DNA of 64,000 nucleotides from Cornus controversa. Its lineage: Eukaryota; Streptophyta; Magnoliopsida; Cornales; Cornaceae. This document shows, piece by piece, positions 1-64,000 of this stretch. The position numbers and the translations under genes were made by a program. Location: the NCBI GenBank assembly GCA_026545225.1, contig CM048848.1, positions 46,192,806 to 46,256,805 on the forward strand, written 5' to 3'. A model generated the notes under the pieces. It was not told where the DNA came from. It did no database searches and worked only from the letters and a program-made list of their open reading frames with translations. Every line of letters begins with the position of its first letter. The stretch's first letter is position 1.

Positions 1-1288
1 ATGATTCTATAATCAAATAATAAAATTGACTTAAAACCACTTGTAATAATAAAGTTCTACCTTTGGGATGGATGTGGAGTCTTTGGAACTCCTTAATTGA
101 AACTATTGATGGGGTTTATGAACCCCAAATGATGGAAAGTGGTCTAAATAGGGGATGGGGCAAAATGTGATGTCTACAACAAATACTCAAGGCAATTAAC
201 CAAAATCACTCATTCCTACAATAGCTAAATCTAATTTGGTCACAACCATCCATTCCAAAACATAGTTCCATACTATGGTTCACCTCCCACACGAGCTTAT
301 CTATGTTTAATAGGAGATCCATGTCATTTCTGCATTGCCCAAAGTCATACCATTTGTGTTCTGTTTGACTTGAATCACATGACCACGTATTCTTTCAATG
401 TTCCTTCACCTTTCTCATTTGGACATTTTTACAAACACAATGTGCCTTCCTTATACGCCCATCCTTGTGGTTCGAATTACTTTCTTAAGCAAGCCAACAT
501 TGGAAAGTTCAAGCATATAACTATAAACCTAGTGTTTATAAGCTTTCCCTTGCTACTGTTGTATACAATGTTTGGTGTGAAATGAATTGATGAATTTGCC
601 AAGGAAAATCATTTCATTCTTCAGTAGTCTTTCAAATAATCATTTAATCTGTTTGATTAAAATTAATGACATGCCCTTTGATTGATTCATTAATTGTGAT
701 ATGCATTGACAGTGAATATGAGTTGTCATCCAATATCCTCTTTTTGCCATCAAGGCCTCCTGACTAATTGGGGCACAAGGGTTCCTCCTGCAAGTTACTG
801 AGTCACCGAAATTATCTGATGTAGACAACAGTCATGAATTTGAAATTGGCTCCTATTAGTACTTTCAACTAGGGCTGCGCCTAGGCTAAAGCCTATTCCT
901 TTTGTTTTGCCCTTTGGGCCTCTGGACGCCTAGTGCATCAAACTGCCCTTTTGGGGGCTGTACAGTTTTTTTGTGTGTGTGTGTGTGTATATATATATAC
1001 ACACACACACACATATTTTGAATGATTATATTGGAATGATAGTATTTGGTTATATTTATATGTATGTCTATATGTGTATTATGAATGCCAGGGAAAAAAC
1101 AATCAAATAGCAAAGTCTTTCTCCCACAAAACACAAAATGTGTATTGTAGAAATCTGCATCGAATTAAATACGAAACGATGTCCTAATATCTTGAATCAT
1201 ATTCTTAATCTTGAACTTTCAAGTATTACATACATATGCATACATATTTCATGAACACTTGTCAGTATTCTTGATTAAATTAAGACAT
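1..1288. other. Intergenic AT-rich DNA, no gene seen
   Basis: No ORF here has the length, composition or motifs of a real exon. The only structured feature is a (TG)n-(TA)n-(CA)n run near 972-1013, which is itself palindromic. The rest is unremarkable AT-rich spacer. Confidence 0.6.
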
Positions 1289-1296
1289 ATATAACT

Positions 1297-1749
1297 AGGG
1301 ATGTCAATTTAACCTACCCTACCGGGACCCCTATTGGGACGGGTTTGGGACCATCCTACCCAATAGGGTTAGGGGTGAATTTGGGAGGAGAGTTTAAAAC
1401 TTGCCAAGCCTCGAGCCCATCTCGATTACTAATAAATATATAAATAAATATTCTTTTACTAGCTATAATTTTTATTTTATTTTATTAATTTCTTATGATA
1501 ATTTGAAATTCTAACGACATTTTTGTTATTATGATTGTTAAATACTTTATTATACTAAAAAAGTTACAAATTTTATCTTACATTTTTAAAGTTTGAACTG
1601 TTTTTCTTTAAAAATATGTATATCGGGGCATCCAGAACTCGTCCCAACTCTGATGTGAAGTGGGGCGTGGCGATTTGAAAAAATATTTTATTCAGGGACA
1701 CATTTTGGAAAGAGGTGTCCGGTCCCGAACCTGCCCAGTTGACATCCCT
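1297..1749. mobile_element. hAT-like MITE, degenerate
   Basis: The ends are inverted copies of each other: AGGGATGTCAA at the left and TTGACATCCCT at the right. The interior has no coding capacity. The flanks resemble an imperfect 8-bp target duplication (ATATAACT on the left, ATACATAACT on the right). The hAT assignment rests on TIR style and the approximate duplication length and is tentative. Confidence 0.5.
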
Positions 1750-2215
1750 ATACATAACTCTCTCTCTCTCAAACAAATTCTTTTAGAAATCAATCTTCTA
1801 TTATTATTGGATAGTATAATTTCATAATTTCAAATGAACCCATTTCTATTCAATTGCAAAACTTGTTGTTAAGAGAATGGAGACAATTATTAAGAACCAG
1901 AATTAACCCGGATCTAATTTTCATGAATATACTACATTTTGTGAATTTGAAGCATGAGTGGCAAAAAAAAAAAAAAACAAGCCACAATGGCATTAAAAGA
2001 ATTGGAGAAAGAATAATGGGCTATGAAAATGCATTAACTAACCTATGTCATGAGGAAATCCACATAAATTAATTTACTTAATTTGCATTAAGTATAACAT
2101 AGATTGAACAAAAAAAAAATTGAATTTAAAGCATTTTTGTTAAACAAAAAACTGCAATGGCATTAGGGGAATTGAATAAAGGATGATGAGCAACAAACAC
2201 ATTTGATTTACTAAA
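1750..2215. other. Spacer, nothing recognised
   Basis: AT-rich DNA with a TC microsatellite near 1760 and poly-A runs. I see no gene or complete element. Confidence 0.5.
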
Positions 2216-3290
2216 GGAAGAGGGAGGGAGGGAGGGATTTTTTTGTGCAAAAGTCAAATACATCTCTGTATTTTTCTCTAGAAAAAGTGGATATCAAGCT
2301 GAAGATTAAAAAACTAATGTTATGTTTAGTACGTAAAAATAGAATGAAATGAAATGCTCATTCCATCCATTCTTTCATTTGGTAGCAAAATTAAGGTGGG
2401 AATGACCATTCCAAGTCTATTCTCAATAATGTAAAAGAATAAAAATTCAATCCACATCTTAACTTATGAAATGGTCATTCCATTCCCAAGAAAATTATGT
2501 TCCAAAAAAACCTCAAGTTCCAATTCCAAAAATCGCTGCCGCCACCACCACTTCCACTGCCTTGTACCACCGCCACCTCCACCGTTTTCCACCATGACCA
2601 TCGCCACCTTCCACCAACGTCACCACCACTGCCGCTGCCACCGTCAAGCACATGTCATCATCACCGATGTTTGGGAGGCAATCACCACAGATTGATTTAC
2701 TAAAGGAAGAGGGAAGGAGGGATTTTTTGTGCAAAATTCAAATACTTCTCTTTATTTTTCTCCAGAAAAAGAGGATATCAAGATGAAGATTAAAAAACTA
2801 ATGCTACGTTTGGTATGTAGGAATAGAAAGAAATGAAATGCCCATTCCATCCATTCTTTTGTTTGGTAGCAAAATTAAGGTGGGAATGACCATTCCATGT
2901 CTATTCTCAAGAATGAAAAAGAATAAAAATTCATTCAACATCTCAACTTATGAAATGGTCATTCCATTCCCAAGAAAATTAGAAAAAAAAATTACATTCC
3001 AAAAAAACCTCACGTTCCAATTCCAAAAATCACCACCACCACCACCATTTCCACTGCCTTGTACCACCGCCACCTCCACCATTTTCCACCATAACCACCG
3101 CCGCTTTCCACCAACATCACTATCACCGCCACCACCACCGTCACCTCCTCCACTGCCGCTACCACCATCATCTCTATTACCTTCCACCACCACCACCACC
3201 TACCACTGCCTTCCACCACCACCACCTATACCATTGTTGCCTTCCACCACCACCATATCCACCGCCTTTCACCACCACTACCATTAACTT
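2216..3290. repeat. Tandem duplication of about 490 bp with CCA-rich minisatellites
   Basis: Two diverged copies of one unit lie head to tail, one beginning near 2216 and one near 2705. Each runs through the same AT-rich stretch and then into a CCACCA/CCGCCA-rich minisatellite (about 2535-2650 and 3025-3285). The copies share long matching blocks, for example the AAATGGTCATTCCATTCCC block near 2470 and 2953. The proline- or glycine-rich ORFs over the CCA runs are artefacts of the triplet repeat. Confidence 0.7.
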
Positions 3291-3996
3291 TAAAAAATTA
3301 TAGAAGAATATTATTTTATTAGTTTAATTTATTTGTCATAGAGGGGTATTTTAGATTATGGGTAAAGTATTAAAAACACCCTCTCTATATACCAAATGTG
3401 CAAAAATTCCCCTACAATGCAAAAAATCCCCCTCACTGTTTACAAAATGTGTAAATAAGGACATTTTGTCAGTTTAAGAGCCCCTAATAGTCTAGTGTCA
3501 TGTTTGGATGACCAAAAAGGGCTCATTCGAATATTAATTTCTTATTTATTTAAAAAAAATGTACAAATACTCCCTTATTTTGACTCGTCGAGCCCATCTG
3601 AAATAATAAAATAATTAAAATATATTTGTAGTTAATATAAAAATAAAAAAATAGAAAATATTACATTCAAACTTGGCACAAGGGTTTTAAAGGTTGTGAG
3701 GGCCATTTTGGTCATTTAAAAAGAAATTTTTGATGGAGGGGGTGTTTGCACAGATTGTAAAAATGCAGGGGGTTATATGCACATAATAAACTACATGGGA
3801 TTTTTTTGCACATTTTGTATATAGCGGAGGTTTTTTTTTGCACTTTACCCTTAGATTATTCAATTTAAATTCATTTAATTCTTACATCATTTCATATTTG
3901 CAACCAATAGAATGAGAATGATCATTCCATTTCATTATTATTCTCACTCTATTCTCACTTGCATTTTATTTCATTCATGCGTATCATACGTAGCCT
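2318..3996. mobile_element. Candidate long TIR element containing a nested MITE
   Basis: Sequence near 2318 (ATGTTTAGTACGTAAAAAT, then GAATGAAATG repeats) and near 2803 (CTACGTTTGGTATGTAGG) is mirrored by the inverted sequence near 3945-3996 (CATTTCATTC, then GCGTATCATACGTAGCC). This suggests a non-autonomous TIR element whose left end was duplicated along with the 490-bp unit. A MULE-type MITE (3360-3850) is inserted inside it. The boundaries are uncertain. Confidence 0.4.
3360..3850. mobile_element. MULE-type MITE with perfect 9-bp TSD
   Basis: A 491-bp element begins GGGTAAAGTATT and ends GCACTTTACCC, with further inverted similarity inward (TATATACCAAATGTGC against GCACATTTTGTATATA). It is flanked on both sides by TTAGATTAT (3351-3359 and 3851-3859). 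A 9-bp target duplication is diagnostic of Mutator-like transposition. There is no transposase ORF, so it is non-autonomous. Confidence 0.85.
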
Positions 3997-4405
3997 AAGT
4001 GTTTTGATATATATAACAGGTAATATAGTAATTTGATTTTTTTGTAATATAAAAGTTAAGGGTAGAATTGACATTTCATCCAAATTTTTGACGTTGGTAA
4101 CCACTCACCGACAATAAGGATGGTCAATATAATAAAAAAATTATTTCGACCTCTGTATGTAATTAGGCCTAATCTCAAAGGATATAAATTTAATTTATTC
4201 TATAAATATTTTAGGCTTCTCTTGAGAAATTGGCAATCAATAGTTATGAATTATGATATGTCCGCTTAAATTTAGGTATAATTAATTTTATTTTTATTGT
4301 AAAGGTCAGGTTCGGGTTTCTACCCTGCCGCCCAAGCCCAAGCCCAAGCCGAATTGAAGTATGCTCAATGGTTTCAGTCTAAAACTCCAAATTCAACTAC
4401 AATAA
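3997..4405. other. Spacer, nothing recognised
   Basis: AT-rich sequence. A short run of CCCAAG units lies near 4330-4350. No gene or complete element was found. Confidence 0.5.
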
Positions 4406-4414
4406 TAAGTAAAA

Positions 4415-4982
4415 GGGTTAAATTCATAAAACCCCCTTCTTTTACCAAAAATTCTCATAAAACCCCCCTATATTAAAAAATCAATCAATTTGCCCCCTCC
4501 CGTTAGTTTTCCGTTGAAATTAACAGAGAAGTCGCACGTGCATCTCACGTGATCTGTTAAGTGGTGTGTAAATGACTAAATTACCCTTGACGCATTTGTT
4601 GAAATTAAAAGGACCAAAATACCCTCATAGTAAGGGGGGTTTTAAGAGAATTTTTTATAGTAGAGGGGGTTTTATGAGAATTTTTTTATAGTAGACGGGG
4701 GTTTTATGATTTTAACCCAATCAAGAAACCCCCTTCTACTTTTTAATTTTCTCAAATTGCCCCTTCGTAAAGGGTACATCCATTATTTACAAATAACCTT
4801 TTTTTTATGAAATTATTGTATTAAATAAAGGAAGGATATTTTGGTAATTTCGTTATCAAATTGACGGAGCCGTTTAATTTTGTCCTTATATGAGAGAAAT
4901 TGATAGTAGATAGGGTTTTTGAAAATTTAGGGGGTTTTATGAGAATTTTTGATATTATAGGGGGGTTTTATGAATTTAACCC
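4415..4982. mobile_element. MULE-type MITE with perfect 9-bp TSD
   Basis: A 568-bp element starts GGGTTAAATTCATAAAAC and ends with the inverted form GTTTTATGAATTTAACCC. It is flanked by TAAGTAAAA on both sides (4406-4414 and 4983-4991). The interior holds several C-tract and G-tract blocks in both orientations and no ORF. The duplication length places it with Mutator-like elements. Confidence 0.85.
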
Positions 4983-5187
4983 TAAGTAAAATTGTCCAAA
5001 CCCTACTAATCTGTATTGGGCTCGATCTAGGTCGGGTCCGACTGAAAAGAAATACTCCATAGCACTAGCAGTATAAGGTTAGGGTTTGAGTGATGAGTTG
5101 TTCAGTGTTGGGCTTTTCAATCACATGCTTTCTTTTTTCAGAAAAAAACTTGCTTACATCAAGGATTTTTTATTGAACTGTTGAACA

Positions 5188-5926
5188 ATGTTTTGTCAGT
5201 CGAGTGATTCCCATGCGTGCTCCTTTTTGGGCATAAACTGCCCCTTTAGCATCCTACTTGCAACATATCCACCAGCAGGAGCAGGGATATATGACCGTTA
5301 CAACAACGTTCCAAATTTTCTAAGTTTAAAAACCTGTCCATTTAGCATTCCTTACTTACTTACCGTTACCCATGTCCACCAGCAGGAGCAGGGATATATG
5401 ACCGTTACAACAACGTTCCAAAATTGTAAGTTCAAAAAACCTGTCCATTTTGCAATCCTTCCTTACTTACCGTTACCCATATCCACCTCAAAACAAAACC
5501 CTCCTCTCTCCTCTTTCATCACCACATGCAAGTCTCCCACAACACAGAACCCGTCTTCTGTTATGATCACCCAATTCATAATTCATGTGATCCCTTTTCT
5601 CTACATTTAGTTTTTGCTTCTTTCTTGTTCATAAGGTATTCGCTCTTTAGTTTTTGCTTCCTTCTTTCCTCTGTTATGATCACCCAATTCATGTGATCCC
5701 TTTTCTATACATTTAGTTTTCCTTCTTTCTTGTTCATAAGGTATTCGCTCTTTGGTCACTTTGAAGTTTAAATCAAATCTGGTTTGAAAACTTGATTTTA
5801 TGACTCAATTTGGGGTTTATTTTTTGTAGCTGTCATCATCATTAAAGTTTGTTGAAGCCCTAGAAGAGTTTCTTTGGGAACAGGAACACGGCAGAGGCTC
5901 CTATTTCACAGACGAGAAGAGGGCGA
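5188..5926 (+). promoter_or_regulatory. Duplicated DUF936-gene promoter and leader, internally repeated
   Basis: This stretch is a diverged copy of the promoter, 5' leader and a slice of exon 1 of the DUF936 gene at 17186. Compare ATATATGACCGTT followed by ACAACGTTCC here with the sequence at 16701-16726, and CATAAGGTATTCGCTCTTTGG at 5738 with 16952. Within it, a block of about 105 bp is tandemly repeated (about 5272 and 5377), and a leader block is also repeated (about 5560 and 5661). The copy skips from the leader (about 5851) into exon 1 sequence matching about 17598-17640, then skips again to sequence matching about 17756. GTAG at 5826-5829 could be the acceptor of a leader intron opened at an AG|GTATTC site. 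It ends where the chimeric Gag ORF begins. Confidence 0.75.
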
Positions 5927-6964
5927 ATGACGACGAAAGAGGGAAGCTCAGCTGGCCTTGTTAGGTCTTCAGTGGGTGATGCCCTTTTGTCTAAAATGGC
6001 GGATTCAGAGGGAGAGAGTCCCTCATTTGTGAGTAAATTTGACCCACCCTTGTTTAGTGGTAACAATTACATTTATTGGAAGGCTAGAATGAGAATATAT
6101 CTCCAAGCCTTAGACTATAAGGTATGGAGAGTCGTTGAAAATGGACCTCATGTACCCACGAAGACCGTAGGAACACAAAATGTCCCAAAGGAAAAAAGTG
6201 AATGGAATATTACTGACCGGCAATTAATTCAGCTCAATGCCAAGGCAATGCACAATTTATATTGTGCATTAGATCAAAATGAATTTATTAGAATCTTCAC
6301 TTGTGAATCGGCCAAGGAGATATGGGACAGATTAGAAATGATCTATGAAGGCACCGAGCAAGTTAAAGGGATCAAAATTAGTATGCTTGAACATACTTAT
6401 GAACTCTTTAGAATGAAATCCGAAGAATCTATTAGTGACATGTTCACTAGATTCACGGATATCATTAATGCATTAGAATATTTTGGTAAGACTTGTACTA
6501 ATGCTGACAATGTGAGTAAAATTCTTAGATCTCTACCAAATAGTTGGGAGCCGAAGGTGACCGCAATTCAAGTAGCAAAAGATCACAGAAAGCTTAGCTT
6601 GGATGAGCTTTTTAGCTCATTGAAGGTTTACGAAGAAGAAACCAAGCAAAAGAAGAGCTTGGCACTCGAATCATCTCGCCATGAGAGTAATGATGATATT
6701 GAAGATGATGAGAGTGAAGAAGATGAGGAAATTGCTATGATTTTTGAAAAACTCAACGGATTCTTGAAGAAGAAAAGATCAATCGGGAGAAGGCCATTTA
6801 AGAGGGATGTGCCAAGAGAAGAATCAAGCAAGAAGGAGCCTCCTACTTGCTTCCATTGTCAAAAACCAGGACACATTAAAGTAGAGTGTCCACAATTGAA
6901 GAAGGAAAGCAAAAAGGAGAAGAAGGAGGTGGCAGTGAAAGCTAGATGGGATGATGAATTTTAG
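5927..6964 (+). CDS. Chimeric Copia-type Gag protein (UBN2 and CCHC), 345 aa
   Basis: The intact ORF encodes a Ty1/Copia-type Gag. A Gag N-terminal region (FSGNNYIYWKARMRIYL, residues about 43-59) leads into a UBN2-type domain (about 75-245), an acidic linker and a zinc knuckle, C308-x2-C311-x4-H316-x4-C321. Known Gag proteins form the particle and bind RNA through the knuckle. No protease, integrase or reverse transcriptase follows, so the element is truncated just after the knuckle. Residues 6-33 are not Gag: they match, in the same frame, the segment from GSS to GESPS of the DUF936 protein encoded at about 17788-17873. The ORF therefore begins in a captured piece of the DUF936 exon and sits behind a copy of its promoter. 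The first ATG of the fused frame is taken as the start. The frame has no stops or frameshifts, which fits either a young event or a maintained gene; the sequence cannot decide. Transcription is unproven. Confidence 0.75.
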   Translation: MTTKEGSSAGLVRSSVGDALLSKMADSEGESPSFVSKFDPPLFSGNNYIYWKARMRIYLQALDYKVWRVVENGPHVPTKTVGTQNVPKEKSEWNITDRQLIQLNAKAMHNLYCALDQNEFIRIFTCESAKEIWDRLEMIYEGTEQVKGIKISMLEHTYELFRMKSEESISDMFTRFTDIINALEYFGKTCTNADNVSKILRSLPNSWEPKVTAIQVAKDHRKLSLDELFSSLKVYEEETKQKKSLALESSRHESNDDIEDDESEEDEEIAMIFEKLNGFLKKKRSIGRRPFKRDVPREESSKKEPPTCFHCQKPGHIKVECPQLKKESKKEKKEVAVKARWDDEF

Positions 6965-7125
6965 AGGGACGTGCCAAGACCAGAATCAAGCAACAAGGAG
7001 CCTCCTACTTGTGTCCATTTTCGAGAACCGGGACCCATTACAGTTGAGTGGACATAATTGAAGAAGGAAAGCAAAAAGAAGGAGAAGAAGGTGGCATGGG
7101 ATGAATTTTTGTTGGCTAGTAATTT
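6965..7125 (+). pseudogene. Decayed tandem copy of the Gag 3' end
   Basis: About 160 bp repeats the sequence at about 6800-6960 (AGAGGGACGTGCCAAGA..., GGAGCCTCCTACTTG, GAAGAAGGAAAGCAAAAAG). The copy has lost coding sense. The second and last zinc-knuckle cysteines are changed (TGT to TTT, and TGT to TGG), and there is an in-frame stop. It is a tandem duplicate of the zinc-knuckle region. Confidence 0.75.
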
Positions 7126-9569
7126 TCATTTATGACTATTTTCATTTGTTGGCTAGTAATTCTCACAGCACAGTTTCTGTATCATCTGGCTGCGAAGGTA
7201 ATTGGTGTTATTATTCATGGTTGAACCTGATAGAGCATGTTCTCTCAGTGCCATATGTTCCAGATATTTTCTATTTGTAACCCTTTTCCACCAATGGTAA
7301 GAATTAAACTTCCAGTTTCAATCCTTTTTTTTAGGTGTAATGCCAGCAATTAACCGCTGTGCTACAACTTTGGCATTTTCTACTCATAATCTTGTCTTTT
7401 ACATTAGTGGTATATTTATATGCAATATATAAATATTTATATATACCTATGTGCTGATGACTTTGACATATGAAAAATGCATCAAAATTTTTGAGCTTGA
7501 GAAAACCACTTAAGAGTTCTGTTTTTGCTTTGATTCATCACATAGTTGGGATTTGTTTGGATAAACCACCTTTATGGAATTGTGTGATTGAAGTCATAGC
7601 AAGGAGTTTTGTTGGGGATCTATCTTGAAGATTGAATAGCCATTTGTTCTTCCACAATCAAGGTAGTGGAGATTTGGTTCATTGTGGTGAATGATAAGGC
7701 TTGTTGCTGCTGTCTAAGTAAAGGTTAATAGAAGAGTTGTTATTTGATGCTTGTGGTTTATCTTTTATTATTATTATTATTATTATCATTATTATTATTG
7801 AGTGGTTATGATTACATAGTGAAATCAAAATAACTATAATCAACCAAAGAATTTAAAAAAATGAAAAATAAGTTTGGTTTTTGGTAGCTAAGTCAATTTT
7901 CATTTAGAAAATTGTTTGTAATTGCTTGAACTATACTGTCTTAGAATCTGCTTTTTTGATTTCTCTTTTTTAACCTATTAAAGTAAAACAAACTCTCTCT
8001 TTGTTCTCTGAAATATAATCACACTAGTCCTCTTACTTTTTTTTTTTTTTTATGTTGTAAATCACTGAAGAGAAAAAATCCATTTGGATGAGAACTCAAT
8101 TCACACTTAAAATTGTATAAATTAAATAATTATTCCAAGACGTGATTTAATGGTGTCTCTTTTCTTTTCTTTTCTAGTAAAAGTAAAAGATAGATAACAG
8201 GTCATGTAAAATGGTTTGAATGTTGTAAAATGGTTTGGATTCGAACCGAATCAATCTTCAGCTGCTTCAAATTTGATAAGGTTATTTTTATGACATGACC
8301 TGTTAAGATAAGAGTGTCTTTTTGTGAGCATGTTAAGTGTTAGTGTACTTTTTGTGAAAAAAATAATGTCAAAATAGATTGCCAAACAATGATTAAAAAA
8401 AAAGTTGGAGAATGCAAATAAAAAGTTCAACAAGAAAAAGAAGAAAATAAGGCATTTGATTCATTGTTAAAGTAAAAATAATAATAATAAAGAAAGAAAT
8501 AATAGAGAGGAAACAAAAAGAAAAATAATGCTAAAAATATTTTGATACTATATAAAAAGTATATATTATATTATGTCACATCGGATGATCATACTTGTTT
8601 AACAAAAACCATAATCCTTCTCTCTACCCTAATGCTTCTCTCCAAGAAACCTATTAGTTCTCTCTCTCTCTCTATATATATATATACACACGTAACACAC
8701 GTACATATTTTCTGTAACATCTACATCTGCCCAAGTTCAGGCTTCAGTGATTTCTCTAGATAAAAAATGAAGGGTAAGTTGTAAATTTCTAATAATTAGA
8801 GCCGCTTGTAAATTTAAATATATATGAGGGCTAACTTGTAAATTTATAATCTCCATCAACATCTTTTCACTAGTTTTGAGTTTTGACCGAATAAGTTGGT
8901 GTAATTTTTGAAAACATAAGGATGGCCACTGTAGGGTACAATATTGGGTACCAACCGTACCATAATTATTGTAATTTAAGTAACATATTTTTTATTATTA
9001 TTATTATGTGATGGTTTTTTTTTTTTTTGTTTTTTATGTTACTCAATTAAAATCCATCAAAATTTTAAAATACACAGTCACATCACATGAGTATTTAAAG
9101 TTTATATAAACTAGTAATTGTAAAAGGAGATGGATCGGGTTAAGCTTAACCTAGGCTAGCATGAACAACAGAGCAAAGTGGTTTGATCACAGATCTTGAG
9201 GTCATTTTATCATGGGCTTCATTAGAAATATGGGCTTGCCCACTAGCCTCATCGAATGGGCTCAATCTTGTTATCCAATTAAGAGCACACCGCATTGGAC
9301 TAGAGATCAACACTAATGGGCTAAATCTTATTGACACTAATGGGCTAAATCTTACTATTGCATCTTAGATTCTCATCAATAACCATGAAAAGCTATATTG
9401 GAGTAGGGAATTATGTCTCATTTCCATCTTGGAGTTTTTTCTTATGGAAAGTTGTTGTTGAGTTATAATTTTATAAATAAAGTTTTTGACTGTTGATTAG
9501 ATTCATGGGAGATATAGGTTTATAGAAATTACTTTTTTAATCAAGATAAACTCTATATTGGAGCAATCT
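7126..9569. other. AT-rich spacer with microsatellites
   Basis: No exon-like ORF is present. Simple repeats include (TTA)n near 7767-7798, poly-T near 8038-8051, TC/TA runs near 8655-8690 and poly-T near 9016. A short repeat (CACTAATGGGCTAAATCTTA) occurs twice in succession near 9311-9352. The first part could include the 3' untranslated part of the chimeric Gag locus. Confidence 0.55.
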
Positions 9570-9570
9570 A

Positions 9571-10218
9571 GGGGTGGCAATTCGTGTTCTCGTATCGTGT
9601 CTATCTATAATTATTCTGCTAAACGGCTCAATTCTAGCCTGACCCATTTAATAATTGTGTCAATAATCCTCAACACCAACCTAACCTGTTTATTAATAAA
9701 CATGTCCTATAATGACATTGCTCATTTAATAACATTTTTAATTCATTTAACTTATATGATATGAGTTTCTCCCTCTAAAAATCTCTCTAAATATCATATA
9801 AAAAATAAAAGTACATTTATATACATAAACCCTAAAATCAAACTATATTATAAATTTTGTATCTATATATAAATTCCAAAAACATACTAAGGTGATTCAA
9901 CAACTAAGAAGACATCATAGCAATCTCATCCTTATATTTACATTTTATGTATATATCAATCCTGTAAACAAACAAATAGATTACAAACTATTGTAATTTA
10001 TATAACTATATATAAATAAGTTTGAATAAAACTAAAATATATGAATAACTCATTTCATAATCATGTCGCGGGTTAAATAGCTTAAAACCAAACCCATCAT
10101 AATTTTTGCGTGTCGTGTTCGTGTTAACCCGTTTATTAAACATGTCGGTTTACCTCAAATTCAAACTCACTTAACTTATGTTATATTTGAGTCGTGTTGT
10201 GTCCAATTTTGCCACATC
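9571..10218. mobile_element. Non-autonomous TIR element, copy A
   Basis: It starts GGGGTGGCAATTCGTGTTCTC and ends CAATTTTGCCAC, with CGTGTCGTG-type repeats at both ends. It has no ORF of note. A second, closely related copy lies at 30475-31180 and matches it along its whole length (for example CCTGTAAACAAACAAATAGATTACAAAC in both). ATCTAG occurs at both flanks. The TIR style suggests a hAT-type MITE; the duplication length is unclear. Confidence 0.65.
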
Positions 10219-10408
10219 TAGAGTGATCACACATGTTATACTTACTCCTAACTCAAGTCACATAATTCTTCTGAATGGGTGTCGCTTTGCGCTCCACGCA
10301 TTTTCTCACTTCACCACTCTCTCTGTATGACATAGAATTTGCTATTTTTGCACTCCTGCTCTGTGTGACTTAGCTTTTAAATAAATCTAGAATTGATTTT
10401 GTACCACA

Positions 10409-11494
10409 AATGACAGGGGAGCCGGTGACTGAAGCCCCAATGAACGGCGGCCGTAACTATAACGATTCTAAGGTAGCGAAATTCCTTGTCGTGTAAGTTC
10501 TGACCCGCACGAAAGGTGTAACAATCTAGGCACTATCTCATAGAAAGGCTCGGCGAAATAGACATGTCTGTGAAGATGCGAACTACTTGCACCTGGACAG
10601 AAAGACCCTATGAAGCTTTACTGCTCCTTGGGATTGGCTTTGGGCCTTTCATGCACAGTTTAGGTGGAAGGCGAAGAAGGCCTCCTTCTAGGGGGCCCGA
10701 GCCATCAATGAGATACCACTTTGGAAGGGTTAGAATTCTAACCTCGTGTCAAGACCTATGGGCCAAAGGAAAGTCTCAGGTAGATAGTTTCTATGGGGCG
10801 TAGGCCTCCCAAAAGGTAACGGAGGCATGTGAAGGTTTCCTCGGGTCGGACGAAGATTGGCCCTTGAATGCAAAGGTAGAAGGGAGCTTAACTGCAAGAC
10901 CCGCCCGTTGGGCAGAGACGACAGTCGGCCTTAGTGATCCGGCGATGCCGAGTGGAAGAGCCATCACTGAATGGATAAAGTTACTATAGGGATAACAAGT
11001 TGATCTTCCCCAAGAGCTCACATCGACGGGAAGGTTTGGCACCTCGATGTCAGCTCTTTGCCACCTGGGACTGTAGTATGTTCCAAGGGTTGGGATGTTC
11101 GGCCATTAAAGCGGTACATGAGTTGGGTTCAAAATGTTGTGAGATAGTTCGGTCCATATCCGGTGTGGGCGTTAGAGCATTGAGAGGACCTTTCCCTAGT
11201 ACGAGAGGACCGAGAAGGACGCATATCTGGTGTACTAGTTATCATGCCCACGGTAAATGTTAGGTAGTAAAGTGCGGAGCGAATAACTGTTGAAAGCATC
11301 TAATTCCCACCCCAAGATAAGTGCTCTCCTATTCCGACTTCCCCAGAGCCTCTAGTAGCACAGTCGGGATAGCGACGAATTCTCTGCCCTTACAGGGATA
11401 GAGTGATAGAAATTTTGAGAATTCAAGAGAAGGTCATGACGAGACGAGTCGTTTATCATTACGATAGGTGTCAAGTGGAAGTGCAGTGATGTGT
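10409..11494 (+). pseudogene. Nuclear plastid DNA: 3' part of chloroplast 23S rRNA
   Basis: Highly conserved bacterial-type 23S landmarks are readable in order: the domain IV/V block near 10454 (CGTAACTATAACGATTCTAAGG), the ACCTGGACAGAAAGACCCTA block near 10591, the peptidyl-transferase loop region, the sarcin-ricin loop ACTAGTACGAGAGGACC-like sequence near 11196, and the final GTCAAGTGGAAGTGCAGTGATG. The style is chloroplast rather than nuclear 26S. From my recollection of plastid 23S, many sites differ by C to T or G to A, and about 7 bases are missing near 11303, as expected of an old nuclear copy that is no longer functional. The 5' two-thirds of the gene and the extreme 3' end are absent. 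The right end stops just before the LTR at 11498. Confidence 0.9.
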
Positions 11495-11497
11495 ATA

Positions 11498-12760
11498 TGT
11501 CACGTCCCAAAAACCATACGGCACTATATTAATCCACATATGTTTCCAAGGCATGACGTAACAATCTGTCAAACAAACCAATGCATAGATACATATTAAT
11601 TTTAGCATCCCAACTCAAAGAAAAAAATTAACTTAAAGGGTTTAAAATTTTAATCCAACTAACTTGAAGGTGGAAACGCGTTCCAAACACCTTTATTATT
11701 ACATCAACATAAGATTAATGTCAAATCCAAACAAAATTCAAAATACAATGTCCTAGAGAATTTCAATGAAAAATAACCAAATAGATAATACTAATAATAA
11801 TAATAATAGTAAGCATAAACGAAAGCGCAACCTCAATTATTCTTCCAATCACCTAAAAAATGTTAAAGGATGGAATGAACTCAACAACCCAGTAAGCAAA
11901 ATACTTGTCTTTCCTAATATAAAATTTTGTTATTTACGTTTCTTAAAATTTAAACATTTTTCTCTAACATAACTAAATAGAACATTTATTAATCAAACAA
12001 ACAATATCAATATAAACATACTTAGAGCAATTAAATATCAATGTATGAAAAGTGTAGGCACAGTCAATTACAATGACATAACTCACATGTATGGTATGAT
12101 AACAAACAATTAGTAATAAATACAAGTGATGCAATGTCATGAATGTAATGTAATGCAGAACTCCTTCCACCACCAGCAACCTCTACTGCGAACCCAATCT
12201 GAAGCTGTCACTGGAAGGATTGGTGTCATCCTAGCATAACATAGATCCTCTAACACGCCTGAAGCTGTCACTGGTGGCCGTCTCTCATACTACCTAGGCA
12301 GTCACCCATGTTCACCCCTAAATGGGTCAATTTGGGACAAGCGCAGTAATTCTGCTCTATCAACTCCATCATGCATGAATTATCAAGTGTTCATGCATCA
12401 TATCAGTTCATGTACTTATTATATCAAGAGTACATTAATACAATTATTCTCAATATTTCAAAGGCATTGTCTGTAGATATAATATCATAGTTTGTAATCT
12501 ACTTAATTTAACAAATTAGTCATTTTTTCATATACTAACACAAAGTTATTGACATCAATTTAATACAATAGAGAATAGAGAGAAATAAGGAAATCTATCA
12601 TTAATTTATTTTATCTAATTTATTTGTATACACTTCAATGGAAACATATTCAATATAAGTGGCTTAACAACTTAAAAACTAAACATATCAATGTAGTTAA
12701 TATGTTTGTAATATTATTCAAGTTGTTTATATTATAAGATGATTTTTTTTACCTGATTAA

Positions 12761-12792
<32 letters not shown>

Positions 12793-13296
12793 TTTTTATA
12801 TTGGACCAAAGCTTATTGCAAATACTACTTTGTATTATATTTACAACTTAATGAATTAAACTCACTCAAAAGTTTCTCCAGAATCTAAGCATAGGTGTAC
12901 AACAAGACAATTCCAAAACACTTAATTAGAATACATATATATATATATACATATGTATATATATGTATATATATGTATATATATTCAATTACGCAAACAA
13001 GTTACGTAACAATAAATTCTTAAACCAAGTATACATGCTCAAACATAGAATTTAATATCAAGCCAAAAGTTAAAACATTCCATAGGTCTAAGCCATCACT
13101 CTGTCTGAGCAAGTTAATTACACACTAATACACATACATGTATATATGTATCTCACATGAAATCTACCGATTTATAGTACCAAATACTAAAATTATGAGA
13201 CCAACCAAAACTCACATATTAGTCACGTCATTATGCTTTTCACAACATATACAATTATATGTATATATCTAAATATATACACAATCACAAGAGTAA

Positions 13297-13347
<51 letters not shown>

Positions 13348-13770
13348 TTTACCATGATTTAAAGGTTAGATATACATTTATTTCATTAAAACAACCCTAG
13401 ATTATAATAAACATATGTTTTCTTATATAATTTTCTTTTGTTTAAAAACCTTAGATAATTAACAAAAACAAATATATTTACTTATCTCTAAAACTTAATT
13501 CTAAGCTTTATAACTCCCTTGTATTCTTTAGTATCTTCTTCTTCTCTTCTCAGGAAAACCTTAATTCTTTTCGTAAAAACCCTAAAAGAAAACACAAAAC
13601 CTTTAAATATTAGAGATTTCTTTCATGGATTAATCTCAAACCATAGATTTAAACCATCTAATCTTAGTCATAGGACTTTTATTTTAATCTAGTGCATGCA
13701 ACCATAGGGTAAGGTCGTGTTCCCACCATTTAGATATTTTATAAATATATTTTTAATTTGGGTCTTTACA
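11498..13770 (-). mobile_element. Ty3/Gypsy long terminal repeat (3' LTR), about 2.27 kb
   Basis: On the minus strand the unit begins TGTAAAGACCC immediately after a purine-rich AGGAGGGTAGAT tract (13771-13782) and ends GGGACGTGACA at 11498. These are canonical TG...CA termini and a polypurine tract. The adjoining sequence to the right, on the same strand, encodes decayed integrase and chromodomain-like sequence, so this is the 3' LTR. It contains TA/TG microsatellites (12766-12788, 12935-12982, 13297-13346) and two short repeats of CTGAAGCTGTCACTGG near 12201 and 12259. The partner 5' LTR is not in the window. Confidence 0.8.
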
Positions 13771-13782
13771 ATCTACCCTCCT

Positions 13783-14535
13783 AAAAGAGAATTTCTTCCT
13801 CGAAATTATAACGTACCTAATCATTGAACGAGTGTGGATATTATTTTCTGATCTCCGCCTCTTGTTCCCATGATGTCTCACGATGTCCCCATTGAATCTT
13901 CACCAACGGAATAGTCTTTTTCTCAAGACTTCTTCTTTACGATCAATAATTTGGATTGGCTGTTCCTCGAAAGAAGCATCCTCTAACCAATTGTCATTCT
14001 ATGACATGAGATGGATCAGTCAAGTATTTTCTCAACATCGATACATGGAATACATTATGTACTGATGAGAGCTGTGATGACAAGGCAAATCTATAAGCAA
14101 ACTCTCTAGCTCTATCTAGTATCTAGAAGGGCCTAATGAATCTAGGTGCCAATTTTTCCTTCCTGTCGAATCGTAAAACCCCATGCATAAGTGAAACTTT
14201 AAGGAAGACATGATCCCCAACTGAAAACTCTAGTTTCCTCCTCCGCATGTCAGCATAACTCTTCTGTCTGCTCTGTGCCGTACGCATCTGATCCTTAATT
14301 AACTTAATCTTTCCATGTCAATATATATCCAGCATACAGGCGATCTATAATGATTCATAAAGCACCATACTGATATTGGATTGATAGCTATTATTGTATG
14401 AGAACTCGATTAAAAATAGACGATCATCCTAATACCCTCCAAAATCTAGAACATAAGCCCTGAGCATGTCTTTAAGAATCTGATTCACCCTTTTGATCTG
14501 TCCGTCTGTCTGTGGGTGAAAGGTAGTGCTGAAAT
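13783..14535 (-). pseudogene. Decayed Ty3/Gypsy chromovirus integrase C-terminus
   Basis: Minus-strand translation, with stops and frame changes, gives recognisable pieces in order: the integrase FHPQTDGQ-type motif near 14515, a DMLRAYVLDF-like helix, SYADMRRRKLEFSVGD followed by a GPY/F-like KVSLMHGVLRFDRKEKLAPRF stretch, and a chromodomain-like WGHRETSWEQEAEIR near 13840-13890. Several in-frame stops show it is dead. It abuts the polypurine tract and LTR on its 3' side and is truncated on its 5' side by TRIM-like sequence. Confidence 0.8.
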
Positions 14536-15110
14536 TCTAAGAGTAAAATCATGCGGGCTTAGGCCCAAAACAGACAATATCATACCATCAGGTGGAGTGG
14601 GCTGTTACAAATAGAATCAGAGCTGGACCCAGCTGGAAGTGTGCTTACAGGAACGTTGGGCCTCTTAAGGGGGTGGATTATGGTGACCTAACGTAATAAC
14701 CTTGTGGGCGAGTGTTTGTGAGTACCACACTGGCGAGCTACAGGTTAGACAATCTCACATCGCCTGGATATAGAGAAAGGGGATGTGCTTATAAGTAGTG
14801 TGTTCTCTCTAAATAGTATGAGGCCTTTTGGGGTAAAACTCAAGAGCAAAATCGTGCGAACTTGGCCCAAAGCGGGCAATATTATACCATGTGGTAGAGC
14901 AGGCTGTTACAAATGGTATCAAAGGTAGAGCCCAACCGGAAGTGTGCCAACAGGGACGTGTTGGCCCCTAAGGGGGTGGATTATGATGACCTTTGTGGGC
15001 GAGTGTGATGTGGGTGGGTGCGAGGCACTAAACAATCTACCACATTCACAAGTTACAGGTGTTACGATCTCACATCATCTGGATAGGTGAATGTGAAGTG
15101 TTATATGTAT
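14536..15110 (+). mobile_element. Tandem array of a TRIM-like LTR element
   Basis: The pattern LTR-internal-LTR-internal-LTR is visible. A first LTR tail ends at 14609 (GGGCTGTTACA). A complete LTR spans about 14745-14911 (167 bp, ending GGCTGTTACA), and a third begins at 15060 (TGTTACGATCTCACATC) and is cut short. After each LTR end come two bases and a tRNA-iMet-type primer-binding site (TGGTATCAAAGG at 14914; degenerate at 14612). The short internal segments match each other (GGAAGTGTGC, TAAGGGGGTGGATTATG). There is no coding capacity. The alternative is an array of LTR fragments from a larger family. Confidence 0.65.
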
Positions 15111-15518
15111 GTTCATTACCTTTCTATGATACGATGTGTTTTAAAGTCATGATGGTTGTGAACTCATCAGAACTCTACAGTTAAACGTGCTTAGCTATGA
15201 GCATTCTCTGGTAAAAGCAGACAATATTGTGTCGAGTAACACTTATACAACACATTTACATCGAATATGTTAAAGAATTTTTTATTTTTTTGTGTATCAA
15301 AGTCATTGTGAATTCTACACAAGATTTTTTGAATCTAATTTAAATTAAATTAATTATATTTTAAGTGAATAGTGTAATATTCATTGATTAACTAAAACTT
15401 AAAAATCATATAAAAATAAATTTAAACGAAAAAAATCAATTGCTCAATGGAAAATTTTTAAAATGTTTTAAATAATGGGGAAAAAAATCAATTTTGCAAT
15501 ACTTCTGATTTGGTAAGC

Positions 15519-15576
<58 letters not shown>

Positions 15577-16689
15577 AAGATAGATCAGAAGTAGGACTAA
15601 TTAATGTTATTAGAAATTGATAGGAGTTAATTGTCTTTTAGAAACAAAAAAATAGAATGTAAACAAAACTTATGTCTTACTTGATTTAAAATTTTCTTTG
15701 TTTAACTATTTAAACTAGTTCCGACATGGGATGCTCTTTATTGTCCTTTATTGTTTGTTGGTGCATTCCACGAATTGCAATCAATATTCACTTTTTATTA
15801 ATAACGTGATGCAAGAACGGTGAAAAGAATCCTAGTGCAGTTCAAAATTCACCTCTTATAGATACTTAAAAGATAGACAATCTTTAGAAGCTATGTCATG
15901 TGACCAGTATACTTATAGCTGAGTGTATTTCTTCAACCTTTCAAACTAAAAGCTTCACCATAGCTTAGGAATGCAATTTGGATGGATTAACTAGATTTCA
16001 ATCCTAAGTGCAGTTTTATTTTTTTTTTACAGATTTGAACAACTATAGTTTAGTTTGGATTGAAAATTTTTAATTCAAACTCAATTAAGATTGAACTTGA
16101 ATTTAGGTGACAACAGCTGAACTCTACCCAAATTCAAATTCTAATATTATTTTAATACATTTTTTTTATTTTAAATAATATATAATATTCAAATTATAAT
16201 CAGCTTTTTCTTTTCAACTTCATTTGTGTAAAAATTTTAGAAATTTGCATTAAGATTTTTTTTTAAAAAAAAGTTGTGCTTAGGAGTAATTTAATATGAA
16301 ATTAACTAAATGTCATTTTAAATTTTTAACGCAGAAATTGGTGTAATTGAATAATTTGAATTAACTCGACTTTCTAATTCAAAATCTCAACTTAAGTTTA
16401 AAACTTCAAGTTGAGTTAATTTAAATTGAATAATTAGAGTTAGCGGTCGGGTTATATCGAGTTAAACTTGAGTTGTATCTCCAATTTGTCCAATCCGTCT
16501 AAGTTGCATTCGGACCACAACTTTTTTTTGGTAGGATAAAAAAATAAAAGAAAGGTAATGCCACATGGTTACTAAAACTGAATTGTCAAAATGTTTGTCC
16601 TGGTTTAATTCACAAGCAAAGCGAGCAACAAACTGAGCAACCGGCATATTCATTCATTCCGCTTAATTCAAAATCATTACGACTCCCAC
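15111..16689. other. AT-rich spacer
   Basis: No gene is seen. A compound (AT)n(GT)n microsatellite spans about 15519-15574. The rest is AT-rich DNA with poly-A/T runs. Confidence 0.55.
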
Positions 16690-17185
16690 ACACCAGCATG
16701 ATATATGACCGTTGCAACAACGTTCCGAAATTCTAAATTTAAAAAACCTGTCCACTCAGCATTCCTACTTACCGTTACCCAGACCCATCTCATAACAAAA
16801 CCCTCCTCTCTCCTCCTCCATAGAGAACCCATCACGCCCTCTCTTACCCACATACCAAAAACCCTTCTTGTAAACATGAAAATGTCACCCAATTCATATG
16901 ATCCCTTTTCTTCGCATTTCGTTGTTGCTTCTTCTCATGTTCTTTAAGTTCACAAGGTATTCGCTCTTTGGTCTCTTTGAAGTTTAAATCGAATCTTGAT
17001 TGAGTACTTGATTTTATAACTCAATTGGGGGTTTACTTCATGTAATTGTCATCGTCATTCAAGTTTCTTGAATTTAGCTTTTGTGTCTTCCATTATTTTT
17101 TTTCTAAATTTCATTTTTAATTTTAATTTTTTTTTGGGGAAAATTTTGTCTTCCATTATTGTGTGGTGTAAAATACTAAAAGTTC
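16690..17185 (+). promoter_or_regulatory. Promoter and 5' leader of the DUF936 gene
   Basis: This is the original of the sequence copied upstream of the chimeric Gag locus. Two ACCGTT sites (16708-16713 and 16771-16776) read AACGGT on the minus strand. The first gives AACGGTCA, the core plus right arm of the M-phase MSA element recognised by plant MYB3R factors. AG|GTATTC at about 16954 looks like the donor of a leader intron. In the Gag-locus copy the matching acceptor region reads GTAG, while here it reads GTAA, so a different acceptor (possibly AAAAG just before the ATG) would be needed. Intron and regulatory roles are inferred. Confidence 0.5.
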
Positions 17186-19387
17186 ATGGCCACATTAGCG
17201 CCTGGAATTCTGTTGAAGCTTCTCAATGGAATGAATTCAGGGATTAAGCCAACAAGTGAGCATCGGAGCTCGCTTTTGCAGGTGACTGACATTGTCCCAG
17301 CCGATCTCGATGAGAAGAATCTATGGCCAAGTCATGGATTTTACATAAAGGTGTCTGATTCTTCGCACTCCATCTATGTCAGCCTACCCTTTGAACAAGA
17401 TGATCTTGTTCTCAGCAATAAAATGCAGCTGGGACAGTTCATTTATGTCGACAAATTGGAGCCAGGATCGCCTGTTCCGGTGGCCAAAGGTGCAAAACCT
17501 ATTCCGGGAAGACACCCTTTTGTGGGCACACCAGAACCAATAATGGGCTTAAGAGAGAAGGGAGAGAAATGTGAGCAAAAGGTAAATTCAAAATTCTCAG
17601 CTCCTAGAAGAGGTTCTTGGGGAACAGGGCAGAATGGGACAGAGGCTATTTCATCCCCATTGACTCTAAAGCCAGTTCCTTTAGATTTTGATCAGTGTAC
17701 ACCGACAAAAGAGCGGCCTAGTTCAGCAAGAATTGGGTTTAATCTTCCTATGTCGCCGATGATAAGAGGGCGATTGGTGAGAGATGGAAGCTCGGGTGGT
17801 GGTGTTAGGTCTTCGGTGGGTGGTGCCCTTTTGTCTAAAATGGTGGACTCAAAGGGAGAGAGTCCCTCATTGGTGAGGAAAAGCTGTGCAACCCCTTCTA
17901 TATCAAAATTCCCAAGGAGCAAGAGTGTCTGCGATCGAGAGCCAAGGATCCCAAGAAGTCCCTTCAACTCAGCTGTAGGTACATTTTTCCTCTGTGCAAT
18001 GCCAGTTAATCTAAGAGAAAATATACTTACACCCCCCATTTTTTCCTAGTTGAGACTTACACACCCACTAGGCTGTAACCCTTGATTTTTTTCATTGATT
18101 CTGTTCTGCTCCAAAGCCAATGTTTCAATAAAGAAATGCAGTAGTTAATTTTTAATTTCTCAATGTAGGAAAAGAAAAGTTCCACTCCACCTCCAAGTTT
18201 ACGGAATGCAAGAGTGGTGGCTTCTCCCAAAATTGGTGGAGGTGCACAGAATTCATCGAATTCAAGGACTACTTCACAACCACAGGCACAGTCTGGTGAT
18301 TCAACCTCCAACAACAACAGTGCCAGTGTACCCATGAGTTTGCCAGGAAAGCTTAGCATTCTGGGGAAGGTGAATTCTAATTTTCAAGCACTTCCTCTTT
18401 CTTTTTTAAGCACAGATTCTTATTGTTGTCTTGACTTCATGGCTTATTATTATTATTATTAGGAAGCTGTGCAGCAGAGAGAAACAGCACAAAAGGTTGC
18501 TCTTCAAGCACTAAGAGATGCTTCAGCCACCGAAACTCTAGTTCGATCCCTCAAGTATAAAATATCTCCATTCACTTGCTTTATAGATTCTTAGTTGCTG
18601 TAAATGATAGTTTACAATTTGTCTTACACCTTTTGACTTGTAAAAAATTTGTAATGGCAGGATGTTTTCGAATTTGAGCAAATCAGCAAAAACAGATGCT
18701 CCAGCAGCATGTTTTGATCAGTTTCTGGAGTTTCATAATGAAATTGTGCAGGCATTAACCGAAATGGTGTCCATACAAGCGGCAACTGCAACTAGTGAAA
18801 TGGCTCAAACCACAAACACAGAACTGAAAGAAACTGTTGGTAAACAGCCAGATGAAGATACCCCAATCTTACATGAAATTGTGCACAATTCCATGGATCA
18901 ATACAGAACCTCTGACTCAAACTCATCTAAGAGAAGAAATGCATTGTACAAATCAATTGCAGCCTTTCCTGAAAGAAGTAATCAAAAGACAATTTTGGGG
19001 AAGAGTTCATCAACTTTTAACCAGAAGTCGTCCTTGGAGAGAAAAGGAGGGACTCCACTTGGCAAACTGTTCCTTGAGCCCACAATTGAGAATGATGAGA
19101 ACAAGAAACCGTCCTCTTGCTGCCTAAGCAATACAATCAAATTGGGAAAGCAGATAGAAACTGAAGCCGGGAACTGGTTCATGGACTTTCTTGAGAAAGC
19201 TCTGGAAACAGGTCTAAAGAAATCAAAAGGTACTGTGGAAGCAGACGCTCGAAAAGTTCCACAGTCTGTCATACTGAAGGTTATTAACTGGGTGGAAGTG
19301 GAACAGTGTGATTCTAGTAAGAGGCCGGTGCATCCCAGAGCAGCACAGATGGCCAGAAAATTAAGGATCAAGATGAAGAATCCTTGA
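17186..19387 (+). CDS. DUF936-family plant protein, 602 aa, four exons
   Basis: The exons are 17186-17974, 18169-18369, 18463-18554 and 18661-19387. All use GT-AG sites and the frame is continuous. The N-terminal 115 residues carry the typical family opening ([16 protein letters not shown], then [30 protein letters not shown] and [36 protein letters not shown]). The middle is Ser/Pro/Arg-rich and probably disordered ([21 protein letters not shown]). The C-terminal exon has a conserved helical block ([20 protein letters not shown]) followed by a basic end. The biochemical role of the family is not established, so I assign none. The ATG is the first in the exon and opens the conserved N-terminus. 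Length is usual for the family. A slice of exon 1 (about 17598-17640 and 17756-17873) and the promoter are copied at the chimeric Gag locus 11 kb upstream. Confidence 0.9.
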
Positions 19388-20950
19388 ATGGGTATCTAAG
19401 CAAAGATCCATTTTTATCAAATTTTGTTTGATATATGTTGTGAAAACGTGTGCCATTGTTGGTTTTAAATTGTTTGGAGATTGAGTTACATTTTGTTAGG
19501 ACTGATATCATGATTGTATAATATTTTATCAGATAACCTTTTTCTTATGATATTAGGGTTATATCATGTAGTTTATGTCAGAGTAAGGTCATTTTATCAC
19601 ATTACATTCTGTCTCATTATTTTATGATAGCGCGCATCCAATATTCAACTCTCATAGAGACTACACCCTCGAGGCCACTAGTTCTCATAACAAGGACCAC
19701 AACATTGACAGACAGAGAATACTACAAAGCACATTTATTGTGCTGCTGGCACACCGCACCAAGAAAGAGAAGATACTGCCTGCTTGTTTTGTTTAGGGAC
19801 AGACATTTTGGATTTTCAATTTTATTGTTTGAAATTTCCCTCAGTGACATGTTCAAGTTAATTTTTTTATGGGCATATCTAGCTAATACTTTGTGAAAGA
19901 CACTATATGAGGATGTGGAACTACTAATTAATTAGCTTCTCACATATTCCAGTTAATTTTATGGGCATATGTAGTGTAGCTAATATTTTGTGAAAGACAC
20001 AATATGAGGACATGGAGCTAATTAAAGAGCTTATGAAGAGATGGAGTTAGTTCAAGAGCTTTTGACTTGTCAAAAATATTTGCTTCATCCTTTGTACTCT
20101 GATTATCTTTCATTTACCTTGATTCTGATGATGTTCTTTCATAACATGTCCCGGTGATTCGACTTCGATCGTTTTATAAAATAGTGTATGAATGAGGTTG
20201 AAAAGTTCTTTACTCATTCATCAACCAAATTGAGTTTTAATTCTTAGTAACACTTGATCAGTTATCATTTCGGATTAATTTTCTGTTTCCTCCAGTTTTT
20301 GTCCAACGACATACAATTTGATCTTTTCGATTGGTTGCGAAAGTGTTGCCTTGTTTCAGGTGCTGCCGCCTCCTCCTCAATTCTTGCCTTAAAGTCAGCC
20401 TTCAGTGAAACAAGTATTTGGGGTAGGTGCCAAACAACTTCAGAGTCTTTTGTTAATCGAACTTTTTAGTACAGACATGTTGGTCCTATTTCAACTAACA
20501 ACTTGATTCAACAACTGAATATGATATTTAGTTTGCAGGCACGTACTTCTTTTCATGGTTTTAGCTTCCATTTCTCACCATAAGTTCTTGCCATTCTTAC
20601 AAGTTTCTTCTTGGAATACCTCATTCTCAATGACATAGTTTTTGACTTTTGAGATTTCTTAATCTTAAATTAAAACCCTCAAGTTGCTTCATAAGTCGAT
20701 TTTCCACCAAATGATTTTCCTCAATGTGTGGGCAAGATCTGGGGGGAAATTCTCCTAATTGTGACACCATAATTGATGTGGATCAGCAACTGATGTAGGA
20801 CATGTGTGGGGAGAAATTCTCCTAATTGTGACACCATAATTGATGTGGATCAGCAATAACAAGGTTCTTTAGAGTAATTTTTTTACTGGTTTTGTGGCTA
20901 AAAATGTTTTCTAGATGTATATTGGATTGTAAAATAAGATCTAAAAACAT
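19388..20950. other. 3' flank and spacer with short duplications
   Basis: The 3' untranslated part of the DUF936 gene probably ends in the first few hundred bases. Two short tandem duplications are visible: a block of about 90 bp (GGGCATAT...TTTGTGAAAGACAC) near 19869 and 19961, and a block of about 50 bp (GGGGAGAAATTCTCCTAATT onward) near 20740 and 20810. No gene is recognised. Confidence 0.55.
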
Positions 20951-20959
20951 GTACTCTCT

Positions 20960-21415
20960 TGGAGTGTCCCGGTGGACACTCGGACACGGTTAGAAGTGTC
21001 CTGGATTTATTTTTTGATCAGATACGGTTGGAACACGGCAAGAACACGATTAGAAGTGTTTTGCATTTATTTTCTGACCGGACACAACAACGACACTTTT
21101 AAGACACAATGGGGTGATTTTGTAGTTATTTTTTTTTAGAAAAATGGGATTTAAAGCAATTTAAAATATATTATGAGTTAATTAGAAAAATAATATAAAA
21201 TTTAAGAAAACAAATATTTAAATCTAAACTCTAAATTAGTGCTTTTATTCGTGATTATATGGTTTAATGACCAAAAATTATTATTTATCTATATATAATA
21301 ATATATTATATTATTATTTTTTGATGTATTTATGCCGTATTCATATTCTATTTTTTTTTTAGAGTTTATCGTATTGCCGTATTGTGTCCGTATCCATGCT
21401 TGACCATTTCGCAAT
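20960..21415. mobile_element. Degenerate GACACGG-rich TIR element
   Basis: GTGTCCCGGTGGACACTCGG-type sequence at the left and GTATTGTGTCCGTATCCATGC at the right frame an AT-rich core. The same CGGACACG/GTGTCC vocabulary recurs at 55655-56622, 57280-58170 and 61220-61470, so this looks like a dispersed non-autonomous family. Boundaries and superfamily are uncertain. Confidence 0.4.
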
Positions 21416-21872
21416 AGAACAAGATCTGATTATGGTTTCAAAGACTAATGAAAGATTAAATATTAAAAGAAAATGAGAAGAGAAGCAAGCATCACAGATA
21501 AGTGTGTTCTACTAGTTCAGTTGTTGGTTGTTACCCAAATTTTGAATAAGATGTGCAATTGATCTTTTCTTAACTGTTGATATAAGGAAAAGCATAATTC
21601 TGCTACATATTCCAATTAGCTAAAATAATTATGCTACTAATATCTATTGTTAATTTGCACTTTACCCATAAAATAACGCAGAAATTTTAAGCTAAAAATA
21701 TCTAAACTTTTTTAACCCTATATCTTGCACTCTAAACTAAACTTGTGTATCTACAAATACTATATTCTTATACTCAATAAATATTATTAAGTGTGACCTG
21801 CCATACAAGCACAAAAGCATAACTAGCATGGCAAGGATAAGATTATAAAAAATTAAACAATTTTTTTTTTTT

Positions 21873-22603
21873 GGTGTAAAGTGTGAAAAACCTCCGTGCT
21901 ATATACAAAGTATGCACAACAAACAGCTCTCTAGGGCATTTTTGACATTCCATGCTTTCGTTAACGGCAAATTGATAGAATCTCCTTATTTAGTCTTATT
22001 TACACAATTAGTTAACGGCAAATTGATAGAATCTCCGTATTTAGTCTTATTTACACAATTACAAAAATGCAAGAAACACGTTAGGGTTTTTTCGACACAT
22101 TATGTATATAGTAGCGATGACAATTTGTACCACCCCATTTAAACCGATTTTGGAGGAGTATAAATAATTTTGGGGAGGTTATGGGGGTGAGAGAAAAATC
22201 CGCATGGTTGAGAGGTGAGGATGGGAATAGGCACCCCCACCCCACCCCGCCCATCCCATTTATATTTTATATTTATCATATTACCCTTGTATATATTATA
22301 AACGTACAAAATTAGGCTTACGTAGTTATATATATAATCTTTACTTATTCAAATCTTATTAATGGTGCACATGTAAATTACTAAAAACCTTATCATATAA
22401 GAGTGTAAAGACTAAAAAATAATATAATTATAAAAGTACTCTCCTAAAAAAAGTGAAAAGAAAAAAACAACCGCCTCCGCTCCCCAGTTTAGTAAACGGT
22501 TTAGAAATGAGAGAAACCTTACTAAATGGAGACGGAGATAGAGTTGGGATCTCCCGCCCTGGTGCCATTCTCAGTATATAGCACGTTTGTTTGCACTTTA
22601 CCC
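21873..22603. mobile_element. MULE-like TIR element with internal tandem repeat
   Basis: The left end GTGTAAAGTGTG...CGTGCTATATAC is mirrored by the right end GTATATAGCACG...TTGCACTTTACCC, the same terminal style as the 3360-3850 MITE. I do not see a clean 9-bp duplication; the left flank is a poly-T run. Inside, a 51-bp unit beginning GTTAACGGCAAATTGATAG is repeated at 21960 and 22011. A second, C/G-tract-rich segment (22107-22590) may be another nested element. Confidence 0.55.
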
Positions 22604-23032
22604 TTTTCATATATATACACGAACGAATGGTAGATATTTGTTTTAGACTTTAATCGAAAGAAATTTCATAAAGTAGTGGATCTTCAAACACTTTGAATAA
22701 GCATAGTCTGTGTAATGTCTCTATTACAACCTTTTTCAAATTCTTTCATCGCTGTTTTAGTCATTAGAACTTTGAAATAAATCATATCCAGCAATTAGAG
22801 TTGTCACCTACATTTTATATTTTTTCATTGTAAAAAGACCATAAAGATTTTTTAGAAAATGAGTTAGGATCTCCCAATACACTTGTAATTTTAGCAATAT
22901 TAGTGATCTAATGGGGTTATTTGTGGGTTGACAAGTATTAACGAATTTTAAAAAAAAAAATTGACTCCATGAAAACAAACAAGCTTATAAAGATGATTTT
23001 AAATTACAATAACTGAAAGAGGGGTAAAAAAA
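22604..23032. other. Spacer between TIR element and tRNA gene
   Basis: AT-rich and without a gene. On the minus strand the tRNA gene is followed by a run of seven T residues (AAAAAAA on the plus strand at about 23026-23032), a plausible RNA polymerase III terminator. Confidence 0.55.
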
Positions 23033-23104
23033 TGCGTCTGCCGGGAGTCGAACCCGGGTCTATTGCTTGGAAGGCAATTATCCTAACCGTTGGACTACAA
23101 ACGC
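23033..23104 (-). tRNA. tRNA-Gly (anticodon TCC)
   Basis: The minus strand folds as a complete 72-nt tRNA. The acceptor stem is GCGTTTG paired with CAGACGC, plus discriminator A. The D arm carries the box A sequence TAGTCCAACGG. The anticodon stem ATTGC/GCAAT encloses the loop CTTCCAA (anticodon TCC), and the T arm contains GGGTTCGACTCCC with box B GGTTCGACTCC. There is no intron. One acceptor pair is T-G instead of the usual C-G, which is tolerated. A poly-T terminator follows directly. It should be functional. Confidence 0.95.
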
Positions 23105-23189
23105 TTGCTGAAGAGAAACACCTCATAATATATATTTACCTACTTTTAGGAGTTTAAGTTTCCACTTCCCATAAGCCCTAGAATTAGCT

Positions 23190-26100
23190 ATGCGAAAAAA
23201 CACACTACTAACAGACATGGAGATGAGTTGCTGTATGTGGATGAGGCGAGTCATGGTGGGAACGAACTCTCTCCTTCTTCTCTCAAAAAGGCCTCCAATG
23301 ACCATTTCCTTCTCCACTTCAACTATAATTCCATCCATGTCCTCCCCTTCTTCCAAATTACTATTATCATCATTGTCTCTCAGCCTCCTCTCTTCCCATC
23401 GTCACTCGCTTTCAACCACCGCTCGTTGCTCACCACTGCCTTTCGTCTCAGCCGTTGATGATCACAATTGCTCCCCTACAGGTAAGGCTTTTCAAACACA
23501 CATGTATGTATTTATACAGCCCTTAATGTTATAGTAGTTACAAACCCATATGCACTTGGCTTGGTTTATATTTATTTCATTTTCATGGCCATAAATAGAC
23601 ATGATTATGGTTCTTTGAATTATTTTAATTATCCACATGCAAAATGGATGATTATGAATTATGGGTATAGGATTGTTGTAATTGTGATTTGTAACTTGAG
23701 AGTCGTTCTTGGTAGTAGGTGGTGACAAGAATGGAGTACCAAGAAAGGACTCAAAGGTGCTTCTGAAGGGAATGAGATATGCTGAATTTGAAGTACGTTT
23801 TTTGGGTTGCTTTATTTACTCTTGAGTGCTCTTTTTTGTGGTAATTGTTGTTGATTATTGCTATGTTGGTAGATATATTACTGAAACATATGTAAGGATG
23901 GAGTATTTGAACTGGAAAGAATACCCCTTTTTTTTCTTTAAAAAAAAAATTGCGTCTTTTGAAAATCTATACTACTAAAGAAAGTAAAACGTACCCCCTA
24001 CTTTTCTTGGGCTGGTTTCGAGAAAAAGCATGCCTGAGCTCTTATCCATTGCATGATAAAAGTGTGAGGACATTGGCTCAATTCTTAGGGTAGTGAGTTG
24101 TGCTAAGTAATGCCAAGGGTAATGTTTGTCTCCGGTCTTCCCTTTGCACTTGGGTTGCACTCCATGTGGGTGGGATCAGCACCAGGTAATGGTATTGTTT
24201 GTGTTGTTGGCGTTGTTACATTTGTTATACTACACACATGCAATGCCCTTTTGGCCTTGTTTCACACGGAAATTGCCATTTTTATTTTTTCGATTGATCT
24301 GAGAATACCATTTTCAGGAAACATGTTTTTTGGACTTGAGCAGAACCTAATGACCTTTCGTTAGTGCCTGTTTTTCTTTTCTTCTACTTTTGCTTAAGTT
24401 GTGGAACATTTTTATTTTTTTGATTGATCTGAGAATACCATTTTCAGGAAACACGTTTTTTGGACTTGAGCAGAACCTAATGACCTTTCGTTAGTGCCTG
24501 TTTTTCTTTTCTTCTACTTTTGCTTAAGTTGTGGAATTTTTTTTAAAAAGTGTAGTCAATTCACAGATTGATTTGAATTTTTTTTCTCAGATAAAATTTG
24601 ACTTGGTTGGTTGATGTAAATTTCAGTCTATGGAAATTTTTATAGCTCATCTATTTTAACAATAGGTTTCTAATCATTGATTTTGTTTCCAATTATATGT
24701 GAATCTGCTCAACAGAATTGGGTTCTGTCACGTGGTTACCGGGCTGGTCAGGCTTTAATGTTATGGAAGCGCCTTTATGGACACAATATTTGGGCACATT
24801 GCAGTGATGAACTGGAAGGTCGTGTGTACTTTTACTCTCTCTCTCTGCATTCCGGCTTTGCCAAGTGTTGAGAATTTAAATATTTAAGTTGCACCCTCTC
24901 TAACAGCTTAAGTTTTTTAGAGTAGATGGTTGTTAACATGGTTTCAGAACAGGTTTCTGCCATAGGCAAGGTCTTGAGTTCGAATCTCACCGTCACCCTA
25001 TTAAAATTGAAGCACGTGTTGGACCAAAAAGAAGGCCACACGTGAGGGGGCATGTTGAGGATTTAAATATTTAAGTTTCACCCTCTCTAATAGCTTAAAC
25101 TTTTAGAGTAGATGGTTGTTAACACCAAGAAAAGTCATTTGTTCTATCTACTTGTTTATGCTCAAATAGTCAAGACCGGGAAATACTCATTTCATTATTA
25201 TCTCTTGTAGGTTTAAACAAAGATTTCAAGAAAATGTTGAGTGAACATGCTGAATTCAGAGCATTGTCATTGAAAGATATTATCACGGCGTCTGATGGCA
25301 CGAAGAAGGTAGACATTATCTTTTCTCATTGTCTCTATGCTAGTCGCTCTTTTGGGTTGCCTATGTTATTTAAAATCTCATCATTGTTTGCATGTTAGGT
25401 TTCAGTCATTTAGTTGCAGTTCGTGAGAATCTTCTCATTGATTTTGAACTCGCAGGGGGTTGCAGATTTTGTTCACATTGGAAGATGGACTTGTAATAGA
25501 AACAGTTTTAATACTTTGTCCTAGGGGAAGGACTACTGTTTGCGTTTCAAGTCAAGTGGGCTGTGCCATGAATTGTCAGTTTTGCTACACTGGCAGGCAA
25601 GCTTTTATCCCATTCATTTGATATTGGCAATATAATTATTTCAAGTTATGGCATAGATAAGCTACATTTTTATCTTGCACCAATATCCATTTTGCAGGAT
25701 GGGTTTAAGAAGAAATTTAACTGCAGCTGAGATAGTAGATCAGGCTGTATTTGCACGGCGTCTCTTCTCAAGTGAAGTTGGCTCCATTACAAATGTTGTA
25801 TTCATGGTAGGTATAAAATTTAGAGAGCACTTCAATTTACCAAAAGTTTCCCACTAGGATGAACAAAATCCAAATGCTTTATTGCCAAGAACCTATGTAA
25901 TTCTGTTAATTAGACTCAATTAAATAGCTTGGACTGCAGCATGTAATTATGTATGTTGCACATCACATAGTGATCTTACCTGCTTCTGATAAAGTTTATA
26001 CTTGAGGGATCATGGTTTGCAATCGCGGTTGTCAACATGGACGCAGTGTAATGGAATCGAGCCCGCATCGACATAACGTAATGGAATTGGTTATCGCGGT

Positions 26101-29100
26101 TATAAATTTTTTTCAACCTCGCACATAAGCCCAAAAATGCATCGATACGCTACTTTTTACAATATAATTAAATAAAAATAGGTTTTTAGTGAATTATAGT
26201 AATTTTTATTGAATTTTTAAAAACCATTTAACATAAGTAATGGAGATTTATAAATTCTAAGTCGTTGTCCTTATTAAAAATGTTTAGTGAGTATATTTTT
26301 CACTAAATTAATGAATAAAATAGACTTAAACATGAAATAAATAAAAGATTTTATTTAAATTAAATAAAAACTATTATTAAATATAATAAAGATGTAATGT
26401 AAAAAAGTGGTAAATTTCTTTTTCATTCTCTCAAAGTCTACTGTTCAATTCTCATTCTTTACTTGCATATTTTAACATTCTTATTTTTTTTTCTTCCAAT
26501 TTTAACATTCTAAATTAGAACAATAAATGTTTTAAGATTCTAAAAATTAATTGTTGGAGCATTAGTTAAAAAAGCTCCTGTTGTATAGTGGTTAAAAGCC
26601 TTTTAACACTGCCCAGATAGAGCCCAGGACTCAGGTCACAAGGTCTCTCATTTTATTTAAAAAGAAAGACCTGCTGGAGCATTAGAATAAATTTTGTTGT
26701 TGGAGTACTAATGCCAAGAAGACAGCGTGAAATAGTTGTTAGAAGCTTTAAAGAGTTTTTACTGAGAGAGCCCGTGTTCAAGTCTCGCCAGGTTATTATT
26801 TTATTTTATTTTTTTGAAACCCCAAAAAAAAAACTATTGGAGTCGGGCCAGTTCTCTGACGGAACCGGGCGATGTAACAACTAGCCGGCCGTTTCTAGTT
26901 AGAATCGCGAACCAGCCTGTTCGAGTGTGAAATTTGAGTCCCACCGATATATCGGTGAGACTCAGTAACGGGCTGTCCAAAACCCATTGCGAATCGGCCG
27001 GTTCGCCCAAACCGTGTGAGGGATGCATTTTTTTGCAATTTGCTGATAAGGTTTTTGCTCTCCAGTTATATTATTGGCCAAGTTGCACATCTAATCTTCC
27101 TTTTAATATGAGCTTTGGTTTTACATGCCTATAGTTCTGGAATTAGCAGCAAATCCATTATGTATGTCTGACTATGTTGAATGGACTTGGGTATGTGTCA
27201 AGTGCAGGTATGAATTCCAAGCGTCGGATGTATCATATTTCCAGACAGAACACATGGACACTGCCAAGTATTCACATTAAATTATTGGATATGTCTTTTA
27301 GGTGCATATCCCATACTCATGGCCGAGTATTTTGAGTCTGACATGGGTACTTCACCTAGTTTTGAAGAGTCCATGTAACACAGTCTCTTGATGAATGCTT
27401 GCAAGAATTTGTCTCCTCACTGGTTGAAATTTAATTCAGCATTGGATTACTTTTCGGTTTTTCCTGTCTGATTTACATTTGAACTGATCTATTTTAAATG
27501 GGCATGGATATATGGTGTTGGATGTCGGTGCGTATCAGATTTGTATAATCCAAAAACCCTAGGACATGGAGTCACAACTAAATACTTATACAAAATTTAC
27601 TTTTGCATACATTTTTTATTTTATAGGGCAAAATAGAGCGTTCAACATTTTTACACAGCCAGTTCCAAGCCCGAATAAAGGAGGAGGTTTGCATTAGGTA
27701 ACTTGATAGCCAACCTAAAACTTTATCAAGACCAATTTGAACATGAATCGTCTATAGCCTTAGATAGAGCGGAATGAAAACGTAGAATTCATATAACCAA
27801 CCCCAAGTAGTTGGGAGAAAGACTTGGTTGTTGTATAGAGTGTTCAACATGTACTTGACTAGTTTCAAATTTAACTGTGAAACATAGTAAGGGAGAATAC
27901 AGTTGATTTTACGGATATCCAAGTATCGAATGTCAACCGCCAACTTCACTCTTTAAAAGAGTCCACACAACTGTAGGGCCTTATATCCCAAGTCCCTTGG
28001 TTGCTTATCCAACCACTTTTATCTTTCTTCTCCATCCTTACATTACAATATTTGTAATTGAGACTGCAGACCCTTGGTTCTAAGGAGGTATTTGGACTGC
28101 TTCTTGCACACCTGGTTGTAGTTGAATTCCGACCACCCCAACAATCAACATACACACTAGTGCGAGGATGTAATGAAGTTCTTAATTATATCAGAAGTTC
28201 ATGGAGGATTAGTGCACCTGTGACAGTCATATGAAAAGCTTGCTTTTATGTTGATTACTCTCTGGACATCCTTTTTGTGTGTGTGTGTGGGGGGGGGGGG
28301 GGGGTGAGTCTGATTTTGTAATATTCTGTCGTGATCTAATCATTGTAAGAAAATGAACTTGTAGGGGATGGGAGAACCACTTCACAACATTGAAAATGTC
28401 ATAAAAGCTGCAGACATATTGATACATGAGCAAGGTCTGATTTTGTAATATTCTGTCGGGATCTAATCATTGTAAGAAAATGAACTTGTAGGGGATGGGA
28501 GAACCACTTCACAACATTGAAAATGTCATAAAAGCTGCAGACATATTGATACATGAGCAAGGTCTGCATTTTAGTCCTCGAAAAGTTACTGTTTCAACCA
28601 GTGGGCTTGTCCCCCAGATGAAACGTTTCCTCCATGAATCTAATTGTGCTTTAGCAGTTAGCTTAAATGCAACAACTGATGAGGTATTCTTCTTCCAGCT
28701 TTAAGTTCATTGGCTCTGAGTGAGGCAGATGATTGATTGCCCCTTCTGCAAAATATTGCAGGTCAGAAACTGGATCATGCCAATTAACCGGAAGTACAAG
28801 TTAAGTTTGCTTCTTGACACACTTCGGGAGGAACTTCGTTCCAGAAGTAACTACAAAGTTCTGTTTGAATATGTAATGCTAGCAGGAATTAATGACAGGT
28901 CAGATCATTTCCCTTTGCACACTATCTGGGATGAATACTTTGTCTAGGCTACCTGCAGTTTTTTGTGCTTCTCCATACCATTAAAATTGCATAGTTATTG
29001 TTATTCATGATTTACGCAGATGATTTGAATGTGCTGAATATTTCATCACCCATATATTATTCAGACTGGATGGTCCATCTGTTTACTTGCAATAGTATCA

Positions 29101-31944
29101 GTTTGCCATTTACTTTGGTGAGAATATCATTTAGTTGGCAACTGAATTAGACATCATCTGTTTGGTTAGGATGATATCCATCAGTTAGGCTTTTCTTTTA
29201 ACTATCTCTACAGCATTTAGGTATTGATAAGTGGTTGACTTCCCTTATGGTCTCTGTCGTCCCCCCACCTCCCCCCAACACACACACACACACACAAAGA
29301 AAAAAAAAAAGAATTAAACAAACCAACTCCCAAAACAAAAACATAAACAAAAACAAACAAAAAAAGGAAAGAAAGAAAGAAAGAAAAAGAAATTGTGCAT
29401 AAAAAGTGCAAGAAGCATGACCTCTCAAGAAGCAAATGACATTTCCTTTTATTGTTCTATGGCAGCGACTAATATGGTGGGAAGTTTCTTAAAGTCCAAT
29501 CAAAAGTCTCACATTTGTTTGGGTATTTTCTAGCTATTGGATTTTGCCTCTTCTAGTTGTTCCCTTGTTGCAACTCCATTAGTAAAATAAACTTCAATTT
29601 TAGCCATAACCTCTCATATTTGTACTCTTATAATTGTTCTCATATCTTTCGTTATTTACAATAGTATAATTAATGCACTCAAATTAGGAGAACTATATAA
29701 AATAGGTAATTCTTTTATTAGGCTGCCAACGAGTCGGATTCGGACCAAATCTAGCTTGATCCAATTTGAATCCAACAAGGAATATTTGTGATGAAATCTG
29801 ATTTGATAATCTGATGGATTATCTATTATTGAATCCATGTTAGATTTGTGATCAAGTTAGGAGAAATATATAAAATAACTAATTCTTTTATTAGGCCTGC
29901 CAACGAGTTGGATTTGAACTGAATCTAGCTTGATCCAATCTGATTTCGATAAGGAATATTTGTAATCATATCCGATCCAATAATCTGATAGATTATTTGT
30001 TATTGAATCCATGTCAGATTTGCTGTTTATTGGATATACCATCTGATAACTTGGTTTGTTAAAAGGTGTAATTTTGTTAATAATATCCATATAGATTAGA
30101 AAAAGAGAGAGAAGACAAAAAGTAGAACAAAAAAGAGAAGAAATTTAAATTTTTAATTATTTGTGAAGGAAAAAAATTAAGAGAGAGAAGAAGAAGAGAA
30201 AAAATAAGGAAAATTTAAGATAATTAGTAAGAGTTGTGATAATATACATGATAAACTACTATTTAAACAAATTTTGATTAATTTTTCATCAAATGCACTC
30301 CAATCGAATGATAGATAATATATTATAGCATATTATATACTTATATTATGTCAGATCGGATTATTATAACTTCAAATTGACTATAATTCATATATGGTTA
30401 GTTACTTTAACGGATTATCTGATTTGAATAGTTAACAGATTGTTGAATTAAATTTCTATCCATATCTAAGATAAGGGTGGCAATTCGTGTTCTCGTGTCG
30501 TGTCGATCTATAGGAATTCTACTAAACAGCTCAATCCTAACCCGACCCATTTAATAATCGTGTCAGAGGCCCTCAACACTAACCCAACCTGTTTATTAAA
30601 CGTGTTATTCGTGTTGACCCGTGTAACCCGTTTAATAAACATATCCTATAATGACACGACTTGTTTAATAACCTTTTTAATCCATTTAACTTATATTATA
30701 TGAGTTTCTCCACCCCTAAAAATCTCTCTGAAGATTATATAAAAATAAAGTATATAGCAATACATAATCCTAAAACCAAACTATATTATAAATTTTGTAT
30801 CTATATATAAACTTAAAAATATACTAAGATGATTCAACAACAGAGAAAATATCATAACAATCTCATCCTTGCATTTTATAATTACATTAGTCCTGTAAAC
30901 AAACAAATAGATTACAAACAATTGCAATATATATAACTATGTATATATAAGTTTGTATAAAACCATAATATATGAATAACTCATATTATAATTGTGTTGT
31001 AATCGTGTCGTAATCGTGTCGCGGGTTAGACAGCTTAAACCCAAACCCAACCCATTTTTTGCGTGTCGTGTTCGTGTCAACCCATTTATTAAACGTGTCG
31101 GCTTATCTCAAATCCAAACCCACTTAATTCGTGTCGTGTTCAAGTCGTGTTGTCGTGTCGTGTCCAATTTTGCCACCCCTAATCAAAGAGTTATCGGATC
31201 ACATTCAGATCGGATTCAGATCAAAATTCAATTCATTGACAGACCTATTCCTTATGTTGAGATGAATTTAACTTCATTTTTGAATGTACAGTAATAAGGA
31301 GTTATACTATAGTAGCCGAAGTTTCTAACCAAAACAGAGGCCCGAAAACCTCACGGTCTTCTGAAGTAGCACAGTGGGACCCATGCGGGTCCCGCTGTGG
31401 TGCATCAGAGGTCGGCTATCTATTTCGGTTAGGCACCTCCGAACTAATCATTTCCAAATTATAAAAGGTAGGATAGTTACCCACAGAAATCGGTAGAAGG
31501 TTATTAATTTAGATGAATGATTAATAATTTTGACAAGGTGGTCAGTATTAACAAGATTTATTAATTAGTTTGACATAAGTTTCACATCAATTGCATAGTA
31601 ATTGAAATTAAATATTTTAAATTTCACATTAATTTGTATATCTTTCTATTTGCAGCATTGAGGATGCAAAGAGGCTTATTGATCTTGTCCAGGGTATACC
31701 ATGCAAGATCAACCTCATCTCATTCAACCCTCACTCTGGGTCCCAGTTTAAACCAACCAGGGATGAGAAGATGATTGAGTTTCGAAATATTCTCGCCGAA
31801 GCAGGGTGTGTTGTTTTCCTGCGACCCAGTAGAGGGGATGATCAGATGGCTGCCTGCGGCCAGCTTGGCAAGCCTGGTGAAATCCAGGCTCCCTTGCTCC
31901 GGATTCCAGCTCAATTCCAAACGGTATTAGGAGCCGCAATTTGA
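23190..31944 (+). CDS. RlmN/Cfr-family radical-SAM rRNA/tRNA methyltransferase, 474 aa, nine exons
   Basis: The exons are 23190-23481, 23719-23792, 24716-24818, 25211-25308, 25466-25596, 25698-25806, 28492-28683, 28762-28898 and 31656-31944, frame-continuous. The product should methylate C2 of adenine in large-subunit rRNA or tRNA, as bacterial RlmN does. It has the [4Fe-4S] radical-SAM motif C222-x3-C226-x2-C229 (CAMNCQFC), a [11 protein letters not shown]-binding stretch (residues about 270-277), the MPINRKY block, and the catalytic C446 in AACGQL. The first 95 residues are Ser/Leu-rich, basic and poorly conserved, fitting a plastid or mitochondrial transit peptide. A second in-frame ATG at 23217 is an alternative start. 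Intron 5 uses a GC donor (25597-25598). Intron 3 holds a complete TRIM, intron 6 a partial duplicate of exon 7, and intron 8 nested transposons. The family is clear; the organelle and exact RNA target are inferred. Confidence 0.9.
24278..24537 (+). repeat. Recent 130-bp tandem duplication in RlmN intron 2
   Basis: Two nearly identical copies (24278-24407 and 24408-24537) both contain GATTGATCTGAGAATACC and the TTGGACTTGAGCAGAACC block. They differ at only a few positions, so the event is recent. It does not touch an exon. Confidence 0.85.
24866..25124 (+). mobile_element. Complete TRIM retrotransposon with TSD CCAAG
   Basis: Two 72-73 bp direct terminal repeats (24866-24938 and 25053-25124) begin TGTTGAG and end GTTGTTAACA. 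The left one is followed at once by a primer-binding site, TGGTTTCAGAAC, close to the tRNA-iMet type TGGTATCAGAGC. The right one is preceded by a polypurine tract, GTGAGGGGGCA. CCAAG flanks the whole unit (24861-24865 and 25125-25129), a 5-bp target duplication. The internal part is only about 114 bp and non-coding; it carries a box B-like GAGTTCGAATCTC. It lies in RlmN intron 3 in the sense orientation. Confidence 0.9.
25807..28307. other. RlmN intron 6, first part: repeats and SINE-like pieces
   Basis: This part of a 2.7 kb intron is mostly non-coding. Two tRNA-like segments, near 26574-26640 (TGTATAGTGGTTAA, box A-like) and 26715-26800 (GTGTTCAAGTCTCGCC, box B-like), suggest SINE remnants. 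A TG microsatellite and a 16-base G run (28289-28304) precede the duplicated exon segment. Confidence 0.45.
28308..28561 (+). repeat. 127-bp tandem duplication spanning an acceptor and the start of exon 7
   Basis: Copy 1 (28308-28434) and copy 2 (28435-28561) are nearly identical. Each contains intron end sequence, the TTGTAG acceptor and the first part of exon 7 (GGGATGGGAGAACCAC...GAGCAAG). Only copy 2 runs on into the rest of exon 7, so its acceptor (exon start 28492) gives the full protein. Use of the first acceptor (28365) without further splicing would read GMGEPLHN... and reach a stop soon after copy 1. Confidence 0.9.
29682..30035. repeat. 175-bp tandem duplication in RlmN intron 8
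   Basis: Two diverged copies start with TTAGGAGAA(C/A)TATATAAAATA at 29682 and 29857 and continue through GCCAACGAGT..., GGAATATTTGT and TATTGAATCCATGT. The duplicated block includes the left terminus of the TIR element at 29720. Confidence 0.75.
29720..31246. mobile_element. Outer TIR element hosting a nested MITE
   Basis: The left end AGGCTGCCAACGA (second copy AGGCCTGCCAACGA) is mirrored by the right end TCATTGACAGACCT. The ends are rich in GATC(C)GAATC motifs in both orientations. The element is split by the copy-B MITE at 30475-31180, which therefore inserted later. It lies wholly within RlmN intron 8. Confidence 0.5.
30475..31180. mobile_element. Non-autonomous TIR element, copy B, nested
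   Basis: This is a full-length relative of copy A at 9571-10218. It begins GGGTGGCAATTCGTG and ends CAATTTTGCCACCCCT. The CGTGTCGTG repeats at both ends are better preserved than in copy A. No ORF is expected to be functional. Confidence 0.7.
31290..31465. mobile_element. Foldback MITE-like hairpin
   Basis: CACAGTGGGACC and GGTCCCGCTGTG form a near-perfect stem around 31369-31400, and the arms continue outward more loosely (GAAGTTTCTAACC against GGTTAGGCACCTCC). It lies in RlmN intron 8. Confidence 0.45.
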
Positions 31945-34473
31945 CTGCCTACTGTACAGACAGATTATTTGTCAAAATGGTTAAACACAAACACCTCGTC
32001 CTTCCACCGGAGATGATACGAAGGATAATCATTAGAATTTAATGGCTGCAGGGATTATTTCTGCATTCCCATGGGCTTGTCAGGGTAGTGCATTGTTTTG
32101 GGGTGAATTCAGCTTATCATTCAATGTAACCTTAAATCATCTTCGAATTTTCCCTCTAATTATATCCCTTTCTTGACCTAACCCATTGTTAGGTATTTGG
32201 CAGCCGTGCTAGGAATGAAGCCAACTTCTTCCCTCACAGTATGAATACTCTTTAGAGATCATGAAGGTTATAGTTACAATGCTCGTATTCGATAATCAAA
32301 TGCAAGTATGTGATTTATCGTAAACTAGAGGACAGATTGTAGAAAAGAGTCTCGATACAAGCCTATGGTGTGGTGGGGGGACTAAAATCCTCTCCTGTGA
32401 GGAGTTTTTCGCAATTTCGTTCAGTGACAATATTTATAATAATTGACAGCGACTCACAATAGCTAGCTGATATCAATGTTATCCATTTTGTAATGTATTG
32501 GAAGAAATTGCGAAAACTCTCCAGGAGAGGATTTTAGTTCACGCGGGCTGTAAAGTAATTTTATAATATTTTAGAAATTTTTTAAATTTTATTTTTATTA
32601 TTATAAGAAAATATAAAAAATAAAATTTTATTAGCAGTGAAATTCTTCTCATACACAATTTTTGTTATATATAATAATTTTACCTCTGAAATTTGGTTAC
32701 TTTGGGAACTATTATCTTCACAAGAAACAAAACAGGAGAAACTTGGACAAGCACTGTGTGGCAGGCACACACCTTTCTCTGCTCCGGAGAAGACGAGTCT
32801 TGTTCCAGCAGTGTGAAAGTTTGGAATGTGGGCCCACCACTAATAAAAGCAGATTCTATTCTCAGTGAAAGCAGATTCTATTGTCATTCAAATTTATGGC
32901 TTATAAATTTAATTTTAACAAAAATTTTAATATTAAATTTAACAAGAAGATGTAGAATTGAGATTTGTAGAGTTTAAGAGAGATTTGATGGTGAAAAATT
33001 TAATTTTTTTTTTTATAATATCTTTTTTTCCTTTGATGAGTCCACTTTTTTTAATAATATCTAATAATTTCTTAATTGAAAAAAAAAATCAAAAATCTCT
33101 CTTGTTTATCACTTCTTGCACTAACCAAGAGGTGCTTTAAAAGATATTGTTTTAGAATACTAATTTGAACTTGCATGAACTTTACTTTTGAATTTGCACT
33201 AATTGCACCTTCATTTCAAACTTGCACGACATTTACTTCGAAGTTCAACACATTTACTTTGAAATTCACCACAATTATTTTGAACTTGCATCACCATTGT
33301 TTTGAAATAAAAGTGGTGCATACTTGAAGAAAGAAGTGGTTTGATTTTGAATTAATAGTGGTGCAAATGTGAAGCACAATGGGTGAAATTTTGAAGTAAA
33401 ATTATTGTAATCTCAGAGTAAAGGTGGTGCAATCTTTTATTTTGATTTTTGACTACTTTTATTTTATTGCACCACCTTTACTTTGTGATTACAATAATCG
33501 GGAGATGATGTTTGGTTTTACTTTGTAATTATCGTAATATGAGGTTACGTTACTAATAAAAGTGGCAATCGCTCCTAAAATGATGTTTGGCTGATGTGAC
33601 GCATTTTATATGTAGGATTTGCATTGCCAGACATTAAAAAAGATTTTGATACAGAGTTAATTTATACATTAAAAAAGATTTTGATTGAGTTAATTTATAT
33701 CATACATACCGACAAAGTGAATACATTTAAAAGAATTATGATCATGTTTGGATTGGCTTTTGAAAAGCGACTTTCGACTTTTTAAACTCAAAAGTCAATT
33801 TAAAGAGTGTTTAAATTGATAAGGCGGAAGAGTTTCAGAGTTCAAAAAGAGCGTTTAAAGAAAACGGGTGGATACCAACTTTCTGATTTAGCTTCTGTTT
33901 CCCTTTTTCTTATGCGTAAAAGTTGAAATAAAATATCTGTCAAATGGACATATGTGACTTAAATACTAAGAAAGAGGTAACATTTTTCACTGTTTGGTAA
34001 GAGAAGAAGCGTTAAGTATAATTTTACTAGTATAGCCTTGATCATACGAGACAAAGTTGATATAATTGAGGGCAATAATGCTTTCAATTTTATTCAACAA
34101 ATATCATTTTCTTTCCCTCTTATATTTGCTTCCACTTTTGAATGGAAACAAACAGAGAAATGCTTCGTACATTCTGGCATTTCTGGTCTCTTTCTCTTTT
34201 ACCCCCTTTTTCCCATCTACCGAAGTAACCAAACATAGCATATGTGGGCCCTTAGCCTGACTTAAAAGTGTTTTGGACATATAAAGTAATTAATGATCAC
34301 AGTTCCACCCACGAGATAATAAACATGTTGTGCATTAGGGTTTATCTAGATGCTTCTGTCCCAATGATGCACTTTGACTATTTGAGTATATATATATAAT
34401 AACATTTGATTACTAGTGTTCAATAAACCAAATTTTATAGTGCATCACGTGGTTCATGCCAAATATCACTCTA
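31945..34473. other. RlmN 3' flank and spacer with a small hairpin MITE
   Basis: The first few hundred bases are probably the RlmN 3' UTR. A small inverted-repeat element is visible at about 32380-32540: ACTAAAATCCTCTCC against GGAGAGGATTTTAGT, with CGCAATTTC against GAAATTGCG inside. The rest is AT-rich, with no gene recognised. Confidence 0.5.
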
Positions 34474-34476
34474 TTA

Positions 34477-34859
34477 GGGCCCGTTTGGCAACAACGATTT
34501 TGTTATGGAGTGTGTTGAGCATGGTTTGGAAACATGTTTGGTAACGTAAAATTTGTTGCTAAGATTTTTAAAAATTAAAATATGAAAACATGTTTGATAA
34601 GAAAGTGTTGCAAAATTAAAAAATGAAATGGCTACTTACAAAAGACCACTTAATTTTATTTTTTTTCATTTTGGTAATGTTCATCGCTCCATTGTTTTTG
34701 CTACAGTGCAAAAATATTGGTAAACACTAATTTTTTGTTTCTGATTTGACATCTTTTCGACAATAAATGCAGTAAGTATTATTCAAATGGCAACGAAAGT
34801 TACCAAGTATGTTTTTGTGTTTTACTTTACTACAATATCGCAACAGGACCAACGGGCCC
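34477..34859. mobile_element. Tourist-type (PIF/Harbinger) MITE with TTA duplication
   Basis: A 383-bp element has termini GGGCCCGTTTGGCAACAACG and, inverted, CGCAACAGGACCAACGGGCCC. It is flanked by TTA on both sides (34474-34476 and 34860-34862). A 3-bp TTA/TAA target and GGGCCCGTT ends are typical of PIF/Harbinger MITEs. It is non-coding. Confidence 0.75.
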
Positions 34860-35080
34860 TTACTAATAAGTTTCAATGATTAAGCCACGTAAACCCAAAA
34901 TTCTTTAGAGATCCTGACGTTTTTACTTTTACTATAACTGTCTATATGGAAATTTTTTGAAGGGAAAGATTTTCTTTGGTATTTTGACCCTTGGAGCCAC
35001 ACTTAGGAAAAATGTTGAAAATTATGTCTTTGAATTTAGAATTAAATTGTAAGGAAAAATATTCTTTATGTATTATATTT

Positions 35081-36420
35081 GGGTAAAGTGCGAAAACCCC
35101 CTTACTATATGGAGATAGTGCATATACTACCTTGTGTATTAAAAAACACCCCCTAGGTTATAAAAGTGTTCAAAGAAGGACCTATACGTTCCAAAAGACT
35201 AAAATAACCTTATATCAATATAATAAAGTAATATTAAAAAATAAGTTTAAGTGAAATGATCGTTTGAAACATATGTCCCAAATGAAGTTGTTTTGGACTA
35301 AATAAACCAATGACTTGGAATGGCTAAAATTTTTAAGTGTTGACTTCTCTCTCATTTTGAAACCCTAAATTATTTAAAGTATTAGAAGAGAGACCATTGT
35401 TTGAACCCTATACTCTCCATTCTGTGGTCTCCATTAAATTAGGGTTTGTAAGTATTTATCTCAATCCTACTTTCTATCACTGTCTCTCTCTTCAATTTTG
35501 CAATAGATTTAGTATACATATTTTCGTGTGACCCATGTTTTGTTATGTAGTCTCCACTAATAGGGCTTGTAAGTATAATGGGATCAACCGTGAGGTATAA
35601 GTATAAATGTGTTCGATTTTTGTGTAAATTTACTTGTCTTTTCAACTACCCAATATCATATTCTTGACATGCCACATATATACACTATCACATGGTATCC
35701 AAGATACCCAAAACTGGTGGTTTTATGCATTTCTATATATATATATGTTTTTTACTTTTCCATTTAAAACACATACTTTTTCAATGAATTAGTAATGAAT
35801 TTGAAACTGGAATTAATTGTTGCAGGTTATGACTTGTTGAGAAGTTGCATTTGTTTGTCCAAGAATCAATTTACTTCATTTGAAACAGTTCTTAATTTTG
35901 TTAATAAGACAACATGTGACTTGTATGGCAATTATGAAGTATTTTTTTTGTATATTTGATTCATGGATGAATAAATGATATTTTTTATTTTTATTTTGTG
36001 GTTGGTTGGTATGGACAGTTGTGTAATGTGGTACCTTTTTGGGTTATTTGGTGTCTATTAGTGCCTTTTTGTTTATTTGGTGTAATGTGGTACCTATTTG
36101 GTTGGTTGGTATAGGTGGTTTTTATGTAATTGAATCTTTAGAGTTAGGTTAGTGACCATGCATTTATATATTAGTACTAGTATTGCACAACAGGACAACA
36201 ACATCATATTACATTAAACATTGCTTAGCAAAAGTACAGTGTTTCTCATTACTAGTTTCAATATTACAACACAATGTCTCAAGAAAACAGAAATATTCTT
36301 TCAAAGGCCTTCCATATGGGTAAAAATGACTTCCTGAAGTTGAAAATGATGCCAAGCTTGGAGATATAGTTGAATGAAAACAAAGAAAAAGCTTGAAGGA
36401 GCAAGTTTGGTGCAAGCTTC

Positions 36421-36454
<34 letters not shown>

Positions 36455-36638
36455 GAGGGGGTGAGAAAGTGTAAAATTTAGGTATTTAATAAAACATTTG
36501 CGAGAAGGGTATTTTGGATGTGTTAAAAGGATAAAGAGTGAGTATATGCACCTTTTTGCAAAAATAAAGACAAATAACTCGTTTTAAAAATTAGAAAGTC
36601 ATTGTGCACAAACGGCAAGAGATTTTTCGCACTGTAAC
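35081..36638. mobile_element. Candidate degenerate MULE-like element
   Basis: The left end GGGTAAAGTGCGAAAAC is mirrored by the right end TTTTTCGCACTGTAAC. The flanks show an imperfect 9-bp match (TATTATATT and TATTAAATT). The interior is AT-rich with a (GT)n(GA)n microsatellite near 36421-36453 and no convincing ORF. Boundaries are tentative. Confidence 0.4.
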
Positions 36639-36639
36639 T

Positions 36640-37482
36640 ATTAAATTTTCTATAAAAGAAAAAAAAAATTAACTAATGAGGTAAGAACCTAAATCATGAC
36701 TGTCTAAAATTAATTAACAAAAAATAGTTTTTGAAGGAAATACTATTTGATCGTAAGAGGTTTTCTAGCAAGAGTCGCATCATGACTAGCCAGTCGCATT
36801 TGTTATTGGACAACGTGGAATTTGAACAAAAGCCGCACCGAAAGTTTGTCTCTTATTTACTTATTCCTTTTATTTATGGGAGTAATGCATTCAAAATAGA
36901 CTTGCAACTCTACTTTACACTATCAGTGTCAAACATTTTAAAACATTTGAGCAAAACATTTTACAAGTTTTTTTCTTCTTCTTTAATGTAGATAACTTCA
37001 GTTATAGATGGAATTTTCTGATGAAAACAAAAAAAAATTCTAAGAGCTTCAATTTGAGTACCAATATTATTATTTTTGAGCCAAGATATGTATATATATA
37101 TACATATATTCAATCTTATCACATACAGATCCACCAGAGTCTCAAGTGAATACTTTGATTTAGATTTTTAAAGAGTGAGAAGAAGAAATAAAGAGGAGAG
37201 AATTTTTTTTTAGTGTAGGTTAGCTCAAATCTCACATGGCACGATAATTGAGGTAAAAAATGAAAACGTAAAAACACATATTCAAATATCAAATTACTAA
37301 ACTTTATATAAAACAATAGCATATGTTGGAGTTGCTTTTTGCATATTTTTCCTCCTGTAAAGCAACGCCAATACTGGATGATGATAAACTTTAGAATTCA
37401 TTTTGAGACAGGACATGCACTTCTCAATAATATGAGAGAGAGTGGTGTGCACTCCAATAACATGGGAGATTGATATCACCAG

Positions 37483-37520
<38 letters not shown>

Positions 37521-39010
37521 ACACACACACACTTGCATGCATGTATATATACATGTGTGTGCGTGTGTATGACTTTGAGTGTCCCTCACTCCCTGCCAGT
37601 ATGCTTACAGAGGAAGGAACGATGACACAGTACAAGTGTTACGTGTGCAACATGTTTATTCCTTTATTCCTTATGTTTATTCCTTTATTCGTTCTTACAC
37701 GGTGCCGTTTCTGAAGTTTTTGGGCTGTCTTTTGCTTTTACCAGACGCGGCTCCCCCTCATCCCCTTGCACCAACACTTCCAGTTGTTTTATGAAAACAA
37801 ATATAGGGTAAATATTACTTGCAAATCTTCGGTTTAACTAATATTTCGATCAGGTCTCTTTTAGTTTTGATATTTTTAACTATCTCTTGAATTTTGGGTT
37901 TATTTATTAATTTCTTCTTTCCGTTAGTGCTACATTAGTAAACAAACGAAATTTGTTGACGTCAGCAGGAAAAAAAAATTTTGACAGACGTTACTGACAT
38001 AGGATATAATCAAGAATATTGAAATTAGAGTAGATCTGATCGAAATATTGCCTAATCTGAGGAGAGTGTAAGTGGTATTTACCCAAAAATATATTATCCT
38101 TATTACGATATATCTGAAGTATTAAATATATTTTTTAATATATTTTTCATGTGGTATTTGTGTTGGATGCGGATACTCGTTGAACATATGTCATAATTTA
38201 TGTACCTGTTAATATTTTAAAAATAAATTTAATTAACTATTTTAGACATTTCTGAATAGTTTGCAAACACTTTCGAGACACTTGACCAAGACTTGCAAGT
38301 TCCAAGTAAATCCAACACTGAGTCTTAAATAACACATTTAAGACAATCTGAAATAAATATAACCACATTTCAAAGTGGTCACTAGCTTTTTCTTAAGTAG
38401 CTATTTTTATAGAAATTATAAAGGAATTAAAGTTCTATAATAATTATACTTTATTAAAAAATTTATATTTATCGTAAGCTCGGGAGAGAAAAGAAAGGGG
38501 AGGATAATAATAAGAGAGAGAAGAAAAGAAATGATAATATAACAATAAACTCTAATAATTTTGAATAAACATGAAAGAAAAGAAAGAAAATGATAGTATT
38601 TTTGTTTGAATAAGATAGAAGAGAGAGAAGAAAATAAAGGATAACAACTAAATTATTATCATACATTTTATATTAAAGTAAGAAAATAAGTGAAATAACA
38701 AATTTTTTTCCTCATTTCTAATTATTGATGACAATTTCAGAATTATAAAAATACTATTTAAGCTATTATCTTTTTTCCTCTCAATTTTTTATTTTTATTT
38801 TGAGAGAACAGAATATGAGGCCAATCCTTTCATTTATTTCTATTTAAATTACCCTAACTCAACACAATATTCCTTCTCTTCCTTTTATTTAGTCGTATTT
38901 CTAAATCCTTCCATCCAAATGAAAGCCGTACTTCATTGATGGATGTATTCTTATGGATGTATAACGAAATAATTGATGGTACAGCCTAATTCTCCATGCT
39001 CTGTTATATA
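36640..39010. other. AT-rich spacer with microsatellites
   Basis: There are no exon-like ORFs. A long (TA)n spans about 37485-37518, followed by (CA)n. A short repeat, TTTATTCCTTTATTC, occurs near 37656 and 37677. Nothing else was recognised. Confidence 0.5.
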
Positions 39011-39019
39011 TATATATAT

Positions 39020-39942
39020 GAGGAGTGCTAGCGGCAGTCGCTTAAGCGAGTGTCGTTGCACAGTCGCTCCTCCATTGATTGGTGGAAATCAATCTCCAAA
39101 ATTAAATGCTTTCCTGCAATAAATGTCCTACTTTTTCATCAATCAATATACCCTTTCAGTTCTAAAGTATTTACAGTGGTGCCATCAACAAACAAATAAA
39201 ATTATAAACATAAAGAATTAAAATATTAATAAAAATAAAATTATAAACATAAAGTATATAGATTAATTGAATAAGTATATAGATTATTAAAAATATTAAT
39301 AAAAATAAAATTATAAACATAAAGTATATAGATTAATTGAATAAGTATATAGATTATTAAAAATATTAATAAAAATAAAATTATAAACATAAAGTATATA
39401 GATGAATTGAATAAGTATATAGATTATTTTAATTAATTGAATAAGTATATAAAAAAAATATTCATAAAAATATTTTAATACTTTAAAAATATGTTCTTTA
39501 ATTCAATTAACCATAATTACAAAATTTTAATAAAAGAACATATTTTTAAAGTATTAAAATATTTTATGAATATATTTTTTTATATTTTCTTGCTTTTAAA
39601 TATTTTTAATAATCTATATACTTATTCAATTAACCATAATTACAAATTTTTAAAAATTATATAGGAAATGATTATAATAAATATATAAATTATTAAAATA
39701 TTTAAAAGTAGGGCAATATAAAAAAAAATATTAATAAAAGTTTTTTAATATTTTATGTTTATAATTTTATTTATTTGTTGATGGCACCACTGTAAATACT
39801 TTAGAACTAGAAGGGTATATTGATTGATGAAAAAGTAGGACATTTATTGCAGGAAAGCATTTAATTTTGGAATTGATTTTCACCAATCAATGGAGCGACT
39901 GTACAAAGACACTCGCTTAAGCGATTGCCACTAGCACTCCTC
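39020..39942. mobile_element. 923-bp near-palindromic TIR element in a TA tract
   Basis: The outer inverted repeats are about 190-200 bp each. The left runs from GAGGAGTGCTAGCGGCAGTC through CCATCAACAAACAAATAAAA; the right is its inverse, ending GCCACTAGCACTCCTC. Three tandem copies of a 70-bp unit begin at 39231, 39301 and 39371 inside it. A further inverted pair surrounds 39450-39575. It is flanked by TATATATAT on each side, so the insertion site is a TA microsatellite. The terminal style resembles MULE-type MITEs, but the target duplication cannot be read in a TA repeat. Confidence 0.75.
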
Positions 39943-39986
<44 letters not shown>

Positions 39987-40009
39987 TATTTTAAGATAGT
40001 GGTGAGCTC

Positions 40010-40359
40010 CTAAAATATCCTGCAAGGCACCCATCACCCACGCACAATGCCTAGTTCTACACTTCCCATGTGGCCAACCAAGGCGCTTCGATATCGTAAC
40101 TGATTAGGTGTTAAATTTTGGGAAACGCTAGACGTTACCAACAGGGCCCAATGAACCGTCTTCCCCACGCGCACATCCGGTGCGCGCAAAACTAAAGCAT
40201 CTTTTTGGCGGCATCACTACTCCACAACTCCAAGCTTACTCTGCATAACTACTCATTTTTCACTATTCATCATCGTCATCTCTCTCTCTCTCTCTCTCTA
40301 TAACCCTAACACGCACTCTCTCTCTCTCTCTTCTGCGTCTATTGTTTCTGCGAGCAAGA
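40010..40359 (+). promoter_or_regulatory. SAMHD1-like gene promoter and 5' leader
   Basis: TC/CT-rich runs (40279-40335) just before the ATG are typical of plant 5' leaders. TTTGGCGG at 40204-40211 matches the relaxed E2F consensus WTTSSCSS, about 150 bp upstream of the start codon. That is a plausible S-phase control site for a nucleotide-pool gene. This is a motif match only. Confidence 0.4.
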
Positions 40360-43300
40360 ATGGGAGCTTCTTACAACGAAGTGTTTTCGAGCTACAGTTC
40401 TACGACATCGACGGACGATAGGCGATTCTCCAAGCAAGTTTACGATAACGTCCACGGAAGCATAAATCTCGATCCTGTATCGCCTACAATCTCATACTTC
40501 TTTTCGCATTTTGAATTTGTTTTTGAAATCAGTGTCTACGTTTATGTCGCCGATTTTTCCAATCTTTTGATTCACAAACCAGAGAAATGCATACAAGTAT
40601 TTAATGATTGTTACCTTCACTTGTTTTCTGGACCATAAAGTACTCGTAGAAGTCGTTGACTTCTTTTCATTCCAATCAATTGAAATTGAATTTCGTTCAG
40701 AATTGAAGAATCACATAAATCTGCAAAATACAGATACTATATATCTCTCTCTCTCTCTCTTTCTCTTTATATATATATATTTTTGAATTTCATTCAGAAC
40801 TGAAGAGTCACATATATCTGAAAAATACTCTCTCTCTCTCTGTATATATATGAATTTCATTCAGAGCTGAAGAATCACAAAAATATGCAAAATACAGACT
40901 CTGTGTGTGTGTATAATTTCAGTGAATCGAGAACAGTCAAACAAGAATGTAGAACAGTGTAAAGAATTTGAATGAATTGTTTTATGAGGAATATAATTTG
41001 AGGAATATATTGTTAGCTTGTAAAAGTATGAAGTAGGTCTTGTTTTGTCCTGTGGCTTAATTTTTTTTTTCTTACTTCTTGTTTTCCTTTTAGTTTTTTT
41101 ACTGTTTAAACTGAATTTCATGTTCTTTACTCCAATTATCTATTCAATAAATAGGTGACTTGGTAATTTTGATTCATCAATAGTTACTTCTTTCACTAAT
41201 GACTATTAGGCATGAAAGGTTGATCGCTTTCCTTCAGCATAGTTTTAGGTTATTTAAAATTACATAAGAGCTACAGTTGTTAAACTTGTTCTGGAATCTC
41301 ATCTTGACTTTATACAATTGTTGATCGATGCTTTCAGACAATATAGTTAATTAAAAATCTAACTACTTTTCACCGAATTGCAGCTCTCCTTGAAGTTTAT
41401 TGATACCGAACAATTTCAGAGGCAAGTTTGATTTGTTTCAACATTTCTACTATTTCAATTTTTTCATATTTAGTTTTCATTGCAACTATTTTCTGCACAA
41501 TAATTTAAGTGGATCTTCTCTTGATAATTTTCCTACATATTGCAGACTTCGTGATCTGAAGCAGCTTGGTAAGTCTTGATCTTCTCTGAATTCTGAAGTT
41601 CATTTGTAGCTAATTTTGGTAAGAAATGGTTTAGGTTTTTGCTTCACTTTTATCTTCTGGTAATTTTGCACATTTATATCGTCTTTTTCACCATTATTAT
41701 TGAGGAAATTAAGTGCATTCATACATGCATTTTATTATGATAACTATCGCATAATTGATTTGTCAATAACAATTGAATAACAAAAAAGATCTAGATTCTG
41801 AGAAAATCTGATCAAATTATGGATATAATACCCAATTTTAAAAGTATCTGATCGAACAACACTGTAGAGATATAAACATTCATAGATCAGAGTAAAAGTA
41901 TTCTACAGAACCACAGAGTTTTATACCTTTCATCTTAGGGTAGATACATAGATTTACATCAGTCCACTCAAGAATTTGAAAACTGATGGAATCAAAATAA
42001 AAGATGTTGAAAGGTTGTGCCATAAAATATTTATTGGCTGTATCCATATTAAACGTTGAACCTAAGCTTCGCAAAAGGAGTAAATTTTCATTTCAAGTGC
42101 TTTAATTAAAACTAAAACAAACACAAAAAATTCTAATATACGTTCTTGTTACCATCATCAACCTGGTTACCAAATTTTGGAAGGTATGCATTCAATGAGC
42201 AGTCTAAGCTTTACAACCAAAATGTTTTTAATTTTTAAATTATTATGGTTGTTAGTTGTCTTCATCGAGGTTGGTGGCAGGGTATTCTCTATTACCTTTG
42301 CAAATTCAGTGAAGGCCAGAGCAAATAATGATCGCCTGCTCAGCATCGCTGGAGAATTGTTTTACTTAATGAAATTTTTGTTTGGTATAGCAACTAGCCA
42401 ACTATCACATTAAATATATTGGCATGCCTAGTTTTTACTGATCTCCATGATGAAAGTAGTCTTTGGAGGATTTTCATGCATTCCCAGCAATATGGTAGAA
42501 ATTGTTAGGTTTCTAGGTTGAGGTTGGTGGCTGGGTATCCTCTATTACCTATTCAAAGTCATTGAAGGCCAGAATACAGAATGATCATCTCCCCTGCCCT
42601 GCATCACTGGAGAATTTCTTTACCTCATCTATTACAATCTTGGTCAGCTTTACCTCATCTGTTACATTTAACTATAAGTTATTAACATGGCGAGTTTTGT
42701 GGATCACTGATCTCCATGATGAGAATAGTCTTTGGAAGGCCAGCGTTTCATATGCATAAACAGCAATATGATGGATTCTGTTCATTATAAAATGATGAGT
42801 ACGACATAGTTAAAGCTACTTATAATAGCTATTTAACCTCTGTGTGAGCATTGGCTTTCTTCCTTTCAATTTCAATTCATTCTGCACTTTCTGGTTTAAA
42901 CAAAACTGCTCTGCTGAATGCATCACAAGTTTTATGATCAAGTGAAAGGATGTTTCTACAAGACTATATGCCAAAATCAAATCATATTATCCATAGTCAA
43001 TGTTCTGGTTAGTTTAAGCTGCCCAACATACTATTCTTTGCACAACTGTTTCTATACAAATATTGATTTCCAAATGCAGTATTTGTATGATTAAAGTTGT
43101 TTCTGAGTCAATTTTTTTCTTGAACCTCAGGTCTAACATACATGGTTTATCCAGGAGCTGTGCATTCTCGATTTGAGCATTCACTTGGGGTGTATTGGCT
43201 GGCTGGTGAAGCTATTCATAAAATTAAAACCTACCAAGTAGGAAAATGTCTTGGAAAGAAATGTCTTGGTCTGATCATTCTTTTTTGGATCCTATCATTG

Positions 43301-46300
43301 AGAATATTCCCTTCATATACATGCATCCTTGTAGGGCTTGGAGCTTGGCATTGATCCTTTTGACATACAGACAGTAAAACTTGCTGGTGAGTAAATGTGC
43401 TTGTCATAATTACTTTGTATTGAGCTATATATCTGATCTAATTTTTTTCGATTAGGGCTGTTGCATGATGTGGGCCATGGACCTTTCAGCCACTTGTTTG
43501 AGCGCGAATTTCTTCCCCGAGTTCTTAATGGCTTCGAATGGTGATTCTTAGTTCTTACATTCTTCAATATAATAAATTTGTTACTACCAAGGGCTGTAGC
43601 TTAGTGGTACCTCCTCTACCTTCTAAAGTGAAAAGTTGAGTTTCAAGTCCCATTAGGGACAAAAATTAGGTGCTTGAGTTACTTGCCAGGTTAAAAGATA
43701 TATAAATTTGTTGCTATCTCCTTAAGCTTGCACTATATAACTGCCAGAGCTATTAGTTTTAATATGCAATCACAAGGTTTGGGCCCTTTTGGGGAATTTT
43801 TATTTTTGAAACAATGATCCATTTTATATTACTAGTTAAACATTTGATTACTGCTACCCTTAAGTCATCAATTTTGCAAGGATTATGGGTTTGAGGCAAA
43901 ATTTTGTGGGATAATGGTATGGCCCTTTTTGTTACTTGGATTGAAAAATTGCTTTAATCCATACTTCTGGCTATTAATTCTACTAAATATCTCACAGGTC
44001 CCATGAGGAAATGTCTATCAAGATGATAGACCACATTGTTGATGACCACAATATTGAAATTGATTCTGGAAGTCTCAAGAAAGTGAAGGTTCAATTGTTG
44101 TTGATATTCTCTCATCCTTTTAATGTTCTTCTTTTTTTCCTTTAGTAGACAACTGCGTCGAACTCTCCTTCGAAAATCGTCCCAACATGTGACTGAGAGA
44201 TGCAAGGTTGGATAATTCTCTGCCACATAAAGGGATTGAATGTTCAGGAGTTTATTGCTCCAGGGGCACCTTTTTCTCACTCTGATGTGGATTGATATTC
44301 ATTCTGTGAAAAATGACACATTGCATGCTTTCAAATATAAAACACCACCGACATCATTCTATGTAGCCTTTAGATTTTTTGTTTTTTTGATCCGTTATGG
44401 ACAAAAGAAATTATGGATTTTAAATCCATTAGTACCATAAGACAAACTATTAGAGAAATTTTTTCTTCTTTCTTCTTTTTTGTTTTTCTTTCTTTGTTTG
44501 TTTTGTTTTGTTTTGTTTTTTTCCCTGTGCTCTGATAGATGTCTGTTTTCTTTACAGGAAATGATAGTTGCTAGCGAGAATGCTTCATCAAAAGTAAGTC
44601 ATGGAAGCTGAAGGATTTCTTGGTCTTATTACTTTAAATAATGCCAATTTGTTGCATTTTTAGTCAAAAATCTTCCTGTGTAGCATTCGAAAGAGAAGAA
44701 CTTCTTATATGATATTGTTGCAAATGGTCGAAATGGAATAGATGTTGACAAGTATGCCATTTTCACTTCCTTTTGCAATAATTTTGATATCTAATTGCAA
44801 TTTTTTTACACTAAAAGAGTTATAAATAATTTGTTGGCAGATTTGATTACATTGGGCGAGACTCTAGGGCTTGTGGTCTAGGCTGCAATTTTGAGTATAA
44901 GAGGTATGTATAAAAATCCTTTAGAGAGCTTGATTTGTTAGTGAACATATCTGCAGCTACTTTCTTCAGTTATAGTTTTATCAAAATCCAAATGATGTTT
45001 ATGAATGATTGAATGTGCTGAAGTTTATAGTTGGATTTTGTTTATTATTCATGTTTTCTACTTTACAATGTCTTTACAATTTAAAACAGCACCTCTAACC
45101 AAAACATGTTTTATTATTTTAACTAGCAGGTTACTGGGAACAATGCGAGTTATAGAGGATGAAATATGTTATCGTGCTAAGGAGTGTATGTATTTGTTGA
45201 AGAGTTTGTTATACCCAATTATGTCAATAGTTATTGTAATTTTCTCATTTTCTGTTTGGTAATTTGGTCAGATCTAACAATCCACAAGTTATTCTCCTCT
45301 CGTGCCGATCTGCATCGAACTGTCTATACGCATGCAAAAGTAAAGGTGCCAAGTTACATCTACTATTCTTATATGGAAAATGAAAATTGCAGTATACAAC
45401 TTACAGTTAAAATTTTTGGTCTGTGAAAACTAAATGATGTTAATCTAATTTTTTTTACTTTTTTTCAGGCAATAGAACTCATGGTTGTAGATGCCCTAGT
45501 AAAAGCAAATGATATTCTTGAAATTGCATCTTACATTCATGAACCGGCTCAATACTGGAAGGTTGTATGAGCTAATAGATTAGTCTCAAACTTGATATTC
45601 TTTGAAGTTGTATTTCTTAAGCCCTTATGTAATCCATCTACTACATCCATCTATTGGAAACTGCAGATAGATGACTCCATAGTTAAAATCATTGAAACCT
45701 CTTCCCAACAAGAGCTTAAGGAGTCCAGAGATCTGATCCAACGCATTCGGAGAAGAGATCTATACCAGGTATTTTATTACCTTAACAAGAAAGGTCATGG
45801 GTTACAATCTCTACCGTTGTTCATGTACATTCAGAGACATATTAATACGAGCGCACTCTTAAATAGTTATGCACTGTAAATGTAACACAACTAAATAGCA
45901 ATTTTCTTTTCTTTCACAGTTCTGCAATGAGTTTGCTGTCCCAAAAGACAAACTAGATCACTTTAAAAAGGTCACACCCCAGGATATCATCTGTTCCCAG
46001 GTACTTCGGATTAGCGTGTGATTTGCCTAGATATAGAAGAGGAATTAGTAATTTTATAAAGGGTTAAGAAGATAAGGTCACAGAATATCTTATGGTGTAA
46101 ATTCCAACCAGAGAGCTGGTGGTGTTACCCTAAAAGAAGAAGATGTCGTCGTGAGCAATGCCAAAATTGATTTGACTCGCGGAAAGAATAACCCTCTCGA
46201 AAGGTACTATTTACGGTGCACAATTCTTTTTTCTCAAAGCCTTTGATGGATTTACAATTGTTAATCTCATTTAATGACCTTGTCTTCTGTGTGCATGTAT

Positions 46301-46868
46301 TTCCTCGTCCAGCATCAACTTTTTCACGGTACTGCTCTCTAATTAACTGTTTAAATCCTCATTTATTTATCCTTGTGAAAATAGTATTTCTAAACAAATG
46401 ATAAAAACTTTAAATTCCAGAAGTGTCCACACAATTACACTGCAAAATCCTAAGAATCCTAACCATAGCCCCCCTGATACACCGGTCAAACTCGTAATTT
46501 TAACCAATCAAGGTTCATTTCTTGTACAGTTTTGATATAAAGTGATTTCAATCTAACAGGATTATGAGAGCAACGAAAAATTCCCGATACAGGATGATCG
46601 TGTCAGTCACTTACTGCCTGCATTTTATCAAGATATGATAGTCAGGGTGTACTCTAAAAAGCCTGAACTGGTCTGTAATCGTTTTAATCTGCTTCAATCA
46701 TGAATTTGTGTTTGCACTCTCTCTCTCTCTATTCCCTTGCATAAACGAATGGCAATATCCATACAGGTGGAAGCAGTTTCTGAGGCCCTTGAGAATTTTC
46801 AAGTTAGGACATATGGGATGAAAACCCAAGTACATGGAACTCCTCAGAAGAAGAGACGCCTAAGGTAA
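40360..46868 (+). CDS. SAMHD1-like HD-domain dNTP triphosphohydrolase, 468 aa, nineteen exons
   Basis: The exons are 40360-40476, 41384-41421, 41546-41568, 43131-43237, 43335-43386, 43456-43540, 43998-44088, 44558-44593, 44684-44751, 44841-44903, 45130-45185, 45272-45345, 45469-45561, 45667-45768, 45920-46000, 46112-46203, 46313-46328, 46560-46670 and 46767-46868, frame-continuous. The family cleaves dNTPs to deoxynucleosides and triphosphate. The metal-binding HD set is H71 (HSRFEHSLG), H116-D117 (LLHDVGHGPFSH) and D205 (NGIDVDK). Conserved later blocks include FDYIGRDS, LFSSRADLHRTVYTHAK and the DALVKANDI region. There is no SAM domain: the protein starts almost at the HD core, as expected for plant members. 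The end KKRRLR is basic and could act in nuclear targeting. Intron 2 uses a GC donor (41422-41423). Exon 1 starts at ATG 40360; the upstream in-frame codons lack an ATG. Confidence 0.92.
42230..42770 (+). repeat. Diverged tandem duplication in SAMHD1-like intron 3
   Basis: Two related blocks of about 270 bp (about 42255-42510 and 42520-42770) share GAGGTTGGTGGC, CTCTATTACCT, GAAGGCCAGA, CACTGGAGAATT-like and CTGATCTCCATGATGA. Insertions and substitutions separate them. It is non-coding. Confidence 0.7.
43588..43700 (+). mobile_element. tRNA-derived SINE remnant
   Basis: A box A-like TAGCTTAGTGGTA (43597-43609) is followed about 30 bp later by a box B-like GAGTTTCAAGTCCCAT (43638-43653), the promoter layout of tRNA-derived SINEs. 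It sits in intron 6 of the SAMHD1-like gene. The 3' end is not clear. Confidence 0.5.
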
Positions 46869-47006
46869 CTGCTACAATTGTTTGTCTTGCCTAGTCTAAG
46901 TTTGACCAGGAACATATACATACTTGTACATATTCCATATGTCCAAAAGAATGCCACTGGCAGGCATGTAAAGTTCACACATCTTTCGCCTCTCTCTCTC
47001 CATATC

Positions 47007-47007
<1 letters not shown>

Positions 47008-47038
<31 letters not shown>
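47008..47038. repeat. 31-base poly-C tract
   Basis: An uninterrupted run of 31 C residues lies about 140 bp after the SAMHD1-like stop codon. Runs of this length are rare and often mis-sized in assemblies. On the minus strand it is a G run that could form a quadruplex. Confidence 0.9.
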
Positions 47039-47040
<2 letters not shown>

Positions 47041-49334
47041 GCCTCTAGTCGACCTTGATTTCTGCTGCATTTTCTTACGTACTATTACGTTGTTGATTCG
47101 TGAAATTGGTTTACCTCGGGGGACTTCTTTTAAGTTCCCCAATGTTGTGAAATGCAAAATGTAGTAAAAATATAGTGTTCTCAGAAACAAGCCGCCTATT
47201 GTAAAACTACTCGGAATTCATTTGGTTGAGACTTGTCTCTGAAAGTAACTCTGTTAGCATTGACACTCATTGTCAAACTATTGCAAAAGTCAGTAGTTAC
47301 ATAGAATTTTGGTATGCAGGTTGTTCCGTTGTGGACCATTGCTTGATAGCAAAGGATCTGAAATACAAGAAGCTTAAATTCAATGTATATATATGTGCTC
47401 GGATTGTGCAAACAAATCTTAGAAGGTTTTAAACTGAATGTTGTGAAGTTTGTTTACGTATGACATTTCAATAGTAAATTGTCTAGTTTACACTAGACTG
47501 GAGACAAATCTTGACATTATTTTATATGTACTAGTTACTCTCATGCTCAACCTTCGAAATAGGGGGTCCGGATCTACTGCTATAATAGGTCCTGCTCTAA
47601 TTTTTCAACACAGTTATTCTTGTTTTTTCGACATAGTCATTTTACAACACGTTATTTCTGACTATAGCTTGTGGGCCAGATCAAACAACCTTATTGTAAA
47701 TATCAGTCCTTTTGGGCATGTACAGTTATACCATTAATATACAATTTACCTTCTTAAAAAAAAAAACACATTTATTCTTGTTGTTGTTGATGATTAACAC
47801 ACAACAATAACACGGAATAATAAAAAGATAAAGAACATATAAATTTAACATGGTTAGGTGTTGTGCCTACTCTTCATAAGAGCTAAAGAAGTAATCTACT
47901 ATGTCTTGTAACTTATATATCTCTAAATTCTACTACATAGAAAATTCTTAATATATTCGTACTGTTATGCCGGAGGGGTAGCCTCCTGCACCCTCACCAT
48001 ATTAGTTCGTTCATGTACAAAATAGTTGACCCAGAGCTTAGTGCAATTCTAAACACAGTCATGCTTAGTGTAATTCCTATCAATATTTTTTCAATTTAGA
48101 ATAAAAATAAATAGAGAAGATGTTTAAATAATCATGCTTCAAAAGTTAAAAGAGAGAACATGTTTAAATCATGTTTCAAAAGTTGGGTGTTCATGCACAT
48201 TGTTGAAGACACTAAATATAGATATGAAATGAAAAAAAGGCAGATTCTTTTAGATGGAAAATGAGCATTCCTTGGAATGAATGGTCAGTGGGTGGGTATG
48301 TTTTTGGTTTGATTGGTTCACTCACATTCTTATTTGTTGGCCAATTGTCAAAACTTCCCGCCAATTGTCTTTATGGCAGAGGAAAAGGCAAAGGCAAAAG
48401 CATTCGGATCATTTGCTTTATTTTCCAAAAAGAAAAAGAGAATTAAAGCATTTGGATCAACATGCATACCCTTGAAGTGACGTGACGTGACGTGTTAGCA
48501 TTAACGTTAATATGGTCCTCCTCACAAACAACAAGACCTAATAAGAGGACTTAAATGCTATCAGCCAATATCAACACATACAGTGTCATTTGCTCAAACG
48601 ATGTCATTACATGTGTGGGACTCACATGCACGTGCGAACGCGGACACTCGTGTATACATGCGTGGGATCCGAACTTTAAGAAGAGATGCAAAGGATCCGA
48701 ACCCTAATGAGGCATGCATGTGGACATGTATTTTGATGCGTTTAAATAAAATTTTAAATTTTGGACACAGCGATGATTAGAAGGTAGAGACTAGAATGGA
48801 ACGCATACATTCATCAAGAGGAATACGATCTCTGAACTTTACCGTCTCGCTGGTAGTGACCTCAGTTAGTTCTCTTCCACCAAATAGTCATATATTTCTT
48901 ACGGCAATTTAATATATGCTGGATTAAACATGAAGACTAACAGATTTCTAGTTTGTTGGTGAGACCACAAGGTCATTTTTATTATACATAAATCTTCTGT
49001 TTTTCACTTCTCAGATATGTAGTTGTAATCTCTAGCTTTCCAATGTATTATTTATATATGGACTTGAGAAAATATATATATATATATATTTTATACGGAA
49101 GGATAAAGCTATCAGTCTCTATAGAAGCAATGCTATTTATAATATTCGTAATGATAGTCATTTTGCTTATTCAATGTGAGAGCATCACTGACTTTCTTAA
49201 ATCTTCTTTTACAAATGATTGCACGAGGATATAGATTGTTGAAATCAAAAATAAAATCATTTGAAAGCAATGAATAATAGTCTCATTGTCTATATATCAC
49301 GTAGGATAATTGTCATGACAAGCACTTGCGTGGA

Positions 49335-49465
49335 TTCAAAGTGTGATAATTTTTTTAATATCGGAGCAAGGTGATGACGAGATTAAAACTCAAGACCTGC
49401 GGTTGCCTGAAGCTGTGGTACCATGTTAAACACCATCTATTCTAAAAGCTTAACAACAGTAAAAG
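49335..49465 (-). mobile_element. TRIM fragment of the same family as in the RlmN intron
   Basis: On the minus strand an LTR tail (CTTTTAGAATAGATGGT, then GTTTAACA) ends next to a primer-binding-like TGGTACCACAGC at 49412-49423. Internal sequence AGGTCTTGAGTTTTAATCTC matches the internal part of the TRIM at 24866-25124. The second LTR is missing. Confidence 0.6.
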
Positions 49466-50972
49466 AAAATTAAAAAATATAAAACACATACATTGAGTTC
49501 ATAAAATTACAATGTAACTCTTTTTAAAAAAAAAGGAAAAAATCAAAGGAATTTGAAGAGAGGAAAGAATGAAAGAATTAAGAATTTTTTTTAGTAATTA
49601 AAAATTTTAGGGGGGCAATTTGTACAATTTAATATATGTGTGTGTGTACTTGTATATATTCGTGCACTATCATGCATCTTTAATCATGATTATTTTGAAC
49701 CGTAGATGGGTAAAGACATTTCGAGTCACATGATTTGTTTTTTAATCACTTATGACTGTGAGATTGACCTTTTTATCTTATTATATCAAACTTAAGTCTA
49801 ATATAAATATATAAAAAAAGTATATACATATATGTGTGTGTGTGTGTGTGTCCCCCTGGACTTTAACTGGCTCCGCGACCCACCCCACCCCCGCGGCATG
49901 AAAGACAGTACATTCGTACTTTATTGATGCACACATGCCCTCTTTCTCCGGAGCTAAGAGATGTCAATATCTGCATTTTCATGATCATTATTAAGAGATT
50001 GGATTAGCAAGTGTGAGGATATGGGCGGGTTCAAGTGATGCATAAAACCGACTCAAGGAAGTTGATAAATACAATCCGGGTCCGGGTAAGGAAATGCACC
50101 AGTCTTCACATATTTTTTCATAATACCGAGTGAAATGCATTACATAGTCCTTTTATGTGGTTTTACATAAAACTGAATTTAATTCAAGTATTAGAAAAAG
50201 AAGATTCTGAAATTTATGGTACTGCAATACCATAGAGTCCTCTTCATGCACAACCTTCTTAGGAGAAAAATATATATTCTAATATTTCTTTTCCCATCCA
50301 AAAATATTTCCATTATTCTTTCCAATCTATATAGATAATATGATAACAAGCACTTCAGAATCAAAAAATTACACAAAACAATCAATTTCGGTACCTAGGA
50401 CCGATGGTGATAGCACTTGTAGTAATTCACAAGCCCCATAGACATCATCCACACAAAATCATGAGTCAAGAACTTGTCTTACTATTAAGCATATTATTTA
50501 TGCTTTGAAATCTGTTTTCTTCCTCTTCATTTACAGAAGGAATTACATGGAAAAAAAGAAAAAAAAAATGAGCGCAAGACAACTAACATGGTGATCATCT
50601 TATTAAAATGTATCACCAGTTAACAGCAAGTCAATCAATTTTCTTCATGTACAGCTGAGAAAGCATTGTTCAAGTGGTTTTAGCCGGAGGGAGACGGTGA
50701 GTATGCATGACCATAACATCTACATGGTACTTCATGCCCTGGACAAATCGGCAACCATTTTCCCAACTTGCGGCGGGAGGCATTTGGACCAATATCCCCA
50801 GCCTATATAAAAGAGATTCCAAAATTTCTTGAACAGCTAATCCACTCACCATTGGTACGTCGAAAGAGCAGAAGGAACGGGGTATCCACATCAATTGTAC
50901 AGGCTATACAAAGAATGAAACATGCAACTCCAACCTTCTAAAGAAGTTGTATTGCAGTTAGACCAAACTACA

Positions 50973-53900
50973 TCAATCTATGAGGCTCTCAATCCTTTCC
51001 ACTGGAGAACCAACTGAAGGCGAAGGCTTGGGATCCAGAACACAGTTAGCTTTAATTGCCTTCTCAAATTCTTCCATAAGTAACTTCCGGATTTTCCGTC
51101 TCAAACCAGAGGCTTGTTCGGGTCTGAACCACTGCTTGCCAAACTGAGATTCAAAGAATATAAACCAAGTATAACATTAATGTGCGAGTATGAAACTGCA
51201 TCAACTAAGAACCACACAAAATTTTAAAAAGAATGTACCATTTCTAAATTTTTCTTTTTCAGCCTTTCAGGAGCATCTTCAATGAAGCGCTCCATAAAGA
51301 AAAGAACAAAGAGACCACAGTCATAGTCGTTTCTCTGTTGGGGAACCTGGTGGGAAAACAAACAGAATAACACAGAAAAAGTAGTCTCAGAAACTCAAAG
51401 GACATGAGTTGAAAAGTGATCAATTTTTTTGCCTAGATATTTGTATTCAATTTTGCAGCTACATAATCCTAAGACAACTTCCCACACCCTCCATGTCTAT
51501 TTCAAAAAATTGGCTCATGATTCTTGTACTTCTCACATTTCAGCAAAATTTAGAGTTAAGACAATCTAAAGACTTAAAACCTAGCATAACTCATTGTGAC
51601 AAGTTTTCTGGAAACCCTCTTCAGCTTATTACTTGCAAGAATACTCTGAAGTTCAGATTAACATCCAAGTGATATATTGTTTGCAAAAGGAAAACACAAA
51701 CATGTGTGATGTGTATCTCATTATTAAGTTAGCTAGCTTAAAATAGAAGATAAATAACTTTCTTTTTTTTTTAGCACGAATAACAAATGATAAAGAAAGA
51801 AAAAATAATCTGTCAAGGCAATAGCCAGCTGTGAGCAAACCATAAAAAATTGAGGTAGTGTAGGACAAAAAAATTTCCAACATTGAATTTCATTCACGAA
51901 ATAATTCTCAACCAAATCAGGATAAGAGTGATTCTTATATTCCATGGCATGGAATATGCAAAATAGCTATAAAACACAAATTAAATGTTTCTAAGCATTC
52001 TTCCAATCAGAAAGGATTGGCAGAACATAATCCTCAAATTTGAGGCATGCAGAAAAGAAATTTACCGGAATTGTCTTTCCATCCATTCTACGAGGGAGAT
52101 GTTTCCATATTCTTTCTGTGATAGGAGGATCCGGAGAAGCTTTTTCTTGATTCAGATAGTTCCATTCTTCTATCAAAAAGCTGAGACAACATTCACATAT
52201 TTTTGAGTATAGGAACAAGCTTCAGATTGAGAAGACATTGAATGAGAAATCATACGTGCATGTTTATGGCAATCATATTATTCAGATCATGTCATAAGAA
52301 ATAAGAAGAATTAGATGAGAATATAATCCCCACAATTTCATATATCACAGAATGAAGAACGTATTAAAAATTGATAGATAGTGTATAAAATATTCGAGAA
52401 TGGCAAGTGACCCACTCACCCAAGGTGCAACAAAAGAACAAAGTGATCAAGTCAAGGACCCTAAATTCCATTTCCTAATCAAACTTGCCACTTAATACAT
52501 TTTAAACCAAAGTACTCAGGTTCAGGATAACCCAGTCATTTTAGTTGTTTTAATTTGCTTTTCATAAGACAAGAATGCAATATGCCCCATAGTAAGCATC
52601 CACATATGGATTTGAAAGCTAAACTACAAATGAAGATTCTGAAATATGATCACAACATTTTGCTTCAACGCAACAAAAGGTGCATGCAAGGAAGGCAAGA
52701 ATAAAAAGTTAAATTCCAACATTGAACATAAATATATGAAATGCATTGCTTAAATATAGTTGGAAAGATCAAATTTTCACAAGAATAATTGCACCTCCAA
52801 GTTGTATGGTTTTTAGAACACAATATGCATACAACATTTAACCTTCAACAATCACATGCCTTAAAAAATAAATGCATACAAATGCATATACCCCACACAG
52901 ATGCACATAAATAGATGGATTAGAAAACAGCATGGTAAAACCGTAAAACTTAATTAAGAACCCAACTCAGGTTGCCACTTGGAGAAGGTTGGATTACTTT
53001 TGGGTTTATGATAATATGGGCATCCTTTGAGAAAATTACAGACTCGCTGACCGGCCTGACCAAGGTTCGAGGGCGAGTTTTACTTATTTAAGAGAGAATG
53101 TGTAGTTAATCGAAAAGCATCCGATCCAGTTCTTGGTTTGAGGGCTTTCAGGGAGGCAGATGGAGGAGTATAATAAAGACATTGATGAGCAGCCGTGTAC
53201 CCATTTCGATCCATGACTGGATACTTCTTGAGACAGGTGAAATGGAGCACAGGCCATAAGAAGGTGACCAGAGGTGCTGCTTTAGTAAGGGTGGATGCTA
53301 GTTGTGTGTTAAGATTCTGATTGCTTATGATTTTTCTTGACATTCTTACTCATGAATTAATTCTACATAACAAGTGTATCTTTGAGATGAGTCATGTTCC
53401 CAATCAAAGATGTAGTACTGCAAATGAACCAAGTTCATGAACCGCTCGGGCTTGCCTTGTTAATGGCTCAGCTTGTGTTTGTTCATCAAGTAAATGAGCT
53501 CATTTTCTATAAGACCCAAGCTTGAGCAATTGCAAGTCAACTCATTAACACATGCCTAATGGTATTCTTTTCTATTATTTTTTTTCATTTTTGCAATTTT
53601 GAGAAGTATCGTGCCATTTCATCAATAGACAAGGTAATAACATATGATAGATATATAGAAATGTGTCACAATAATCTTTTTTTTTTTAAAATAAATATGT
53701 TTCACAAGCTAACTAGCCAAACCAGCAAGTTGGCTTGCACACACACTTGAGCCAAGCTCGAGCTAAGTTTTCTGATATTGTCATGAACACAAGCTAAGCA
53801 CGAACCTATGTTACGAGGACTCTTCAAAAGTAGATGAAGTGCCCATGTCAGACACACAATCCTAGATATGGGTATAGGATATGTGTCTGACACTTCAATG

Positions 53901-54415
53901 TGGACATTACCCTATATGATCCAATTTTATTATATTATTACTTCAAAACGAGTGAAATTCCATACTAAACACTATGTAGTATAAAGAAATTATACTACTT
54001 TTTAAAATAAAATAGAAATATTAGATAATAAGAATATGGGTGAATTACTCTAACCTCCTCTGAGGAGGTTTGGCATATTCACCCATAGATTAGACCTTTT
54101 GAAAAATCACTCTGACCTCCCTCGTCAAAGTTCTACCATTAACTATCAGTACAGAATTACCCTTTTACCCTCACACTAAAGATAACATACTTCTGATGTT
54201 TTGCTGATGTAATAAAAAAATTTAGATCCCTACTTTGAATGACAATTTTGGCCCTCTTTACTTTCTTATTTTCATTCGCGTGCCCTTCTTTTTCTCTCTC
54301 TAAAATTTCTCCCTCTTCAATGTTCTCTCTCTTCATCTCCTTGTCACTGCAATTTCTCACCCCACCAACCATTACTCCCCTCCCTCACCGGAAATCTAAC
54401 CCAGCCTGCCACCTC

Positions 54416-54473
<58 letters not shown>

Positions 54474-57400
54474 TCACTCTCTAACTCTAAATTGCTGCCT
54501 CCGCCACCGCTATGGTTGCCCCTTTCTCTTCTCTCTTACTTGTCGTCTTACAAGTGAAAATTCTCTCTCTAATCGGTACTCTGCAAATCCCCACTGCTAC
54601 CACCATTGTGAGCCTCCCACCGCCATCAATTTCCCTTGTTATTGTTGCAGCTACACAAATGGGTCAGCGATGATAAAACATGTTTTTGTGCTTACAATTG
54701 TTGTTTTGAGAAAGATTAACTAATAATCAATGAGATGAGTTTTTTTTTTTTTAAATCATGGAGCATAGTTAACGCTGTAAAAGTCCAAACCTCAGGGGAG
54801 GTCAGAGTATTCACCGTAAGAATATTTAGCAGTGTCCCTATGTCATATTTGGGAATTTGATATGTCTTATGCTTGGATACAAACACGCACCCGGCACACA
54901 TACCTGAGTCCAAGTAACATAGGCCACATACAAAGTTAAAAAAACGAACAACTATGAAGATGGTTTTAAAGTGACTAGGCGAAATGCCTAGTTATTAAAT
55001 GAAGTCAAAGGACACTCAACTCTGTAAAAGTAGTAATTAAGATCTAGAAATATTAGGTGACAATTTAAGAAAGTGAAAAGTGTCAATAATGTTGTGTGGG
55101 AATGTTAAAAGTACCATCAAAGTTGTGTGGAACTCTAAACATCTGTTTAGAAAAGTTCAAAGTCAATAGTAATTGCATTACAAACGAACAGCACCCTTAC
55201 CCCAATAATACAAGTTTTCTCCAATATAATTCAGTATTTTATCAGTTGATTCACTGTTTTTCGGCCTTTTCCCATATTTTCTAATAGAAATCTACATTCC
55301 ACCAATGATAATAGTATCAGTCTCTACTTACAGTTGTAAGTGGAGTAATGGACCTCCTCTCGGTTAGCATACTGGCATTAGAGCCCCTTTCTTGAACCCA
55401 TGATAGTTGAGATCTATGGCTGAATATGATTGCAACTTAGTGAAGACTAGGAGAACTATTAGACATCTCAAGCATTATATACGGGCTAATACCTTTTTCC
55501 ACTTATTGGCTAAGATCAACTGTAAACATCTGTTCTAATTTGTTCGAAATCTGATATGTGGACCAATGGTCCACATGATATTAAATTAGTTTTAATTATT
55601 CAATTTTAACTTTTTTCTCTCTTACCAAAAAAAGGAAAAAAATATGGTTACATGCTATGTTACCCGGACTCGAGTACGGGTGACGAACACGGGTGCGTGT
55701 CTAGGGGTCGGATTCGTCTATTTATCAAATTATAGGACACGGGGACATGGATTAGAAGTGTCCAAAAATCAAACACAGGTACTTGGACACGGCATAGAAA
55801 CCATTTTCTCTGAACTTGAAATACCAAAGTCAGAAAGATTATACTTAACTTTGTTTTTTTTTCTTTCCTTTTTTTAGAAGTGTAAAAAAGAAAAAGTAAC
55901 TAAATTTGTGTCAAAAGTAAAAAAGGTGTGAAAATATGTTTAAAGTAAAAAAAAAGGTGTGAAAGAAAGTACTTCGTCCCTTCTTGTTGGAATGCAGTCA
56001 AAAAGATTACTTATGGCTAAAATTATAAGTAACTAGAGTAAGTTCAAATTTTTGGAAATGGTACAGTAAGTAAAGTCAAAGTGTGGTACAGCTGGATGGT
56101 TTCACCAAAAATAAATGTTAACCATTGGTTTATTAACACGTGGAGCTAACTACTAGCTACTTTTTGAAGTGTGGTACAGCTGGTTCATTAACAAGTGCAG
56201 TAACCCACATATATTACAGTAGTACAGTAGGTTTATAACATGAGTCATAGGGTTAGGCAAAAATATATATATTATAACATATGCGTGAAGTACACGCTCA
56301 GGAAGGTACAAAAATTTAGGCAGTCACAGCGCGTAAATGGCAGTCATCTTCTACTTCTCAAAACCCTATTGTCAAATCAGACCACCGTTTTTGAAGCAGA
56401 AAGCTTCCTACCACCGTGAATGGCAGCCAATTCAACAAATAAATCATGGAAAATTTTCTAATCCTTCACAAGCATCAACCCACACATACATTTGTGTATT
56501 TTTGTTGTTAGCCGTGTCCAATAGAGAAGATGAGGAGTCAAACCCATATCCCGTGAAAGTGTCCGTGTCGTGTTGTGTCGACACGGGTACTCTCGTCGGC
56601 ACCGGCAAGTCCAGGTAACATAGGTTACATGAGAAGATCTGGAGAACTGGGCTTTTCACTAGGTTTAAAAAATGGGATGTGATATTTGCACTCCACTTTT
56701 AAAGTGAAACTAATGTCCTTAACTCATAAATAATAAACCAAGTATTAGGCGTATTTTTGTCATTTACATTAAGGAAAAAAGGATTGCATTTTTCAAAAAA
56801 AAGACTTCAAATATCACCGTCCTAAAAAAATCCAGAATCATTTGTCTTAATCTGAGCATTGGGAGACAAAAGGCACAAAGCAAACAAATGCATATCAACA
56901 TAGAAGTTAAATAAATCAGCTTTCTGTAGAAAAAGTCAGCAACAGTTACTTTTAGAAGTCTTTAGATGAAGGTGAAGTTTTAAAGTGAAAATTCCTGACA
57001 TTACTGGAGAAGAATAATTAGATGAAGTCCTGGACTGGTAAAATGAAGTCAAAAGGGATTTTTGAGTACATTGATCTTCCTGATAGAAAGAAGGTGAAAT
57101 TGGTAGATATCAAGTTGAAGGGATGTGTGTCTTCTTGGTGGCAACAAGTTCAAATACAAGAGTTCAATCAGCAACGGAGCAAGTTCAAACCTGGATGAAG
57201 ATCAAATATTGATTCGAAGCCAATTCCTTCCATTAAACTATGAAGGAATTTGATTTCTTTCAGGATAAGAAGCACATAAATGGATACGGGACACGGATAT
57301 GACACGACATTGACACAACGACAAGGCAAATCCTAAAAAATTAGGACATTGACGCAGTGGGGACACGGCGAATAATATATATATATGGTGTTATACTTTA

Positions 57401-60400
57401 AGAAATTAAGAGTAATATTATTTTTTATCAACCTAACAATGAAAAAAAATTATGTTTTGCTGAATTTTAGAATTTGTGTTTTGCTGGGAAAAAGAAAGAA
57501 AGATAGAAAGACACGAAAGAGAAAAAACAAAGAAACAAAGAGGATTAGGGTTTTGTTAGAAAAAAAATTAGGGCTTAGTTAAAAATAAAAGTAAGAGTCC
57601 ATAGAAGAGAAAAAGTTCATGGAAACAAGAGGAAAAAGGAAAAAGAGGCAGAAAAAGAATTTTGTTGAGAAAGGAAAAAAACAAGTATCTAGGGTTTGTG
57701 AAGAAGAATGCGAAGAAAGAAAAGAGGAAGAGGATAGAGAGACTGACTTGGAGAGAGCAACCATTCACTAGCATCGAAGCTTGGTCGGTGGGAGAACAAG
57801 AGATAGCCATAGTTGATGGTGCAATAGTTTTAATCTTTGAATTAAAATATAAGCCTAAATATATGATTGTTTTAATAAAAAGTTATTTTATAAACCAACT
57901 TCTTAAAAGTAATTATGTAATAACTATTATATTATTGGAAGTTATTAAAGAACTCCTCATATTTACATTTTAACCCAACTTTCCTTCTAAAACTTTGTTA
58001 AAAAATTCCAAGAAAGCAACACGTGTGTCAGACAAGTATCCATGGCATGTCGGACGCATGTCCACGGCGTGTCCATGCCGTATCCGAATATTCAAAAATA
58101 AAATAAAATTCAGACTCGTTTTTTGGCATGACCGACACGTGTCAGGGCATGTCCGACACGAATTCTTTGACCTTTTAGATGTGCACGTGCTTCCTAGCTT
58201 TCAGCAGTATACTGCTGTGATTTCTACAATATGAGAACTCGACTACAATTGGGTGAATCAGAAAAGCAAGTCATCCATCATTATTTGACGGGCCTAAGGC
58301 CAAATACAAGAGGCTGGGTGGAGTTACGGCTTTCCTGGACATTGTTACTGCCCAGTTAACAACGAAGGTTGAAACCAAAGCCACAGCCTAGAAAGCATCC
58401 AAATCAACACAAAATGCGGACAGCTAAAGTTAGCTGCTGATCCAAATAAGAAGATGTCCCGCAGAGATCTAGTGCAGAATCTAAATTTACGCATAAAACT
58501 AGTACAATACCCATAACCATGGCTGTAGACAAGGCCGATGAAGTGAGTCAGTAAATACCATTATCGAAAGTAACAGCAAACAACTCCAGTTTGTGGGAAC
58601 AAAATCATATGCTATAAATGTGGAAAAGAGATCATTAATCCTTTTATTGTTGAAAGACAGCCAGCAATTTATTTGTAGATGAAGTAGAAGGCGAGAGGAA
58701 GGGCAATTTGATGAACTATGTGACAAGGTAAAGTTGTTGAACTTTGCAAAAGATGAAGTCAAACATAAAATATTCTTTTCCAGATTCTGGTTGTAGCGAG
58801 CTATGTTGACATGGAAAGCACCTGAAGGTGATTGAAGACATAATAATATCTTTAGAATAAATTGTTCACCTCATGGACAGCTTTGCAATGTCATCCAAGG
58901 AAAATTTAGAAATTACTAAAGATATGGTGATAAAGCCGAACCTTGAAGGAAACAAAAGCAACATCTTGTTTCTCCTATTGCAAATAAAAGTCTGTCATGT
59001 GGTGCAAGTAGAAACTTCTCATCTACAACACTCAATTACTTGGACAAAGTAACACTGATACAAAAATATTTTTATAATGCAAGCAGATTGACTGACGAGC
59101 ATGGGACCTGCCTTGCACCACAAGGCTTTAGCTTTAAACGGCACAAAATTTCCGAAGGCATAAAAATACAAACTAAATATAAAATAAAATAAAATAAATA
59201 TTGCATCATACCATAATTTTCTAGCTCCTTGCTGTTATAAAATAGTCATTGTTGCCAAAAAAATACCCAACTAGCTTATTTTTGGAAATTTTTTATTCCG
59301 GGCATACTCCTGCCTATGCGGTGTGTTGGAAGGGGAAGATCGGGAATAGACCTAACATTTGATATTATTTTGCCCAAAGTGACTGCTCTCATACTCGAAC
59401 CTTCATCATCACACTTGTCAGTCCGTACTTCAACTATTTAACCAAGCAATGACCCCTATTTTTTTCTTTTTGGGAACTCCGATGAGACCAGAGTCAAACC
59501 TAACTGTTGAGCCTGAGGGTTGCGTATGTACCCCACTGGGTGGAACAAAAGGTCGTAGTTAAGCATACAGAGAAAAGGGAGCCAGAACTACGAACCCCCA
59601 TAGCAAGGACTACAAAACTGCTATGAGAAATCCCACTCCAGTAACCTGGGCAAGGAATTTCACCTCTTCCTTCCCAGCCCAGGACTATAACACCGCTATC
59701 AGACATCCCACTCCAGTAACCTGGGCAAGGAATTTCACCTCTTCCTTCCCCACCCTTTCCCTTGGCTGCTTTTCTTTCGCGAATTATGCAAAAAGAAAAC
59801 ACATTGGTCCAATTAATCACTCATCTCATAAACTTATTTTCTACTTTCTACAGCACGTGAATGGTCAATGTCTAAAATCCCACTCCAGTAACCTGGGCAA
59901 GGAATTTTACCTCTTCCTTCCCCACCCTCTTTCCCTTGGCTGCTTTTCTTTCGGGAAATATGCAAAAAGAAAATGCATTGGTCCAATTAATCACACATCT
60001 CATAAACTTATTTTCTACTTTCTACAGCACGTGAATGGTCAATGTTTAAAATCCAAATAGCTGAAATTCTATAGGATTGACTGAAAAGATGCAAATCAAA
60101 AGTACAAAATGGAGACTTGCAAATTAAAGAACTACAGCAATTGCTATACATATCATATAACCATAGACTGATTGGAAAGGACTCCCTTTATCTCACCTTT
60201 TGATGCTATCAAAAATTGATTTACTTGAGTGAAGTCCCAGTGAATCCAAATGAAGTATAATAGGTCCTGTTTCATCCTCCTTGTCCGGGATACAGATAAT
60301 CACCAAGCTCCAATGAACACTGCATTAAACAAACAAAAGAAATAAGTAAAGAAATTTGCCATAATTGAAAAAGAGGTCAAACCTTAAGTTAAAAACTTCT

Positions 60401-63133
60401 ACATGTTTGCATCAAAGAATATATACACACACATAAGTAGTTAAAGGTGCAAGGCAGTCAATGCAGTACTGACCCAGATTGGCCTCTATGAACCAATTGA
60501 GTGAAAAAAAATGCTGTCCAGATGTTAATTTATACATAAAATTAAAGATTATACGTGGATATAATTCTCAACAGCCCTGACTCATTTTTTCCTTCTTCTT
60601 TGAAAAAGAAATAAAATTTACTTAAAAACAGAAAAGACAACAACCCCAAAGAACATCCTTCCAAATAAAAACAAAAAATTTGCGAGGGAAAAATATTACC
60701 AAAAAAAGCAGAAAGAAATATACAAGAAAATAACACTCCAAAGCAGAATTATAATTTAAGGAGGATACAACTGACCCCTATTTCTTGATCCTCCGTTTTA
60801 GAGAAAATTCGACTCCTCGTCAATCAATTTAAAGACCGAACTCCACAATCCACCCCCTAAAGAACCAAAAAACATAAACAAAAAATCTTGCAAAGAAAAA
60901 TGACCACAATTCCAGTGCTCCAAATACCCATCTTTAGTCAGCCCTAAAAAGACTTCCCTGAGAAATAAAGAATCAACCCCCCCTCCCCCAAAAAATCAAA
61001 ACAAAGAAAAAGAAGAAGAAAAAGAAAATTCTCATAGCAAGAATTCTGGCCAATATAGATCTCCCGGAAATGTTAGGCAACTCAACTCAACAAAGTTTCT
61101 TCCCAACTATATGGGGAAGAAATGTTAGGAACAATATAGATAAATTGACAAAAAATTATTATTTTAAAATTTAAATTTATATATATATACATATATATTA
61201 TCAGTGTCTTTACCATATTAAAAATTTGTTGTATTGTCGTATTTGTATCTTGTCATGTCCATATTCTGTACCTAGTAGGTGATTATATTATATAATTTAG
61301 AAGTTCTTCATGTTACAATGGTAGAATATTAATTTGTCATACTAAAATTTTACATAAAATATATATATATATTCAATTCCCGTATCCCTATCTGACATTT
61401 TCTAAGATTTGCCATGTCTACCTACTTGTGTCTTGACATGCATACCGTGTCCATATGATACTTCTCAAGTGCACCCATCCAAACCATTGTAAGCAACACC
61501 AAAAACCACTACTTTTTCCTTTTTGTTAGTAGATAGTTTGAAACCCAGCCGTCCCTTCCATAGTGGCACAACTCACCACCAGGATAGGACAACTGTGGTT
61601 TCCATGAGCAACTAACAAAGAAATCGATGATCGTTGCACAGAAAATTCAATTAACTCTCCCAGAAGCCTGATATGCCTAGGTTAGGGGAAGTAGTTTGCT
61701 CACAAGATCAAGATCTAAATCTCATTTCCAGCAAGTCAAAATCAAAAAGTGGCAATACTGAGTGACCAAAAAAAAGTGGCAATACTGGATAATTTTGTTT
61801 TTCTTTCTTTTCTTTTTCTCCTTGTTGGGTTTGGGACTGGTGAGAGTAACTAATAGGGCGAATGAGGGGCGTGTGAGGATCCCTTTCTTTCTCTCGCTCG
61901 ATCGCTTCAATGCCTATAATTTCAGAGATAACAGGAAAGCCTTCTCTTGAAATTGAAGATGTGACACAAGCATTGCAGAATGGAGAGTAAACCTTTTTTT
62001 CTCTTTCTTGTGGCATAATATCAGTTTCTTTTATCAAATAACTTAAAGTATCATTTCAAAGCATAAGCAGCATAAATACACATGAAAATTCTTTCCTTTT
62101 TATGGTTTCTCTTGACGTTTGCGGGCATTAAACATTTAAAAGTACAGAGCTAAAAATATCAACACCAAACTTGTACAAGTTTCAAAAGTATTTTACCAAA
62201 AAAAAAGTTTCAAAAGTAACTCAAACAACTTACTTTTCATGAATTGGAAGGAGTATATATGCTTTCTGAAATATATTAACACCTTTCCACCACCTTCTGA
62301 ACTTGACAAATAAAGTTTCCTTGCCACTTGGCTACAAATCATCAGAAAAGAGAAGTTAATCATGAACACAAGACACAAGATGCAATACAATGACTAGTGT
62401 TCCTATATTAGAATTACGAAATCAAGCATTTATATTTGTGAATAATCTTTGTTTTGATGCAAAAGAATTTCTGGAAACATTAAAATGAAAATTTCATTCT
62501 ATTTTGATAGATGTTTTACTGTTAAGGTTGAGTAAAATTTATCATGTCTTTCCAATTAGCTTTGTGGGGTGGGAGAAAAAGTCCATTTACATTTGATTAT
62601 TTTTTCCCCCAGCGAAACCTCAGCTGAAAATTTCTACATCATAACAAATGTTACCAAAGGGATCTATCAGAAACCTCACAAAAAGAAAAATCTTCAAGCA
62701 CAGCTGATACCTCTGCATAGTGCATGCTATTATTTCTAATGCTTTGAGCAATTATCGGAAAATTTTCTTAGACCAAATGCAACCAAGTTGCCATATTCTT
62801 CTGATTTACTGATAACCTACTACAAAAATGCACAGGCATGCACAAGATTCATATGACTTTGGCAATAAACATTGCTGCCAAATTACAATTCAAGTATCCC
62901 CTTTATCAGTTTCAAAATATGTAAATACAAAACATAAAGTCTACAGCATTATAAACTAGAATCAAGATTTTATTTTTGACAGATGAAGAATGGTTTCTAG
63001 AAGAACTCCAATGGAATAAAAAAAAATTACCTTGTTCAAAACCGCTTCTTTCAGTTTCTTGTAAAAATATGTGTTGAAGATATGATAATCACATCTTGCT
63101 CTATCTTTCAGAGAAGTGGGCTGCTGCAGATAT
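50973..63133 (-). CDS. ULP/SENP-type SUMO protease (peptidase C48), 3' part, six exons
   Basis: In transcript order the exons are 63133-63031, 62331-62234, 60319-60197, 52180-52066, 51346-51239 and 51143-50973, frame-continuous with GT-AG sites. Together they encode about 239 residues. The product should cleave SUMO from proteins. The catalytic core is complete: FNTYFYKKL and FRRWWKGVNIF blocks, His in VHWSL, Asp in LHLDSLG, the oxyanion Gln in VPQQRND, and Cys in DYDCGLF. The tail (FGKQWFRPEQASGLRRKI... ending ESLID) resembles plant ULP2-like proteases such as the SPF1/SPF2 group. The first exon here enters with two bases from an earlier exon, so the start codon and the N-terminal region lie beyond the right edge. 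Intron 52181-60196 is 8 kb and full of transposons. It converges with the SAMHD1-like gene. Family assignment is firm; the subgroup is likely. Confidence 0.9.
53805..54923. mobile_element. TIR element with CCTATGTTAC ends, split by a MULE MITE
   Basis: The left end CCTATGTTACGAGGACTC is mirrored by the right end GAGTCCAAGTAACATAGG. The interior has GTGTCTGACAC and CACGCACCCGGCACAC motifs. The MULE MITE at 54038-54816 was inserted into it. It belongs to the same family as 55655-56622. Confidence 0.6.
54038..54816. mobile_element. MULE-type MITE with perfect 9-bp TSD, nested
   Basis: The ends are GGGTGAATTACTCTAACCTCC and, inverted, GGAGGTCAGAGTATTCACC. TAAGAATAT flanks both sides (54029-54037 and 54817-54825). 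The interior includes a (CT)n(CA)n microsatellite near 54421-54472. A small ORF over that repeat is not a gene. Confidence 0.82.
55655..56622. mobile_element. TIR element flanked by 9-bp direct repeat GGTTACATG
   Basis: The left end CTATGTTACCCGGACTCG is mirrored by CAAGTCCAGGTAACATA. GGTTACATG is found on both sides (55646-55654 and 56623-56631). The ends are rich in GACACGGG/CCCGTGTC motifs. It has the same family of ends as 53805-54923, and no transposase. Confidence 0.7.
57045..58970 (+). pseudogene. Decayed Ty3/Gypsy gag-protease, interrupted by a TIR element
   Basis: Plus-strand translation gives a Gypsy Gag core near 57045-57200 (FEYIDLPDRKKVKLVDIKLKG, then SSWWQQVQ), then a GACACG-rich insertion (about 57280-58170). 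The Gag C-terminal part resumes at about 58215 (RTRLQLGESEKQVIHHYLTGLRPN), followed by a zinc-knuckle remnant near 58597 (CGNKIICYKCGKE) and protease-start sequence near 58835 (HNNIFRINCSPHGQLCNVI). Stops interrupt every part. No LTR was identified. Confidence 0.65.
57280..58170. mobile_element. GACACGG-rich TIR element inside the Gypsy remnant
   Basis: GGATACGGGACACGGATATGACACG at the left and CGTGTCAGGGCATGTCCGACACG at the right bracket an A/G-rich then AT-rich interior. The Gag reading matches resume on the far side, which marks this as a later insertion. Exact ends are uncertain. The small A/G-rich ORFs inside are not convincing genes. Confidence 0.5.
59631..60056. repeat. 172-bp tandem repeat in SUMO protease intron
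   Basis: The unit beginning TCCCACTCCAGTAACCTGGG occurs at 59631 (partial), 59706 and 59878. The last two extend through TTGGCTGCTTTTCTTTCG and CAGCACGTGAATGGTCAATG. Copies are about 95% alike by eye. ORFs on both strands here are produced by the repeat. Confidence 0.8.
60320..62233 (-). other. SUMO protease intron with a GACACGG-family remnant
   Basis: It is mostly AT-rich. Near 61200-61470, CTTGTCATGTCC and GTGTCTTGACATGCATACCGTGTCC resemble the dispersed GACACGG elements. A minus ORF at 61708-62037 has no recognisable motif and breaks no splice site. Confidence 0.5.
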
Positions 63134-64000
63134 CTAACCAAAAGAAACCAGCAAATTATTGATAATGATAATGCTAAACCTTGATAGCAAATTCACTGCT
63201 AAAAATCTCATTTGTTCCAGAATATGATTACAAGATGACATGTGCAATTAATAGAAATTGATGCTCTTACATAAGAACTCAAAAAGTTAATAAAGATTAT
63301 AAATACATGGTTGTTTCTCATACTTAATAAAATATATATTATAGAACGATTCATGTTTTTCCAGATGTACAGCAAGATCAACTTTGACAATACCTAAAAC
63401 TCCATTGTTCTGTGGCCAAGTTGATTGAGAGTCAATTGTGGCTCAGGAATCCAACTTGATTGAAGAGAATATTAATAGCGCAACAGTTATGAGTTGGAAA
63501 TCAAAGGGGCCATTGTTATTACTGGGAGAAGGCAAAGGATGGCTCTCCCACGGGTGCAACAGTTATGAGTTGGAAATCAAAGGGGCCATTGTTATAACTG
63601 GGAGAGGCAAAGGATGGCTCTCCCATGGCATTAGAATTACTTGAAACCAAGGACACAGAATATAGCTCTCCATTCCAAGGACTAGAAATTTATCTGAGTG
63701 GTCAATTGTATGAAAAAAGATGGAAATGCACAATTAGATGGATATGGAGATGGAAATGAAAATGCAAATGTATAAACCCTGAAAAAGGAACTCCGTTGGT
63801 TATAAATGAGATTAGAAAATAAAGTTATAAACTAAGGACTAAAGTTAAGCTAATACATGGTTGGGTTAACTAAAAGTACAACCATGGAGGCTAGAGGTAT
63901 GACTAAGTTAAGCTAATGGTAACTAAGCTAGGTTACAGCCATAGAAGCTACTGGACTACACTAGGATAAAAGGAAAGCTTGGTGGATGGTCCTAGGACCT
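63134..64000. other. Right edge: SUMO protease intron with a 76-bp repeat
   Basis: A 76-bp unit beginning GCAACAGTTATGAGTTGG is repeated at 63480 and 63556. I found no sequence encoding the expected upstream protease block (the IND-type start of the C48 domain), so the next exon lies beyond base 64000. The plus-strand ORF over the repeat is not a gene. Confidence 0.55.

What the first reader, a model, noticed from the sequence alone, without database searches (positions are those of the whole stretch)
5188..6964. DUF936 promoter and exon slice fused in frame to an intact Copia Gag
A partial copy of the DUF936 gene (promoter, leader, and two pieces of exon 1) runs directly into a Copia-type Gag. 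The captured segment keeps its original reading frame (the GSS to GESPS match, about 28 residues) and supplies the N-terminus of a 345-aa ORF with a complete UBN2 region and CCHC knuckle but no pol. This is the layout expected of a new chimeric or domesticated Gag gene under a host promoter.
Basis: partly seen in the sequence, partly recalled or inferred. Interest (0 to 1): 0.8.

Follow-up and report, generated by a model that had tools for sequence, protein, structure and literature searches.

The report
Retrotransposon Gag fused to gene fragments
In a plant chromosome, broken pieces of two ordinary genes have been joined to a piece of a jumping-gene capsid gene, leaving one long readable frame that evolves much like unneeded DNA, although a weak or new function is not ruled out.

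Summary
Window 5264-6037 is a rearranged copy of the promoter, leader and two exon-1 pieces of the DUF936 gene 11 kb downstream (K about 0.16). It runs into a Copia gag fragment, giving an open 345-aa frame (5927-6964) with Retrotran_gag_2 and CCHC matches. The copy holds none of the DUF936 domain itself. The gag is residues 21-331 of a 588-codon gag frame of an abundant family; no pol follows.

The mosaic goes on: 7159-7390 and 7936-8086 are pieces of a third donor locus on contig C3, same orientation.

Evidence for a gene under selection is mixed. Gag-branch omega is 0.65 or 1.29 depending on outgroups, not distinguishable from 1. The DUF936 part has dN/dS 1.0. Family-invariant residues are lost about as often as in a dead sibling. 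Against pure neutrality, the frame has no stop where 1.4-5.6 are expected, depending on the clock, and the in-frame gag tail changed less than its out-of-frame tandem copy (4 versus 14, p=0.03).

Most likely an accidental DNA mosaic whose frame is still open; a Drt2-like Gag gene remains possible (about 0.2).

The parts
5264..5856 (+). Copy of the DUF936 promoter and 5' leader, with internal tandem duplications (5264-5370/5371-5477 and 5554-5651/5667-5756)
   Evidence: 74-86% identity to 16700-17072; K2P 0.164 (5400-5530) and 0.157 (5737-5850)
5861..5898 (+). First DUF936 exon-1 piece (donor about 17602-17646); about 0.5 kb holding the parental ATG and the DUF936 domain is missing before it
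5899..6037 (+). Second DUF936 exon-1 piece (donor 17746-17881), parental reading frame kept
   Evidence: 82% identity; NG86 dN/dS 0.995 over 35 codons
5927..6964 (+). Open frame of 345 aa: 37 residues from DUF936 exon 1, then Gag; a second in-frame ATG lies at 5996
6044..6957 (+). Copia gag fragment (residues 21-331 of a 588-codon family gag frame); Retrotran_gag_2 at 6095-6655, CCHC knuckle at 6845-6895
   Evidence: nearest relative is a broken element at C2:70080015-70080936, 76% identical
6958..7096 (+). Tandem copy of the gag tail (copy of 6796-6934, offset 162 nt), beyond the stop codon; three of four zinc ligands lost
   Evidence: 86% identity; 14 derived changes versus 4 in the in-frame copy
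7159..7390 (+). Piece of a C3 locus: exon end plus following putative intron
   Evidence: 89% identity to L055 5060-5279; intron part K 0.058
7644..7922 (+). Stretch matching C6:45164056-45164301, nature unknown
   Evidence: 78% identity
7936..8086 (+). Further collinear pieces of the same C3 locus
   Evidence: 7936-7963, 7963-8037 and 8045-8086 match L055 7484-7511, 7639-7714 and 7866-7907
16700..17881 (+). Donor stretch of the complete DUF936 gene (ATG 17186; coding frames to about 19387)

Best explanation
The locus is a single-copy DNA mosaic. Shown: a partial, rearranged DNA-level copy of the neighbouring DUF936 gene (promoter, leader and two exon-1 bits), a gag fragment of a Sirevirus-like Copia family, and pieces of a C3 locus lie in a row on one strand. 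Shown: the DUF936 bit and the gag are in one open frame, and no pol follows. Inferred: the pieces were joined by illegitimate DNA repair (template switching or filler DNA), not by retrotransposition, because a promoter and an exon-intron boundary were copied and I found no LTR pair or transposon end around them. Inferred: the frame is open mainly by descent from an intact gag plus luck. The encoded protein, if made at all, has evolved with little or no amino-acid constraint.
For: Donors, order and orientation. Promoter copied with the exon. No direct repeats of 40 nt or more flank the gag in the repeat finder listing of 1-20000 apart from the tail duplication and the DUF936 copies; no Helitron-like 3' end under my criteria. 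Uniform K of about 0.16 in promoter, leader and ORF piece. dN/dS of the DUF936 piece 0.995, 12 nonsynonymous and 4 synonymous changes. Gag-branch omega 0.65 (omega 1 gives 2dlnL 0.68; background 0.22) or 1.29. Changes confined to this branch at family-invariant residues: 10, or 8 without the two junction residues, against 12 in the dead C2 sibling.
Against: On the DUF936 clock (d 0.08-0.12) 3.8-5.6 stops are expected and none is seen (P 0.02-0.004; simulation 0.036-0.010; lower still with indels). The one indel seen in the gag relative to the three relatives compared is an in-frame 21-nt deletion, and the indel in the DUF936 ORF piece is 3 nt. The in-frame tail copy has 4 derived changes against 14 in the tandem copy beyond the stop, 2 of 20 sites unclear (p=0.031). 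The younger C3 clock (K 0.058) makes survival unremarkable (P 0.07-0.26), but the clocks disagree.
Confidence: 0.62

Rival explanations
1. A young host gene: the copied DUF936 promoter drives a stand-alone Gag (N- and C-terminal capsid domains plus one zinc knuckle). It would co-assemble with Gag of the abundant resident family and disturb particle formation, as Ty1 p22 and yeast Drt2 do.
For: Frame survival; slower change of the in-frame tail; predicted helical core at residues 151-240 with pLDDT block means of 73-88, whose best solved match is the Drosophila Copia capsid (E 3.1e-6), with Ty1 p22 and Drt2 capsid C-terminal domains at TM 0.80 by target length but E 0.03-0.12. Intact family members occur in the genome, so a target exists.
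Against: Omega not below 1; losses at family-invariant residues as in a dead sibling; only 52% aa identity to the intact copies, so co-assembly is doubtful; several short upstream ORFs in the copied leader; HIV capsids also match weakly, so the fold match is generic; mean pLDDT is only 56.9.
Confidence: 0.2
2. Gene-fragment capture by a DNA transposon (Helitron or Pack-type) that carried DUF936, gag and C3 pieces together.
For: Several donors, all on one strand, DNA-level copies with introns. A possible 5' TC end (TCTGTATTG) at 5010.
Against: No CTRR end with hairpin in 8001-16600 (+) or 1-5260 (-) under my criteria. No long terminal inverted repeats around the mosaic in the listed pairs (one search listed 25 of 34). 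The mosaic and its left flank are single copy. A donor only 11 kb away fits local duplication.
Confidence: 0.13
3. Retrotransposon-mediated transduction of host sequence (Bs1-like) or a TR-GAG element.
For: Gag next to host exon sequence.
Against: No LTRs or terminal repeats found around the gag; gag truncated at both ends; donor promoter included; unrelated C3 DNA follows.
Confidence: 0.05

Closest known systems
Plant domesticated GAG fusions HadGAG1-3 and Ctrg10 (PMC9784723: passages and section 2.6 seen; Wang and Han 2021 seen only as a citation there, not held)
   Same: Copia-type GAG domain (PF14223; a CCHC knuckle in HadGAG2) without flanking LTRs, joined to host sequence.
   Different: Those carry recognisable host domains (USP7, PC4/KELP, NTF2), have 4-10 exons, are transcribed and have homologues in other species. 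Here only about 37 residues from a non-domain part of exon 1 are joined, and transcription and orthologues are untested.
DRT2, a domesticated Ty1' gag relic in yeast (PMC10951436: abstract, outline and section on the locus seen), and Ty1 p22 (PMC4599808: abstract and outline seen)
   Same: Truncated gag with an intact frame over the capsid C-terminal domain in a relic locus, while intact relatives exist in the genome.
   Different: DRT2 and p22 have shown transcription and restriction activity. Here nothing functional is known, and resident intact copies are only about 52% identical.
Bs1 of maize, a retroelement with transduced gene pieces (PMC13317346: passages and section 5 seen; the primary paper is not held)
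   Same: Host gene pieces and gag-type sequence form a new chimeric frame.
   Different: Bs1 is a retroelement that transduced transcripts; this locus is a DNA-level mosaic without LTRs and with promoter and intron DNA.
shGAG subgenomic RNA of Copia elements such as EVADE (PMC8892269: abstract and outline seen)
   Same: Yields Gag without Pol.
   Different: shGAG is an RNA isoform of a complete element; here the DNA itself is truncated.

Membership tests
Domesticated (co-opted) Gag gene | Gag domain with an intact frame, outside a complete element | tested here: met
Domesticated (co-opted) Gag gene | Purifying selection on the protein after separation from the element | tested here: inconclusive
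   Omega 0.65 or 1.29, 1 not rejected; DUF936 piece 0.995; against that, frame survival and the tail test
Domesticated (co-opted) Gag gene | Orthologues in related species | not testable with these tools
   The assembly has no relatives in the held set
Domesticated (co-opted) Gag gene | Transcription and translation | not testable with these tools
   No RNA data at hand; only copied promoter DNA and upstream ORFs seen
Gag-host domain fusion protein | A recognisable host domain joined to Gag | tested here: not met
   Pfam finds three gag/knuckle-type families only; the DUF936 domain (residues 4-120) is missing from the copy
TR-GAG or other LTR element | Terminal repeats flanking the gag | tested here: not met
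   No flanking direct-repeat pair of 40 nt or more around the gag in the listing for 1-20000
Helitron capture | 5' TC and 3' hairpin-CTRR ends | tested here: inconclusive
   Only a weak 5' candidate at 5010; no 3' end by a simple scan
Pack-MULE or Pack-type capture | Long terminal inverted repeats around the captured pieces | tested here: not met
   (25 of 34 pairs listed): the long pairs are AT-rich or belong to the repeat at 4414-4983

The most novel reading that the evidence does not exclude
A new plant gene in the making: a stand-alone Copia Gag under a duplicated DUF936 promoter, kept open by selection while its sequence changes fast (omega after the fusion at or above 1), acting as a trans-dominant inhibitor of resident Copia elements in the manner of Drt2. 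Its start at codon 24 would lie one residue from the position of the family Gag's own start in the alignment.
Probability: 0.17. Interest if true: 0.72.

Novelty: new member of a known kind. Interest (0 to 1): 0.36.

Why it matters
If functional, it would be a plant case of a Gag-derived gene caught soon after birth, with its promoter donor, its element family and an internal neutral control (the tail copy) all readable in one genome. As it stands, it is a well-resolved example of how DNA mosaics yield long chimeric frames. It also shows that an intact frame plus a copied promoter is not enough to call domestication.

Tried and rejected
Parsimony polarisation by codon position gave a flat 24/23/21 pattern and 52 nonsynonymous to 16 synonymous changes on this branch. 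I replaced it by codon likelihood because the conserved-outgroup filter biases it. Pol remnants at 7110-7290: a peptide looked like a Copia motif by eye, Pfam found nothing, and the stretch proved to be C3 DNA. Hidden DUF936 3' parts in 7050-16600: only AT- or repeat-like short hits. Naming the C3 locus: no Pfam family at 0.001, one sub-threshold hit at E 0.087; Sec1-family MIP3 is my recollection and comes from no call. Two-phase branch model: omega after fusion 1.98, 1.52, 1.24 and 1.06 for assumed neutral lengths 0.06, 0.08, 0.10 and 0.12. At 0.06 omega 1 is rejected upwards (2dlnL 5.78); I do not rest on this because the length is uncertain and the model lacked L003. Paper searches; no held paper has DUF936, gag and retrotransposon together.

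Full report
Setting. The window lies at C4:46192806-46256805 of a 772-Mb assembly in 61 contigs; no related genomes are held. That it is a plant is inferred from the DUF936 gene (Pfam: plant protein of unknown function) and the Copia content. Only three ORFs of at least 150 aa exist in the 64 kb: two parts of the DUF936 gene and the 345-aa ORF of the finding, the longest.

The DUF936 part. BLAST of the region against the window shows matches of 5286-5372, 5393-5651 and 5680-5856 to 16700-17072, and of 5899-6037 to 17746-17881. Global alignment adds a short exon piece at about 5861-5898. The copy carries tandem duplications of promoter and leader, lacks about 0.5 kb with the parental ATG and the whole DUF936 domain (parent residues 4-120), and lacks about another 0.1 kb between the two exon pieces. 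Divergence is even: K 0.164 in the promoter, 0.157 in the leader and 0.166 in the ORF piece. The exon piece stays in the parent's frame, but 12 nonsynonymous to 4 synonymous changes over 35 codons give dN/dS 0.995 (start and indel codons left out). So the frame match is descent, not evidence of constraint. The start codon at 5927 replaces a parental TTG; a second ATG at 5996 is in AAAATGG. Upstream ATGs at 5526, 5563, 5585, 5676, 5691 and 5800 open short frames that end before 5927; the parent leader also has some. The promoter claim is sequence homology only.

The gag part. Pfam gives Retrotran_gag_2 (E 9.5e-33) and zf-CCHC. A genome search with the protein scored 128 of 4369 candidates; the best other hits are 52% identical. 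The DNA search shows a nearer, broken relative at C2:70080015-70080936, 76% identical over 6053-6964 of the window at most, with three stops in this frame and indels of 1 and 2 nt. The intact family (L030, L031) has a 588- or 585-codon gag frame, pol in another frame (1049 codons open in L030), a further ORF after it and direct repeats of 522 and 839 bp at the ends of the fetched stretches, 100% and 99.8% identical. I call this Sirevirus-like from memory of that lineage's layout. The window gag corresponds to residues 21-331 of the 588, and neither the rest of gag nor pol is found in 4001-9500. Of 12 other gag loci examined the same way, 11 have pol beside them; L044 does not in the fetched stretch.

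The tail duplication as internal control. 6796-6934 is repeated at 6958-7096 (86%), offset 162 nt, in frame. The stop that ends the ORF lies at the start of the second copy (AAG in the first copy, TAG in the second). The sequences at the ends of the two copies suggest that the unit includes a few bases of non-element flank, so the duplication probably followed the truncation of the gag; this is inference from few bases. With four outgroup groups, 14 differences are derived in the second copy, 4 in the in-frame copy and 2 of 20 are unclear (binomial p=0.031; maximum-likelihood branches 0.149 and 0.018). Three of four zinc ligands are gone in the second copy and all four are present in the first. 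This is the best single sign of constraint, but the sample is small.

Codon models. With W, L002, L003, L004, L006 and L007 (298 codons) the background omega is 0.22 and the window branch 0.65. Values of about 0.31-2.6 are within 3.84 of the best 2lnL, and 1 costs 0.68. With L030 and L031 in place of L003 and L007, the branch omega is 1.29; 1 costs 0.08 and 0.3 costs 6.2. At 91 positions invariant in the outgroup groups, 10 changes are private to the window gag (2 of them junction residues), 12 to the dead C2 copy, 6 positions changed differently in both and 5 in the same way; at variable positions 48 of 127 differ between the two. The window gag therefore does not protect conserved residues better than a dead sibling (8 versus 12, p=0.50).

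Frame survival. A random substitution makes a stop in 4.5% of cases in this ORF. With neutral length 0.08-0.12 per site, 3.8-5.6 stops are expected and P(none) is 0.023-0.004 by formula and 0.036-0.010 by simulation; indels lower it further. Combining survival at d=0.10 with the one-sided tail test gives p=0.0014. On the clock of the C3 piece (K 0.058), P is 0.07-0.26. The joins may have different ages. The window was also picked because it has a long ORF, among thousands of gag candidates in this genome, so these p-values are too small as they stand.

A third donor. 7159-7390 matches C3:75956059-75956278 at 89%. The first part continues a 224-aa open frame of that locus to a GT splice-donor-like site, and the rest is intron-like. 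Further pieces at 7936-7963, 7963-8037 and 8045-8086 match the same locus in the same order. Between them, 7644-7922 matches a C6 stretch at 78%. Thus DUF936, gag and C3 pieces stand on one strand. No terminal repeats or Helitron-like 3' end were found, and the left flank is single copy. DNA-repair mosaic is my best reading; capture by a DNA transposon is second.

Structure. AlphaFold2 with four sequences gives mean pLDDT 56.9 and pTM 0.34. Block means for residues 151-240 are 73-88, and the DUF936-derived N-terminus is about 27-37. Foldseek against the PDB has one match below 0.001, the Drosophila Copia capsid (E 3.1e-6); Ty1 p22 and Drt2 C-terminal domains align at TM 0.80-0.83 by target length with E 0.03-0.12, among many weak HIV capsid matches. 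The capsid fold is thus plausibly kept, which descent alone also explains.

Literature. Gag domestication by fusion to host proteins is already described in plants (PMC9784723, passages and section 2.6) and in yeast as the restriction factor gene DRT2 (PMC10951436, abstract and one section). Ty1 p22 inhibits particle assembly through Gag (PMC4599808, abstract). Bs1 is a plant chimeric gene built in a retroelement (PMC13317346, section 5). The kind is therefore known, and this locus is an unproven candidate or, more likely, a by-product.

Verdict. Observation confirmed and extended; interpretation partly supported. Most likely an unselected mosaic with a still open frame (0.62); a host Gag gene about 0.2.

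Noticed in passing
window 4414-4983: High-copy repeat of about 570 bp with inverted ends of about 54-67 nt next to the mosaic; 94-96% identical copies across the genome (40 of 628 candidates scored; ends). Looks like a MITE.
   Followed up: partly
window 8349-8570: A repeat of about 220 bp with dozens of copies at 70-76% identity elsewhere in the genome.
   Followed up: no
window 7159-8086 and L055 (C3:75951000-75960900): Degraded partial copy of a C3 locus with open frames of 224 and 523 aa and no Pfam family at 0.001; looks like a Sec1-family MIP3 gene from memory only.
   Followed up: partly
window 2239-3282: Tandemly duplicated block (259 and 159 nt units, 87-92%) with CCACCACC-rich repeats.
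   Followed up: no
window 5295, 5363, 5402, 5470 and 16709, 16772: CCGTT motifs, two in the parent promoter and four in the duplicated copy; they recall mitosis-specific MYB3R-type sites, a motif name from memory.
   Followed up: no
window 14628-14992: 62-nt direct repeat, 81% identical, spaced 303 nt; 14719-14903 and 14539-14601 also match the fetched C6 stretch in inverse orientation.
   Followed up: no
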